From Diadema setosum (lineage: Eukaryota; Echinodermata; Echinoidea; Diadematoida; Diadematidae): DNA of 64,000 nt. Positions within the stretch are counted from its first letter, which is position 1; each line of letters starts with the position of its first letter. Location: assembly GCF_964275005.1 (NCBI RefSeq), contig NC_092685.1, positions 29,348,682 through 29,412,681 of the forward strand. Reading direction: 5' to 3'. Shown piece by piece: positions 1 through 64,000 of this stretch. The notes under the pieces were generated by a model, which saw only the letters and a program-made list of their open reading frames with translations, searched no databases and had not been told where the DNA came from. The translations under genes were made by a program, and so were the position numbers.

Positions 1-277
1 GCTCCTCTTCCCCCTCTTCCTCCTCCACCTCACCTCCCTCCTCTTCCTCCTCCCCCTCCTCCCCCTCCTCATCTCCTCCTCCTCATCTTCTTCCCTCCCA
101 CCTCCTCCTCCTCCCCTCCCCTCTCCCTCCTCCTCCTCCTCTTCCTCCTCCTCCCCTCTCCTCCCCTCTCCTTCCCCCCTCCTCCTCCTCCTCCTCCTCC
201 CCCCTCGCCTCTCCTCCTCCCCCTCCTCTTCCCCTCTCCTCCTTCCCCTCACCATCCTCCTTCTTCTCCTCCTCCTT
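1..277. repeat. Polypyrimidine (CT/TCC) tract
   Basis: About 277 bases almost purely C and T on the + strand, built of irregular TCC, CTC and CCCT runs. It lies in the XPO5 intron directly upstream of the first exon in the window and runs into its splice acceptor. Such long pyrimidine-purine tracts can form triplex DNA and are prone to length change. The Glu/Arg/Gly-rich reading frame on the other strand is a composition artefact. Confidence 0.9.
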
Positions 278-283
278 CATGAG

Positions 284-3200
284 GTAGAATGGTCCAGTCA
301 CCTGACATGTTCATCCACCACATTGGCCTTGCTCAGCCCAGCAGTGTCCAGCCCAGCCAGGAGGACACCCACAACAGGAATCGGGCACAAGTTTTCAACT
401 GTCTCTCCACCAGCTTAGCTGTTATCAAGAGGAGCTGCTGGCCGAGTGACCCAGAGGTACGTCCCTTCTGATGTCCACACATTGGTCATTTTGGGTCCTG
501 CTTCCTTGGTCATACAGCTTCTAGGGATTTTTAGAAATGAAAAAAGAAGTGAACATAGATATTTAGCAGCATGAAGGGGGGGGGGGGAGATATGAAAAGA
601 CTGCAACAAACCTTACAAGATTACTTTTATTATATCATAGAGCTTCTGGAAAACAGCACAAACAGATAAGCATAAGTTAAATAATTGTTTGTTCTCTAGT
701 AAATCAAAGCTGAAGTAAGTATCAAGAGCAAATCTTCATGATGCATTATCCTTTGTTTTATGTCGGTATTAAGTAGGTCAGTCACAATCGTGATCAAGAT
801 ATGCAAATTGATGTGTGTATGCAAATGCTATTAAATGCATAGAAATTTCCCTGCATGTTCATTGTAGTTGCCAGCCATTGGGATGATAAAGACATGTAGT
901 TGTAAAGAAATAGGGTTCTTAGCAGGAAAAAAAAAAAAAAGAGGAGGTACTCAAATATGTGCAATTAAAGCATGGCTAGGTGAAAGAGGCCAAGTGGTAA
1001 AAGCACCATTGATAATATCTTGGATGGCTGAAACCTTCTCTCTGTATTGTCTTAGTTGTGGAGTCTGACGTCAAATGCCTTGTACTTTGCTGTGTTTCGT
1101 TATTAGGTCGCTGAAGCTGGAGGCTTTGTCAGTGGTCACCTACCCAACGGGACCTGCATCTACAAAAATCCCTGCACGCCACACATTGTACCTCTCTTGC
1201 CAAACCTTTTCACCTTAGCCAGGTAGGATCAGTTTGTCATGTTCGAAGTGTCAAGTCTGGCACGAGTATATGTTAATGAGAACAACTTTGCAAGCCCTGT
1301 GTAGTACCACTACAGTGTGAATTTCATACGTAGTCTGTTGTGTTTTGCTCACAGTATTTTGACTAGAAACCATTTGCATTTTTATAAATGAACACTTCTG
1401 TAGTGTGTAAAAACCAAGCATTTAGTGATTTGAATTATTTTGTCCAACAATGTTGTGCAGTATTTAGAAAACATGAGAACGTAATATGTTAATCATAATG
1501 ATATCAGCACAGCTATAAATTTGTTTTGTCCTTACTCTCTGCTGTACTTTTGACTTAATCAGTCAGTGGTAATTGTTCAATTCATCATTACAGAGATGAA
1601 GAGATAGGTATATCAATCGATAGACTGACTGATGGATAAGATGAGAACAAAAAACAAATGCTTGAGGAGAGGTTTTTTTTTTTTTTTTTTTTTAAGGTTT
1701 ATAGAACTTCGATTATCAACAACCTTGTGATCTGCTTTGCTCTTCTTAACCTGTTGAGAAGGGGCTGATTTTGCTACAACACGCATTTTCCATAGTCACT
1801 TGCCCGAGTGGTAGTACGTAGGACTAGTCATCAATGGGTTTGTAGGTACACTAGTACACAGTGCGTGATGAGGTATCATTGTAAATGATATGACACAAGG
1901 TAATACTATTCCACAATTAAGAGATATGTGTGCAACCTGCTCCAGTATGTCATGTTCTCATCTGCTCTGTCACAGAACGCTGAATGGTATATGGGCGCCG
2001 GAAATCAGAGCGAAAGTCTGCCCAGAGTACACGAAATCGTACGACATGACGGACAATGAGAGAAACACCATCCTAGGTAGGTGACTCTATAGTATGATGC
2101 TACTTGAATGTGGGTGAAATTAGAGGGGTCTATGTGGTCATGTTAGGTCAATGTGATGCATGTTGAGAAAAAGACCCAAGTGTTTTGTCTTGAGTCTTAT
2201 TGTAAAAGAAACTTGAGAAAACTACATTTTAGGGAAACGTGGACAGCTACAATCAAGATGCACAAGTCACCATTGTATGTAGATGAAGGAATGTTACATC
2301 AATCAAGCAAGCAGTCCATCTTCATTGCCATGCCTGCTGACAGTACCGTTTGCCTGCTTGTTGCTGTTTGAACATGCAGAAAGTTGTGGTGTACTTATCT
2401 TGTGTTAATGCTGTAGCAGAAAATATGAATTTGGAAGACTCCTTTGAGAGTTGTATTGTTGAATGCTTGTGGTAAAAATGTGTGGATTTTATACGGATAT
2501 TTTAAGATCATATGTGTCCCTGTGATTTGTCTTGACAGCATGAATAAAAAAAGAATTTGTTATAGATATTATGGGTTAAACTGACCGAGAAATGTATGTT
2601 CAACCACTTCGTAGTGCTTGAAACTAAGATTGCACTGTGCCATGGTTTCTGAATCCTGTGCTAAACTGAAAATGCATGGGTACTTAGTTTAATAACTTGA
2701 GATGCAACAGAAATGATGCATGAGCCCTCTTTATTTCTCTCCAGGTTTTTCCTCATATCCCATTTTTTTTTCCAAATGAAGAGATGGAATCTTTGTAAAT
2801 GAAGATAACTTACCTGTACTCAATCTATGCATGTCCTTAATTTTTCTCTAATTCCGTGCAGGGGTGTATGTCAACAGCTTAGATATTCATGACATGCCAT
2901 CAAACAAACCAGTCATGGAGAAAGTTCAGACCTTCCTCAACGTCATCTATGAGAACATGTGAGTTCACTTTTATTAGTAATACTGTATCAAAGCACTGAC
3001 ATTTTCCCGAATTTTGTAAATGTGCTCTTGAATGTGAAAATGCGCTGTAACTTGCAAAAGTATTGACAAAAATGAAGACAAAAATGTGCCCTGCATGCAC
3101 TGTCCCAGCCCAGCACACTAGCATTGCAATATCAAGTGAGTACTAGTAGTAGAGCCCAATACCATGCTATCAGCCCTCCTTCTCAAATTCTTAGAATACT

Positions 3201-6200
3201 AGTACTTTACTTTTTTCTCTTTTTTTTTTCTGAGAGATGTGATCACATTTCAAGCAATGTTTTGACAAATTAGGTTTGTTTTAGAAGTCTCACCTTCATC
3301 TAACATTTGTGTGTTGTTGTTTTTTTAATTATCGTGATAATGAAAAGATCACAAAGTGCAAAATTAACTCATGAATGTTTGTCTGATCAACTGCCATTTG
3401 CAAAAATATCTGGACGTGAAAGTATCGGCGTATACAGTATTAGATATTTATTATTAAATAATATCTGAAAATGCATTGAGCTATGTCACAGAATTACTCT
3501 TTCTAAATACTGTGTACATGTATTGTGGGTTGATGCTAAACCATCAAGCCTAAAATTGTAGTATTGTGTCAAAAAATGGCAATGACTGCTACTGAAATCC
3601 AGTGCAAGGATTTCTGACAAAGACCCAAATTTTTTTTCTTCTGTATGAAATGCTTTTATAGTGCATGGAATATTGTATTCAAGCTTTATGCCCCAGGTTT
3701 TCAATGTTGCTTCTTCGATACAGGCACAATGAATGCATTCTGTAAATCTTTATTAAAGGCATGATTTACCATTTGCAGATGAAACAAAAACACAGCGTTA
3801 GTGCTTTAAAATAGTTCTAAAATGTGAGTTACGGATAGAATCAACCACTGTAAAAATTTGAATCCGTATAATCAATGTTATATGATAAAAATGTTTCCAG
3901 ACTAAACCATCTACAGTTACAGTTTATTGAGAAAAACACTGATATCTCCTTATATTTTAGGCTTTATTGCAAAAATCTTATATGGTAGGATGTTTTGTGA
4001 TACAACAGACCCACACATAAATATCAAATGTGATATCTTGAACATTTTTGAGATCACTGCTTCCAAAGGTAAACAAGCATATTTAGATAGGCATTGCTCA
4101 TATTATCATCATATTGCCGAGGAATTCTTTTGGAAGCATTCAAAGAGACCTGTAGATGATAGTTACATAAATTTAGTTAAGAGGCATTTCATCATATTTG
4201 GAAAGAAAAATGAACAGAGTGTACCTATTTTCTCATTTTTAGGCGTTTACAAACTGAACAAGATGTTCCTTGTGATCACTCATCCTGTTCTCTCTTTTTT
4301 GTGTATCTACAGATGTCACCTCTTTGCAGACTCCTTCCAGAGGCTTGGTTATGAGTTCTACGCCACGGAGGGTCTGTCAGATCAGCTCCTCGGCTCAATA
4401 TTTGCCAACCTTCATCATTTGCCAGACTACAGAATCAGACACATCATTCATATCCTTTCATCATGCACATATGATATGTTTAGTGTCTGCTTTTATGCAC
4501 CTTCCCAAGCTTGGATGATTATCAAATGTAGTAGCTGTTTTAAATATTTGTTTATAACACTGAAATACAAACATGTCCTGTGTTTTTGATTTTCTTGAGA
4601 CTGAAATGATTGTAACATTCAGTGGTATTCGAACTGTAAATGCTATTTCTATTTCCTGAAATTTGTCAAGGGTTTATCCCTATCACATCAGGTGCATTAT
4701 TTTACAATAGGAGTGTTTCAGAGGAGGGTGAAAGTGAATGCAATCCATGAAGTGTCATCCTGGTAGGACAAGTGATTTCCTTAACCCCCTTCCTCTCATC
4801 ATCCACGTGTGGTAGCCAAATCCCTGGTCCAGTTCTGCCCCAGCCAGTGCTGGCAGTCTGTCCTGGTCCCGGCCATGGCTGGCCTGAATGCGCACATGGT
4901 GAATCGCCTCAAACAACAGTGGGCTGCTGTCATACAGAAGAGGCAGAGCAGGTAGGGACACGCGTGCCAGATGATGTTGGGGGTAACATGGGAACTTTAG
5001 AGGAGGGGAGAGGGGTGCACTTGGTGACTCTTCAGGATTAAGGTCAGATGTCTGGTACCTGTAAATAAGATAGCAAGCACTACCAGAGCAGGACAAGTCT
5101 TGCAATATTTTCAAGGGAAAACCAGCAATTTCATTAATTATATCATGCCTGGAAAAGACAAATGCCTTTTGCAGTTATTGCAGTGAAAATTTTTTTGCCT
5201 GCATTGAGTGTATGTCTGTGTGTTACAAATCATGAAAATGGATTCTAGGAAAAAGAAAATTATGTGTTTTATCAAATCCATGGAAAGTAACAAGTTAGTA
5301 ATGTTTTTAAATTTGTGGCAGTGTAAAACATGAGTCCTTGCAATGCTTTTGAGAAACATTCATCAAAAGTGTAAACAATGAACCTTTATCAAGGAGAAAA
5401 ATTACTGTTCAAATGTGTCAATTCCAATTATAATAATAATAATTATTATTATTTTTTTTTTGGTAGTAACTTCACAAACATATATGAGATACAATGAGTG
5501 TCAAGAACTCTATGACTTCATACAACTATTCAAGCATGCTGGGTACTGGTCTTGAGTGTGTAGAAGAGCATAATTATGTACTACAATTTCCCAAGCATGA
5601 CATGATGATGAAACAGGGATGCGTCTTTAGTTCCACAGTGTTGGCAGAAAATTGAAGTCTGTAACCATCTCCTTCCAGTCATTCAATCTCTCATGATGCT
5701 TCTTCCTTCATCCTCTCTCCTTCCTTGCCCACGATGATGTCGTCCACCTGCTGGTCCGAGCAGCGAGGGGGACGAGCGGGAGGAGGAGCTTGAGGCGCAG
5801 GAGGTCCTCGAGGAGCACTTGACGAGAGCCGTCACCAGGGAACACATGGAGCTGATCGGTAAGACCCGGAGGGCCTTTATCAACCGACCTCAGAAAGATC
5901 AAGCTCGCCTTCATGAGTTTGTCTCGTTCAGACGTAGAAATCTCCATAGGTCAACCCCATGCAAGCAGCACTTGACTGTGTCTTTGCCAAATTTGAAACT
6001 TACATTCTGTACCAGCCTGGCTGCTTTACCAACTCCAACTGATGAAAATATTGTCCATTTACTGTCAATTATTCGATTATGAGATGTACTCGTTGACGTC
6101 AATTGAATTTTTTGTAATGGGTACTACACCTGAAAACCCCTTCCATGTGAGATTGAAATGTATCGATAGAGTATACACAAGCCGATGACGATGGAATTGG

Positions 6201-9200
6201 GAATGTGACTTTGTTTGTGAAACTGTTATAAAAGCCAATTTTCATGTGATAAAGTTGGATAAAGTGATGGCTATTACCTTCCGCTGACCTTAAAGTATTT
6301 TTCAAGTTTTTCATGAGACTAAAGTGTGCATAGATCAAGCATGCACTTGAACCTACAGGGTAAAGAGAATTGATGCTGGTAATTAGAAAGACACGACACA
6401 GATGACTGTTAATTATCTTGAGAATAAATAGGCTTTTCAGTATGGAAAATTGGGATTGTTGAATGTTGAATCTTTCCTGTATTTACTGTCTCCTTTTGAC
6501 CCGAAAGGCCTCCTGTGCTGGAAGAAGACACACGCATCTGCCGGAAGTGGTGGCGTTGCTACGGCGATAGAGGGAGGAGGAGGAGGCAGTGGTGAGGGGG
6601 GTGAGGATGACATGGAGATGGATGGGATGGACCAGGCAGAGGGTGAGCCAGGAGGAGCCCAGACTCCCAACAAGCCAGACATGGACAACATCAGTGATAT
6701 GGGCAAGGTCATGCTCCAACATGAGGTGAGTAAAGACTGCCATCTTTCACTTTGATCTTGAGGTAATTTGTTCCTTTCATGCGATTGCATTTTTTCTAAT
6801 GGGCCGAGTGCCCTGTGGTTTTATCAGCTCTTGATCGAGAGAAATATGTTGTCATCATAGACTATGTATTTAGAGCGTAATATCTTTGATAAGCATTCAT
6901 TGAGAAACTTGCAGAATCCTTTTTTAAACTGAAGTTCTTCTACATCACTGTGATGTAGGCAAAAGTGACATACAGTGCTCACAACATTTTACACACAGTA
7001 TCAAGTGAACATCCAAATCCATAAATACATTTCTGTATCACCTGCTGTAAGACAGTGTACCAGTCCTTCCTTCTGTTTTCGTTGACTGTTATTGTATGAT
7101 AGTCAACGCATAATTTGGTATAGTTTAAGCTATTGGGTTACTCCTGGTGAAATAAAAGTGTATGAATAAACACTTTGTTATCAATGCAGTAAAATTTCTC
7201 AACTCTCAATTGGATACTCTGATTAATTGGGTAAAATCTGCTCTCACTGACCCTGTGCCATATAACTAAGACATGGCTCGACACTAACTTTTTTGTTTGG
7301 TGGCCCGATGGGGCCCCCAAAATCCTAAATTTCAAATTTTTGGTGGCCCGAGAGAAAAATTTGGTGTCCCGAAAAAAACAATAAAAAACATTAAAAGTCC
7401 TTTTTTTTAATGAGTCAAATGTTTAAGTTTTATGATAGTAAGAATTAGAAGTTAGACATATCTTCTCATAAATAAACTTCAACAAACTTGCAACACTCAC
7501 TCTCAGGCACTCATTCAGTCCTTTTCATCCATCCTTTAAACAAATTTAACTGCTAATTTCCGGCGCAAAAAGTTGCGAATTTATTGACATACTTTTCAAA
7601 AAATTTTGGTGGCCCGAGGTGGGCCACCAAATTTGCCCTTTTTTGAAATTTGGTGACCCGACTTTCATTTTTGGTGGCCCCGGGCCACTGGGCCACCGTT
7701 AGTGTCGAGCCCTGACTAAGAGATATGTAGTTTGTATCGTTGCCCCCTTAGGCCATCACGATCAAATTATCTAATGAATGTAAATTGTCAGCATGCTGGA
7801 AAGATCTTCTTTGCAGGCTGTGTACACAGTTCAGCTATCATGGTGCTGAGATTGACAAATTGTGCTGAAATGGTAGTATCGTTGATTTCCCTTCTTTACA
7901 TATTTCCTTTGGTTTGTTTTCCTCTTCTTCTTCCAGAGACTGTGTGAGAGTCTAGTGATGTGTGTGTACTCTGCCATGTCTTGGCCGGACACTGGTGTGT
8001 GCATCAAGGCTTGTCGACTCTCATGGCTGGTGCTACAACAGGTTTGTGTGCATTCCATGATTACAATCCCTCTTCAGAACCGTATGAACACTAACTTCGT
8101 CAGTGTAGCATAGCATTAACACAATTTTGGCTCTCTTAGCTGGCATTATGTGGTCATTCAACACCGTACAAGTGAACTTCATGTGTGTAATGAAATGAGA
8201 TTGGCGTATGATGAGGCAGTTATCAAAATAATTATTTGATGTGCGTATGTATCAAAGCATTTATTTTGTGCCCAGCATGTTTGAATTTTGTAAAATGTAC
8301 TTTCAGACTTTGATATGATACACTCAGACAAACCTACAATTATCCATTGATGTGTACAACTTTCTTTTTGTATTGATTGCTTTTAACCCTATTCTCTAAC
8401 TGAGCTATTTGAGACCAAGTTTTTACTGGGGGGGGCGATTTGACCCCCCCTTCAGATCTCGGCCACCGATCGCGCGATCGCCGTGAAATTTTGCCTGAAG
8501 CTGGATGTCAACTACAAGATTACATGGTCATACAATAGAAAAATATTGCCTTTCTATTTTTAATAAATCAATTATGCAAATTTGTGCATGAAATCATATT
8601 TTCACCTATAACTCCATTAAAAAGACTGAAGTATTGCTAAATTTTTGTGTCAGAATTCCTCAAGACATATCAAACAATTTTCATGTAAAAAAATAGCACA
8701 ATCAAAATCAATTTCTATTGTTTTTTATTGTTTTGTAAATTTCTTATGTATTTTATTGTTTTTTCGACTTTTTTTTTCTATTGTTTTTTTGCCAAAATTT
8801 GTTGTAGGCACTTTTTCAGGCTTATCTACACTAGAATTGATTAATTTCAATGATTTAAAGTTGAAATAATCTAATTTATATCAATTTAACCAAAAAACAC
8901 AATTTGCATTCAATTTGCACACGATATCATGAATTTGAGCTGTTTTCGGGTTGACATGCATATGCATAACATTACGTAACTTCAGAACCGTGTACCCAGA
9001 CGTCGCAAATTTGGTCTGAAAATATGCGGAAGACTTCAATGAAAAAAGTCGTGAAACGATGCGGCAAAATCTTTGCGCATTGCGGAATCGTGGTGCGAAA
9101 CGTCGATGGGGGGGGGGGTTCAATTTGACCCCCCTCCAGTTAGAATAGGGTTAACTCAACTGCTTTGTGCTTCCACTTCATTTTTGGGCAATGCCAGATT

Positions 9201-12200
9201 GTAGTTTGATGCAGCCCACATAACCTGCACCCAGTAATAAACAAAACCCAACAAAACCACTCCCTGTAGTAAGGTTACCTAGTTGCCTGATTTTCTGATG
9301 TCGTGATTCAATGTATGTATGCAAATAAGTGGTTGTCATGCTGTGATGTTCAATGTTCAAATTGAGTACCGAGTGTGGTGTATGTTATTTTTCAGCTGGC
9401 ATTGCGCCCTCTATTGCCCGAGGCAGCAGCCTTCCTCTACACCTCCATCCTACAAGGGCTGCAAGTTCATGGGGAGCATGACACGTGTCTAGCAGAGCTT
9501 GTCCTCAGAGCTCTCCAGCACTATGAACTACTTGTGAGTCCTTGCATCATTTTTTCCTCTTTTTTTTGTTGAAAAACTCAGTTCTATGACAATTTTTGTT
9601 GTTGCTGTAACAGTTGCTATTGCTGTTGTTTCTGTTGTTGTGTGTTGTTTTTATACCCCTGCCAAACGAAGTTTGAAGGGGGTATATAGGAGTCAGCGGA
9701 CGGTCGGGCGGTCGGGCGGTCGGTCCGTTGCAAATCTTGCGTCGCGAACTACTTCCTCAGTTTTCAACCGATTCCCATAAAACTTGGCACAGATGTGTGC
9801 CTTGGGTTGTAGATGTGCAAGACGTATTTTTTTAGAGTACCCAAAAGTACGTTGCCATGGTAACGGCATATTATGGGCAAAAATGGGTACAAATCTTGCG
9901 TCGCGAACTCCTCCCCCAGTTTTTGATCAATTTTTATGAAATTAGGTACAGATGTTCATCTGACTATGTTAATGTGCAAGACACATATTTCCGCAGTGGC
10001 CAAAAGTGCGTTGCCATGGTAACGGCATGTTCTTGGTAAAATATAGGGCAAAATGCTTCATGGCAAAACTGCTTCATCAGTGTTCTTCCAATTCTCATGG
10101 AATTCATATTGAATGTTTGTCTTAGGATATAGGTCAGCATGACACATTTCTTGACAGTGACAAAAAGTATGTTGCCATGGTAACAGCTCACATATTATGA
10201 GCCAAAATGATGGAAAATTTTGTGTTGCAAACTACTTCCTCAGATTTTGCCCAATTTCCATGAAACTTGGTACAGATGTGTGCCTTTGGTTGTAGATGTG
10301 CAAGACGCATTTTTCGACAGTACCCGAAAGTACGTTGCCATGGTAACGGCATATTGATGGCAGAAGATCAAGGAAAGATCTTGCGGATTTAACTACTTCC
10401 TCAGTTTTTTGACCAAAGCTTATGAAATGTTGTTTTGACCAAAGCTTATGAAATGTTGTTTGGCGGGGGTATAACCAGTCGCTGTAGCGACATTTCTAGT
10501 TGTTTCTGACCTTCTGTATGTTGATTTAGTTCCCATTTGAAAATCTTGCTAAAAGGATCAAGCGTCGTAATATATCCCTGTGTGTCCAAACACATATGTG
10601 GGTGTGTGTGTTTGTTTGTTTGTAAGTGTGTAACTGTATATTTGTAATCTACTTGGTTCCTGTTGGTGAGAATGAAGAAACAAATGACACTGTGCATCGA
10701 TGCATTAAGTAGAAATTCCTCATACAATACTTAGTATGATTCCATATTTGATATGGACTCTCCTCATCCCAAATCATAAAATGATGTATGCCATTGAGCC
10801 CAAACTAAATTTTTTTTTTCGCTTTCTTTGTATTTTCAGTTACATCAGTCGAAATCCATTTCCTGTAAATCATTTTTATTAATTCAAAATTTCCATCATT
10901 GATTGCACAACTAGGATATAACATATCGTCGCTGGGGCTACAAGACCTCGCATCTGAAATTTTCATGAAAAGTACTTTTATGGATTAATGGTCAGATAAT
11001 CAGTTAAGTGATGTCCTGTCCAAATCCGAGCTGTCTTACCCCAAAAATGAAGCCACCCTGGCATGTCAAAGGAGAGGCTATCCCATTTGATATGGTGTTT
11101 TGGCTGCCATGTTTTTGTGCTCTCCTGAACATTTGACATTTTGTAGATACAAGGTCTTGTCGCCTCAGCGACGGTATGTATATCATAAAGACATGAAATC
11201 TTTATTATTCCTCTTTATTTTAGTGAGCATATATCAGCTTGCACATCAAGGAACTCTTAGAGATAGTTGGTCAGAGGGTCACATTCTGGGAATCCCCTTC
11301 CCCGTTGAACACTGTCCCATCCAATGTTTTGTTGGTTTGTGACAGCGTCTTTGTGAACCTCACCGGCCGTAGAGTAAGATTACACAGAGGTCCATAGTAC
11401 CGGTGGAGTGTTGGGACTGGTATGGTCTCTTTATACACACACTGGCTTCCAGACCCTCATACACTTGTCTAAATATAAAGAGCTGTATTTTTAATGAAAG
11501 CAGTCATTTTGAGGCAGCATATGGGTGAATTGTGCCTGAAATCACACAAGAGATTAAAACATGAAAACATTCATAAACATCAATATTTTACTTATGAATT
11601 GTAGTATGCAGCTGGCCAATTTATATCTTGGACACTTAACAAACATGTCTCTTTTGAACCTTTACTTGTTCCAGTTCCAGTTTCAAGAGAATACATTAGC
11701 TATGAAAAGGAACAATTGTGTTCATCAGATGTGGAAGAGAAATCAGCCTCATGAAAATAGCAAAGCTTGGATTTAGATTGCCTGTTTATATATGATTTCT
11801 GTCTTGTTTGCTTCTCACAATCAGAGAGAAAAGTATCCAGTGCTGACGGAGATGATGAAGAATCTCCCGGAGTGCAGCGAGCAAGCCATGCAGCAGTTCC
11901 ACCAGAGGGTGCTAGGCAACAAGGCCATGTCGGAGAAGAAGAAGAAGGACGCCTTCAAGAAGCTCCTCGTTGGAGTCATCGGGGTGAGATGCGGGCAAAC
12001 ATTACTCACAACTGCTGTATCGCATACTTGTCAAAAGTCTCATTTTTCACCTTAGCCTATTTTAATTCTTCACATGATGAGAACTAAACCAGAGAGTTGG
12101 GTTGAAAAAGGTCAGAGGGGGCGATACCACAAAGACTTTAATGTTTGAGTGTGTGAGTTTTGTATTCAGCAGCAAAACACTCCATTTGATGTTTCTCTAG

Positions 12201-12594
12201 ATTTGACCTGTTGAGTCTGTGTGCAACTAGAATGATAAAGTACAATCATCATGTTTTCCATGCAGAGGTCAATCTTACGTGTGGCAGAATTTGCTTTCAT
12301 TACTCTTCAGATGACCTAATTGAATGAACAGCATCCTTTATTGTATGTTTGTTGAGATTAGTCATAAAAATTGCCCCTCCCCCCCCCCCCAGAAACCAAC
12401 AACAACAACCAAAGGCTCTTTCCTTTTCTTGTGTTTTGTAACAGCAACATGTGAGCCAAAAGTTCAAGAGGAACGAGGTGATAAAGGATCTCCCCGCCAT
12501 CTACAAGCCCAGGAGGTACAAGCCATCACCCATCGATGAAGAGAGGGAGGATGCAGGCCTCGTCATGCTGTTCCGGCACAGCGACGATTTATGA
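284..12594 (+). CDS. XPO5: Exportin-5, C-terminal half (12 exons; 5' part outside window)
   Basis: Exportin-5 is the RanGTP-dependent karyopherin that carries pre-miRNAs and other short hairpin RNAs from nucleus to cytoplasm. Exons: 284-456, 1107-1222, 1976-2076, 2862-2958, 4313-4449, 4807-4951, 5761-5858, 6508-6725, 7937-8041, 9396-9533, 11825-11983, 12445-12594 (stop TGA 12592-12594). Phases agree at every junction and give about 544 residues, roughly the last 45% of the usual 1,200. Recognisable family segments, by comparison with human XPO5 as I recall it, include VIKRSCWPSDPE, EAGGFVSGH, NIPDYR-like HLPDYRIRHIIRVV, LVQFCPSQ, ILQGLQVHGEHDTC, and KKDAFKKLLVGVIG near the C-terminus. The exon at 6508-6725 holds an acidic, Gly-rich insert. 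All introns are GT-AG except 4450-4806 (see separate entry). The acceptor of the first exon is uncertain (284, 288 or 298); 284 gives the best family alignment. The acceptor at 5761 could be 5764. Confidence 0.95.
1746..1842 (+). repeat. Short TTAA-flanked MITE (TTAACCTGTTG family), copy 1
   Basis: Begins TTAACCTGTTGAGA and contains GGGCTGATTTTGCTACAACA and CACTTGCCCGAGT, shared with the copies at 21265-21358 (inverted) and 50769-50860. The 3' inverted repeat has decayed. It lies in an XPO5 intron. TTAA ends suggest mobilisation by a piggyBac-type transposase; this is inference. Confidence 0.6.
3753..4086 (-). mobile_element. TTAA-flanked MITE, 3-copy family, copy A
   Basis: Inverted relative to the copies at 25105-25411 and 37622-37988. 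It starts TTAAAGGCATGATTTACC and shares long internal blocks such as CTCCTTATATTTTAGGCTTT and ATGATAAAA with them. The right end is eroded (CCAAAGGTAAACAAG without a clean CCTTTAA), so this looks like the oldest of the three. It lies in the XPO5 intron before exon 4313-4449, and a 220-codon open frame across it is chance. Confidence 0.75.
4450..4806 (+). other. XPO5: U12-type AT-AC intron in XPO5
   Basis: The exon ends ...CACATCATTC and the intron opens with ATATCCTTT, exactly the minor-spliceosome 5' splice-site consensus. A perfect branch-site consensus TTCCTTAAC lies at 4777-4785, and the intron ends in CAC at 4806. Joining 4449 to 4807 restores the frame through RHIIRVVAKSLVQFC, which fits the exportin-5 family; no GT donor or AG acceptor nearby does this. 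The branch-to-acceptor distance is about 22 nt, slightly long for the class. The intron is 357 nt, splits a codon after its first base, and is unusual beside eleven GT-AG introns. Confidence 0.9.
7275..7712. mobile_element. MITE with GGCTCGACACTAAC terminal inverted repeats, copy 1
   Basis: Perfect 14-bp terminal inverted repeats, GGCTCGACACTAAC at the left and GTTAGTGTCGAGCC at the right. The inside repeats short GGTGGCCCGA / GGGCCACC blocks, so the element can fold along most of its edges. A second diverged copy is at 59366-59594. No coding capacity. It lies in an XPO5 intron; the superfamily is not assignable from what I see. Confidence 0.8.
8383..9154. mobile_element. piggyBac-like non-autonomous element (TTAA...TTAA)
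   Basis: Bounded by TTAA at 8383-8386 and 9151-9154. Just inside are CCCTATTCT and AGAATAGGG, followed by G/C runs flanking a TTTGACCCCCC motif on both sides. TTAA duplications with CCC-starting ends are the hallmark of piggyBac superfamily elements. The roughly 770-bp AT-rich interior has no transposase, so it is non-autonomous. It lies in an XPO5 intron. Confidence 0.75.
9652..10499 (+). mobile_element. Helitron-like non-autonomous element with ~160-bp tandem units
   Basis: Opens TATACCCCTGCCAAACGAAG and ends with hairpin GTCGCTGTAGCGAC followed by ATTTCTAG|T, which is a hairpin-plus-CTAG Helitron-type 3' terminus. After a (CGGTCGGG)n block come four to five tandem units of about 160 bp, each beginning near CTTGCGTCGCGAACTACTTC. 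Each of the first four holds a GTTGCCATGGTAAC palindrome (9851, 10010, 10171, 10334). No Rep/helicase coding. It lies in the XPO5 intron after exon 9396-9533. Confidence 0.7.
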
Positions 12595-14072
12595 CGAGTG
12601 CTACAAGATGGAGGACTGTACCCTCTTCATCTGCAACTCCTAGGAAATATAAGTTATCATGGGTAGTGGCCCCCTCTGACAGGCCAGTTTGTGTGAAGAT
12701 GCCACAGTTGGATGAGTGCCAGAAGGGCATAAACATGATAAAATATTTGAAATCAGCATCTTTCTGGCTCTCAATCTATGTGACTCGTATGATGAGTCAA
12801 TTTTTGGAAATCAATTAATTGTATGTGCAGCATAATGTTTTGCAGAACAGAATGACAGTTTTTCTTGAATTTCCTCTTTTTTTTTGTTGTTTAATGCTGA
12901 AGGTATAAGCATCAAGCATCACATGTTTTATGAGATGTTTATCACAGGGGCCATTATTTTGTACTACAGGGTGCCATTTCAGTTTGAGACCCTTTCCCCC
13001 TTTGATGTTCTCGGATGAGGACTTTTCTTATTGAAGTACTTTCATGTTTGAAGTACCCTTCATGTCAGAGTTAAAGATGTGATATCATACGGTGCTACAT
13101 ATCAAGTGGCAAATCACTGGCTTGCTCAGTATGCTTTTCATTGATACCTGAATGTCCTGTATGCTACACAAGATTCTTTGCCCATTTGAGTCATTGATGA
13201 TTTAGAATACTACTCGTGGCAAAGGCAAGACAACTCTTTTTAAGGGAGAGGTCATGAATAATGCTATGCAAATTCCATTAAGATATCTGTAAGCATCTCA
13301 CATCTGAAGTATTTGGTAGAGAGAATTGAAAGGTTTTGCTAACTGTGTATGGTATCTGCATGAGTCACAGCTGGTTGAGGTGAATTCATGCAGTCACCAC
13401 TCTACACCCTGCAGACACTGAAACAGCTGGTTTTACTTGTCCTATGTGAAAAAAAAAGAAAAAAAGAAAAGAAGGGAAAATTAATAGAACTTGTGTGCAC
13501 GTGGTTTGTTGCCAGAGGAATAAATCTTCCATAGACTTGTGCTCGTAGCTCACAGGGTACTGTCGAGAGAATCTATGTATTCAAGCTATGTTGATTGCAA
13601 TTGTAAGTGTGAACAACAACAAAAAAAGAGTCACAAATTTCTGCTTTTATGTCAATGCGGGTAATGTATTTATCACCGGCATCATTTCTTGTGTGTTCAC
13701 TCGAAAGAGTAAGCTTTACAGTGGAGAACAGTCTGTGTACAAACAGCTCATTTCAGTGATGTGGGCTCACATGCCCAAGGGCAACAGTAAAACAATTACT
13801 TTTGTAAGCCCTAGGCCATGTGTGTTGTGTGTTGAAAGACAAATTTAATTGCCAAAATAGGAATGTCATGAATCAAATTCATGTTGGAACAGTTGAATCC
13901 ATACCTGATGAAGAAATTCATTTACTGTGATCATTGTACGAGAACATTTGTGCAGTGTCTGCTGATTTTTCTCTGATTTGACAAGATGTTGCATATTGAG
14001 CTATGAGTTGACTTCAATTTGTCTCCCTCTGACAAATGATATTTGTAAGATGACAACTGCTGATCTACATTT

Positions 14073-14290
14073 CTAACAAACATGATGTCTAAAAAAGGAG
14101 CCAGCGGAAATTGAACCTGTCATCTGCTTTCGGGGCAGCGACACTACCATCAGGCCATGCCTGTTTGCCGGCAATGGCACGATGTCACTGCCAGCAACCA
14201 GGGATAGCTTGGTGGTAGTGTCGCTGCCAGGAAAGCAGTAGATGACAGGTTCCATTCCCGCTGGTTCCTTTTTTCCAACATGTTTGTTAA
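14073..14290. repeat. Inverted pair of tRNA-like (SINE-like) sequences
   Basis: Two arms of about 100 bp face each other. From the outside they share AACAAACATG, AAAAAAGGA, CCAGCGG, then a tRNA-like body. In the right arm on the + strand an A-box-like TAGCTTGGTGGTAG, the stretch TGTCGCTGCC and a B-box-like GGTTCCATTCCC are followed by a T run, as in an RNA polymerase III unit. The left arm has the same layout inverted. The tRNA fold is degenerate, so this is a tRNA-derived repeat and not a functional tRNA gene. The arms could form a long RNA hairpin if transcribed within the XPO5 3' UTR. Confidence 0.65.
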
Positions 14291-15028
14291 AATTGTAAAT
14301 TATCAGTTGTAATCTTACAAATTTCATTTGTACAGAGTGAGACCAATCGAAGAAAACTCATATCTCAACCTTCACCCTTGTGCTTGATAATATCTTGCTT
14401 TCATGTTGCATATCGAGAAGATATGAACAAAGGTTTTTAAATCAGTGTGAATAGTGCAATCGTCCTGTTCGTTGCATGGCAACTGTGTACTGAAAATATG
14501 GAATACCACTCATCATTGTATTGATTTGCCATGCTTCTTTCCAATGAACTCAAAGTTTAACATTTGTAAATGCTGCTTTGTGGTGGTTCATGCTTTTCAA
14601 GTCTTGGATTCGGATACACATCCCTGTACTGGAGTCCTCTACAGCTTTGGACTGTTGCTACACAATCCAAAGGGTAGCTTGTGATTGTTCATCGTAATTA
14701 TTTGCAGATCAATTACAAATGAAATACAATCATCCACTCTAAACAGTACTCTCTGGATGAGTCAGTATTAAACATTCTACAGTTTATGACATCAAGTGTG
14801 TATGTGATTTGTGTGACAGAATATCTCAATGAAATGGAGTTTCCAAGAAACTCAAGTGAAATCTGTAACAAGGTATCCTTTCAATTGCTGACAGCTGAAT
14901 TTTGTTTTATTTTGTTTGTGGCTTGTTGTTGGTGCACTCGTTTTGTAATGTATTTCTTTTTCATTTCTCTGTTTGATATTGATCATCACGTGGAATGTCC
15001 TTATGTTGACTGTACATGAATTGTGTAT

Positions 15029-15034
15029 AATAAA
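15029..15034 (+). terminator. XPO5: Poly(A) signal, distal, XPO5
   Basis: Canonical AATAAA in AT-rich sequence 2.4 kb past the XPO5 stop codon, the last one before a run of repeats. A proximal AATAAA at 13519 is the alternative. Confidence 0.45.
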
Positions 15035-15571
15035 GATACACTGAAATAAGCCAGCACTGTTTTTGACTTATTGGCATCGGAACTTTTCACATCAACAGCA
15101 GCTTTTACTGAATGCTACAAAATGACGGGCAAGTGAACTGTAATGACGCTTGCCTACCTGGGTAACAGTAAGTTCTACTAGAATGCACCATGCTCACATA
15201 CTGTATTTGTGCGAGTATTGTTTCGTGCTCTGCCAGGTAAGACAAGTGTTACATGTTTTAAATTCTGTGGAATCAAGACATCAACTGCTGGAACATAATT
15301 ATGGCAACACAAATACATGTATGTGCATGCTTTCTTTTCGCGCTAGTTTCTGGTTGCGCAAAACATCTCAACACCGCAAAAATTTCCACTTTTACAGTAT
15401 AGAGGGGGGAAAAAAAAAATGAAAGGAGGCCTGACCTTGAGGATATATTAGATACAAGTATTGATTTTATCAACTGTTTACAGAGAGCAGTTGACTAAGA
15501 AATCTTCCATTGCACTGCGCTATTGTAGTCCTTTGCATTTGAGTAGGCCAGTATGACTTCTGAATTCTTGT

Positions 15572-15760
15572 ACAGTTGAAACTTGGTACTTGTATAACAA
15601 GGGGGGACATAGCGAGATACCTGAGATAACTAATAGAATTACCCTGTAATAATTCAGGTCCCGTTCCTTTTATGTGCTGTTTTTATCCCTGATATAACAA
15701 GATAACATGATAAAACATGGAAATCTGAAGCAGCTGGTTATAACGAGGTTCCCCTGTAGT
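15572..15760. repeat. pogo/Tigger-like MITE remnant
   Basis: Contains ACTTGGTACTTGTATAACAA at the left and GGTTATAACGAGGTTCCCCT at the right, with ACCTGAGATAAC inside. These resemble decayed ends of elements related to 38846-40232, whose ends read CGTTATAACGAA. No open reading frame of note. Confidence 0.45.
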
Positions 15761-16249
15761 ACCCCAGCTGCTGATAATAATCACCACAAATGTTCACACA
15801 TCAACTGGTCAGAGAATATCAAGCAGACATGCTCATATATCTTTGAAATATTTTAGTCATTTATGATACATTTTTACACTATTTACATATTTAAGTGACA
15901 TTGATAGTTCGACACACTTCTGTTTTGAATCCCTGTGGTCTAATACCAATCTGCCAAATTGCAAGGTGATAAGTGTTGTTACAATTGGTCCTGGGAAAAC
16001 TACAGGTGCTATATGGAATTTAACATCACAGGCACATTAGCATCTTTCTGCAAAACACTCGTCTACTAAACCATCTACGACATCAAGAACCAAGCAACAT
16101 TTTGTCACAATTGATTTGTCGGCAGTCCTTGAATAGCTGTTCATCAGAAAGGTGGCTGATGTAGGGTGGACTTTTTTTTTTTAATGTCAAAATACATCAC
16201 ACTGGAACATAATCATCAAATTGCTATACAGCATGTCCAAAAAAACAAA

Positions 16250-18625
16250 AACAAAAACAACTAGACTCGGAATTTGTCAACACTGACAAATTAGGTGATC
16301 CGATCTATTGGGAGATCAATGATTTGAGTCCTGATCCCAATAGGCATGACCATACAGGTTTCATCTGTGTTGAGAGGACATTGGCCATGTGATGTTTGGA
16401 GTCTCATTTAGAAAAGGGAGTCAGACCTGCCATCTTTGGTACCGAATTCCGTATGCACTAACGAAGATACAGAATGAAGTATATTTGACCTTTGACCCCA
16501 TTTTGCACACCAAAGATGGCATCTGAGCAAAAAGTAGTTATTTTGTGAAATGATTCTTGTAAAATGGTCCTTGCGTGTGCAAAATATGGGAAAGATAGGA
16601 CAAGTATTCACCAAGATACAGGATGAAACATTTATGACCATTGACCCTAATTTACATACCCAAGATGGTGTCCGATCAAGTAGTTCTTATTTTATGAAAT
16701 AATGTACGTAACATGAACTAAACATGTGCAAAATATGGGGGTGATAGAGGCTGTTTTTCTTGAGTTATTGCAAAGAAAGTTGCAGAAAGAAAGAAATATC
16801 TCAATACATCGAAGATAAGCTTTAATTTCAACCAAGTTTTTTAGCATGATCCAGACATTGTATGAAAAACAAAAGGCAAATTTCTAATAGCGCAAAGTCT
16901 CAGCTACAACATATTAAAATCTGGGAGAAATTCACCGAAGGGTAAGTGAGCTAGTGCTCGATAAAGACAATCATGTCAACTTTCACATCTAGAAAAATTC
17001 CCTCCCATAGAGATAACACGTCATAACGAAGATACAGAAAAAAGTACATATGACCTTTGACCCCACTTTGCACAGACAAGATGGCATCTGAGCAAAAAGT
17101 GGTTATTTTGTGAAATGATCCTTGTAACACGGTCTTTACGTGTGCAAAATATGGGAAATATAGGACATGTATTTACTAAGATACAGGATGAAATATGTAT
17201 GACCTTTGACCCTAATTTACATACCCAAGATGGTGTCCGATCAAGTAATTGTTATTTTATGAAATAATGTACGTAACATGAACTAAACATGTGCAAAATA
17301 TGGGGGTGATAGGGGCTGTCTTTCTTGAGTTATTGCAAAAAAAGTTGCAGAAAGGAAGAAATATCTCAATACATCGAAGATAAGCTTTAATTTCAACCAA
17401 ATTTTCTGACGTGATGCCGACGTCGTATGAAACAATAAAGGGCCCAATGACGATAGCCCAAAGTCTCAGCTACAACATACTAAAATTTGGAAGAAATTCA
17501 CCGAAGCATAAGTGCGATAGTGCTCGAGAAAGATAGTCATGTCAATTTTCATTTCCAGAAAAACTGCACTCCCATAGAGATAACACGTAAACTGGTCAAA
17601 TTTGACAAGATTACTTTGAATCCATTTTTACGAGGTGATGCCGTCATCCAATCAAAATGCTGTTATTAAATTAATGAAAGAGCATTTAATAAGCTACAAC
17701 ATACTGAAATTTGTGTGAAAATTGGCAAAGGATAAGTGAGATACGCTCGAGTGAACTTGAAATTTGATGACATCATTTTGAAAATTTACTTTTTTTACTT
17801 CATTAAGAAATTTGATATCTTTTAATCATTTTTTCAGTATCGCCAACCCATGAAATGATATGTACAACTCATCAGCTTTCAAAATATGTAAAGAAAATGG
17901 GGGGTCACCGTCCATCCTGACGAGTAAAATCGGATTTAAAATTGGCGGTTTTTTGGCATCGTTGCACTGTATATCGCCATTGACGTGCGCGCGGAATTTC
18001 AACTTTGACAGGCCCGTATGACGTCATATTGAGTCGGATTGACTTGAAACTTAGTAGAAACATTCCTTGACATTTCAGACATCCGATCCGTGTGAAAAAA
18101 CGGGAAATTTCTATTGCATATGAGCTGTGCGTGCGTATATGTGCGCGCGCGTACGCGTCCGTCCAATTTTTTCAATTTTTCAAAAAATGCTCCAAATGGT
18201 CTGAAACGTGTGCAAAAAAAATTTGAGCTCGATTTGAGCATACAAATATTTCAACGCGCGCGTACGCGCACTTTTTAATACTAAATGTGAATTTTAATAA
18301 TATGAGTAGAATGCGATTGACTTGAAATATATGTGATGTAAATTTCATTGAAAAATTCCTTTCCATTAATGAGATATGCATGAAAATGTGTTTTCATATA
18401 ATGACGTCATAGTGACGTCACGGTTGACTGATCACTATGATTTTATAAAATTTGTCGACTTTGGGACACGATACATATATGGTATAATTTTGAAATTGAT
18501 AGGAGGAACACTTTCTGAGCTAATCGAAACACAACTTTTGAGGAGAAATAAAGAAGAAGAAAAAGAAGAACAAAGAATCCGTACAGATACAGAAGGTGAT
18601 CCGAGAGGATACTCGGATCACCTAA
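16250..18625. repeat. Composite repeat with two ~563-bp direct units and a terminal hairpin
   Basis: A unit of about 563 bp occurs twice, near 16453-17000 and 17020-17560, well conserved (compare GTTGCAGAAAG at 16781 and 17344). Each unit holds two half-units about 152 bp apart carrying TGACCTTTGACCC or a variant, followed by CCAAGATGG-type sequence. The right end is a perfect 12-bp-stem hairpin (18594-18623, AGGTGATCCGAG / CTCGGATCACCT), and AGGTGATCCGA also occurs near the left end. No transposase is seen. It fills the XPO5-DYNC2LI1 spacer; the superfamily is unknown. Confidence 0.65.
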
Positions 18626-19697
18626 AAAAACGAAACGAGTTTCATAGCCATTCTTTGCGATCATAATCATAGATTTGCTTCATGAGATGTTTATGAATGG
18701 AAAGATAACTTGTCATCTTTGATTTGATTCACATCTCATTGTTCATAATTCATGCAGGACTGAGTTTGAACAAAGAACAGTGGTGTTCCCCAGTTTTCAT
18801 TTGCACATGCAAATAGTGACTTTGAGTAAAGGAGAAACACAGAGCGTCCCTGTACCATCAAAGTCTGTCATCTCACACAAGGGGAAAAAGCGGCATGATA
18901 TCATGAACCAAAAAATTGATGGGGAAAAAAAAAATGAATTCATGTAAATTCTACACACAAGGTGATCGATATATGTTGTACCTCTAATGCATTAACCAGA
19001 TAAGAAGGTTCATGCAAGTCATATGAGAACAGAGGAATTTCTTCTCTTGGGGATTTAAGACCAATATACCTCCTTGTTCAGTGACATCATCTTAAACAAC
19101 AGCTCTCGGCCTCTTATGTGTAACATGTAACACAGCCCTTCTAAATATACTCCTGACGTAATGTCTCTGATTGTTAATTCCCGTTTTCTGCAGGAAATTA
19201 TCGAACTTTTTGTGTCCTGGCTGGGACCTAAAATTATTTTGACTTTGTTACAATTTGCCTGCCAGCTCGCCGAGAGCTGTAGAATGTTACACAAAGTGAA
19301 CTTTGCAACCAGAAACAATGAAATACATTTGACAATGTGATTTCAACTAATTTGCCGTTGTGTTTCTGAGTGTGTCATCATGTCTACTTGTTCTGATATG
19401 TGTTCATGATCGAATTCTTTGCAGGGCCTCACATGGGTTTCCACTCTGCCAAATACACTAGTGCCACCACGTGAACAGGCTCTGTGGACTACAGCTTTTC
19501 ATGATAGCAACTGCCACATACTAGTAGTGATCCACATGTCTCCATGACTACATAATAACATCATACAGCACAGCTAAACTTGTGTCTCTGCCCCCAGTGC
19601 TGCAGTGACATTCATGATACAATCATCTTTGATCTTGTTACTCCCTCTCTACACTTACATTGCTGTCAAAATGATGTGTAGATGTGCTACTGTGACG

Positions 19698-19869
19698 AGG
19701 GGTCTGTTTCATGAAAATCCTATGACAGACTTTTCACTCAGAAGACACAACACTTATGAGAGACTTCACGAAATGGATTTGAAAGTCTCATATAGCTACT
19801 TATGAGTGACTTTGGCCCACCTGAGATTTATGTAAAGACTTATGTGATGACTTCACGAAACGGACCCCT
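19698..19869. mobile_element. MITE with AGGGGTCYGTTTC termini
   Basis: Inverted ends AGGGGTCTGTTTCATGAA and TTCACGAAACGGACCCCT, about 170 bp apart. The interior repeats ACTTATGAG / GACTTCACGAAA motifs. Non-coding, in the XPO5-DYNC2LI1 spacer. Confidence 0.7.
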
Positions 19870-20004
19870 GGTCTCACAAGCACTTTAAAGCAAATGCAAA
19901 TTACACTGATTGCAGTTACTGCCAAAGCAGCTGTCCAGGGCAACAAGCAATCAACTACGAATGATGACCTCCAATGTCTTCGCCATGGTAACAAGTGTCA
20001 AAAT

Positions 20005-20194
20005 AAGGGAAACCTTGTTACAACGAGCTCGCTTACAGCGAGGTACCACTTTTAGCAAGGTGAATTCAGCAGTCTCAATTTTCCAATACTGTACTTAGCT
20101 GGTCTATTTTTTTAGTACGTTTACAATAACGTACAGGCCTGATGAACAAGGTGAAATCGGCGGTCCCGGCGACCTCGTTACGACAAGTTTCCCT
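20005..20194. mobile_element. MITE with AAGGGAAACCTTGTTAC termini
   Basis: Inverted ends AAGGGAAACCTTGTTACAAC and CTCGTTACGACAAGTTTCCCT, about 190 bp long. CGAGCTCGCTTACAGCGAGG near the left end forms an extra small hairpin. Related in style to the pogo-like ends at 38846 and 40232. It lies 75 bp past the DYNC2LI1 stop codon, probably in its 3' UTR. Confidence 0.65.
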
Positions 20195-20267
20195 ACACAA
20201 TCATTCTGACTCTACAAGAACATCAAACTTCTCCACAAATGGGACCCCGGGATGCTGCTGTTGCTGA

Positions 20268-23200
20268 TCATAACCTGAGTGTCCCATCCCCTGAAGGACC
20301 CCCAGTCTTGTTCTCCTTGGCTCTCCTCTCTGCTTGGCGCCTGTACCTCTCCAGCTCCTGGGTTTATAATAAAGTGAAAGAGACATAAGAGCCACAAGCG
20401 AGAAAAAGACTTCCAAACATGGAATATTGTATATGCCAGAAATAGTGAGTCTAATATTTTGCGAATCAGGACTTCCAGACATTTTTCACGAGTGACTAAA
20501 TTTACAATTGTGGAATACAGCAATGGACAGAGAAATATACACATGCACGTTGAATTCATGTTGGGATCAGAGTTAATGTTTTCACATGTTATGAAATTTG
20601 TGAATAGCAGCCAACTTGTGAGATTCGCAAAAATAAAATCCCCATGAGGTAAATGGCATATTCAGTATTGGTGTGAAGAGAGCTGGTATATAACAAAAGA
20701 CTTTAAAGAGCACAAACTTTCTTTCTTTAGTCTCTTTTGTACAGGTCTGTTGCTTGGTGGGATCCCTCTCAGGTTAGGTGGTGTGGAAGTTTCAAGATAT
20801 GATTTAGTAAGAAATTACAAGAAATTTATCACACTGAACACTCTGGAGAAAGAAGGCAAGGCAGGCCAACTGATTGTGTGCTTCAATCTGATTATCACAT
20901 AGATTTACTGCTTGGATTTTTTTCTTGCAAAGATTCCACCTACCTTGTTTTTCTGTTCCCTCATGTTATCCACGGCTGCTTCTGCATACTGAGGGTCCTT
21001 GGATGGGTCCTCCACTATAGCCTTGATGGTGCTCTGTGAATGCAAAAGTTTTTAATACACAGGGATCTTTATCTCCTCAACCACACATACAATACCCAAT
21101 GCAGGTGACTCTCGTTATAACAAAGTCAAGTCCTTAAGACCAGCGCTTTTCATTCTTTATATTGAAATTTTATATTACAAGGATTTTGTACTAGGATTTT
21201 GTACTATCGACTTTAAATATAATAATTTTGGGACCTGAATTTTTACTTTGTTGCAAACAAATTGTTTACCCATTGACGATGAGTCCCAAATATATACTCG
21301 GGCAAGGGTCTATGGGAAATGTGTGTTGTAGCAAAATCAGCCCGTCCTTATCTAATGGATACAGAAGCCCCCTATACAATGTACTTATCTAATACTTTTC
21401 TAAAAGCCATATTCCACTTTGAGAGTGACAGTGGCAGAGATGGTGTTTTTGTTTTTGTTTTTTCCTGACTGAGAAACAAAAAGCATACCATAATATAGAA
21501 ATAGGATTGCTTCATTATGGCAAGTTCAGGATCAACAAAACAATCACATGCTTGCAGTTCTGATATCGATATGGGAAAGTTTGACATGAAACAGTCATTC
21601 TTTTGAGAATGACGATTAGAAGCATTTTCTAACTGCCATATTAGGTACCTAATTACTCATAGATATACTATTACTTATATGCACAATACATGAGGCATCT
21701 TAGCTTGAGCAATCAGAATTTATCTGTCACAAAGGAAAGGTTCATTCATTTATTTCCACAATAAATGATGTGTGGAAAATTGAAGTTGAGCATGATTGAC
21801 CATAAAAAACAAAAAAACAAAGTGCTTCAGTATCTTTGACAATCAAATTGGCTTTTAAGATACTGAACTATCACACTGCAATATTATCCTGACTTTTTTC
21901 ACTCATTTGATAAGATGCATTCAATGACTTGACAAACACTTGACTTCCACACTCAACTGCCCAAAAGTCGGGTCAATCTAATCGATCAGCTGGTTCTCAA
22001 CAGATTACATGCCACGAGGCTATTAAATGATCCTGTACAAAGAATGTTCAAAGATTGACTCACCTTCTGAGGGAAATATGAGGTAAATGCATGCTTCCAC
22101 AGATCCAGAGGGGTCCTAGCGTTGGACCTTCCAAGGTCATCATCTGCCACTGGTGGCAAGCCTGATATAATTGAAAAGCCAAACAAAATATAGAAATCCT
22201 GTTATCTCTCTCTTTTTCTCTCTGTCCCCATTCCAATTATCTTGTATGTATGTTGGAGAAGAGCCAAAATGTATGAAACAAATCTTATCGCAATAGTCAA
22301 CACTTTGCATTTACCATCTGAGATGGAACTCATCCCTTTAAAGGGTGTGTACAGTTCTGGCTGCGGTGAGGATTTAGCTTTTAACGTTTTGCGAGATATT
22401 CAGAAACCACTGTATGAGATGTCAAAGAGCATGCAAATCTAATGGGTATCTAAAGTCTGTTTGATGAATATCGATTTTGAAATGGCTGAGATATCCAAAA
22501 ACAAGGTGAAACAAAGAGATCCTAATAAAAGGCGTGGCCCGTCACCTTTTATTATTATCACTTTTTTTATATCCCAGCCATTTGAAAACCAATTTTCAGC
22601 AAATAAACGTTGAATCCTTCTTAAAATTACATGCTCTTTCACATTTCATAAGAGGTTTCTCATTATCTCACTTAGGAATGTTCAAAACATGAATCCCCAC
22701 CTCAACCAGTACTGTACAGTCCCTTTAAATATGCTCACAATCCCCCCCCCCCAAAAAAAAGAGCTTTATTGAACACAGCTATGTGGTATCTTGGTACATG
22801 TGTACCTCCAAGACCACATCTCTCATATTAATGGTTTGTATACAAGAGGATGTAAAATAGACTCTGCCCATAGATGAGGTTTCCATGACATCATCAAGCC
22901 ATGCTGAGGGGCAAAAGCTGTGCATGGGGGCCCCCATATACAAGTGGACAAGCGCAAAAGCGTTACATCCCAAGTCTCATTATCGCAGGATTCTATCACG
23001 CCAACCAGGAAGGCTGGTATGCTGTATGCATATCACGCACCAGAGTTATGCTCTCAATACACACATGATTTGTTTTTGCCCCTCAGGCAACGCATTTTGT
23101 GACATCACAGAACCTAGTGTATTAACAAAGTTTTACATGTGGATTCAATACATCACACATTTAAATTATGGAAATTCAAACTAAGTACATCGTAGTTCAA

Positions 23201-26200
23201 GGGACAAACCAATTTGCTCCATGGAATCCATTCCAAATGGCACAGACAGAGGTTTATTGGGGTCCACAGACATGCTCTTCAAGCTGGAAAAATGCAACAA
23301 AGAGAACCAAGACATGACTAATACAGATGATGACTAACCCCAAAGATAAGCTCACAAAAGAATATCATTTACTCTGGCAAATAAAACATTTACTGAGGAA
23401 ACACATTGTTTTTAAATAGCATCAGATAATGATACATATAGTATCCATCCTGTCTAATCAAATGTAGTTGTAGTTTCAGACAGTGGTAGAAATCACTGAG
23501 CCAAACACTTTAATGAAAAAGTAGGATAGTTTCATATACAATAGTAAAAGGAGAGATAAACGTTGTCCACCAAAACATAGTTTGCCATCCTGTAGGCCTA
23601 AATCTTGCTTGGAAAATGACAACTATCAGACTGGGCCAATGCTACTTGTTCCTTATGGATAACCCAGAGAGATTGATGAGATGCCCTCCTTTGCAATGTT
23701 TGTTGTGTCGTTAAATTTATCCTCAGTGGCCATTATACTGTTATTTGTGTGTGCATGCTGCGCTGTACAGCAGGTTCAAGAGTGTAGCCAATAAGAGGTG
23801 CTAAAGTGATTCATATGTGCTCTTTTTATTTGATCATTATTATTAGTATTTTTGCTAATGCACAAGAGTGCATTATATAGTGTGCAGCAAAACAGCATAA
23901 CTGCACTGTGCATTTATCCTGTAGCAGAGTACCAATCACTCTATGTAGCTGTTTCAATAGCAAAATGTACTGTGCACGTGGCAAGAAACTTAACGATTGC
24001 TTTGATTTGCACGGATGTCTGAACAGGAAATTGAAGAGCGGCCCAATTGTATTGCGATTTAAAGTTTTACCAGGTGATATCATAGTACATAGACCCATTC
24101 ATAAAACAAATAATGCACAGATTTCAGCAGTGAGCAGGCAAATTACTGGAGTTTGGATGACTTTTACTCTACTCCTCTCACCTCAGAGTTGTTCCAAATG
24201 CTAGATGGCTGACCAGATTCTTTGTCCTTGACATGAGATTGTCTGTCTTGTTGCTGCAAAACTAGATCATGCAAATAAAGCTGCAATCAGGACCAGAATA
24301 AAAACTGCCAAGAAATAGTCAAGTTATTTAGTGATATTTTGACACTACATAGTGTTAAGTGGTGGGATGACTTTATCCTGCAATTACTGTTTAGGTGAGA
24401 TTCTTCTTGCATTGTTACATTGTCCTATGCCATATTAGGGTTTAGGGTCTAGGTAATCTTTCTCCCTTTTTTTTTTTTTTGGGGGGGGGGTCATTAATGT
24501 GATGTTCTATGAGAATATTGAACATTTATTCAATTCATTCCTCTTCATATTTCTTAACTGAAAACTCATTTCACTATGTGCAATATTTTGATATTCTACA
24601 AACTCAATAAACTGACTTCATGCCTGACCATTCACATTAATCAATATCACATCAAAAGCATAATACATAATGTAACTTCGAATGGTAGTGCATGCTCGGA
24701 AAATACTATTCTGTTAAAATAACGCTCGATGGCAACTCTTCTACAGGACAAATAATATCAAACTCTTCTTCAACACAAATGGAAAATGTTACCTGCAAAG
24801 CTGCTCCATAATTATGTGCGATGAATCTCAGAGTTTTAGCAATGACCTTCCTCTTTTCTGGATCAAAGTCCTTGCAAAAGATACAGATAAAGAGAGAACC
24901 ACATTTTAGACCAGACGGATTGATCATCCATTAGTCTGCAAAGTCTTATTCCAGGTCACGGTGTCCAGTTTAGTTTGACATTTTGAATTGTCTGTATGCA
25001 AGTAAAGTTTACTGATGTTAAACTGCAAAAATATACGGCTTGTCATTGCATCAAGGATACCTAGTGTAAGATAACAGTTCTAGCAATATAAAAACTCAAT
25101 GTACTTAAAGGTCTTGTTAACCTTTGGGAACAGTGATTTAAAAATCTTTCAAGATATGACATTTAATGTGTATGTGTAGGTCTGTTGTACCACAAAACAT
25201 CCTATCATATAAAATGTTCGCGATAAAGCCTAAAATATAAGGAGATATCTGTATTGTTTACATTTTGTATATTTAAAACTACTTAACATTGATTTTACCA
25301 ATTCAAATTCTTACAGTGGTTGTTTCTATCCATAACTCACATTTTAGACCTATTGTACAGCACTAATGCTGGGTTTTTGTTTCATCTGCAAATGGTAAAT
25401 TATGCCTTTAAACTGTGACTGAGAAATGCTGATCTGTGATCCAGTGATGCATTAGTTAAATCCTGAAGAAAACGGTACCATGCACTTTAGAACTGCAGAT
25501 GACAAACTCACTCTTTAATGGTATATTCAAAAGTGACACTTTAACACCCCAAAAGTTACAATGACAAATGTATCATGTTTATCAACTAGAAAATTTGGTT
25601 CTTATCTGGTAAATGATATACCTGTATTTAATCATTTGATGACAATCAGGATCAAAGTTTGGGAAGAGTTCATTTATGATCCCTTCTACCCAAAAATGCA
25701 TGGATGCAAAAGTAAAAGAAGAGCATTTTTATTAGACTACAACAGGGGATATATCTTCAAGATCTTACCTGATAGACATCATACTTTGAGCCAATAATGA
25801 CCAACGGGAGTGGGAATGGATCGATCATGTCTCTGTCCTACAAAATGAGAATGTAATGGAACAAGGAAGTCAACATGAGGGCTTGTATTGGACATCATTT
25901 TTACCAAGAAAAATCTGTTAAGACATACAGTAAAGCATAAATCAGTTGCTAATTTGCACATTGAATAGCAGCAGTTTTAATTGTATCAGAGTCTACCTTT
26001 TGAAAACTAACACCTACTTTGAGATGCTATTGTAAAATTTGCAAATAATTTTGCGACATAATACTGCTCCTCCACTGAAGTGACTACATCACATCAATGT
26101 GCCAATGTTTCACTTCAAAACGTTTTGCCTAAATCTATTGGAAGGCATAGTCTCATGTAACATTATTTACCGCTACAAGTGTATATAAATATAATTATAT

Positions 26201-29200
26201 TTCTGGACAGAAAAAAAAAAGGATAAGAGATAGTTACAGATTAGACAGGAAGATATAAATCGATAAGTAAATAGAAAAAAAACAAAACCCATAGGATTAT
26301 CTGCAGGTTAATATGTTGGATAAATGAATACCAAGTGTACTGGTACAAGTGCAGACATACTGCAAGACTTAGCAAAACGGTTATTAAGAAGAGAGAGAGA
26401 TATGAAATGAAGGAGATGGACAGATGGATATATGCACACTACACAGACATAAAGTGAGCTACATGTTACTACATGGATAGACAAACAAGTACCATGCATG
26501 TAACTTGACTGACAGATGGATTAAGAGGACAGGTAGAATGATAGAATAACAGATAGATAGATAGACATATAGATAGAGAGATAGAGAGAGAGAGAGAGAT
26601 GGATAGATAAATAAGTAAGTAAATATATAAATAAATAAATAAATAAATAGATAAATGAATTAACAAATAAATAAATGAATAAATAAATAGACAGATAGAC
26701 AGGCAGACTGCTGACAAGATAGGAAGATTAATCGAAAAGGAGTATGAGCAGATAAAGAGAGATATACAATTTGTAGACAAATGGAGAGAAAGAGAGATGG
26801 GGATAGCTAATTAAATATACTTCACTCACAGATTCTCGGCCTCTAATTGGTCAAAGACTAATGGAAACCATTAGCTGACTGCCAGGCAATGTAGTGAAAA
26901 CTAGTGACTAGGCATAAAGTTCCACACACATCTTAACCAGGAAGCTGATAAGGACATGCTTGAAGTGTATCTTGCATGTGTATCTATAATTATGTGCGCA
27001 TTGTGTAAAATAATATTTTTACATAATTCCTCTGACTGGCAGCAAGACAACTTCACTTCAGTGGCTTCAGATAGCATGAATACCATAAATTAAGCAGGGT
27101 GTGATATATAAAACAGATGTCACATGCTTCTTTTCAGGTCATAGTTAAAGGAGACCTCCGGATGATTTTCAGATTTTTACATTTGAGCAACTATAAATTA
27201 GTTATACTGAGGACATGAATATTTCAGAATTTGTGATGATTAGGATGAAGAATAAGAATATTTTTTAAAATTTAGAACAAATTGCAATGAACAAGGATGT
27301 TGACATGGCAGAGTCACCATAAGAATGCATGAGTTGGGGCTCAAGGAAGCAGAACAAAAGAAGAAGGCATGCATAGATTATACACAGGTGAACTCGCAAG
27401 GAAGCGGTATTATCAATGGAATTACACTGCTACATTTCTGAAATGTGTGAACCTTCTATGTCATCATCCTCGTTCAGTGTAATTTGTTTAAGGTTTTTCA
27501 AAGTATTGTTTCTCTGCTCAATAACCACAATAAATTCCACAAATCTATACATGGAGTTGTCGATTTATGTACTACATTATGTGAAATCATGAAAATCGTC
27601 TGGAATGTCCCTTTAAAACTGTCATAACTGCACCCTCAGTGATTTTTTCAACAGTGCTATACCCCAAGACATTAAGTCTCGGGGGCATAGCACAGTTGAA
27701 AAATCACCGAGGGCAAACAGTTTTAACCATCCCCCTTCAGGCAGTCGATATTTGCATAATACTCACTGGATGGGTTTCACCGATCCTCTTCCATGCTTTC
27801 TCCTTGATTTGCTCCTGGATCTTGGGATTTTCCCTCATGAGCCGGGAGATGACCTGCTCCACACGGTCCAGGGCCCCCTTCACTAGGGTCTCCATTGTGT
27901 GCCACACCTCGTACGGCTGGGACAGGTCCAGGACCAGCATCAAGGAAGTAGACCTGGATCGAAAGATTATGGGTAGCAGTCATGAAAACGATGATAATGA
28001 TGAAGATAATGATACTGACAATGATGATGATAATCATTGATAACATTTCATATCTCTCACAGTGATAGTGAAAGATATTCAAGGACCATAGCTAACCTTA
28101 CTTTCTAGCTAGCACTGTCCTGATAAATTTAGCTTAATGTGGGATCATAATTACGGGGTAACTGTTTGGTATGAAAGTCATAAATTACATAACAGAATTA
28201 GTATCAATGCTAGCACAAGTATGAATATATGAAAAAATAAAACCAAAATAAGCAAAGGAATTCCTTTAATTTTCTTTTTTCTTTTCTTTTTTTTTTTGGT
28301 CTTTTTTCATTGCCACAGTCTTTCACTCAGTTTTCTGCCGTTTTCTGCCAGCAACCTTACACAGCACTTGAATGTCACTGATTTAACTAAACCAAACTAG
28401 GAACCAAACATTAGATTAGAATACAATTAATGTCTCTGTCTTGGCTGAGCCAACATTTCTTACTAGTTTTGATTGATCTGAGTACTGGGTTGTAAAAAAC
28501 AGAATGGATCCTGGCACTTACATGAGATTGCTTTCCGAGAGAGGAATCTCAGTGAGTTGAGAGAGAAAGGTTCCTCCGCCCAGCTCCCAGATGTGACAAA
28601 CATCCTTCACCTGGTGTAGCAAGACAGCATCAAGGAACAAAACATAGTATGAGAAACTGACTAGATTAGAAAACCAGTGCCTTGATAATTGTTGCATCCG
28701 AGTATTTTGTCTACAATGCTTGGCATGGCATCTTTTGTGCCACCTTCATCACACATGGAATGAGGCAAATCTCTTACACTTTTACACATTTCATCTAGCA
28801 AATAATTCCTCATACAAATTTGCTCAGAACTATATACGCAAGATGATGTACATTTCGTCAAGTACAAACAAAAAAATGCATAATGCAAACCCCTACATCA
28901 ACAGGGGCAGATCCAGGAATTCCATAAAAAGGGGGAGGGGAGGGGTGGCGCCTTTACAGAATTAAAGGGGGGGGGGCACATGTGCCCCCTCCATTTCTGT
29001 TTATTTCCTTTGTTTAAAAAAAATAATAAAGGGAGGATTCGCTGGTGGGACCCCCACCTGGATCCACCACTGATCAATATCAATGTATTAAAACAAGCAT
29101 TACAACTGCACTCTATACTGCTTTATCAGACTGGACTATTTGATCTGCATTTTTCCCAACATTTGGCAAGTCATACTCCGCCCTAGCTTGTATCCAGCTT

Positions 29201-32200
29201 GATGTAGTCTGGTGAGTGTATTTCCGTTATCCCATGAACAGATATGAGAACAGATGACGGTGTACTAGTATGATAGATGATGGATGGACAAGAATACTGT
29301 ATAAGCTGTTATTTTTGTGAATTTTGCGAATCACTCTTGGACCGCGAATTTAATAACACTCGAAAATGTCGCTTTGTGCTAGGGTAATAGACCACTTACG
29401 ATAGCCAAGGTTTCCATTCGCGAAAACAATATCTCGCGAAAATGTCCAAGACCTCCTCATTCACGAAAATATCTGTATGCGAAAATAACAGCTTATACAA
29501 TAGATAATAATAGAAAACAAGCCAAGAAAAAAACATCTCTGCGAGATCCGCAATGATGAGGCACAAATTTAAGATATGTTGCCAACACGTCCCTCAACTT
29601 GCTACATATCATACTTACCAAATCCTCTTTGTTCAATGAAACATCTATATATTATGTTGTCAGCTGTACAAGTAAAATTAATAGCTTTAGTGGAAAGAAA
29701 TTTAATGAGAGCACACAAGACATGCATGGACACAGAGCAATTCCATGCAGTGTTATATCATGCAATGGCAACTACTCTAGTTATGTAAACAAATGTGACT
29801 TTGATACATATCCTATTTACATGAAATATCTCAATGAAATATTCTACTATATTTTCAATTTCCCATAAACAGCATATTAACAAAAGAAACAAATCATTCA
29901 TACATTCTAGGAAAATATTGTCTCTTTACAAATAATGTTCACCTATTCATTCCATGGTCATTTTCTTTTCTAATTTTTAGAAGAAGTTTTACTAACACTA
30001 CTGTCTATTTCCACATATTCCTTTAAAGTCACTAGTCAGCTATGTTTGCAGTCTTTGAGGACCCTGCAAAAAAAAAGGGGGTGTGGCTGAAAGTTGTCTT
30101 CTAATCAATAGGAGTCACTACTTGATTACAGCATAAGAGTTGACTATACATGCCAACAAAATGTGTCCCATACTGCCAAGACTGCTGAATGTTTTTTTGC
30201 CTATGAATTGCAGGTCTGAACAAGAATCAGGGACATAGGAGTCAAACGTTTGCAGTGTGCTAAATCTAATCCATGAAACCAAATTTTGCCTAAAGTAACT
30301 ATTATATGACTTATGAGTTGTTGACCATTTTGTGACATTAAAAAAAAAAATTATAATAAGTGCCTGCAAATATGACTGAAAGAGTGCAAGGAGTCAAAAT
30401 AACAGGAATAGAATTAAAAATAGATAAGTAGATATAAAAGCTTTGATTACATCACATCCAGGGATATGCTAGATATTGCTTTAACTAACTAGTATAATGT
30501 GCTGAAAATCAAGTAAATGAAAAAATGAAAAGACCAAGTGTGTTCGCTTTTGTACATGCATGATGCCTAAAGAAAACATGCATTGCTACCATGCAGGTAA
30601 AGATTTGGGAATCGTTCACTCCTAAGCATGCAAAATCCGCAGTGAAGCAATTAAGCACTACAGCACACTCGGCATGCAAAAACAAAAATAGAATCAATTT
30701 TGTTACCGCATTATATTGTAATGACTTCCATGGGTTGATAAGGGGGTAAGCCAAGCACAGTCAATGCATAATAGGAACAACAGTAAAAATGGGTGACAAC
30801 CAAATGAAAAATGTGGTTAGTACTTCAAAGGGATCAAACATTTTAACTGCTTGAAACTTCACAGTGCATAAGCAAAGGAGTTGAGCTATCTTCTCTACAT
30901 CACATTATGTTAATTTTTCATCTACCAACAAAGGTTATGGATTTATTACCAGTCAAAACTAGTATCACAATGCATGATAATAAACTAGGGGACAACATCT
31001 AATTAGATGATGGCTGATGAAGCAAGCTGATGAAAACAAGCAGCTTGAATAAAAACTATATAGCGCATACACTTTAACATATTTATCAATATATTTTGTA
31101 TATATACATATATAAACATATCACTTAATAATGTTAATCTCACAGCCAACAAAGCATAACCAGATACTGATGATTGTATTGCCTTGGTATGGGCTTTTAA
31201 AAGGTTCATGCAAAATCAACAAATAAATATCAATGATAGGCAGTTTAAAAAGAGGGGGGGGGGAATCAAAACACAGGAGGATGAATTGCTTTGTAGAATT
31301 TTGTGCAAATCTGTGCAAAGCATTTTTTTTTTGTGAGAGCAAATACATTGAATCACTTCATACTGAAATTATAAACCTGAATTAATAGGTATTTGATTCT
31401 ATGTTCTTGCCAGAAAACATGCCAATAAAGAGTCTGAGTGCATTATAAAAGTTTTGTTAATAAAACTTTTAATAGTATAGTAAGGTTGTCAAGTGTTCAT
31501 CGTGTCTGAAGTAGCAAGGAATATCGATGAGTGGCTGGATTGGTGAGTGCAAGTCGAATAAGTTGTATGGTTAGATGTGCCTAGATGGTGAAAAAAAAAG
31601 GGGAAAAAAAAAAGGAAATACAGACAAATAAGCTAGTACCATTTGGTGTCCACGAGCCCTGCGACCAAATGTATACTCCAATGCAATCGTGGGCTTTGGT
31701 GTTTCATCTTTCTCCAGGAAGCGCAGTATGATCGATGTCTTTCCCTTCAGGGCAATGTTCATATGACAGAGAGAGACAGACAGACAGAGATAGAGGATAT
31801 TGGCGAAGTTTACGAAGCATACTCTAGTATCTGTTATCTAAGAGTTGTCATACTCTTAGTGCAAAAAGAGACATTTGATTTGATTCGATTAATCTATTTT
31901 CTATATCGCATTGCTTATATCATTAATTGCTTTTATTATCATCAATCGTCACAATAGTACAACCTAACCCAGCATACCCTCCTGCTTCCAAGAAAAGTCA
32001 CTGTCAGGAATCTGGTTTGTACAGTCACACAAATTACATAACTACAGCTTCATTACATGACATGACTAGTAAAGGTGCGATGGCATAAATGATACAATAA
32101 CACTTTTTAATACGCTTGTTGATCGGAAGTGGTTACTGTGAAAAAAAGATGTCACCATGCATACTTCTTCATGCAGTATAACTAGATTTATATATCCCAA

Positions 32201-33452
32201 ATACTTACAATCTTACCAAAAAAAAGAAGAAAATATCTTAACTTTCATCTTGTGCTTTGACAAAATTGTAAACATAACTTCAGCAAATCAGACAAGATTA
32301 ATTTGTATTGTGCTAGAAGGTCTGAGAGAACAACCTGATAACAATGTCATTATTGTGTGATTTCTGGTTTTCCACTTACTGCATTTTTGCTCCCAATGAA
32401 CAGTATGTGATTCTCTGCACCTTTTCCATCAGTGCCTGGAAGAAATAAAGATGATTTGTTGCATATAAAAACAAATACTACAGGCAGAGAGAACAGAAAT
32501 TAGAGACCAGTTGTTATCCTTTACATGTCAAATCTCTTTGACTTTAAATTTTATCGAAATGATATGCATTGATATTTATAGGCCCACCAAACGCAAACCA
32601 TGCACTTCTTGTACCATGCATTTTCTGTACCAAAAACACTCATCTAGAGTGATCATGAATTTTCTGTTGTACTTGTAGGTTCAAAATTTTGGAGCGATCC
32701 CCTCCCCCTCCCAAGATTCTGCCAAATTTTCGCAAGACAAATTAAGTCAAAATTTAAAACTTACTATATTCAACCTGTAATTGCTCAAGTGCCTTACTTG
32801 TATTTCTAATTTCTGCTTGATACCTCCTCCATTCCAGTGCATCATGTCATACTGGGTAGATGATTGTTTGTATCAAAGTGCCATGAGCGTCTACAGGTGG
32901 ACCAGTGTACTATAAAAGTAGCTACCACTAGTACCATCATCATAATTGTAAAATACAATTGTTGCTGCTTAACTTAGTAACAGTGGTGATGTTTTGTTGT
33001 TATATAATCCACTTACAGTATCGACAAGATATGAAAATCTAAAGACACAGTACACATGTATCATTATATCAATGTTTTTGTAAACTTGCATATCATCAAA
33101 CTCTTAAAGCACTATAATTACACTTTACAAATTGAATGTATTGGTCCGGATCTATTTCCCCTTTCTCAAAAACATAAATGCATCTAGGCACCACTTTAAA
33201 TGGGTGATATAGCCTTATGGAAAAGGAAAGTGTACAATGTACTATTAAAGACAAGGTGAAATGCTTGCTTGTGCTTTAATTGTCTCTTTAACTTTCAGGG
33301 TAGAAATATCAATAGTGTCTGCCTTTCAGCATAGTTTTTTTTTTTTTCTGCATCATCAAACACATGAAAACCTTGACCTACCTTGCTCCTTTGCTTCAGT
33401 GGCATTCTTTTCTGCTTCTATAATGGCAAAGTCCCATATTGTCTTTTCGCTT
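20268..33452 (-). CDS. DYNC2LI1: Cytoplasmic dynein-2 light intermediate chain 1 (12 exons; first residues not located)
   Basis: A subunit of the dynein-2 motor that drives retrograde intraflagellar transport in cilia. Exons in transcript order: 33382-33452, 32380-32435, 31640-31744, 28522-28610, 27767-27953, 25769-25837, 24793-24870, 24182-24261, 23210-23283, 22064-22161, 20944-21033, 20268-20357 (stop 20268-20270). All are GT-AG with matching phases and give about 361 residues against about 351 in human. Family landmarks: [15 protein letters not shown] at the N-terminus; P-loop GSKNAGKT split over exons 32380 and 31640; [85 protein letters not shown] near the C-terminus. The P-loop is intact by Walker A criteria. 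The first exon, expected to supply a start codon plus about one residue, was not found; a 5' exon with a good donor lies at 42337 but does not join in frame directly. Head to head with CLHC1. Confidence 0.95.
21103..21250. repeat. pogo-like MITE remnant
   Basis: CAGGTGACTCTCGTTATAAC at the left, then TATATTGAAATTTTATATTAC and an interior GACTTTAAATATAATAATTTTGGGACC segment that closely resembles the right part of the element at 38846-40232. The right end is eroded. It lies in the last DYNC2LI1 intron region. Confidence 0.55.
21265..21358 (-). repeat. Short TTAA-type MITE (TTAACCTGTTG family), copy 2
   Basis: Inverted copy of the 92-bp family: CCCATTGACGATGAG, ATACTCGGGCAAGGGTCTAT, GTTGTAGCAAAATCAGCCCG. 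The ends are partly decayed. It directly follows the pogo-like remnant. Confidence 0.6.
22337..22729. mobile_element. TTAA-type MITE (TTTAAAGGG...CCCTTTAAA)
   Basis: Terminal inverted repeats of about 27 bp, TTTAAAGGGTGTGTACAG at the left and CTGTACAGTCCCTTTAAA at the right. Internally, two AGAGCATG-type blocks face each other. A related fragment is at 40556-40850. Non-coding, in a DYNC2LI1 intron. Confidence 0.75.
25105..25411 (+). mobile_element. TTAA-flanked MITE, 3-copy family, copy C
   Basis: Runs from TTAAAGGTCTTGTTAACC to AATTATGCCTTTAA, with TTAA on both outer edges. It shares nearly its whole length with 37622-37988 but lacks about 60 bp of the middle. It lies in a DYNC2LI1 intron. 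Confidence 0.85.
26540..26725. repeat. GATA / AATA microsatellite
   Basis: Imperfect runs of GATA, GAGA, AAGT and AAAT tetranucleotides, in a DYNC2LI1 intron. The Tyr/Leu/Ile-rich frame on the - strand is a product of the repeat. Confidence 0.9.
27145..27616. mobile_element. TTAA-type MITE (TTAAAGGAGACC...)
   Basis: Left end TTAAAGGAGACCTCCGGATG, right end CGTCTGGAATGTCCCTTTAA; both carry ATTTTCA further in and both are bounded by TTAA. 472 bp, non-coding. It lies in the DYNC2LI1 intron just downstream of exon 27767-27953. Confidence 0.7.
27633..27714. repeat. 82-bp hairpin-forming inverted repeat
   Basis: Arms CCCTCAGTGATTTTTTCAAC and GTTGAAAAATCACCGAGGG with GTGCTATACCCC / GGGGCATAGCAC inside pair over nearly 40 bp around a 5-base loop near ATTAA. 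It sits 50 bp from DYNC2LI1 exon 27767-27953 on the donor side. Confidence 0.7.
28902..29072. mobile_element. MITE with CAGGGGCAGATCCAG termini, copy 1, 5-bp TSD
   Basis: Left end CAGGGGCAGATCCAGGAATT, right end CTGGATCCACCACTG, flanked on both sides by ATCAA, a likely 5-bp target-site duplication. Poly-G and poly-C runs lie inside the ends. Second copy at 45015-45193. It lies in a DYNC2LI1 intron. Confidence 0.75.
29295..29502. mobile_element. MITE with TACTGTA / TACARTA termini, copy 1
   Basis: Left TACTGTATAAGCTGTTATTT, right AAATAACAGCTTATACAATA. The interior is rich in TTCGCGAAAAT-type motifs. Same family as 34232-34447. It lies in a DYNC2LI1 intron. Confidence 0.75.
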
Positions 33453-33552
33453 CTGTGATAAAAAAGAACAAGAAAAGAATCATATTGCTTACTCATCTAT
33501 CTTACTTGTACATCAACCACAATTCAACATTTTTTTTGAAAGACTTCCTTAT

Positions 33553-33755
33553 GTCCCCCCCCCCCCCCCCACTTATTTTGCCATACCACCCTCGGCTAAC
33601 CTACCCTTGCTTGTTAGCTTATGCATGGATGAACACTGTCCCCACCAATGGTTAGCAAAATGTGTGTGCATGAACTCATCCATACGTAAGTCAAGAAGGG
33701 TAGGGTAGTTAAAAGAGTTGTAGGGCCTGTTGCAAAATAAGTGGGGGAGGGGGGT
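33553..33755. repeat. Foldback inverted repeat (~200 bp)
   Basis: Left CCCCCCACTTATTTTGCCAT and right TTGCAAAATAAGTGGGGGAG pair. CTACCCTTGCTT / AAGAAGGGTAGGGTAG and ATGCATGGATGA / TCATCCATACGT pair further in, so most of the segment folds on itself. It lies about 100 bp upstream of the DYNC2LI1 exon 33382-33452. Confidence 0.65.
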
Positions 33756-34231
33756 AGGGGAACACAAGAATGTCTTTCCATGCGCATGTGCAGATGTTTT
33801 ATATAAACTACGGATATATTTTCAGTCATACCTTTACCAATCAACTCATGCAAATGTGATTGTCTGTGCAATGTTTTTGTTAGTTTGTTACATATATCTT
33901 ACAACTATATGTACAACGTATGTGTTTATTTATTTTTTTTTTTTTTTTGATACGCCAGTGGAGGGCAAATTTCTGTATTCATTTTTAGAGACAATAAAGT
34001 ACCTAGTATCCTTGTATCCTTATGTTTTTCTACTTTTAAATGTTTGTTCCTAGATGTGATTACAAAAGTCTAGTATGTACTATAGTAAGGAGTATATTGT
34101 ACCATTTGTAGACCCTTTGTAACTTATAATCTTGTTTTCTTGTAACTTAGCAAACGCTTTCTAAATGCACAATTCCTAAAACATTGAAGACAAAAAAGGA
34201 CAAATACAACCCTGAGCAGCATTTTTCTTGT

Positions 34232-34447
34232 CTACTGTACGAGCTGAAATTTTCGCGTACAGATATTTTCGCGAATTGCTACTCGGAGGACATTTTCACG
34301 TGTTGTTAATTTCGCGGTTGCGAGGGTCTAACTGAACTTACTTATTTGCGCGTTGTTATTTTCACGTGTTGTTATTTTCGCGGTTCAAAGGCGATTCGCG
34401 AAATTCGCGAAAATAAAACCACCGCGAAAATTTCAGCTCGTACAGTA
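34232..34447. mobile_element. MITE with TACTGTACGAGC termini, copy 2
   Basis: Left TACTGTACGAGCTGAAATTT and right AAATTTCAGCTCGTACAGTA are perfect inverted repeats that continue into TTCGCG / CGCGAA. The interior repeats ATTTTCGCG and ATTTTCACGTGTTGTTA. 216 bp; ends nearly undecayed, so probably young. Confidence 0.85.
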
Positions 34448-34762
34448 TGTTCTCAATAAACCACACAGCACAGAAAACATTTGTTAATCACTGCATCCAG
34501 ATGATAGAGTAGCAGAGGGGCAATTTAAGTTCTGTAAAATTTCTATAACTTAAATGCCCATAACCAGGTGAGTTACAAACCACCAGGTATGTTAAGAATC
34601 ATCAAAATGGACTCTGTTCCCCTGTGCCAAATAAAAATCTTTTATCATGTAGGCAACCTATCAAGTTTCAAAGCACAGGATATATTATAGTCACTCCACT
34701 TCAGTTGTACTCATATCATTGCATAATGCTGATATTTGCATGGAAAACGACCCACTGCACTG

Positions 34763-35538
34763 TAGGGTAACATCCCCAGTATTCGGTCACTTAAGCTTTT
34801 TTGCAATATTTTTCAAACTAAAATAATACATACATACATCATATCTACAGTACTGTATGTGAAATATATCAAATTTCTTTAATCTCAACTTTCATTTCGT
34901 TAAATATCTCACAGAATTGCACAAAATCGCGAAATATTTCACCTTGAAAATTCCCCAGTATACGGTCATCGGCTCCAGTATTCGGTCACGCGATGTGCGC
35001 GTTCAAAGTCAATGCGTGTTCAAGGCAGCTGAAAAACGCGCGCGCGCGCTACCTTGTTGGCGCAAAATTGCATCGGGGAAGTTGCGGCGACCGTTGGTGA
35101 CCGAATACTGGGGCCTCGGCACTTGCATTCAACCCTTGTACATTGGGACACTGTATCGGCAGGTACGGACATTTTGTTTTTCTTTTGCGTTTTTGAGGAT
35201 ACCATTACACTCCAAGCTTGCGATAAGCGAAAAATCCGGCGAGAGAACGGCTTATTTCTCGATTTTTAGCGCTTTTTCGGCGACCCGTACTCTTAAAACT
35301 GGGCCTTATCCGCGCGCGCTTTTGGAAAGTAGCGCCGATTCTGCACTTTTGACGGTAAAATTTGGGATTTTGGATGGATTTTTGGAGGGGGCTAAGGGAG
35401 TTTCCTGTTGTGAATGAGTGTGCAAGTATGTGAATTAGTGTGATTTGCGTGTGTTGTGACAGTTGAACTTACTGGCTGGTGACTAGTAATAAGTGACCGA
35501 ATACCGGTGCCTGACCGAATACTGGTGCCCTTACCCTA
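34763..35538. mobile_element. MITE with TAGGGTAA termini and repeated CCAGTATTCGGTCA motif
   Basis: Ends TAGGGTAACATCCCCAGTAT and ACTGGTGCCCTTACCCTA are inverted. The motif CCAGTATTCGGTCA or its complement recurs about six times, including in the middle. The interior is CpG-rich and includes a 166-codon open frame that resembles no protein I recognise and crosses the motif copies; I treat it as chance. Confidence 0.75.
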
Positions 35539-35655
35539 TTTCCTTTAAAAAACAAAACAAAAGAAACTCAGGATTTCGAAACTATAGGGTCTTTCTAGAG
35601 TATCTAGACTACAACTATTAAAGCCAATGCAAAGGAACATGAACATCATACATAC

Positions 35656-36286
35656 AGAGGTGCAGCCGCGACAGCGGCTGCACCTCTATTCCTTCACAGA
35701 CGTTGTCATTTTTCAGTGTGGTTGTGCGACTCCTTCATGAATATCTTTATTAATCGTGGAAAACTAAAATACAAGGAATTATCGTAATCTATGATAATCA
35801 TTCAATAATCGGTATGCGATTTTTTGTTTAATTATGTCAAAAACTCACCGAAATCTGTGGCTGAAATCAGGTCTGTAAACGTCCTTATTGCTTCACTCCT
35901 CATCTGCGTGTTATTTGAATGGCATTCACTCTCGTATCGAACGTACAACATAGGTAGTCGGAGAGCTAGAGGGCGCCTCTCCGACTACCTACGTTGTACG
36001 TTGTAGTATACAAGAGTGAATGCCATTCAAATAACACGCAGATGAGGAGTGAAGCAATAAGGACGTTTACAGACCTGATTTCAGCCACAGATTTCGGTGA
36101 GTTTTTGACGTAATTAAACAAAAAATCGCATACCGATTATTGAATGATATTACGATAATTCCTTGTATTTTAGTTTTCCACAATTAATAAAGATATTCAT
36201 GAAGGAGTCGCACAACCACACTGAAAAATGACAATGTCTGCGAAGGAATAGAGGTGCAGCCGCTGTCGCTTCGCGACAGCGGCTGC
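35656..36286. repeat. Near-perfect ~630-bp palindrome (foldback element)
   Basis: Two arms of about 310 bp are inverted copies of each other with very few mismatches, meeting near 35970 (around GAGGGCGCCTC). The outer ends carry nested hairpins built on GCAGCCGC / GCGGCTGC. No open frame of note. High arm identity implies recent origin or arm-to-arm gene conversion. Each arm includes TTTCGGTGAGTTTT, which mimics a splice donor. Confidence 0.9.
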
Positions 36287-36756
36287 GTGTAGCTACGGTA
36301 ATTTACAGTGACAGCTAACTTATATTTGACAACAATCTACCGTTCATTTTGGCCCTGGAGGCCTGGGGCATACTCGTGATAATATAGGTCCCATCCTTTA
36401 TTAAATTCATGGGACGGGAGCTTATTTCCCTCCACCTGTACGTTACTTAGATATAAGACTCTATTTTATACTCATGAATTCCGCCCCACAGCATGCACAG
36501 TGTGTGTGGCTTTCAATGGTCCATAGATCAGTTCGGGAAACCCACTCACAAGGGGGGCCCCTCCTTATAAGTAACCCGTCCCCCTTATAAGTAACCCCGT
36601 CCCCCTTATAAGTAACCCCCGGGGCACCCCTTATAAGGAGTCTCCACGCTTTTTTGCAATGCAACGCGAAAATGAAAGGACTGCGGCAATTCGCTTGATT
36701 ATGTCCATAAAGCTTCACAAGTTTCCTAGTTACTCACGAAATTTGAGCAAAATCGG

Positions 36757-37076
36757 TTCGAGGCATCATATCTAAAATTATGGATTTAAATGCGATGTCA
36801 AACGACCCATGCGAATGCTGAAATGCGAGCGATTACTGGCGGCGGCGGCGGCGGCGGCACGGCAATGCTTGAGTGCAGACGTGGCGACCGAGTACGTAGA
36901 CTTTCGTTCATTCAGGTAGCCTACCTGAATGAACGAAAGTCTACGTACTCAGTCGCCACGTCTGCACTCAAGCATTGCCGCGCCGCCGCGCCTGGCGACA
37001 CTCACGCCAGTCAGCATTCGCATGGGTCGTTTGACATCGCATTTAAATCCATGATTTTAGATATGATGCCTCGAAC
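36757..37076. repeat. ~320-bp palindrome nested in the left arm
   Basis: Perfect or near-perfect palindrome from GTTCGAGGCATCATATC to its complement, centred near 36920 on GGTAGCCTACC. One arm has a (GGC)n run, the other a shorter counterpart. The matching point in the right arm (near 41970) lacks it, so it was inserted after the large arms formed. Confidence 0.85.
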
Positions 37077-37084
37077 GGTTCTAG

Positions 37085-38200
37085 GAACAGTACCCCCTGG
37101 GCAACCACCCTCCGGATAACTACCACCCGGATAATTACCCCCCAGGAAAATTCCCCCCTAGGGCAACTACCCCCCGGACAGCTACCCTCCAAGGGCAATT
37201 ACCCTCCAGGGTAATTACCCCCTAGGACAACTACCCCCCCGGACAACTACCCTCCTAGGGCAATCACCCCCCAGGGCTATTTCCCCTTAGGAAAACTACC
37301 CCCTGGATAACAACCCCTCGGATAACTACCCCTGGATAACTACCCCCTCGGATAACTACCCCCTGGATAACTACCCCCCGGAGAACTACCCCCTGGGTAA
37401 CTACCCCTCGGAGAACTACCCTCTGGATAACTACCCCCCGGAGTACTACCCCCTGGGTAACTACCCCCCGGAGAACTACCCCCTGGATAACTACCCCCCG
37501 GATAACTACCCCCCGGATAACTACCCCCCGGATAGCTACCCCCCGGATAATTACCCCCCGGATAATTACCCTCCGGATAATTACCCCCCAGATGATTACC
37601 ACCAGTATAATTATCCCCAGGTTAAAGGTCCAATTTACCTTTGGGAGCAGTGATTTCAAAAATGTTCAAGATATCACATTTGATTCATATGTGTAGGTCT
37701 GTTGTATCATAAAACATCCTACCATATAAAATTTTTGCAATAAAGCCTAACATATAAGGAGATATCAGTGTTTTTCTCAATAAACCGTAACTGTATACGC
37801 TTTAGTCTGGAAACATTTTTATTATAACTATTGTTTATATTTTGTGTATTTAACAACACTTGACATCGATTACACGGATTCAAATTTTTACAGTGGTTGT
37901 TTCTATCCCTAAATCACATTTTAGAACTATTTTAAAGCACTAATGCTGGGTTTTTGTTTCATATGCAAAAGGTAAATTGTGCCTTTAACTACCCCTTCCT
38001 CCGATAACTAGACCCCATATAACTTCCACCCGATAACTACCCCCTCCGATAACTTCCAGTGGATGATTACCCCGGATAAGTAGGCCTATAACTCCCCCTC
38101 CCCTATATAACTATCAAAAGGAAAATTACCCCCAGGACAGTGCACCAATCAATTACCCCCTGGATAACTACCTCCCGGGTCATTGCCCCCCCCCCCCCAA
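37085..38200. repeat. 15-bp minisatellite, left arm
   Basis: Tandem variants of CTACCCCCCGGATAA, most regular at 37320-37600 and degenerate at both ends. Interrupted by a MITE at 37622-37988. More degenerate relatives occur at 40385-40530. The Val/Ile-Arg-Gly frames it produces are repeat artefacts. Confidence 0.9.
37622..37988 (+). mobile_element. TTAA-flanked MITE, 3-copy family, copy B
   Basis: Most complete copy: TTAAAGGTCCAATTTACC at the left and GGTAAATTGTGCCTTTAA at the right, about 20-bp inverted ends with TTAA on both edges. Inserted in the middle of the 15-bp minisatellite, so it is younger than that array. Confidence 0.9.
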
Positions 38201-38845
38201 CTTTTACTTTTAATAAAAAGAATATTATTACTACAGGAAACGAAGTTCTTTGTATCATTTTGCCAGGAATCACGGAGATGCCATACTGATACTTCATCTT
38301 ATGAAAACAACATCTTAAGGATTTACGATATGTATCGTTTGCATTTAGGACGATTTATGTACAAGCTTAATTCCTCCCTTCTGTATTTTGACTCTATGTT
38401 CATCAAAAACGAAACTGTCCCTGCATATCCTACCCGGTAATCCAGTAAATGTCAATGCCTTTAACCAAAACTATTTTCGCTAAATCTGTATTTTCTTTTA
38501 CTGTTCCGAAATTTCGGATTTCTCTTGATAGTAGTATAAAAGAAGTTTTAAGTTTGAATGCCTTTACCATTGAACTAAAGACATTTTGAAGAAATGTTAC
38601 ACTTCACTTTTAGCATTTTTTTAAACCACAATCGTCTATCGTTTACCACAACTCCATGTAACACTTCTTTATTTTGAGGAGCTTATATCTCATACCTCAC
38701 GTGCCCTGGTTTTGACCCATCATCTTCCTCTTCCCTCTCGCTTTTCTCTGTCCATGTACCGTGAAGGTAGTCTATTCCTGTCATTCATTACTCACCTTTC
38801 CTCTTTCTCTCATTACAAGGGATTTATCTCGTGTGTGTTCATGTG

Positions 38846-40232
38846 CAGTGCACTCCCGTTAGGACGAAATGCCCAGGACCGACAATTGTTTGTTTGTTTG
38901 TTTGTTTGTTTTTCGTTTTAGCGAAATATCGTTATAATAATATGCAATGTATAACGAAAAGAAGGAAACCACGCATAAAAATAAATTTCTGTTTGTTGAA
39001 TCCTCATCATACGCTGGAAAGCTATGTGAAATGGGAGAGTACCTTTTTAATTTCGCTTAAATATTACATTTTAAAAAGAGCATAAAGTTGTTTGTGTTGT
39101 CACACATGTGTAGAAAATGACGGTGTAGGATTTGGTTACAGTTCGATATTCCAAAGGTTATTTTTTTTTTTTTTTTTTTTTTTTTACTTAACTACGTTAC
39201 TCCGAAGGCTCCTTATTCCGAAGTTTTGCCATTCCCGGGATTCCGATGGTTTGTTTATCTGAAGGTTCGCATTTCCGAAGAATCATTATTCCGAAAGTTC
39301 ATAATTTAAGTTAAAATAATATATTGTTCATTTTCCGAAGGTTCGTTGATCTGAAAATGAAATGAGGTTCGTCATTCTGAAGGTTAACTATAAATAAAAA
39401 AAAAAATAAAAAAAATGAGAAAGGTTCACTATTCAGAAAGTTCGTTGTTCCGAAGGCTTTTTCATCCGAAATGAAATAAGGTTCGTTATTCCGAAGAAAG
39501 TTTGTTAATGAAAAAAAAAAATAGACAGGTTAGTTATTTCGAAGATTTATTTATCTTAAGACGATTATAAGGATTGCAATTCTTAAGTTTTGTTAGTGTA
39601 CTCACCTTTTTCCACCATGGATTAACGATTCTTTTTGTAATGTTCCGATTAACGAACGTTTTGAATTCCTATCATTTTCGGACTAACGAACCGTATAAGA
39701 ATAAGAATAAGAACCATATTTTATCATGGGATTAACGAACCTTTGGAATAACGCCAAAATGTGCTTAATATTTCATTTCCGAACTATTACGGACATTTAG
39801 TTGTATCAAAATCTGTGTGTTTTGTATCAAAGGACTTCGGAACAATGAAACAAACCTTATCTGAATTCAGATTATTGTATTACAATAACGCAAGTTCCCC
39901 TCGGAAACTGTGCGTGAAGGATACACGGAGTGAACATACAATGATGTGAAGCGTTCGCTCATGCATGCAGAGACGCTATAAAAATGCTTGTTCCGCTACG
40001 CATTTTCGAATGCGATCCGCATTTCGTTGTAAAGGAGCACATTTCTTTTGTTTTTCTTTGTCAGTGGCGCTCAGAAAAGACTGCGTGGTAACGAAAATTT
40101 GGTTATAACCGTCTTCGTTATAAGCGAATTTTGTACCATAGACTTTAATGGCGATAATTTTGGGACCAGAAGTTTTGCTTCGTTATAACGAAATTTCGTT
40201 ATAACCGTGTTCGTTGTAACGGGAGTTCACTG
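38846..40232. mobile_element. pogo/Tigger-like non-autonomous element
   Basis: Left end CAGTGCACTCCCGTTAGGAC, right end TGTAACGGGAGTTCACTG. Just inside the right end are several CGTTATAACGAA motifs and a TTTAATGGCGATAATTTTGGG segment shared with the remnant at 21103. No transposase. The interior is enlarged by the repeat at 39130-39765. Confidence 0.65.
39130..39765. repeat. Repeat of ATTCCGAAGGTTCGTT motifs, copy 1
   Basis: Dozens of variants of TTATTCCGAAGGTTCG, in one orientation on the left half and inverted (TTCGGAATAACGAACC-like) on the right, with poly-T and poly-A runs. Copy 2 is at 44460-44735. It appears inserted into the pogo-like element. Confidence 0.7.
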
Positions 40233-40555
40233 TATCTTTATTTGTGTACTTCGTCTCTGTCTTAATTTGCTTTCTTTGCATTGTTTCATCAATTTTGTAA
40301 CTATTTTACTGTTATACCGTTAACGCTCATTTCAGAATTGCCCTACTGCATCATTGGGCATTAACAATTACTAGTACTTATCAAGGATGTGGGAAGAGAT
40401 TGTCACCTCCTTGGTATGATCACCGCGGAGCATTACCTCCCTTGACAATTACTCCTTATTAAAATTAGGCTCCAACCAATCACCCCTCTTACAGTAACTC
40501 TCCCCCAGAAAATTACGTCTCTCATTTTTATTTTCGAACAACGTTTGCTATTTGA

Positions 40556-40850
40556 ATTGGGAAAAAAAACAACATTTTTTCATATCGTCTGGTTTTAGTC
40601 GAGACCTAACTTCAGGTTTTAAACATCTTTTGGGTGAGATAATTAGAAACCCCTTACAAAATATTAAAGAGCATGTTATTCAAAGAAGGTTTCAAATTTT
40701 TGTGAAAAAAAAACTCTTGAAATGGCCGGGATAAAACAGAGCAGCCCTATAATGCAAAAAGGATTCTGTCAACTATGTTACAACTCTCTATAGATCTATT
40801 CAAAAAGAGGGTGCAGGACAAAAGACTTCGTTAACAACTAGGGGTGTTTT
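40556..40850. repeat. Fragment related to the MITE at 22337-22729
   Basis: Shares AGAGCATGT, AAGAAGGTTTCAA and AAATGGCCGGGATA with the inverted complement of that element. No intact ends. Confidence 0.45.
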
Positions 40851-41011
40851 GTAAAAAAAAAAATACCGTTAAACTCGTAATATTTTACTCTTTCTAATCA
40901 GACTAACTTATATTTGAACTTGATTTCAGTGTCGAGAACATTTAATTTGAAAACTAGCACAATTCTACTTGTATGTAAAACAAGCTGTAATTTTACTCTT
41001 ATGACAGATTA

Positions 41012-41211
41012 GGGCACCGTTTGATAAAAGTTGCCAGTTATGACATCTTGTTAATCTCTAATAATTTCAATAAAACCATGGGTTCTGCTTGATTGATAAG
41101 CTCAAGTCACTGACTTGTTACCATGGACCTGCTTTGATCGACCTACAACAATTGGTAATTGTGTGGAACCGACAGCTTATCAGGACTGATAACTTTTATA
41201 AAACCGTGCCC
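41012..41211. mobile_element. MITE with GGGCACSGTTT termini
   Basis: Left GGGCACCGTTTGATAAAAGT, right ACTTTTATAAAACCGTGCCC, exactly 200 bp. Non-coding, in the loop of the large foldback structure. Confidence 0.75.
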
Positions 41212-41454
41212 GGATCCTATCAGAAATTATGGCTTTAATCGAAGGGTCCCTCGCTAATGTTAAGGGAATATGAATTGCAATGCAATCAACTCTCCTTTTC
41301 TTATGTTTATCGTCTAATGTGTTATAACGGTAGAAAATGACAAGCCAAAAGAGTAAATGATGACAGTGCAAGAGAAAGGTGCATCTTCTGATATGGTGTT
41401 ATGAACTTATGGAAAAATTACAACGGGTGGTAACTTTCGGGGGCGGGGTTCGGG

Positions 41455-41955
41455 GTATGGTTAAGGGGGGGGGGGTAGTAATCTGGGTGGTATTTATCCT
41501 GGGGGTAGTTATCCGGGGAGTAATTATCCGGGTGGTAGTTATCCGGGGGGTAGTTATCCGGGGGGTAGTTATCCGGGGGGTAGTTATCCAGGGGGTAGTT
41601 ATCCGGGGGGTAGTTATCCAGGGGGTAGTTATCCGGGGGGTAGTTATCCAGGGGGTAGCTATCCGGGTGGTAGTTATCTGGGGGGTAGTTATCCGGGGGG
41701 TAGTCATCCAGGGGGTAGTTACCAAGGGGGTAATTATCTGGGGGGTAGATGTCCTAGGGGTAATTGCCATTGGGGGTAGTTGCCCTAGGAGGGTAGATGA
41801 CCGGGTGGTAGTTGTCCTAGTCTAGGGGGTAATGGCCCTGGAGGGTGATTGCCCTAGGAGGGTAGTTGTCCGGGGGGTAGTTGCCCTAAGGGGGAATAGA
41901 CCTGGTGGGTAATTATCCGGGTGGTAGTTATCCGGAGGGTGGTTGCCCAGGGGGT
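41455..41955. repeat. 15-bp minisatellite, right arm
   Basis: Inverted counterpart of 37085-38200: tandem variants of TTATCCGGGGGGTAG. The order of diverged units near the outer end matches the left arm, which shows the two arrays are copies of one ancestor rather than independent expansions. Confidence 0.9.
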
Positions 41956-42336
41956 AAGTGCCCGGATACGGCCTCGAACCGATTTTGCTCAAATTTCGTG
42001 AGTAACTAGGAAACTTGTGAAGCTTTATGGACATAATCAAGCGAATTGCCGCAGTCCTTTCATATTCGTGTTGCATTGCAAAAAAGCGTGGAGACTCCTT
42101 ATAAGGGGTGCCCCGGGGGTAACTATACACAGCCCAGTCGCTGTACATGGTACGTCGCGACAGGGCTGTACGCGCGCGACCACCAATCACTAGGAGAGGC
42201 GACGTAATCGTACACGATAGCTTTGACTTTTGATACTTACGATCATTTTTGTCACCTCAAACTCATCGAGTATACTCTTCAATATTTACTCTACATCTGA
42301 TGCTATATATATTCAAATGTACGTAATGAAACTTAC

Positions 42337-42390
42337 CGAAATTGATCATCATATCCAGCATGTTCACACCGTACACAATCTTTCACGCCA
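42337..42390 (-). other. DYNC2LI1: Possible 5' exon of DYNC2LI1
   Basis: On the - strand, sequence ending ATCAATTTCG is followed by a strong donor GTAAGTTT (donor GT at 42336-42335). It contains ATG CTG GAT ATG ATG. Joined directly to 33452 it runs out of the dynein frame, so it would have to be a non-coding leader, or an unseen small exon lies between. The 5' limit is unknown. Confidence 0.3.
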
Positions 42391-42600
42391 GGCCAAGCTC
42401 AGATATCGGGTGGTCACGTGATGTGAATGCCCTTTCAAGCAGCGTACGCACGGTTACTAGTATAAGGTATACAGCTATAAACTGTACTGGGTTATTGTGT
42501 CGCAGACGCCAAGGTTTGTTCGACACTTTCAACGCACACGCGCTCGCTCTGGAGCACATCCGGTCACGCATGCGCATAAGTCAAGGCGCCATTTTGAATC
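42380..42600. promoter_or_regulatory. Putative bidirectional promoter, DYNC2LI1 / CLHC1
   Basis: CpG-rich island in an AT-rich window. E-box CACGTG at 42415-42420, NRF1-like GCATGCGCA at 42568-42576, and YY1-like GCGCCATTTT at 42586-42595, which in many animal genes marks a start site. A donor facing left (42336) and one facing right (42725) bracket it. Neither gene has another plausible promoter in the gap. Motif calls are by eye. Confidence 0.5.
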
Positions 42601-42724
42601 CTGCAACAACGAAGCCCGGCGGTCAGGAATTGCGCCAGAAAGTGTCATTTATTTGTTCCACGGACTTATCGCAAGTGGTCTCCATGGACCCAGTGTGGCG
42701 AACTATTCTTCTGTAGCATTTAAC
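42600..42724 (+). other. CLHC1: Possible non-coding first exon of CLHC1
   Basis: Follows the YY1-like motif and ends GCATTTAAC|GTGAGTAAAG, a strong donor. It contains a 10-codon upstream open frame (ATG at 42683). Splicing to the acceptor at 45655 (TTGACAG) or 45677 (ATCACAG) would place the CLHC1 start codon in the second exon. The exact 5' end is unknown. Confidence 0.4.
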
Positions 42725-42985
42725 GTGAGTAAAGTATTCTGTTTAAAGGAGAAAAGTATACATGTTCCTAAGTTTTGTAGTTGTGTTGAGGTTCCTCACT
42801 TCGAGGCTGCATGCCGTGCGTGTCAGACGCTGTTTTCGCATAGCGTAACAGTGTCTGGTCGGGCTACCCCGGGGGTTACTTATAAGGGGGACGGGGTTAC
42901 TTATAAGGGGGACGGGTTACTTATAAGGAGGGGCCCCCCTTGTGAGTGGGTTTCCCGAACTGAGATAGAACACAGTGCATGTGCG

Positions 42986-44320
42986 GCTTTCAGACCCTGG
43001 GCCGCCGGCGCCCTACCCTAGCTAGTTATACTAGAAGTTCTATAGGGAGCCTACTCGTGAGTGCTTGCAACAACCCGAGTCACGTCACAGAAATACCATT
43101 AATTGCTACAATAGCAAATTAAATATGCTATTCGATCATACATGAACAAAGAATTAACACAAATTTACCCTTTAGGCATGACTCCTTTCTCTTCCCTTGG
43201 CACAGGTCAACAGATCACAACCAGGTTTCTATCAAGAATTCAGATTTGTTGACGGTCGTCAAGAAAAATGTGTTGTTGAATATATGCGGGTTATTTTCAT
43301 TGATGCAGCAGAGTCTTGCCCTACTTATTTAAAGATCTGTAAAGTTTTGGCAAGTTCTTTTTTTCTAAATTTGTAAATATAAGTGTAATTTCAGGTACAA
43401 AGACATAACACTCGAAAAATATAAAATAAAGTACTTTATTTATAACAAATGATTCTAAATGATTGAAATATCACTACTAATTAGAAAATCAGATTCAAAT
43501 TGGCAACTATTGAAACATACACATCGTTACTAGTTTACAATTTTTGCAACTAAGCAGACGTACATTCCTCGAGGGATTGCGTCTTCGTTCGTGGGATTGC
43601 GCCCACAAACAGAGAAATTTTGGTCTTTGCTTTTGATTACAGGTATGCATTGTCACGTTGTCATTTTGGTGTGAAAAAGTTTTATGATTAGCTCCTTTTG
43701 ATACGCTTCTAAATCTTGTATCTATGTTAGAGACGGAGATGACGGGCATCATCATCAAAATGTAGTCCCAGTCGTTGAATTTTGTGTAGGCTCCTATATG
43801 TTTACGTTTACGTTTGTGAATGTTAGGGTCTACATCTACGCGCGGAATAATTCGTTGCAGTACCAGCGTGCGAGCGTCGAGCGTGCAGTCTGCTGCAGCA
43901 GCTTTGGGCTTAAACAGCATTTTCGACTCGGCAAACAGGTGCTTTTAAACTGGCAAACCTGAGCTTACTTGTGGTCAGTTATGGAAGACGGGGGAGGGCC
44001 AAGGCAGGGGGGTTCTCTTTCAAAAATAATGATAATGTGGCATAAATTAATATGTAACGTAGGCCCTCTAAAACTCTAGCTAGTTGGATCTACGAGTTAC
44101 TACGACTCATCGACCACTTTTTGATTAATTAGATCTGAATACATTTCCTTTGATTAAATACCTCAGATTAAATGCCATATTGTCTAACAAATATAAATTT
44201 ACATCTTAGAAAATACAGTTGGCACGTACCGTACACGCAGAACTCTCGGCGATAAATGCAAACTGGCGTTCACTGGTGCAAGCTGGTCATGGTTTAAATC
44301 GAATTAAGTTTAATTATTAA
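42986..44320. other. Intron-like sequence without recognised features
   Basis: Between the foldback structure and the next repeats, in the presumed first intron of CLHC1. A 137-codon open frame at 43507-43920 on the - strand matches no family I recognise, lacks splice or promoter support, and is probably chance. Confidence 0.5.
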
Positions 44321-44459
44321 CCCATATCGGGCCATCTACGGGATATTCCGTAGTTCGTCCGAACGCCGCGGGGGGCACATACGGAATATCCCATAGTGAA
44401 TAAAATGGCATATGAATGACGTCATTCACTTCCGCTGAGTACTATGACTGTACGGGTGC

Positions 44460-44735
44460 TGTTCGTTATTCCGAAGGTTCGATATTCCGAAGGTTCTTTG
44501 TTCCGAAGTTAATCCGAAACACACAAATTCCCTATACCTAGAGGTTTGTTAATCCGAAAATGAAAAAGGGTTCGTTAATCTGAACATTTGTGGCATTATT
44601 CCAAAGGTTCATCATTCCGAAGATTTGTTAATCCGAAAATGAAATTCGGAAAAACAAATCTTCGGAATAATGAATCTTCGGACTGAAGAGCCTTCGGAAT
44701 AACGAACCTTTGGAATAACGAGCTGTAACCGACTG
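44460..44735. repeat. Repeat of ATTCCGAAGGTTCGTT motifs, copy 2
   Basis: Same motif and same inverted layout as 39130-39765: GTTCGTTATTCCGAAGGTTC at the left and CTTCGGAATAACGAACC at the right. More compact and better preserved than copy 1. Confidence 0.75.
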
Positions 44736-45014
44736 TACTATGCATTAAATGGCAGCATGTTATATACAATATTAAAGAGATTTTTTTCCTCTTCCAAATG
44801 ATATATAACTCGTTTATGTTTTTTTCATTGCTTGCTAATGAAGAGCGATTGTTTGGAGAGTTGTCTGTTTGTCGGAGTGTGTGGTAGTGCGCGAATGGTG
44901 CTGGGCCTCTTGGGTGTTTGTCTATACAGGTGCGTTGGCCCGATATGGGTTGAAAGCACATAAATTGAGTGAATGGGCAAATACGTGTTATTCTGTTAAC
45001 AATATTAAATTGTG

Positions 45015-45193
45015 CAGTGGTGGACCCAGAGGGGGCACACCAGGTGGGCACCCCCTCTTTTGCTGTTAAAACAAAAGAAATAAAAAGAAAAAAAAATGAG
45101 ATGAAACCTGGAAGTAGCACCAGAAATATTGTTTGTGAGTCCTGTGAACCCCCCCCCCCCCCCCCCTTTACGGAATTCCTGTATCCAGCCCTG
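45015..45193. mobile_element. MITE with CAGTGGTGGACCCAG termini, copy 2
   Basis: Left CAGTGGTGGACCCAGAGGGG, right GAATTCCTGTATCCAGCCCTG shortened by one base step. Same family and size as 28902-29072. A clean target duplication is not seen. Confidence 0.65.
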
Positions 45194-45679
45194 ATACATG
45201 TATTACTCATGAGGGTTTTCTTCAATTCTTTTTTCCTCCTGTTTCCTCTAGTTATCTTTTTGGCAAGAGTTCCTTTTGAGACAGCCAAAAGTGAGTGCGT
45301 GCATCCGTGCGTATCGCATGCAAGGTTAGGCTAGGTAGAGTTGTGTACCTCTGCATTACCAGTGTGATTGGGGTGGCTGTCTCAAAAGGAAGTCTTTCCA
45401 TTTTTTTTTTTTACCTGTAAAAGCCAAGTCATGTCATGCAGGATGTTTATTGTTAAAATGTGAAATCCGCAATACCTGTACAGGCTACTTGTGTCTCTCA
45501 TGTTCGAATATGAAGTGCCATTTGAACTGTCACAAGGATAAAGTGTTTCAGTTTGCTACAATGAATTAGAGCAAGTTAGTGTGCCAATGAAATCAGTGTA
45601 CATGAATTCAGGTTCAAGTGAAACATTCAGAATGTACATGTATTCTTGTTGACAGGATCCAAAACTTGTTATCACAGCA

Positions 45680-48600
45680 ATGCCGCAACCTCAGTCTCAG
45701 CAGCCTCAGGGCTCAAGAAGAGTTCTGCCTCCCATCTCCCCCAGCCCAGATGCTCACCAGCAGTTCTTGCGTGAGCTGGAGGAACAGATTGAAGTGGAGA
45801 TAGCCAGAGTAGATTGTTCAGAAGAAGGACCTGACCCTCACAGATATGCAATCTATAAGGGGGCATTTGATCAGGTTAGACTTCTCTTTATCCCATAGCC
45901 GCATATCAGCAGTTTTGATTTAGTTTCACTTTTTTTTTAAGGAAATCATTTATTTTATAGCAATTGAGCACAAAATTTTCATGCCACCTATGCTTATTCA
46001 TTATGAAATGCTTTCTTTCAACTTGTTGAAATAAATCTTTTTTTTTTTTTGTATTGTGCGTAAAATGCTACCTACATTTTTTTTCTTAAAGTTTGAAATG
46101 CATTCATTTTTTAATGAAATTTGAATATAAACAGTGTCATAAACAGCCTGCACATATTATTCATATAACCTGGATTCATTGCTATACAACCTCAACGTAC
46201 AAATGTAACTTTTTTTTTTTTTTCTCAGGTAAAGCACCTTATAATAGCAAATTTAAACAACAATACAAAAGCAGGGCTGCCAACCTTGAGTGAGAGTTTG
46301 GCTTGAGCTATGAGACACTGCGAGGGAGCGGAGCGACCTCCTGGCTAGCGCCTGGCGGCCTGCTGTGCGGCCGTACGTACTACGTACACAGTCAGTGTAT
46401 GTAAAGCGATGTAAAGCACACGTCATAGCCATCGTCGTACTGTAATTTGCCAAAAGTACAAGCTACGCTCACGTGGTATAGGTAGAAACCAAAGAGATTA
46501 CCAGAATCTCTTTGGTAGAAACCAATCGTAATCCAATAGCTTGTCTTTGCACGCGAACCGAAAACGATTATTATTGGTTAAGCTTTACACCCGCAGGGGA
46601 AAATCTCGAAATTTTGGGCTTGGGCATATCGATATTCGGAATATCAGAGAATTTAGAGATATATTTATTTTTGTAGTCATGTAGGCCCCTACATTCCATT
46701 TTGGGGGTTTAGCGTGAGATTTCGTCTATCAGAGTGAGACAGTCAAAATTGGTTGAATTGCGTGAGTCTTACGCTAAATGCGTGAGAGTTGGCAGCTGGG
46801 CCCTGCAAAAGTGAACACAAGTACAATGTGTGAGTATCTGTGTTTTCACTTTCATCATCCTCACAGATCATGGATAATGTGAGTGCATATAAACCTATAT
46901 TGAGTGCCATTAAAGCCGAGTATGAAGAGTGCATTGACACGATCGAAAGGGGTCAGGAGGAGGCATTCTATCTGGCTGGAAAGGTCAAAGCCCTGGCGTC
47001 TGAGCAGACAACCCTCAGCCTCTATCAGAAGAGGGCAGATGAACTGGAGCAAAAGTGAGTTGAAATCAGTCATGTCAACTTCGTTACTGAGTCATATCAT
47101 ACATACGTCATCTGCAGATGTACTGTGATTTAAGTTTACCTGTAGAAGGTTGTGGAAACTTATAAGAGTTCATGTGTCCCTTTTGCAACTCTGAATATTA
47201 GAATCCTTTCATTCGCTTGTATATTGTAGAGGTAGGTAATTCAGACCTTTCCTCAGAATGATAAAATTGAAAACTGGAGGGAGGGGGAAGCATTTCTGTA
47301 GATTTCCATAATCAAATTTATCCAAACCCAGGAAAAAATGAGACCTTTCTTTTCTGTACAAAAGGAGAGCATATTCTGGAGTGACATGGGGTTAGTGGGT
47401 TAGGTTTTCATTTCTTTATTAAAAACCCTAAGGTTTCATACAATGGGTGACATCACTCTTCAACCTTACAAAATTTTGTGACATTTGTAAAAAGGATATG
47501 ATCTTAAAATCTTTCATGCATTGAAAAAAAAAACAAACAATATTGGCTTGATGATATTATGAGTAGTACTTACGGCAGAGTCTCTGCTACCTTAATGATC
47601 ATTTGGTGGCATTTACACTTGAGTGTATCTACAAAATCGATATAAATGCAATGAGAGAGCTTGGTCTGTGTGGACCCCATAGTCATAGTGTTTACTGCAG
47701 ACACTTTCCATGATTATTTTGGACATCATTTGTGTTTATGGGACTGAATGAAAGCCTACAAAGTAAACAATAAGTTCTCACATGTCTCATATTGGGTATC
47801 CTACAGCAACCTGTTAATGTAATATCATAACGATTGTTTTATTGTTGTTTTTTTCCTTATCCATTGTAGCTCAATTCGTAACGTGTGTACATGTTTTGTT
47901 TTGTTTGATTTTGTTGTTGTTACTGTTATTGTTTTTGTGTTTGTTTTTTTCTCTAACTTCTGTAGAACTTTATTAAATTGTGACAAAACTCCACCATTTC
48001 TGATTCTTTCATGCCATTCAGACTTCTTGTTATACGGGCAGACAACGAGAGGTACAAGGCTGAACTAAAGAAGATCGCCGAAATATACCACAAAAGAGAT
48101 GAGGTGAAAAGGAAGGCTGAAGAGAAAATAGAGCAGCAGAAGAAAAAGTTACCAACGATGCCGGACCAGATGCTGAAAGGTATATAAGGGGAATACAAAA
48201 TAGAGTCTCATTAGCACATATATGTTTGATCTAAAATCCAATCAAATCAGATGTATGCAATCATATACCTTTAGCAGAAGCAAAGGCATTTATATACAGG
48301 CACATGCAGAAATAAAGGCAAGTATGAGAACAAGGCTTGGTCACATACTTTTTGTGTGACACAGCAAATACTGTGGTGTAAATACCCTGTAAACTTTGTT
48401 GTTCATTCATGATGGTGCATGCTATGAACAGTGAAAGAAGAGTAAGTTTATAAAGCAGAAACTGATCACAAAGTGCAACCATAAAGCTGACCAAATCATT
48501 ACATTCATTCTTGTATTTTAAATGCCTTGTCATTATCCAAGAGAAACGTCTTCCATTGCATTTTGGCATTGTCAAAATTGATTATATAATATATTATGCT

Positions 48601-51600
48601 CGTTTCCCTTTTAAGGTCTGGATCTAGAAGAGTGCACCGATGTGGACAGGCTGGATCGAGAATTCAACAGACTTACCACAGTTTTGCGGGACCTCCGGCT
48701 GAGCAAGGAGCGGGATTACTCCACCAAGGAGAGGAAGAATGAACTGAAGACCCAGTTGGAGAATAAGACCAAAGCCAGAGACAACGTCCAAGAAAAGAAC
48801 CAACAACTCAAAGAAAGGTAGACATAAAAGGAAGATGTACAGACACACAGACACACCCACATACACACACACACACACACTTTATAGCAACTGCTTTTGA
48901 ATTTCAGCTAGTGATATGACTATGGTGGCCTTTTCTCTGATCCCCCCCCCCCCCAAAAAAAAAAAAAAAAAAATCAAAGCTTGAAACAGAATATATTTTA
49001 CTACTTTTTGTTTGTGTGTGCATTAATACACATTGAAATTCAAGTACAGAGACATTCATAGAAGGGTTTAATGATATTTCCTTCAAACTATAACTGAAAT
49101 AATACTCAAACTTTCTACTTATTCAAAACTGTGTCTTTAACTCGGAAATATAAACATTCTTTAGCTCAATCCACATACTTTTGTATCCAGGCAATTCAAG
49201 AGATATGCAGCCATTTTCCACATTCTTGATGGGGTCATTGTACCCCAGAGTCCCAGCAGTGACCATGCATGTCTTCTATTTCAATTGAATGTGAAGTGGA
49301 ACAAACTACCAGTTGGTGAAGTATCACCATCAATTGCAGGCAGGACCCAGTTTGCTTGAATTTGACTATCCACTTCCATTCACGCTATCATTCATATTTA
49401 CACCAGATAGTTTAAACTATATTTTTTCTGTGATTAAAACACCAATTGATTATAGAGTGATTCAGTATCTACTTGATAGACAGATATTGTACATGCCATA
49501 GTAATAGCGTGTCTAACTTTTTGTGAATAGGACTTCCTGACAATTTCGCAAGTGGTTAGATTTGCAGCTGTTGAGGACAGTACTAAAGGGAGAAATGTAT
49601 GCGTGCACGTCACATTCATATGCTAATTAAAATTTTTTGCATGTTTTTAGATTGGCAAATAGCGTCCGACATGTGAAATTCACAAAAATGATATCCTCAA
49701 GAAATATATACTGTATACAGTTATCTGGCAGTTGCTCAAAATTGATAAAACAATAGCTCTGTGCCAAATAATAATCCTGTTCACTGAAATGATGTGAAAT
49801 TTGTGTAGCAACCTCTCTCAATTGATTATTTGTTAGAACCAGCCTCTCTGTAAGTGGCCTACTAGATAGAAGTTGATCACCTATCTGCTATGTGTACCTG
49901 CAGTCATTAGGCGTTTCCAGTTCTTAGCAGTCTACACCCTATTGAGTGACAGGGTACCATAATTAGCTTCCCACACCCTTTTAATAGTCTAAAGTTTCTC
50001 AAATCCATGGCAAATCTTCTGTATATACATCACATTACACTTCAGTGTCACACATGCCTGCCTACAAATGTGACCTGTCTTTGATCATTGTGACCTTTTC
50101 AATTGCATCATGAACATAGATCTTTGCCAGAGCATAGGGTTGATAATGGTGTTGGTGTTAATGCTGGAGTGTAATCTTGAAGGAGTGTTTGTGGGTTGTT
50201 GTTGTTGTTTTTTTTTCTGTGAGCAAGCAGGTCCATACACTTTTTTTTTTCTACCTGCTTAATCCCTGCTCTATTTTAGACAGTATAGAAAAAAAGAGTT
50301 AACCTGGTACTTTTACACACGACCTGTTTTTGTTTTGTTTGTTCTTTTATGGTCACAATGCACCCAATTGAGGGTTATAATCCCACTGGCAGTTTGCAAC
50401 CTCTTTAGAATTCACTGAGGCACGTCAGTAGTTGTACAACCCAAGAGGCAGCTCCTCCAGTAGATTTTATTGATCTTGTAATCAGAGGCATTGTTCACTT
50501 TGCGTGCACCATGAAAAAGGGCTTCAATCCTTTCAATAACCTGGTCCCAAGTGAGAGAATACCAGTAGCAAACCATGAACTGCATGCAGAATGGCACAGC
50601 ATGTGTATGTGTGTTAGCATCAGTTTGGTGATCCTTTTACATTAACAGAATCAACGGTTGTGAAAGTGAGTAAAGTTTGCATTGTCATCATCGTGCATAT
50701 ATCTATTTTTGCCCCAATATTGTTTTGTAATATTGTGCCATATACTGTTTTGTATCTATTTTCTTTGCTTAACCTGTTGAGGACAGGCTGATTTTCCTAC
50801 AACAAGCGTTTCCTATAGACACTTGCCAGAGTATACTCGGGACTCATCCCAACAGGTTAAGAGTGAACATCAGCTGTTGTAAGATTCTGGTGTGTGGTTC
50901 TATTTGCCTGGGTTTCCACATCTTTTCTGTTTATAAAGCATAGCTAGAAAGATTAGAAGTGATTTTAGACCTGCATGTTTCTTGGTATTTACCTATGATA
51001 TCTCAAATATTCTAGTACCGATTGCGCTTAATGAAATATTTTAAGTATGCTGTTGTCTCTTTATAGTTTTTATGAGTGCAGTGCAGATTTTTGCTATTGT
51101 TTTTCATGCACTGCATTTTACAGATCCACTAAATTAGCACTGTCATAAGAGTAAGTGAAAAACCAGGCATGGACGTTTTTGCATCATAATATGAGAGCAA
51201 ATTCAGTGTTAGACATCCAAAATATAAAATAGGCTGACAATTCTGAAATTTCCTCTTATCTCTGTATGTACCCTATCATTCTGATGCAAAAATGTTTTTC
51301 ATTATTGGTCATCCTTTCTCTTTTGCACTCTTAAAGCAGAATATAGCACTTGTCTATTTCTGAATGACTGTAAGTCGGAGCATTTTGTTTGAATTTCTTG
51401 CTGTACTGCAGGTGTCTGAAAGTGAGAATAGCCCTTGATGCACTGACAGCGTACTACAAGGAGAAGCAGTTTCTTCTTGGACCAGCTGAGGCAGTTTCCA
51501 TGGCCCTGGCTCGTTCAGGATCCATGATGAGTGTTAGGAGTAAGTTTGTGCATTAAAAAGAAGAGGAATTGGTTAGCTTCTTCTTCTTTTTCTTTTTTTT

Positions 51601-54600
51601 AATTATCTTTTTTTTTTTGTGGTTGTTGTTAGGACATGCCAGTCAGTATAACAACTGTTGAAGTGGTAAAGAAATTAATCTGCAAATGTAATATGCTTGT
51701 GGTAGGGGGAAGTTTCCCTTTTTGAAGTCACCCATATTAGGATCTCACATGTTCACATGAACAACTGAACAGAATGATTGCAGAGAGAGTGCTTTTATAC
51801 ATTAGATATACGTTTAAAAAGATCCTGAGTGTCCCATGGAAAAAAACGAAAACAATGACACCCATATTATATATATAGTTTGTGCATATCATATTAGTCT
51901 CACCTTGTTGTGTGCATGTTTTATTCCCATCTGTTGCAAATTGATGTCTCTGTCTCTCTCCAGGTCAGGAAACAGCCTCCACCTTTGAGGATGATGATCC
52001 CACCAAGGAACGGGAGGCAGAGCTCCTCCTGGAATACATCGAGCACTTCAATGAGATGTTTGAGGACTCTCGTTACCTGGAGGCTGCCATGCATGCTGCC
52101 AACAGTCCCAAGGGCATCCTCCGTAACCCTGAAACCCTCCAGAGATTCAAGGGTAGGAGGCTTTCTCACCTCAGCCGAGGGAGGAGGTTATGTTTTCTTC
52201 CGCGTTTGTTTGTTTGTTTGTTTCTTTCTTTCTTTGTCTGTTTTCTTTGTCCGTCGGTGTGCAAAATAATTCAAAAAGTTGTGAACGGATTTGAATGAAA
52301 CTTACAGGAAAGGTTGAAACTTACACAAGTGATACATGATTACATTTTGGTAGTGATCCAGCAATTTTTGTGGATTTTATGAAGGATTTTTTTTTATATT
52401 TTGGCAGGTAGGGTCAATGAACTTGGGAGTTCAAGCTGCACATTTTTTTAGGTTTTCATACTCGCAATAAAGTGCGTGCTCTAGTTTCTGCTAAGGCGAG
52501 GCGTGCCACGCAGCTAGAAATTGATGACGTAGCAAAAGGCTTCTATATTGGGAAATCGGGCAATTTTCAGCATGCCTATACCTATAGTGGAAATCACTGA
52601 TCTCTACGGAAGAACAAGATCAGTGGTGGAAATGAGCTGCTTGGCACAGGTCTGCACTGAAAGAGTGCTTCTCTAGGAATTTTATGTGTTCTTCTTTTTA
52701 TGGAAAGTGATAATTCAAATCTGTGGATCAGTTACAATGCTTCTCCAAGGAAGCTAAAATGTGTCAGATCCTGTTTAAGAAGTCAGAGGATAGTGCCTTG
52801 TAAGAATTTGTGCTCCATCAATTAGTGAACAGCGAATGTATGAGTGTTCTGCACTATGAAAGCCATCTATCTCAAGTTTACATTATGTAATGTTCTACAA
52901 GATATTCATAAGAGTGGTCTCTTCAACAATAGGTTGAACATGTTGAGTTCTTAGTTCTAAATCAATCACTACCATAACACTTGTAAAACGGTATACCAGT
53001 GGAGATGGAGATATGTATTCCAGCACCACACTACAGTCATTTTTTTTTAAAGGACAAGTTCACCTTCATAGACATGTGGGTTTAGTGAATGCAGCAATAG
53101 AATAGTAGAACACATTAGTGAGAGTTTGAGGAAAATCGGACAATCCTTTCAAAAGTTATGAATTTTTGAATTTTCTGCTCAGTCACGGCTGGACGAGAAG
53201 ACTACTATAGCTTGTGATGTCACATGTGTACAACGATATAAAGAAAGAATGAAGAAAATTCAACATATTTTCACCTTTCTTGCATACAAAAGAACACTCA
53301 ACTTCTCTCTTTCAGAAGGCAGGGTGAATAATATTACCTTTAACATACGTCAGTAACAGGTCAAAGAAATGTGCACTTTACTCAAAAAGTAAAGTTTTGT
53401 GAAATTCTCTTTTTATTTTCGTTATATCATTGTACGCATGTGACATCATACACTGCAGTAGTCTCCTCATCCAGCAGTGACTGCGCAGATACTTTTGATA
53501 TTCATAACTTCTGAATGGATTGTCCGATTTCCCTCAAACTTTCACTGATGTGTTCTACTAATATTGTTGCCTTCACTCAATCCACATGTATATGAAGGTG
53601 GACTTGTCCTTTACGAACTTGAAAAATTTTGGACATGTCCTGACAAAGCTAAACATGCATGTGCATGATATTAGACTGATGCAAAATATTGCATACCAAG
53701 CTCCGCACTGTTTTTTCTTCTCCTTTGTCCTTCAGCTGTGAGGGTCAAACGAGGTCAGAAGTCCCCTCTCCTGATGTACGCCGAGGCTCTCATGTCGTCC
53801 GTGCCTGCCATTGGTGTTCCCCCCAATGCGGACACCACGCTGGAGTGTGTGAAGAGCGCCCTCAGCGAAGATCGCATGGATGTCGTCACACATTGGGTCG
53901 CAAATGACTGGTAAGACACAGTTGCTGATATGGCATTTACTTTGTGTTTGTGCGCACTTGGCAACAGGGTTGATCCAGCAAGCTATACTAATGCTAGTAG
54001 AGATACAGAGTAGTATTTCAAATATTGCCATTCATCAAATTAATGTTAAACTTGGTAATTTGCCTTCATGTGTTGATGTGATCTACCAGTAATGGGTTAT
54101 AATCGAATATGAAAGTGAAGTAACTGCAATTACAGACTCTTACTCTGGTGGCTTTCTCTTGTTTTTGAAAGAAGTAAATAAAATAACATAATTCACAAAT
54201 GTTGATTGACTTAAAATGTGCACATTAGCAGTATTCATTTTGGTGTTTGTTGTTAAGCGTGTGTCCTGTAAATAAAAAAAAAAATAAAAAAAAATTACTG
54301 ATTTTAGAAACTCTGTCCTGCAAACAGTACATTTGAGTTTTACATGAGAAAATTCAAATATAGCTTATTTAAAATTTTCATTTAACTTTACATATCACTT
54401 GTTACAGTGAACACAATGGTACATCCATGTATTCTTTTATGATAATCCATTGAATTCCAGGTTGACCTATTCAGAGCCGTTGGGCCACCTCCTCTACAAC
54501 TATGCCCATGGCCGAGGTCAACAGGTCAGAGGTCAAGACATCATGGGTCAGTGTCTGCCCCTGGCACAGGCTGTTTACACCAAGGTCGGTGCCCACATAC

Positions 54601-56767
54601 AGGCCGCCGTGTGCATGTGCAAACAGGGCCGAGTGCATGCCATGCTGGAATATGCACAGTCTGTCAAGTTCAGCAGAGGTAGGTCTCATGCCGGGATGGA
54701 ACAGTTTGGTCATTCTTTGCAAAGATACATTCATGGTTCCATTCTTCAGTTGCATTTCATTTGTGACTGGCTTTCTTAAATCACTCAAAGTAGAAATAAA
54801 GATACAATTGCCAGATGAAAGCAAAAAGCAATGAATAGTATGCATTAGACACTGATATTATCACTTTGCTTATAGAGCCACTTTTTCTTTTCTCAATATG
54901 TATCATATATGGCAAACCTGCATAATGCTTGTTGTGATGTTGTTGCCCTTTATATTTTATCTCAAGAAGAAATGAATGCAAATTATTCAATTTCTGTAGT
55001 ACCATCATTGCAAAAAATGCTGCATATACTTTCAATGTTCTACTGTCAGATGCCTACATTGGAGTGCTGGTGGCCTGCCCCTCCCTAGCCCTGGCAGAGG
55101 TCTTGGTCCAGTCCAGCGGTCACTCCACCAAACCAGTCTTATCAGTCGGGTCAGTGGTCAGTGCCCTTTTGAAGACAGACCATCATCAGTTTGGCATTGA
55201 GCTCATTGACAACATTCACCTGGACATCAAAAGAGGTGAGTGACAATGCCTTCAGTGATTTTTATTTTGCAGCTGGTGATGCCACAATCACATACTCATA
55301 CAAGGGAGGTGCTAGAGAAGGAGAGACAACTACTGCTCTCCTTTGAAGTCATGCGCAGCGCCGCCGAGAAGTTATGCGTTCAACTACAGGTGTTACCCAT
55401 GTGCTTTGACAAAAGAGAGCATCAATAATCGGGACTAGCGCTCTCACATCTAGAAATACTTGCCCCTACTGCAATTCGCTCTCTCTTTCAATGTGATGGC
55501 AACAATGAATTTGTGTAGCTTGAATTGGAGCAGCGAACCAAAATGCAGTGTAAAACTAACAATTTTAACAGTAAATAGTTTAAAAGCACGCTGGAACACG
55601 CTTTAGCGGAGTACTGTATTTGAAAGATCAAAATATCCCAGATTAAAAGATTAAAAAACTAACATGCACAAATATGCGCATTATAGAAAAATATTAGGTT
55701 TTTAAGAGGGCCTAATTTTCATTTCATTTTGATTTGCGCATTACAAAGAAACTAGAAATACATGTTTATAATATTGAATTCTTTCCTAAACTATTCTAAA
55801 TCAATTCGAGTAGACATTTCTATTTCATTTAAAATTTTACAGTGAAATAAAACTTGTAATTCGACAAAAGGTGAAATGCGTTCTTCGTCTCCGAACTTCG
55901 GCTTGTAAACCAGAGCGGCGCCGAGCATGACTTCAAAGCGTAATGGAATGCTAGACATCCCATTGTAACGCCTTGAACCCAAACATGCGTTTGCATGAAT
56001 TACGAAGAGTTGCCACTCCATCTCTGTAACACCTCCCTGCTCATACACAACTAAGCATATCAATAGTTTGCAATGTCTTTTTGTAGGTTGGTGTGCTTGT
56101 GTTTATACTGTATGTGTGTGTGTCTGTGTCTGTGTCTGTGTCTGTGTGTGCATGTGTCCATTTGCACATGCCTTCCAACCTGCGGTTGTGGACTACACCA
56201 CAGATACACACCTGCCATGTAAAGACACACATTTGGGTGGCTGCAAAAATCCAGGGAATTCAGAGCTTCCCATGACACCACTTTCCATTCAGTGCATAGT
56301 TTGATCATTTTGTTCCAACTTCACCAACATGATGTGCATGTAAGAAGTAGTGCATGTGTATGTACATGTTTCATTTCTTGTCCTTTCTTTCCTGTGCAAC
56401 CAGAAAGGGGAAAAATTCTGCATCATATTCGAGTAATTGCTTCATAAATGTGAACACGATCAAACACGATATGATTTCATGTCTAGGTCAACTTGGTTTT
56501 CTCTGACCAGTCTTATTCTCTTGAGATATGTATTCACACATCCCAAGGAGTAATAAATATGTTTTTACCCCACATCTCCCGTCCCACCCAGGTGCAAGCG
56601 ATCTGCGTCTGAAGGATCTTGTCTTCGATGATCCCGGCACCAAGATTGAGGCCTGGCACCAGATAATTAGGGCCTGCCAGGACAGTGGGTCGTACGACGT
56701 GGGACTGGAACTCTTGGCTGCCGTCACGGTTCTCTCCGCGATCAGGAGGGCGAGAGAGACAATCTAA
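45680..56767 (+). CDS. CLHC1: Clathrin heavy chain linker domain-containing protein 1 (10 coding exons)
   Basis: Exons: 45680-45874, 46867-47054, 48022-48179, 48616-48817, 51412-51539, 51964-52152, 53736-53910, 54461-54678, 55050-55235, 56592-56767 (TAA 56765-56767). All are GT-AG and in phase, giving 604 residues against 586 in human. The N-terminal third starts with VLPPI and CSEEGPDPHRYAIYKGAFDQ motifs shared with the human protein. It continues as charged coiled coil (KRDEVKRKAEEKIEQQKKK, then a second coil at 48616-48817). From exon 51964 the clathrin-heavy-chain linker-like repeat region begins: EAELLLEYIEHFNEMFE, AAMHAANSPKGILRNPE, LLMYAEALMSS, DVVTHWVAND, AVCMCKQGRVHAMLEYAQS. The cellular role is poorly known; the fold suggests a helical-repeat scaffold. 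The start codon is the first in-frame ATG after the acceptor. Head to head with DYNC2LI1. Confidence 0.94.
46272..46804. mobile_element. MITE with CAGGGCTGCCAAC termini
   Basis: Left CAGGGCTGCCAACCTTGAG, right GAGAGTTGGCAGCTGGGCCCTG shortened here to GTTGGCAGC and GCCCTG. The interior repeats GCGTGAGA / TGAGTGAGAG motifs. 533 bp, non-coding. It ends only 62 bp before CLHC1 exon 46867-47054. Confidence 0.7.
48838..48881. repeat. CA microsatellite
   Basis: ACACAC runs just past the donor of CLHC1 exon 48616-48817. Confidence 0.85.
50769..50860 (+). mobile_element. Short TTAA-flanked MITE (TTAACCTGTTG family), copy 3
   Basis: Best copy: TTAACCTGTTGAGGACAGG at the left and CCCAACAGGTTAA at the right, 92 bp in all. 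The ends form perfect inverted repeats TTAACCTGTTG / CAACAGGTTAA. It lies in a CLHC1 intron. Confidence 0.8.
52163..52484 (+). mobile_element. Helitron-like non-autonomous element
   Basis: Starts around CACCTCAGCCGAGGGAGGAG and GGTTATGTTTTC, then a (GTTT)n/(CTTT)n block and the AAAAAGTTGTGAACGGATTT region found in many marine-invertebrate repeats. It ends GTGCGTGCTCTAG|T, a CTAG terminus before T as in Helitrons. It begins about 10 bp inside the intron after CLHC1 exon 51964-52152. Confidence 0.6.
53047..53614. mobile_element. TTAA-type MITE with ~120-bp inverted ends
   Basis: Left TTAAAGGACAAGTTCACC, right GGTGGACTTGTCCTTTAC. Pairing continues inward through ACATGTGG, TAGTAGAACACAT and AAATCGGACAATCC to about 120 bp per arm. 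568 bp, in a CLHC1 intron. The left end is TTAA; the right end is TTAC, one base changed. Confidence 0.8.
55291..56050. mobile_element. MITE with CTCATACAAGGGAGGTG-like termini
   Basis: Left CATACAAGGGAGGTGCTAGA, right TGTAACACCTCCCTGCTCAT. TTTGAAGTCATGC / GCATGACTTCAAA and GGCGCCG blocks pair further in. The interior is AT-rich, about 760 bp in all, in the last CLHC1 intron. Confidence 0.65.
56108..56152. repeat. TGTGTC / TG microsatellite
   Basis: Runs of TGTGTGTGTC and TGTGTC hexamers in the last CLHC1 intron. Confidence 0.85.
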
Positions 56768-57851
56768 ACTTGAGGCAGAACTGTCGTGTTACTCTGCTTT
56801 TCTTACCGTTCTTTGCAATGGTACCACCTTCACACATACCACTAGGTATTCATGCTGATTGGAAATGATCCACTAGTCCATCAGACATTTGACCCCAACC
56901 CTGATATAGAAACATTATTGAAATTTTTCATTTACTGTTTATTAGTCTCTTTCATCGCTGATGATGAGATTCTGGTGTCGGCATACGTGTAATATGCAAC
57001 ATCGTGAACAGAGATATGCATTCTTCACTGACTTACATAATGCAGTGTATACCGATTAGTTACCGCAATGAATGCTGTTACAGTAATCATGCTTGTTCTC
57101 AGAATGTTGCGTTTGATTCGCGATGATTTTAACTCATAACATTTTGTAGAAATGAGACCAACTGTGGCTGATTGTTCAGTTTTTTTCAAAAATTATATAT
57201 CTTTCTTTCAGACAGATGGATGATATTATACACTCTTGTATGCACATATATCTGAAAATGCGGTATAAGTGCCTCCTAACCACAGCATATGAGACTTGTC
57301 TTCCTATTTCTTAGAGCATGCAAATATCACATGGGTACCGAGACATGAAAGCATGTTTTGGTTTAGTGAGACAGAGTGCAAAGCTCATCTGATTACTCAT
57401 AACCAAATATCAACATCTTTGAACCCAAATGTGATGTTTGACTGCATTGTGGCAAATTTGTAATTTTTCACAATGCGAGTGCGATACAAGTGTAAATTGA
57501 GGAAGGAAAGCATACGATTCTGAGCAAAAACAAACAAATTAAAAACATCTTGTACTGTCTTCATGCACATCGTGCAGTCGATGCTTGTTTGAATTCTACA
57601 TTCCTTACTAAACAAGACAAAGCCTTCGTAGATTTGATAATCTTCTAGACAGATTCACCCGTCCTATAGGTTATAGCCTCTTGTACATTTAGCTTTGTTT
57701 TATGTGTATTGACAAAGCCGTCCAACAAAAGGTCCAAACTCTTATTGCCTTGGAGAAGATCACCCACCTTGACATTTCATTGCTGTCAGCATAATTGCCT
57801 TCTACACGTTATTTATTGTCATACAAGATATGATACTTTGTAAAAAGTGTA

Positions 57852-57857
57852 AATAAA
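57852..57857 (+). terminator. CLHC1: Poly(A) signal, CLHC1
   Basis: AATAAA in AT-rich sequence 1.1 kb after the stop codon, with a GT-rich stretch (CTGTGATTCTTGTTG) 15-30 bp beyond, as at a cleavage site. The 3' UTR would be about 56768-57875; no other feature is seen in it. Confidence 0.65.
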
Positions 57858-58420
57858 AATTTATGACAGTCTGTGATTCTTGTTGACTTTTGTGAATTTG
57901 TTCGTCTCGATAAACATAAAATATTACATAAACATACATACACACAGACATGCTCACCCACACATATAAATATCAAAGGTGTGAACATGCATACACACCA
58001 AGGACATTAAATTGACATGTGGATTGCCATCTTCAATACCATAATGTCAGTGCATTTGACATTTTCTTTTTATGGCATGAAAACTAATCAACTTTGGAAA
58101 TTACGAATTTAAGAAATTTACTTTATGTTTTTGTTTAGTGGACGACCTTTGACAAGGTCATTCCTTGCAACTCTTTTTAAATGTCTACACGAGTTACTCT
58201 GAGTCCTCATAGGTGATTAATTACACTTGTGACCATGAATTGTGAATGATTTATGCAGGTATAGTGATCGTTATTGTGATGGTAGTGGTGATGGTGGAAG
58301 TGATGACTGATGGTATCAAATGTTTTAGTTGACAGAATTGGGCAAAATACAAGCTGTAAATGAAGAACAAGATAAGACATTTTCACATAAAACACAATAA
58401 AATTTGTAAGTTCGTGTTCC

Positions 58421-58426
58421 TTTATT
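58421..58426 (-). terminator. Possible poly(A) signal of the - strand gene at 61-62 kb
   Basis: TTTATT on the + strand, that is AATAAA on the - strand. If used, the 3' UTR of the unrecognised gene would be about 2.7 kb (58400-61138) and include the MITE at 59366-59594. A nearer candidate is at 60843-60848. Confidence 0.35.
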
Positions 58427-59365
58427 AGAACATTTCCCAATTTTTACAGGTGCACCTACACAGATCTTTTGACAATATGTACAAAACAAGATGTGCTTAA
58501 AGTTTTTTGTCTTTACAAACAGGTTACATATAATGTATCTTTATACATGTAGTAAAATCCACTTGAATGGATTTGAAACATATCCATTCATCCAATAGAC
58601 GGTTATACACACAGATAAATTGCCGTAGAATACACTGCATTGGAATGCACGAGTACACACAATCTCAAGAAGCTATAACAGTAGTATTTAGTGATAGATC
58701 TTTAGCAAGAGATGAAAGGCACTACCATTTGAAGAACCAGTGGATGGTCCTAAAACAGACAAAAAATGGTGAAAACAGTTGCCGTCTTGCCCAATGCAAG
58801 TGACCCTTTAGGCACTCGGGGAAGTAATGACCTTCTTTTGTACATTCTCTCACTTACAGATGAATCTAAACATATCAGGAACAGAGCACACCAAGTATAC
58901 TGGTACAGTTGTACAACTGATGTCATGTTCGACGAATTCTCCGTTTTTCGCCCTTTTTGACTTTTTCTCTGACATTACTAGAAATATGTGCCCATTGTTT
59001 GAGCAAAAAGGTATGTAATCATTTTGCTGTAGCATTTTGCTGATGAATTAAATGTTGTTTTTGAATGTTCGTGGCAAGATTCATTTCATCACATAAACCT
59101 TTGACCAAGAGATGGACAGAATATTCTTATCTTCTCATGCCAGCTACAAGTATCTTTGGTTTACCACACACCACCTACTCTTCTTTGGTATAACACACCC
59201 ATTCTCTGGATGAGACCACTTCATCAAAACTGCTAGTCAAGGCACTTCTATCCACTTCACTGTTTGTGCTCTTAAATTGGTAACAACACATTGTTAAATG
59301 CGTTGAGCAAGAAGTGCAGCATTGCCAAAAAGCACTATAAATGCATAACAAGCAATCCTAATAGA

Positions 59366-59594
59366 GGGCTTGACACTAAATTTTTTTCTCTGGAGGCCCA
59401 TTTGGGCCACTGAAATCTATGAATTTGAAAGTTTGGTGGCCCAAAAAAGACAGTAGTGGCCTGATATAAAAGGAAATATAAAAATTCACTCTGAATTCAA
59501 CTGCCCAATCAGGCCATCAAAATGTAGCCCTTTTGGAATTTTGGTAGTCTGCCATCAGTTTTTAGTGGCTCTGGGCCACTGCTAGTGTCAAGCC
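59366..59594. mobile_element. MITE with GGCTTGACACTAA termini, copy 2
   Basis: GGGCTTGACACTAAATTTTT at the left and GCTAGTGTCAAGCC at the right, with GGTGGCCCAA and GGGCCACTG inside. A shorter and more diverged relative of 7275-7712. Confidence 0.7.
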
Positions 59595-61138
59595 GGTAGC
59601 CCTGCCCAATATCATGATAACCATCGAGTGGAATTTTTGGTGGCACACAATGGAGGCCACTTTATCACATCCTTGTATATAGGAAAAGTATCTTCACACA
59701 CAAACACATATCATGTGTCTCCCTGGAACTGAAACATAGGGCAACGGCGGAGTGTCGCATTCCCTCTGCTCGGCCATCTGGTTTTCTTTCTTCCCTTCTA
59801 TACAATACGCTATGAAGCAATTTGTGTGGATATGATTCTCGGATACAGAAAAAGATTCTCAATTTGCTGTCCAAAGAGATGTGTGAAGCTGAATGACTGT
59901 ACCATGGGGATCCCTGTGCATATATTAAAATGGAAATATACTGTCTCTCATATTTACAAAGAAACTTTACATGCATTTAGAGTAAATGGCAGTACAGCAC
60001 AGACACTCATAAAGCAGCATATTGCAAATAATATAAGCAGTGTTACAAGAATGGGTGCTGTGTTGACATAAGAACAGATACGAAATGTAAGGATATTATC
60101 CTTTTACTTTTCTAGATATGGACTTTCCAGGACAAAAAAGCAGGTTGACTAGCTCGCTTGTGTTTCAAACACCTTGTTTCTTTTTTCACGCTTACATTGC
60201 ATTTGAATTCCTTTCTTCCTATGAACACTTAACACAGAAATCTAGTATTTCAAATGCTGATTTCAACATGGCACGTAGAGTATGCGTAGCTTGTTTTTAT
60301 AGGATGAAATAAATACCTTGTGCAGCATAAACTGCTAGAAGAATGAGATCTACAAATTGTGCAGCTTCCTAGATCATCCACAATACACAAAGCCTAACTC
60401 ACTCTATTTCCACATTACAAATCGAGTTGAAAGACCCTCTGTACTCAGAGTAGCCTGTTAGTAATATCTGTAGATAGGTCTTGATACAGAGTAACGATGT
60501 TACTGAAATTAATCTGACTTTCACTTCAAGACACGGGACAGACTTGCTGAGAAACATTCCACATAAACAGACACTCATCACGGATCTCACACGAATATTT
60601 TCTTAATCAGTGAGTATTTCTCATTTTCCCCTTAGGACTACTATTGTATGGTAGTGACGAAGACCTTTAAAACCCCACGACAAGGGTTCAAGGGTTTGAA
60701 GGCGTACATCTTTGCGACTCAAAGTCTGTTTTGTTTCTCTCTGAGACACAAAATTTACATGCAACCCTCAGCATGTGTACAGGCAAAGATACCGGTACAA
60801 GCACATTTCTCTCCAAGAGCACTTCATTGGCAAGGGGATGGTATTTATTGTGATCACCTCACATGAAGCTAAGTCAACCAAAGGTGTGGCAACAGAACAG
60901 AAAATTTAGTATTTGATAAAGGAAAATGAAGTCTATTTGAAAGCACTAGTGGTATCTCTGTGTCATGGTGTCATCAACTGAGAAGCAGGTTTTGACCTCA
61001 GCTGTCCTTTCAACAGATTCAACTTCCCTGTGAGAATCCAAATGATGACATGTTTAAAATGTCAGACACTTTTTAGTCGTTACCCATAAGAGATGACCAT
61101 GGCAACACATTCCCATGTCTGCCTTATTTGAGATGGTA

Positions 61139-62198
61139 CTACCTGGGCCTTCCATGCCGTACATTACTGCCAGTGTACCTGGTGGAAGAAACAAAGGTTA
61201 AAGAGAGATTAGCACAATAAATTAAAAACTGCCTCAGTTCTGCTGTAAACATTATCTCTCGAGGATGCCTTTAGCAGAGAAAATCGCATTTCTTAACAGC
61301 ATGTCACATTAAACCTCCATTTTAACACATGGATATATTGTTTAAGTACTACTGGTGTAGCATTATAGAGATTCACCTGTGTTCCACACTAATTACAGAA
61401 TGCTACACATTGACTAAGCCGCTGAAGATTTCTCTACACTATTTACAACCAGGCACATACAATAGTGTCATAACTTCAAAAGCACTGCAAATGAGGGCCA
61501 GTCAGACATACTTCACTTAGATCTTTATATACCGTATTTATCTGTCTCCTCCTTCTTTTTCAAGGTACTCTGCCTCCTTCAGTCCTCGAAGATTCTTGCA
61601 GACATCACCTGGTTTTGGTGTGTTTGACCACTTCACAGAGATTTCATCTTGCTCTCTATGGGAGAAATGAAGTGGGTTCTTTTATGTGCATAAGGCATTT
61701 GCTCCTACGCACAGGACTGATAGTTTTAAGTCCCCTCCGAAAGACTTGGCAATAAGGATTAAGTGCCTGGTCAAAGGGCACCACTGCCTGGCTGGGACTT
61801 GATCCCCATCATTTGTGCATGAAAGTTTGCAGTCTTAGCCATGCGGTCTTTACCACTCAACTCCTTTATTAATTGCTGCATCATGGGAACGTCACACGCA
61901 GCTGTATTAGTCAAGAGTGTGAAAGTGGCATGTTAACAGAGAATTACATTCCTAACACTTGGGCGCAGAGACTGACCTCTCTGATAAACGTGGGATGTGC
62001 AATAACAGATATCCACTCACCCCTCATATCCCTGGGTCCTGCTGCTGTGGTGCGGAACATAGGGCACTTGGTAGTGGGGCTGGTATTGACCCCCTGACCT
62101 GCCAGACGTGGTGCTGGAGTAGTTCATCCGTGTGGCCGTGTTGCTAGGGGAGGACTGGGAGTCTGCTTTGCCATAGCTACGCTGCCTTCGATTCGGGG
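61139..62198 (-). CDS. Last two coding exons of an unrecognised gene
   Basis: Exons on the - strand: 62021-62198 and 61139-61178 (stop 61139-61141), both with good splice signals (acceptor CTCTTCAG at 62199, donor GGGTGAGTGG at 62021, acceptor CTTCCACCAG at 61179) and matching phase. They encode about 72 C-terminal residues, rich in Ser, Arg, Gly, Gln, Tyr and His: NRRQRSYGKADSQSSP, then a QYQPHYQVPYVPHHSS stretch, and the end VRHGRPR. It looks disordered and basic. I do not recognise the family. Upstream exons lie beyond the window, since 62199-64000 shows none. Convergent with CLHC1. Confidence 0.65.
61580..61862 (-). repeat. tRNA-derived SINE-like repeat
   Basis: On the - strand an A-box-like GAGTGGTAAAGACC is followed, about 60 bp on, by a B-box-like GGGGATCAAGTCCC. 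An unrelated tail contains GGTGCCCTTTGACCAGG and CAGTCCTGTGCGTAGG. This order is typical of tRNA-headed SINEs. It lies in the intron between the two last exons of the unrecognised gene. Confidence 0.5.
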
Positions 62199-62814
62199 CT
62201 GAAGAGAGATTTTTTTAATGGAGATAAGACATGGTGAATAACACTGTACTCTGTTTGGTATGACATCAATGGGTTTCTTGTTGTATCAAACATGTGATAA
62301 AAACAAATATTGAACATCCACAATATTTGAGTGGTAAGACATACATGTACCTAAACACTTGAATTCATGGATTTACTGTAGTTATATTCTTAGTATGATA
62401 AAATCAAATGGTAAAGGCCTAGTATAGTTTGGAGGAATCAGAAAATAAATCACTTTCTTTATTTACAAAATGATTGCATAGAAGTACTGTACATATCAAT
62501 TAACACTTGAGAAAGTTGCACTTAAAATACTGTTGGGCAAACTACAATGCGGACAAGCAAAAATGATTTCTGGCAAAATAATCTTCACAGAAAACAATAA
62601 TACAAATCCCACATTTCTAATTCTGTGCAAGTTGTTACTTTTACCATACAAGGTGTTAGGCATATAATTTTTATTCCTCAAGAACATACAACATAGACAT
62701 GACTTATCATCAAGGTCAAACTTTGACTGGCTTCTCTCACAAAAATATAATATCGCTAGCAAGTCAGCCCTCATCCCAGGTTTGCTTCACAAGAGTAACA
62801 AGGAAAAGTAGAAA

Positions 62815-63930
62815 TTACGCGGTCCGTAATATATGTCCCCGCCGGAAGTAGCATTTTGTAGCAAAATGTGCAATATAGGTAAAAAATCAAGGTCAAAGGT
62901 CAAAGAAGTCAGAGGTCAAAATTCTGTGTAAAAGTTTTGAAGCCCTCACCTAGTGCCATCACATAAAGCAAACGGAATCGAAATCGGGTTAGAAATGGCG
63001 AAGGAGTAGCATTTTGTAGCTAATGTACAATACAGGTCAAAAATCAGGGTTAAAGGTCAAAGAAAGTAAAGGTCAAAATTCTGTGTAAAGTTTTGAAGCC
63101 CTCACCTAGTGCCATCACATAAAGCAAACGGAATCGAAATCGGGTTAGAAATGGCGAAGGAGTAGCATTTTGTAGCCAATGTACAATACAGGTCAAAAAT
63201 CAAGGTCAAAGGTCAAAGAAGGCAAAGGTCAAAATTCTGTGTAGAAGTTTTGAAGCCCTCACCTAGTGCCATCACATAAAGCAAACGGAATCGAAATCGG
63301 GTTAGAAATGGCGAAGGAGTAGCATTTTGTAGCAAAATGTACAATATAGGTCAAAAATCAAGGTCAAAGGTCAAAGAAGGCAAAGGTCAAAATTCTGTGT
63401 AGCAGTTTTGAAGCCCTCACCTAGTGCCATCACATAAAGCAAACGGAATCGAAATCGGGTTAGAAATGGCGAAGGAGTAGCATTTTGTAGCAAAACGTAA
63501 AATATAGGTCAAAAATCAAGTTCAAAGGTCAAAATTCTGCGTAGAAGTTTTGAAGCCCTCACCTAGTGCCATCACATAAAGCAAACGGAATCGAAATCGG
63601 GTTAGAAATGGCGAAGGAGTAGCATTTTGTAGCAAAATGTACAATATAGGTCAAAAATCAAGGTCAAAGGTCAAAGAAGTCAAAGGTCAAAATTCTGTGT
63701 AGAAGTTTTGAAGCCCTTACCTAGTGCCATCACATAAAGCAAACGGAATCGAAATCGGGTTAGAAATGGCGAAGGAGTAGCATTTTGTAGCAAACTGTAC
63801 AATATAGGTCAAAGGTCAAGGTCAAAGGTCACAACTGAAATTCTGTGTAGAAGTTTCAAAGCTCCCATGTAGTGCTATCATATAAAGCAAACAGAATCAA
63901 AATTGGCTCATAAATGACAGAGAAGTAGCA
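62815..63930. repeat. ~157-bp tandem satellite with DR1-like motifs
   Basis: Seven units with GTGCCATCACATAAAGCAAA recurring every 142-158 bp (about 62952, 63108, 63266, 63423, 63566, 63723, with a diverged last one near 63871). Most units hold AGGTCAAAGGTCA and more AGGTCA half-sites. Units are highly alike, so the array is young or homogenised. It lies in an intron of, or upstream of, the unrecognised gene and continues to the window edge. Confidence 0.92.
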
Positions 63931-63947
63931 AATTTAACATTTTGATC

Positions 63948-64000
63948 ACACACGGACGCACACACGGACGGACGCACGGACGGACGCATGGACGGACGGA
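63948..64000. repeat. GGAC / CGGACGCA microsatellite
   Basis: Tandem GGACGGACGCAC units run off the right edge, directly after the ~157-bp satellite. A comparable CGGTC block precedes the tandem units of the Helitron-like element at 9652. Confidence 0.9.

Follow-up and report, generated by a model that had tools for sequence, protein, structure and literature searches.

A probable layered foldback-type element with 15-bp tandem arms and nested insertions in the sea urchin Diadema setosum

Introduction

What is the origin of the two-armed inverted structure at positions 36528-42963 of the window, the 64-kb stretch of Diadema setosum DNA analyzed here? Sea urchins harbor TU elements, which possess foldback arms, an outermost 15-bp tandem domain and an 8-bp target duplication. 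A preliminary description of the locus proposed a modular foldback element that resembles TU and the Drosophila FB elements. We analyzed the anatomy, insertions, flanks and possible relatives of the structure and weighed its likely history.

Architecture of the element

The structure spans 6436 bp, and its arms are mirrored round a 3.2-kb loop (Table 1). From the outside inward, each arm consists of a 97-bp end with three TTATAAGTAAC units, a block of ~150 bp and a 15-bp array. The best inverted match within 36400-43100 scored 581 bits, whereas 50 dinucleotide shuffles gave a mean of 29 and a maximum of 37.4, in agreement with the proposal of a modular foldback whose three modules recur inverted and in the same order round a loop of ~3 kb. 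The inverted collinearity of the modules, one of the two points on which the preliminary description had staked its case, was observed: the outer ends are identical in 97/97 columns, the blocks match in 151/154 columns (98%) and the arrays (37091-37574 and 41956-41470) are 87% identical over 490 columns, with an overall range of about 87-90%. The element thus has both long terminal inverted repeats and short tandem units inside modular arms, which are features of the structural group of foldback-type elements.

Table 1. Features of the element and its flanks (window coordinates)
Feature	Position	Strand	Description
Left flank	36522..36527	.	CATAGA; possible target duplication
Left outer end	36528..36624	+	Starts TCAGTTCGGGAAACCC; three 21-bp units with TTATAAGTAAC; inverted match to 42867-42963
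Left block	36611..36764	+	Inverted match to 41971-42124; overlaps inner edge of left outer end
Palindromic MITE-like insert	36762..37070 (tentative boundaries)	+	Ends GGCATCATATC...GATATGATGCC; TCGA on both flanks
Left 15-bp array, main part	37091..37621	+	Unit TACCCCCCGGATAAC; TRF 34.5 copies; unit order as in right array
Nested repeat in left array	37626..37984	+	At TTAA (37622-37625 and 37985-37988)
Left 15-bp array, decayed inner continuation	37989..38192	+	Profile and BLAST matches
Loop	38193..41423	.	Decayed remnant and possible array trace
Decayed remnant with 16-bp units	about 39134-39850 (right end approximate)		Within loop
Possible array trace	40421-40516		Within loop
Right 15-bp array	41424..41966	-	TRF 41470-41748 and 41742-41892; inverted match to left array
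Right block	41971..42124	-	98% inverted match to 36611-36764; last four bases (42121-42124) belong to insert
Right-arm insert	42121..42866	.	746 bp, between two CCCCGGGGGT copies (42111-42120, 42867-42876)
Right outer end	42867..42963	-	Three TTATAAGTAAC units; inverted identity to left outer end
Right flank	42964..42969	.	GATAGA; possible target duplication

The termini of the element read TCAG...CTGA. TRF reports a period of 21 and 2.8 copies in the left outer end, and the tip unit resembles the array unit, with an equally good resemblance in 22/1000 shuffles. Extension of the outer-end alignment to 36625/42866 yields 97/98 identities; in the placement used here, the mismatched base forms the final position of the right-arm insert. 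Two of the three block differences are located at 36666 and 36671, and the third falls within four insert bases.

An insert interrupts the left array, which continues beyond it to about 38191; its inner part reaches a cyclic profile score of 82.1 over 37998-38191 and shows about 64-86% BLAST identity to both arrays. Do the diverged units follow the same order in both arms, as previously claimed? The unit-order agreement scored 643, whereas random reordering of the 32 units of the right arm (500 shuffles) scored 343 on average (SD 30) and 443 at most, which upholds the claim. G-quadruplex motifs with loops up to 7 are absent from the arms, and both arrays match when loops up to 9 or 12 are allowed.

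Divergence between the arms is unevenly distributed. The outer 290 columns contain 4 differences and no gaps, compared with 60 differences in the inner 458 columns (Fisher p about 9e-10, for a border chosen after the data were seen); of the 4 outer differences, one concerns a base of the insert and another (37141) lies at the border. Such a contrast suggests that the ends were homogenized. Without any gene conversion, some of the drop in identity could also reflect slippage, through which tandem arrays decay faster.

Nested insertions and loop

The arms are broken by nested insertions, as the preliminary description had stated; we count three, and two of them can be read as interrupting a target. 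Before these insertions, the element would have been at most ~5 kb long. The MITE-like insert is self-inverted (36756-37076, 87.5% over 329 columns), and the right arm has no insert at the matching place. The nested repeat of the left array has 15-bp array text on either side and relatives of 81-88% identity at 25105-25411 (+) and 3753-4073 (-). The decamer CCCCGGGGGT that borders the right-arm insert occurs as a single copy at the matching place of the left arm and is absent from the rest of the window; no inverted repeat of at least 11 bp joins the two ends of this insert. At first sight, the right-arm insert has a promoter-like and splice-donor-like look, on which we base no claim.

No stop-to-stop frame that lies wholly within the loop exceeds 104 codons. 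None of six fragments (four loop frames and two frames of the right-arm insert) had a Pfam match at E 0.1, and hence no mover domain was recognized in them; this one result also covers a THAP-bearing transposase, which a non-autonomous copy would lack anyway. Traces of the 15-bp array in the loop are only suggestive: the best matches score 21.8 (40421-40455) and 19.4 (40495-40516), 12 mononucleotide shuffles reach 20.6, and a 12-kb control stretch (1-12000) contains one match of 19.1.

When 35401-43600 was compared with the whole 64-kb window by BLAST under permissive settings, no second copy of the ends or block was detected. Other foldback- or MITE-like elements are located nearby, and a perfect 8-bp direct repeat flanks one of them. 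Neither Rfam (gathering score) nor ARAGORN reported a hit in the window. Viral contigs contained none of the exact short patterns taken from the tip, array and block, and prokaryote genomes lacked the exact array pattern.

Flanking sequences and target duplication

Did the element duplicate its target? We scanned 29 end positions (36516-36544), three offsets (-1 to +1) and nine lengths (3-11). The flanking CATAGA and GATAGA stand in exact register with the element ends and differ by one mismatch, and matches at the ends are exact at 4-5 bp and carry one mismatch at 6 bp. Longer pairs at the ends contain two (7 bp), three (8 bp) and three (9 bp) mismatches; an 8-bp pair with two mismatches is located within the ends and stems from their inverted sequence. 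The flanks also exhibit a short direct similarity, CACAGTG..GGCTTTCA, which was equaled in 0/500 mononucleotide shuffles and by 1/366 control segments of the window.

The identity of the outer ends up to TCAG/CTGA, together with the ATAGA core outside both ends, fits a short target duplication. However, a duplication of 4-6 bp with an ATAGA core is equivocal: the several short candidates all contain this one core and give no basis for preferring one length, and we therefore assign no superfamily. The best 8- and 9-bp end pairs, with three mismatches each, differ from the Mutator-type duplication of 8-10 bp (mostly 9 bp), and the best 7-bp pairs, with two mismatches, differ from the 7-bp duplication of the P superfamily. 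The hAT superfamily is characterized by CAG...CTG ends and an 8-bp target duplication; here, 5/8 bases agree in the 8-bp flank comparison for such ends.

Discussion

We propose that the structure is probably a non-autonomous, now immobile foldback-type cut-and-paste DNA transposon that was moved in trans. The mirrored three-module arms, the common order of unit variants, the identical outer ends with an ATAGA core on either side, the lack of a long loop frame and of Pfam matches in the six fragments, the contrast between outer and inner arm columns, the nested insertions with readable targets and the likeness of tip and array units argue for this origin; the lack of a clean duplication of superfamily length, of a second copy in the window and of a mover in the fragments searched argues against it. 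The element would have moved as one unit, its ends carrying the sequence needed by a mover that came from outside the element. As reported for Galileo, the 15-bp arrays probably acted as multiple transposase-binding sites, a role that the 21-bp tip units may have shared; these repeats would have grown by slippage. Because the diverged unit variants keep a common order, both arms would derive from one inverted duplication; the outermost ~290 bp may have been homogenized later, probably by gene conversion between the arms or with another copy. Other repeats are present in the loop and in each of the arms, and we judge the copy to be old and immobile on this ground.

Could the two arms have had separate origins? 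An unlikely alternative is a chimeric or rearranged element, in which ectopic recombination or an inversion brought together the arms of two different family members, so that the flanks are mismatched. Such an origin would account for the lack of a perfect flank duplication beyond 5 bp and for an array identity below that of the outer ends, and it has a precedent in the 12 chimeric Galileo copies with non-matching 7-bp flanks that PMC3573991 describes. However, the unit variants agree in order along the array and the outer ends are identical, features in which a chimera formed from diverged copies would be expected to show differences as well. Furthermore, CATAGA/GATAGA lies in exact register, and by our own reckoning a 5/6 match has a chance of about 0.5% per single trial, but the scan included 29 x 3 x 9 combinations of position, offset and length. 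Quite improbable is an ordinary inverted duplication of local DNA (e.g. by replication-fork template switching) that was never mobile and included the minisatellite by chance. The lack of a clear target duplication and of another copy within the window would suit such an event, as would the short direct similarity of the flanks, but the modular transposon-like ends, the repeated tip units, the 3.2-kb spacer and the nearby foldback- and MITE-like elements, including the one with the perfect 8-bp direct repeat, speak for transposition instead. Assemblers are prone to errors at long palindromes and minisatellites, which speaks for a further alternative, a false inverted join. We regard such an artefact as highly improbable: the arrays disagree between the arms at many positions, and each arm has nested insertions of its own, so neither is an assembler's plain copy of the other.

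How does the proposed foldback transposon compare with known systems? The likeness to TU and FB holds for the modular foldback layout with short tandem units in the arms; it is structural only, being drawn from the general description of these elements rather than from TU or FB sequence. It does not extend to the position of the array, which is innermost here, inside the 97-bp end and the ~150-bp block, and outermost in TU. The 8-bp targets of TU have no clear counterpart here, with agreement at 5/8 flank bases for CAG...CTG ends. Tetris of Drosophila virilis, an element of an insect host, is likewise non-autonomous and has long modular arms composed of an outer flanking domain, a tandem-repeat domain and an inner part; a similar 37-bp stretch is common to its array and flanking domain, much as the tandem unit here resembles the tip unit. 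In contrast, the Tetris unit is ~220 bp long, and 8-10 bp target duplications and three structurally complete copies are described (PMC4079207). The Mutator/foldback element Tm1 of root-knot nematodes resembles the present element in its composite arms, with 13-15 bp tandem units between distinct outer and inner motifs, and in copies that mostly lack a transposase, and differs in its asymmetric 7-bp tips, mostly 9-bp target duplications and one copy with a putative transposase, according to PMC3169594. Drosophila Galileo has comparable arms, which are long and contain internal repeats, as well as non-autonomous copies with two arms; its chimeras and the THAP sites inside its repeats are further possible parallels. 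It is unlike the element here in its target duplications of 7 bp, in the ~210-bp repeat region of its F subfamily and in the transposase of some copies (PMC3688188, PMC3573991).

The earlier view that the movers of foldback elements are poorly known is only partly correct. It is consistent with Tetris, for which no transposase was found (PMC4079207). However, Galileo has been tied to the P superfamily (PMC3573991, PMC3688188) and Tm1 to Mutator/Phantom through a predicted transposase (PMC3169594). Further THAP-domain sites are described in the tandem repeats of the long Galileo arms, and the same paper states that binding to the corresponding repeats in Foldback and Phantom is yet to be tested (PMC3688188).

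The present element appears to be a good representative of an established type, not something new. A bolder and rather improbable reading is that it represents a foldback family mobilized by a transposase from a superfamily that has so far not been linked to foldbacks, with a short target duplication of 4-6 bp. In this reading, the array would have arisen from the tip repeat and served to multiply binding sites, and gene conversion would preserve the identity of the two ends during the decay of the remaining sequence. The element alone alters no general view. It is a layered foldback with a readable history of tip repeats, block, array and later insertions, and its ends are far more alike than its array. 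If further copies and a mover were found, the family would provide a test, outside Drosophila, of tandem arms as multipliers of transposase sites, and would also test whether conversion keeps long inverted ends alike.

Results

Direct reading of 36000-43600, together with repeat searches, delimited the main element, a two-armed inverted structure. The best inverted match within 36400-43100 scored 581 bits, whereas 50 dinucleotide shuffles gave a mean of 29 and a maximum of 37.4, bearing out the preliminary description of three modules in the same order, inverted around a loop. The outer ends of the two arms are alike at 97/97 columns once the right-insert base at the junction is excluded (the right insert being the insertion nested in the right arm), and at 97/98 when that base is counted. 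The blocks match at 151/154 positions, one mismatch falling in insert bases, and the gapped 15-bp arrays are 87-90% alike. Alignment of unit order between the 35 left and 32 right array units scored 643, compared with a mean of 343 (SD 30) and a maximum of 443 for 500 random orders of the right-array units, and the proposed common order of unit variants is thus confirmed. Because separate expansion would lose such order, both arms most likely derive from one array duplicated in inverted form. BLAST detected no second copy of the ends or the block within the 64-kb window.

Main element and other features of the window
Feature	Position	Length	Description
Main element	36528-42963	6436 bp	Two inverted arms and a loop
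End module		97 bp per arm	Outermost; three 21-bp units containing TTATAAGTAAC
Block		about 150 bp per arm	Between end module and 15-bp array
15-bp array			Innermost arm module; unit TACCCCCCGGATAAC in left arm, complement in right arm
Loop	38193-41423		Between the two arms
Insertion (a), right arm (right insert)	42121-42866	746 bp	Flanked by two copies of CCCCGGGGGT
Insertion (b), left array	37626-37984	359 bp	At TTAA; 15-bp array text picks up again beyond
Insertion (c), left arm	36762-37070	309 bp	Palindromic; possibly at TCGA
Insertion (d), loop	about 39134-39850		Decayed relative of the neighbouring 16-bp-unit foldback
Small foldback	44454-44730 (within 44446-44738)	277 bp	Arms of 16-bp units GTTCGTTATTCCGAAG
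MITE-like repeat	35668-36269		Palindromic; self-inverted at 92% across 613 columns; some 260 bp to the left of the main element
Tandem array	62847-63903		Units about 158 bp, AAGGTCAAAGGTCA-rich
Exon-like	51945-52295		Clathrin_H_link match, E 1.7e-11 (Pfam)
Exon-like	5738-6079		Exportin-5 match, weak and below cut-off (E 0.006)

The outer 290 aligned arm columns contain four differences (one an insert base, one at the border) and no gaps, whereas the inner 458 contain 60 differences plus 39 gap columns, of which at least nine lie in the ragged stretch at the inner end (Fisher p about 9e-10, with the border placed after inspection). The simplest reading is that the ends were homogenised by gene conversion, and slippage in the arrays may explain part of the contrast.

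The arms are interrupted by nested insertions, as had been proposed, in the right arm and in the left array. The CCCCGGGGGT decamer exists as a single copy at the corresponding left-arm site and is otherwise absent from the window, and no inverted repeat of at least 11 bp links the two ends of the right insert. The left array, resuming past an insert, reaches about 38191. Insertion (b) has relatives at 25105-25411 and 3753-4073, and the three copies are 81-88% alike; all three have CCTTTAA at one end, and two start with TTAAAGG, which was not seen in the 3753-4073 copy. Insertion (c), which is palindromic, is less certain than (a) and (b) because its arms extend into bases that also belong to the block, and because the two arms of the main element differ in the sequence next to its inner edge. 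Insertion (d) shares the 16-bp units of the small foldback; its left end, GGTTACAG, is similar to that neighbour's right end, and the position given for its own right end is approximate.

The small foldback is bordered by perfect 8-bp direct repeats, GACTGTAC; this octamer is present in the window five times on the plus strand and twice on the minus strand in all, so the pair could be due to chance. TU elements carry short tandem units at their very ends and have an 8-bp target, and in layout the small foldback looks closer to TU than the main element does.

The loop has no stop-to-stop frame longer than 104 codons, and none of the four loop frames and two right-insert frames searched matched a Pfam family at E 0.1. 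The same search took in four other window frames, comprising the two exon-like segments, one frame with a weak viral-envelope match below cut-off and one without a match. Taken with the repeats of the window, these results suggest animal-like DNA.

Discussion

How did the main element arise? Its inverted match ends at TCAG/CTGA, between flanks TCCATAGA (left) and GATAGAAC (right). ATAGA is present in both flanks, offset by one base; the exact 4-mers matching between them are AGAT and ATAG, and CATAGA/GATAGA pair in exact register with one mismatch. Flank pairs at the ends show two mismatches over 7 bp and three over 8 or 9 bp. A short target duplication is plausible, although neither its length nor the superfamily can be read from it, and a match this short could arise by chance because the scan took in 29 positions, three offsets and nine lengths. 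The opposite flanks also share a direct similarity (36496-36515 and 42971-42992; CACAGTG..TGTG.GGCTTTCA), equalled by 0/500 shuffles and 1/366 control segments. The main rival explanation is a chimeric origin, given that the flanks of Galileo chimeras do not match (PMC3573991).

Several superfamilies have given rise to foldback-type elements; Galileo belongs to the P superfamily (PMC3573991), and Tm1, with units of 13-15 bp, is Mutator-like (PMC3169594). The main element has array units as short as those of Tm1. It also has the module order of Tetris, whose arm runs from a flanking domain to a related tandem domain (PMC4079207), and its own tip and array units are similar (22/1000 shuffles were as good). 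Given this combination, we read the main element as a non-autonomous foldback transposon, which would have been moved in trans. THAP-domain sites have been identified in the arm repeats of Galileo (PMC3688188), and that paper describes binding of this kind in the tandem repeats of Foldback and Phantom as untested. By analogy, the 15-bp arrays of the main element may have multiplied putative binding sites.
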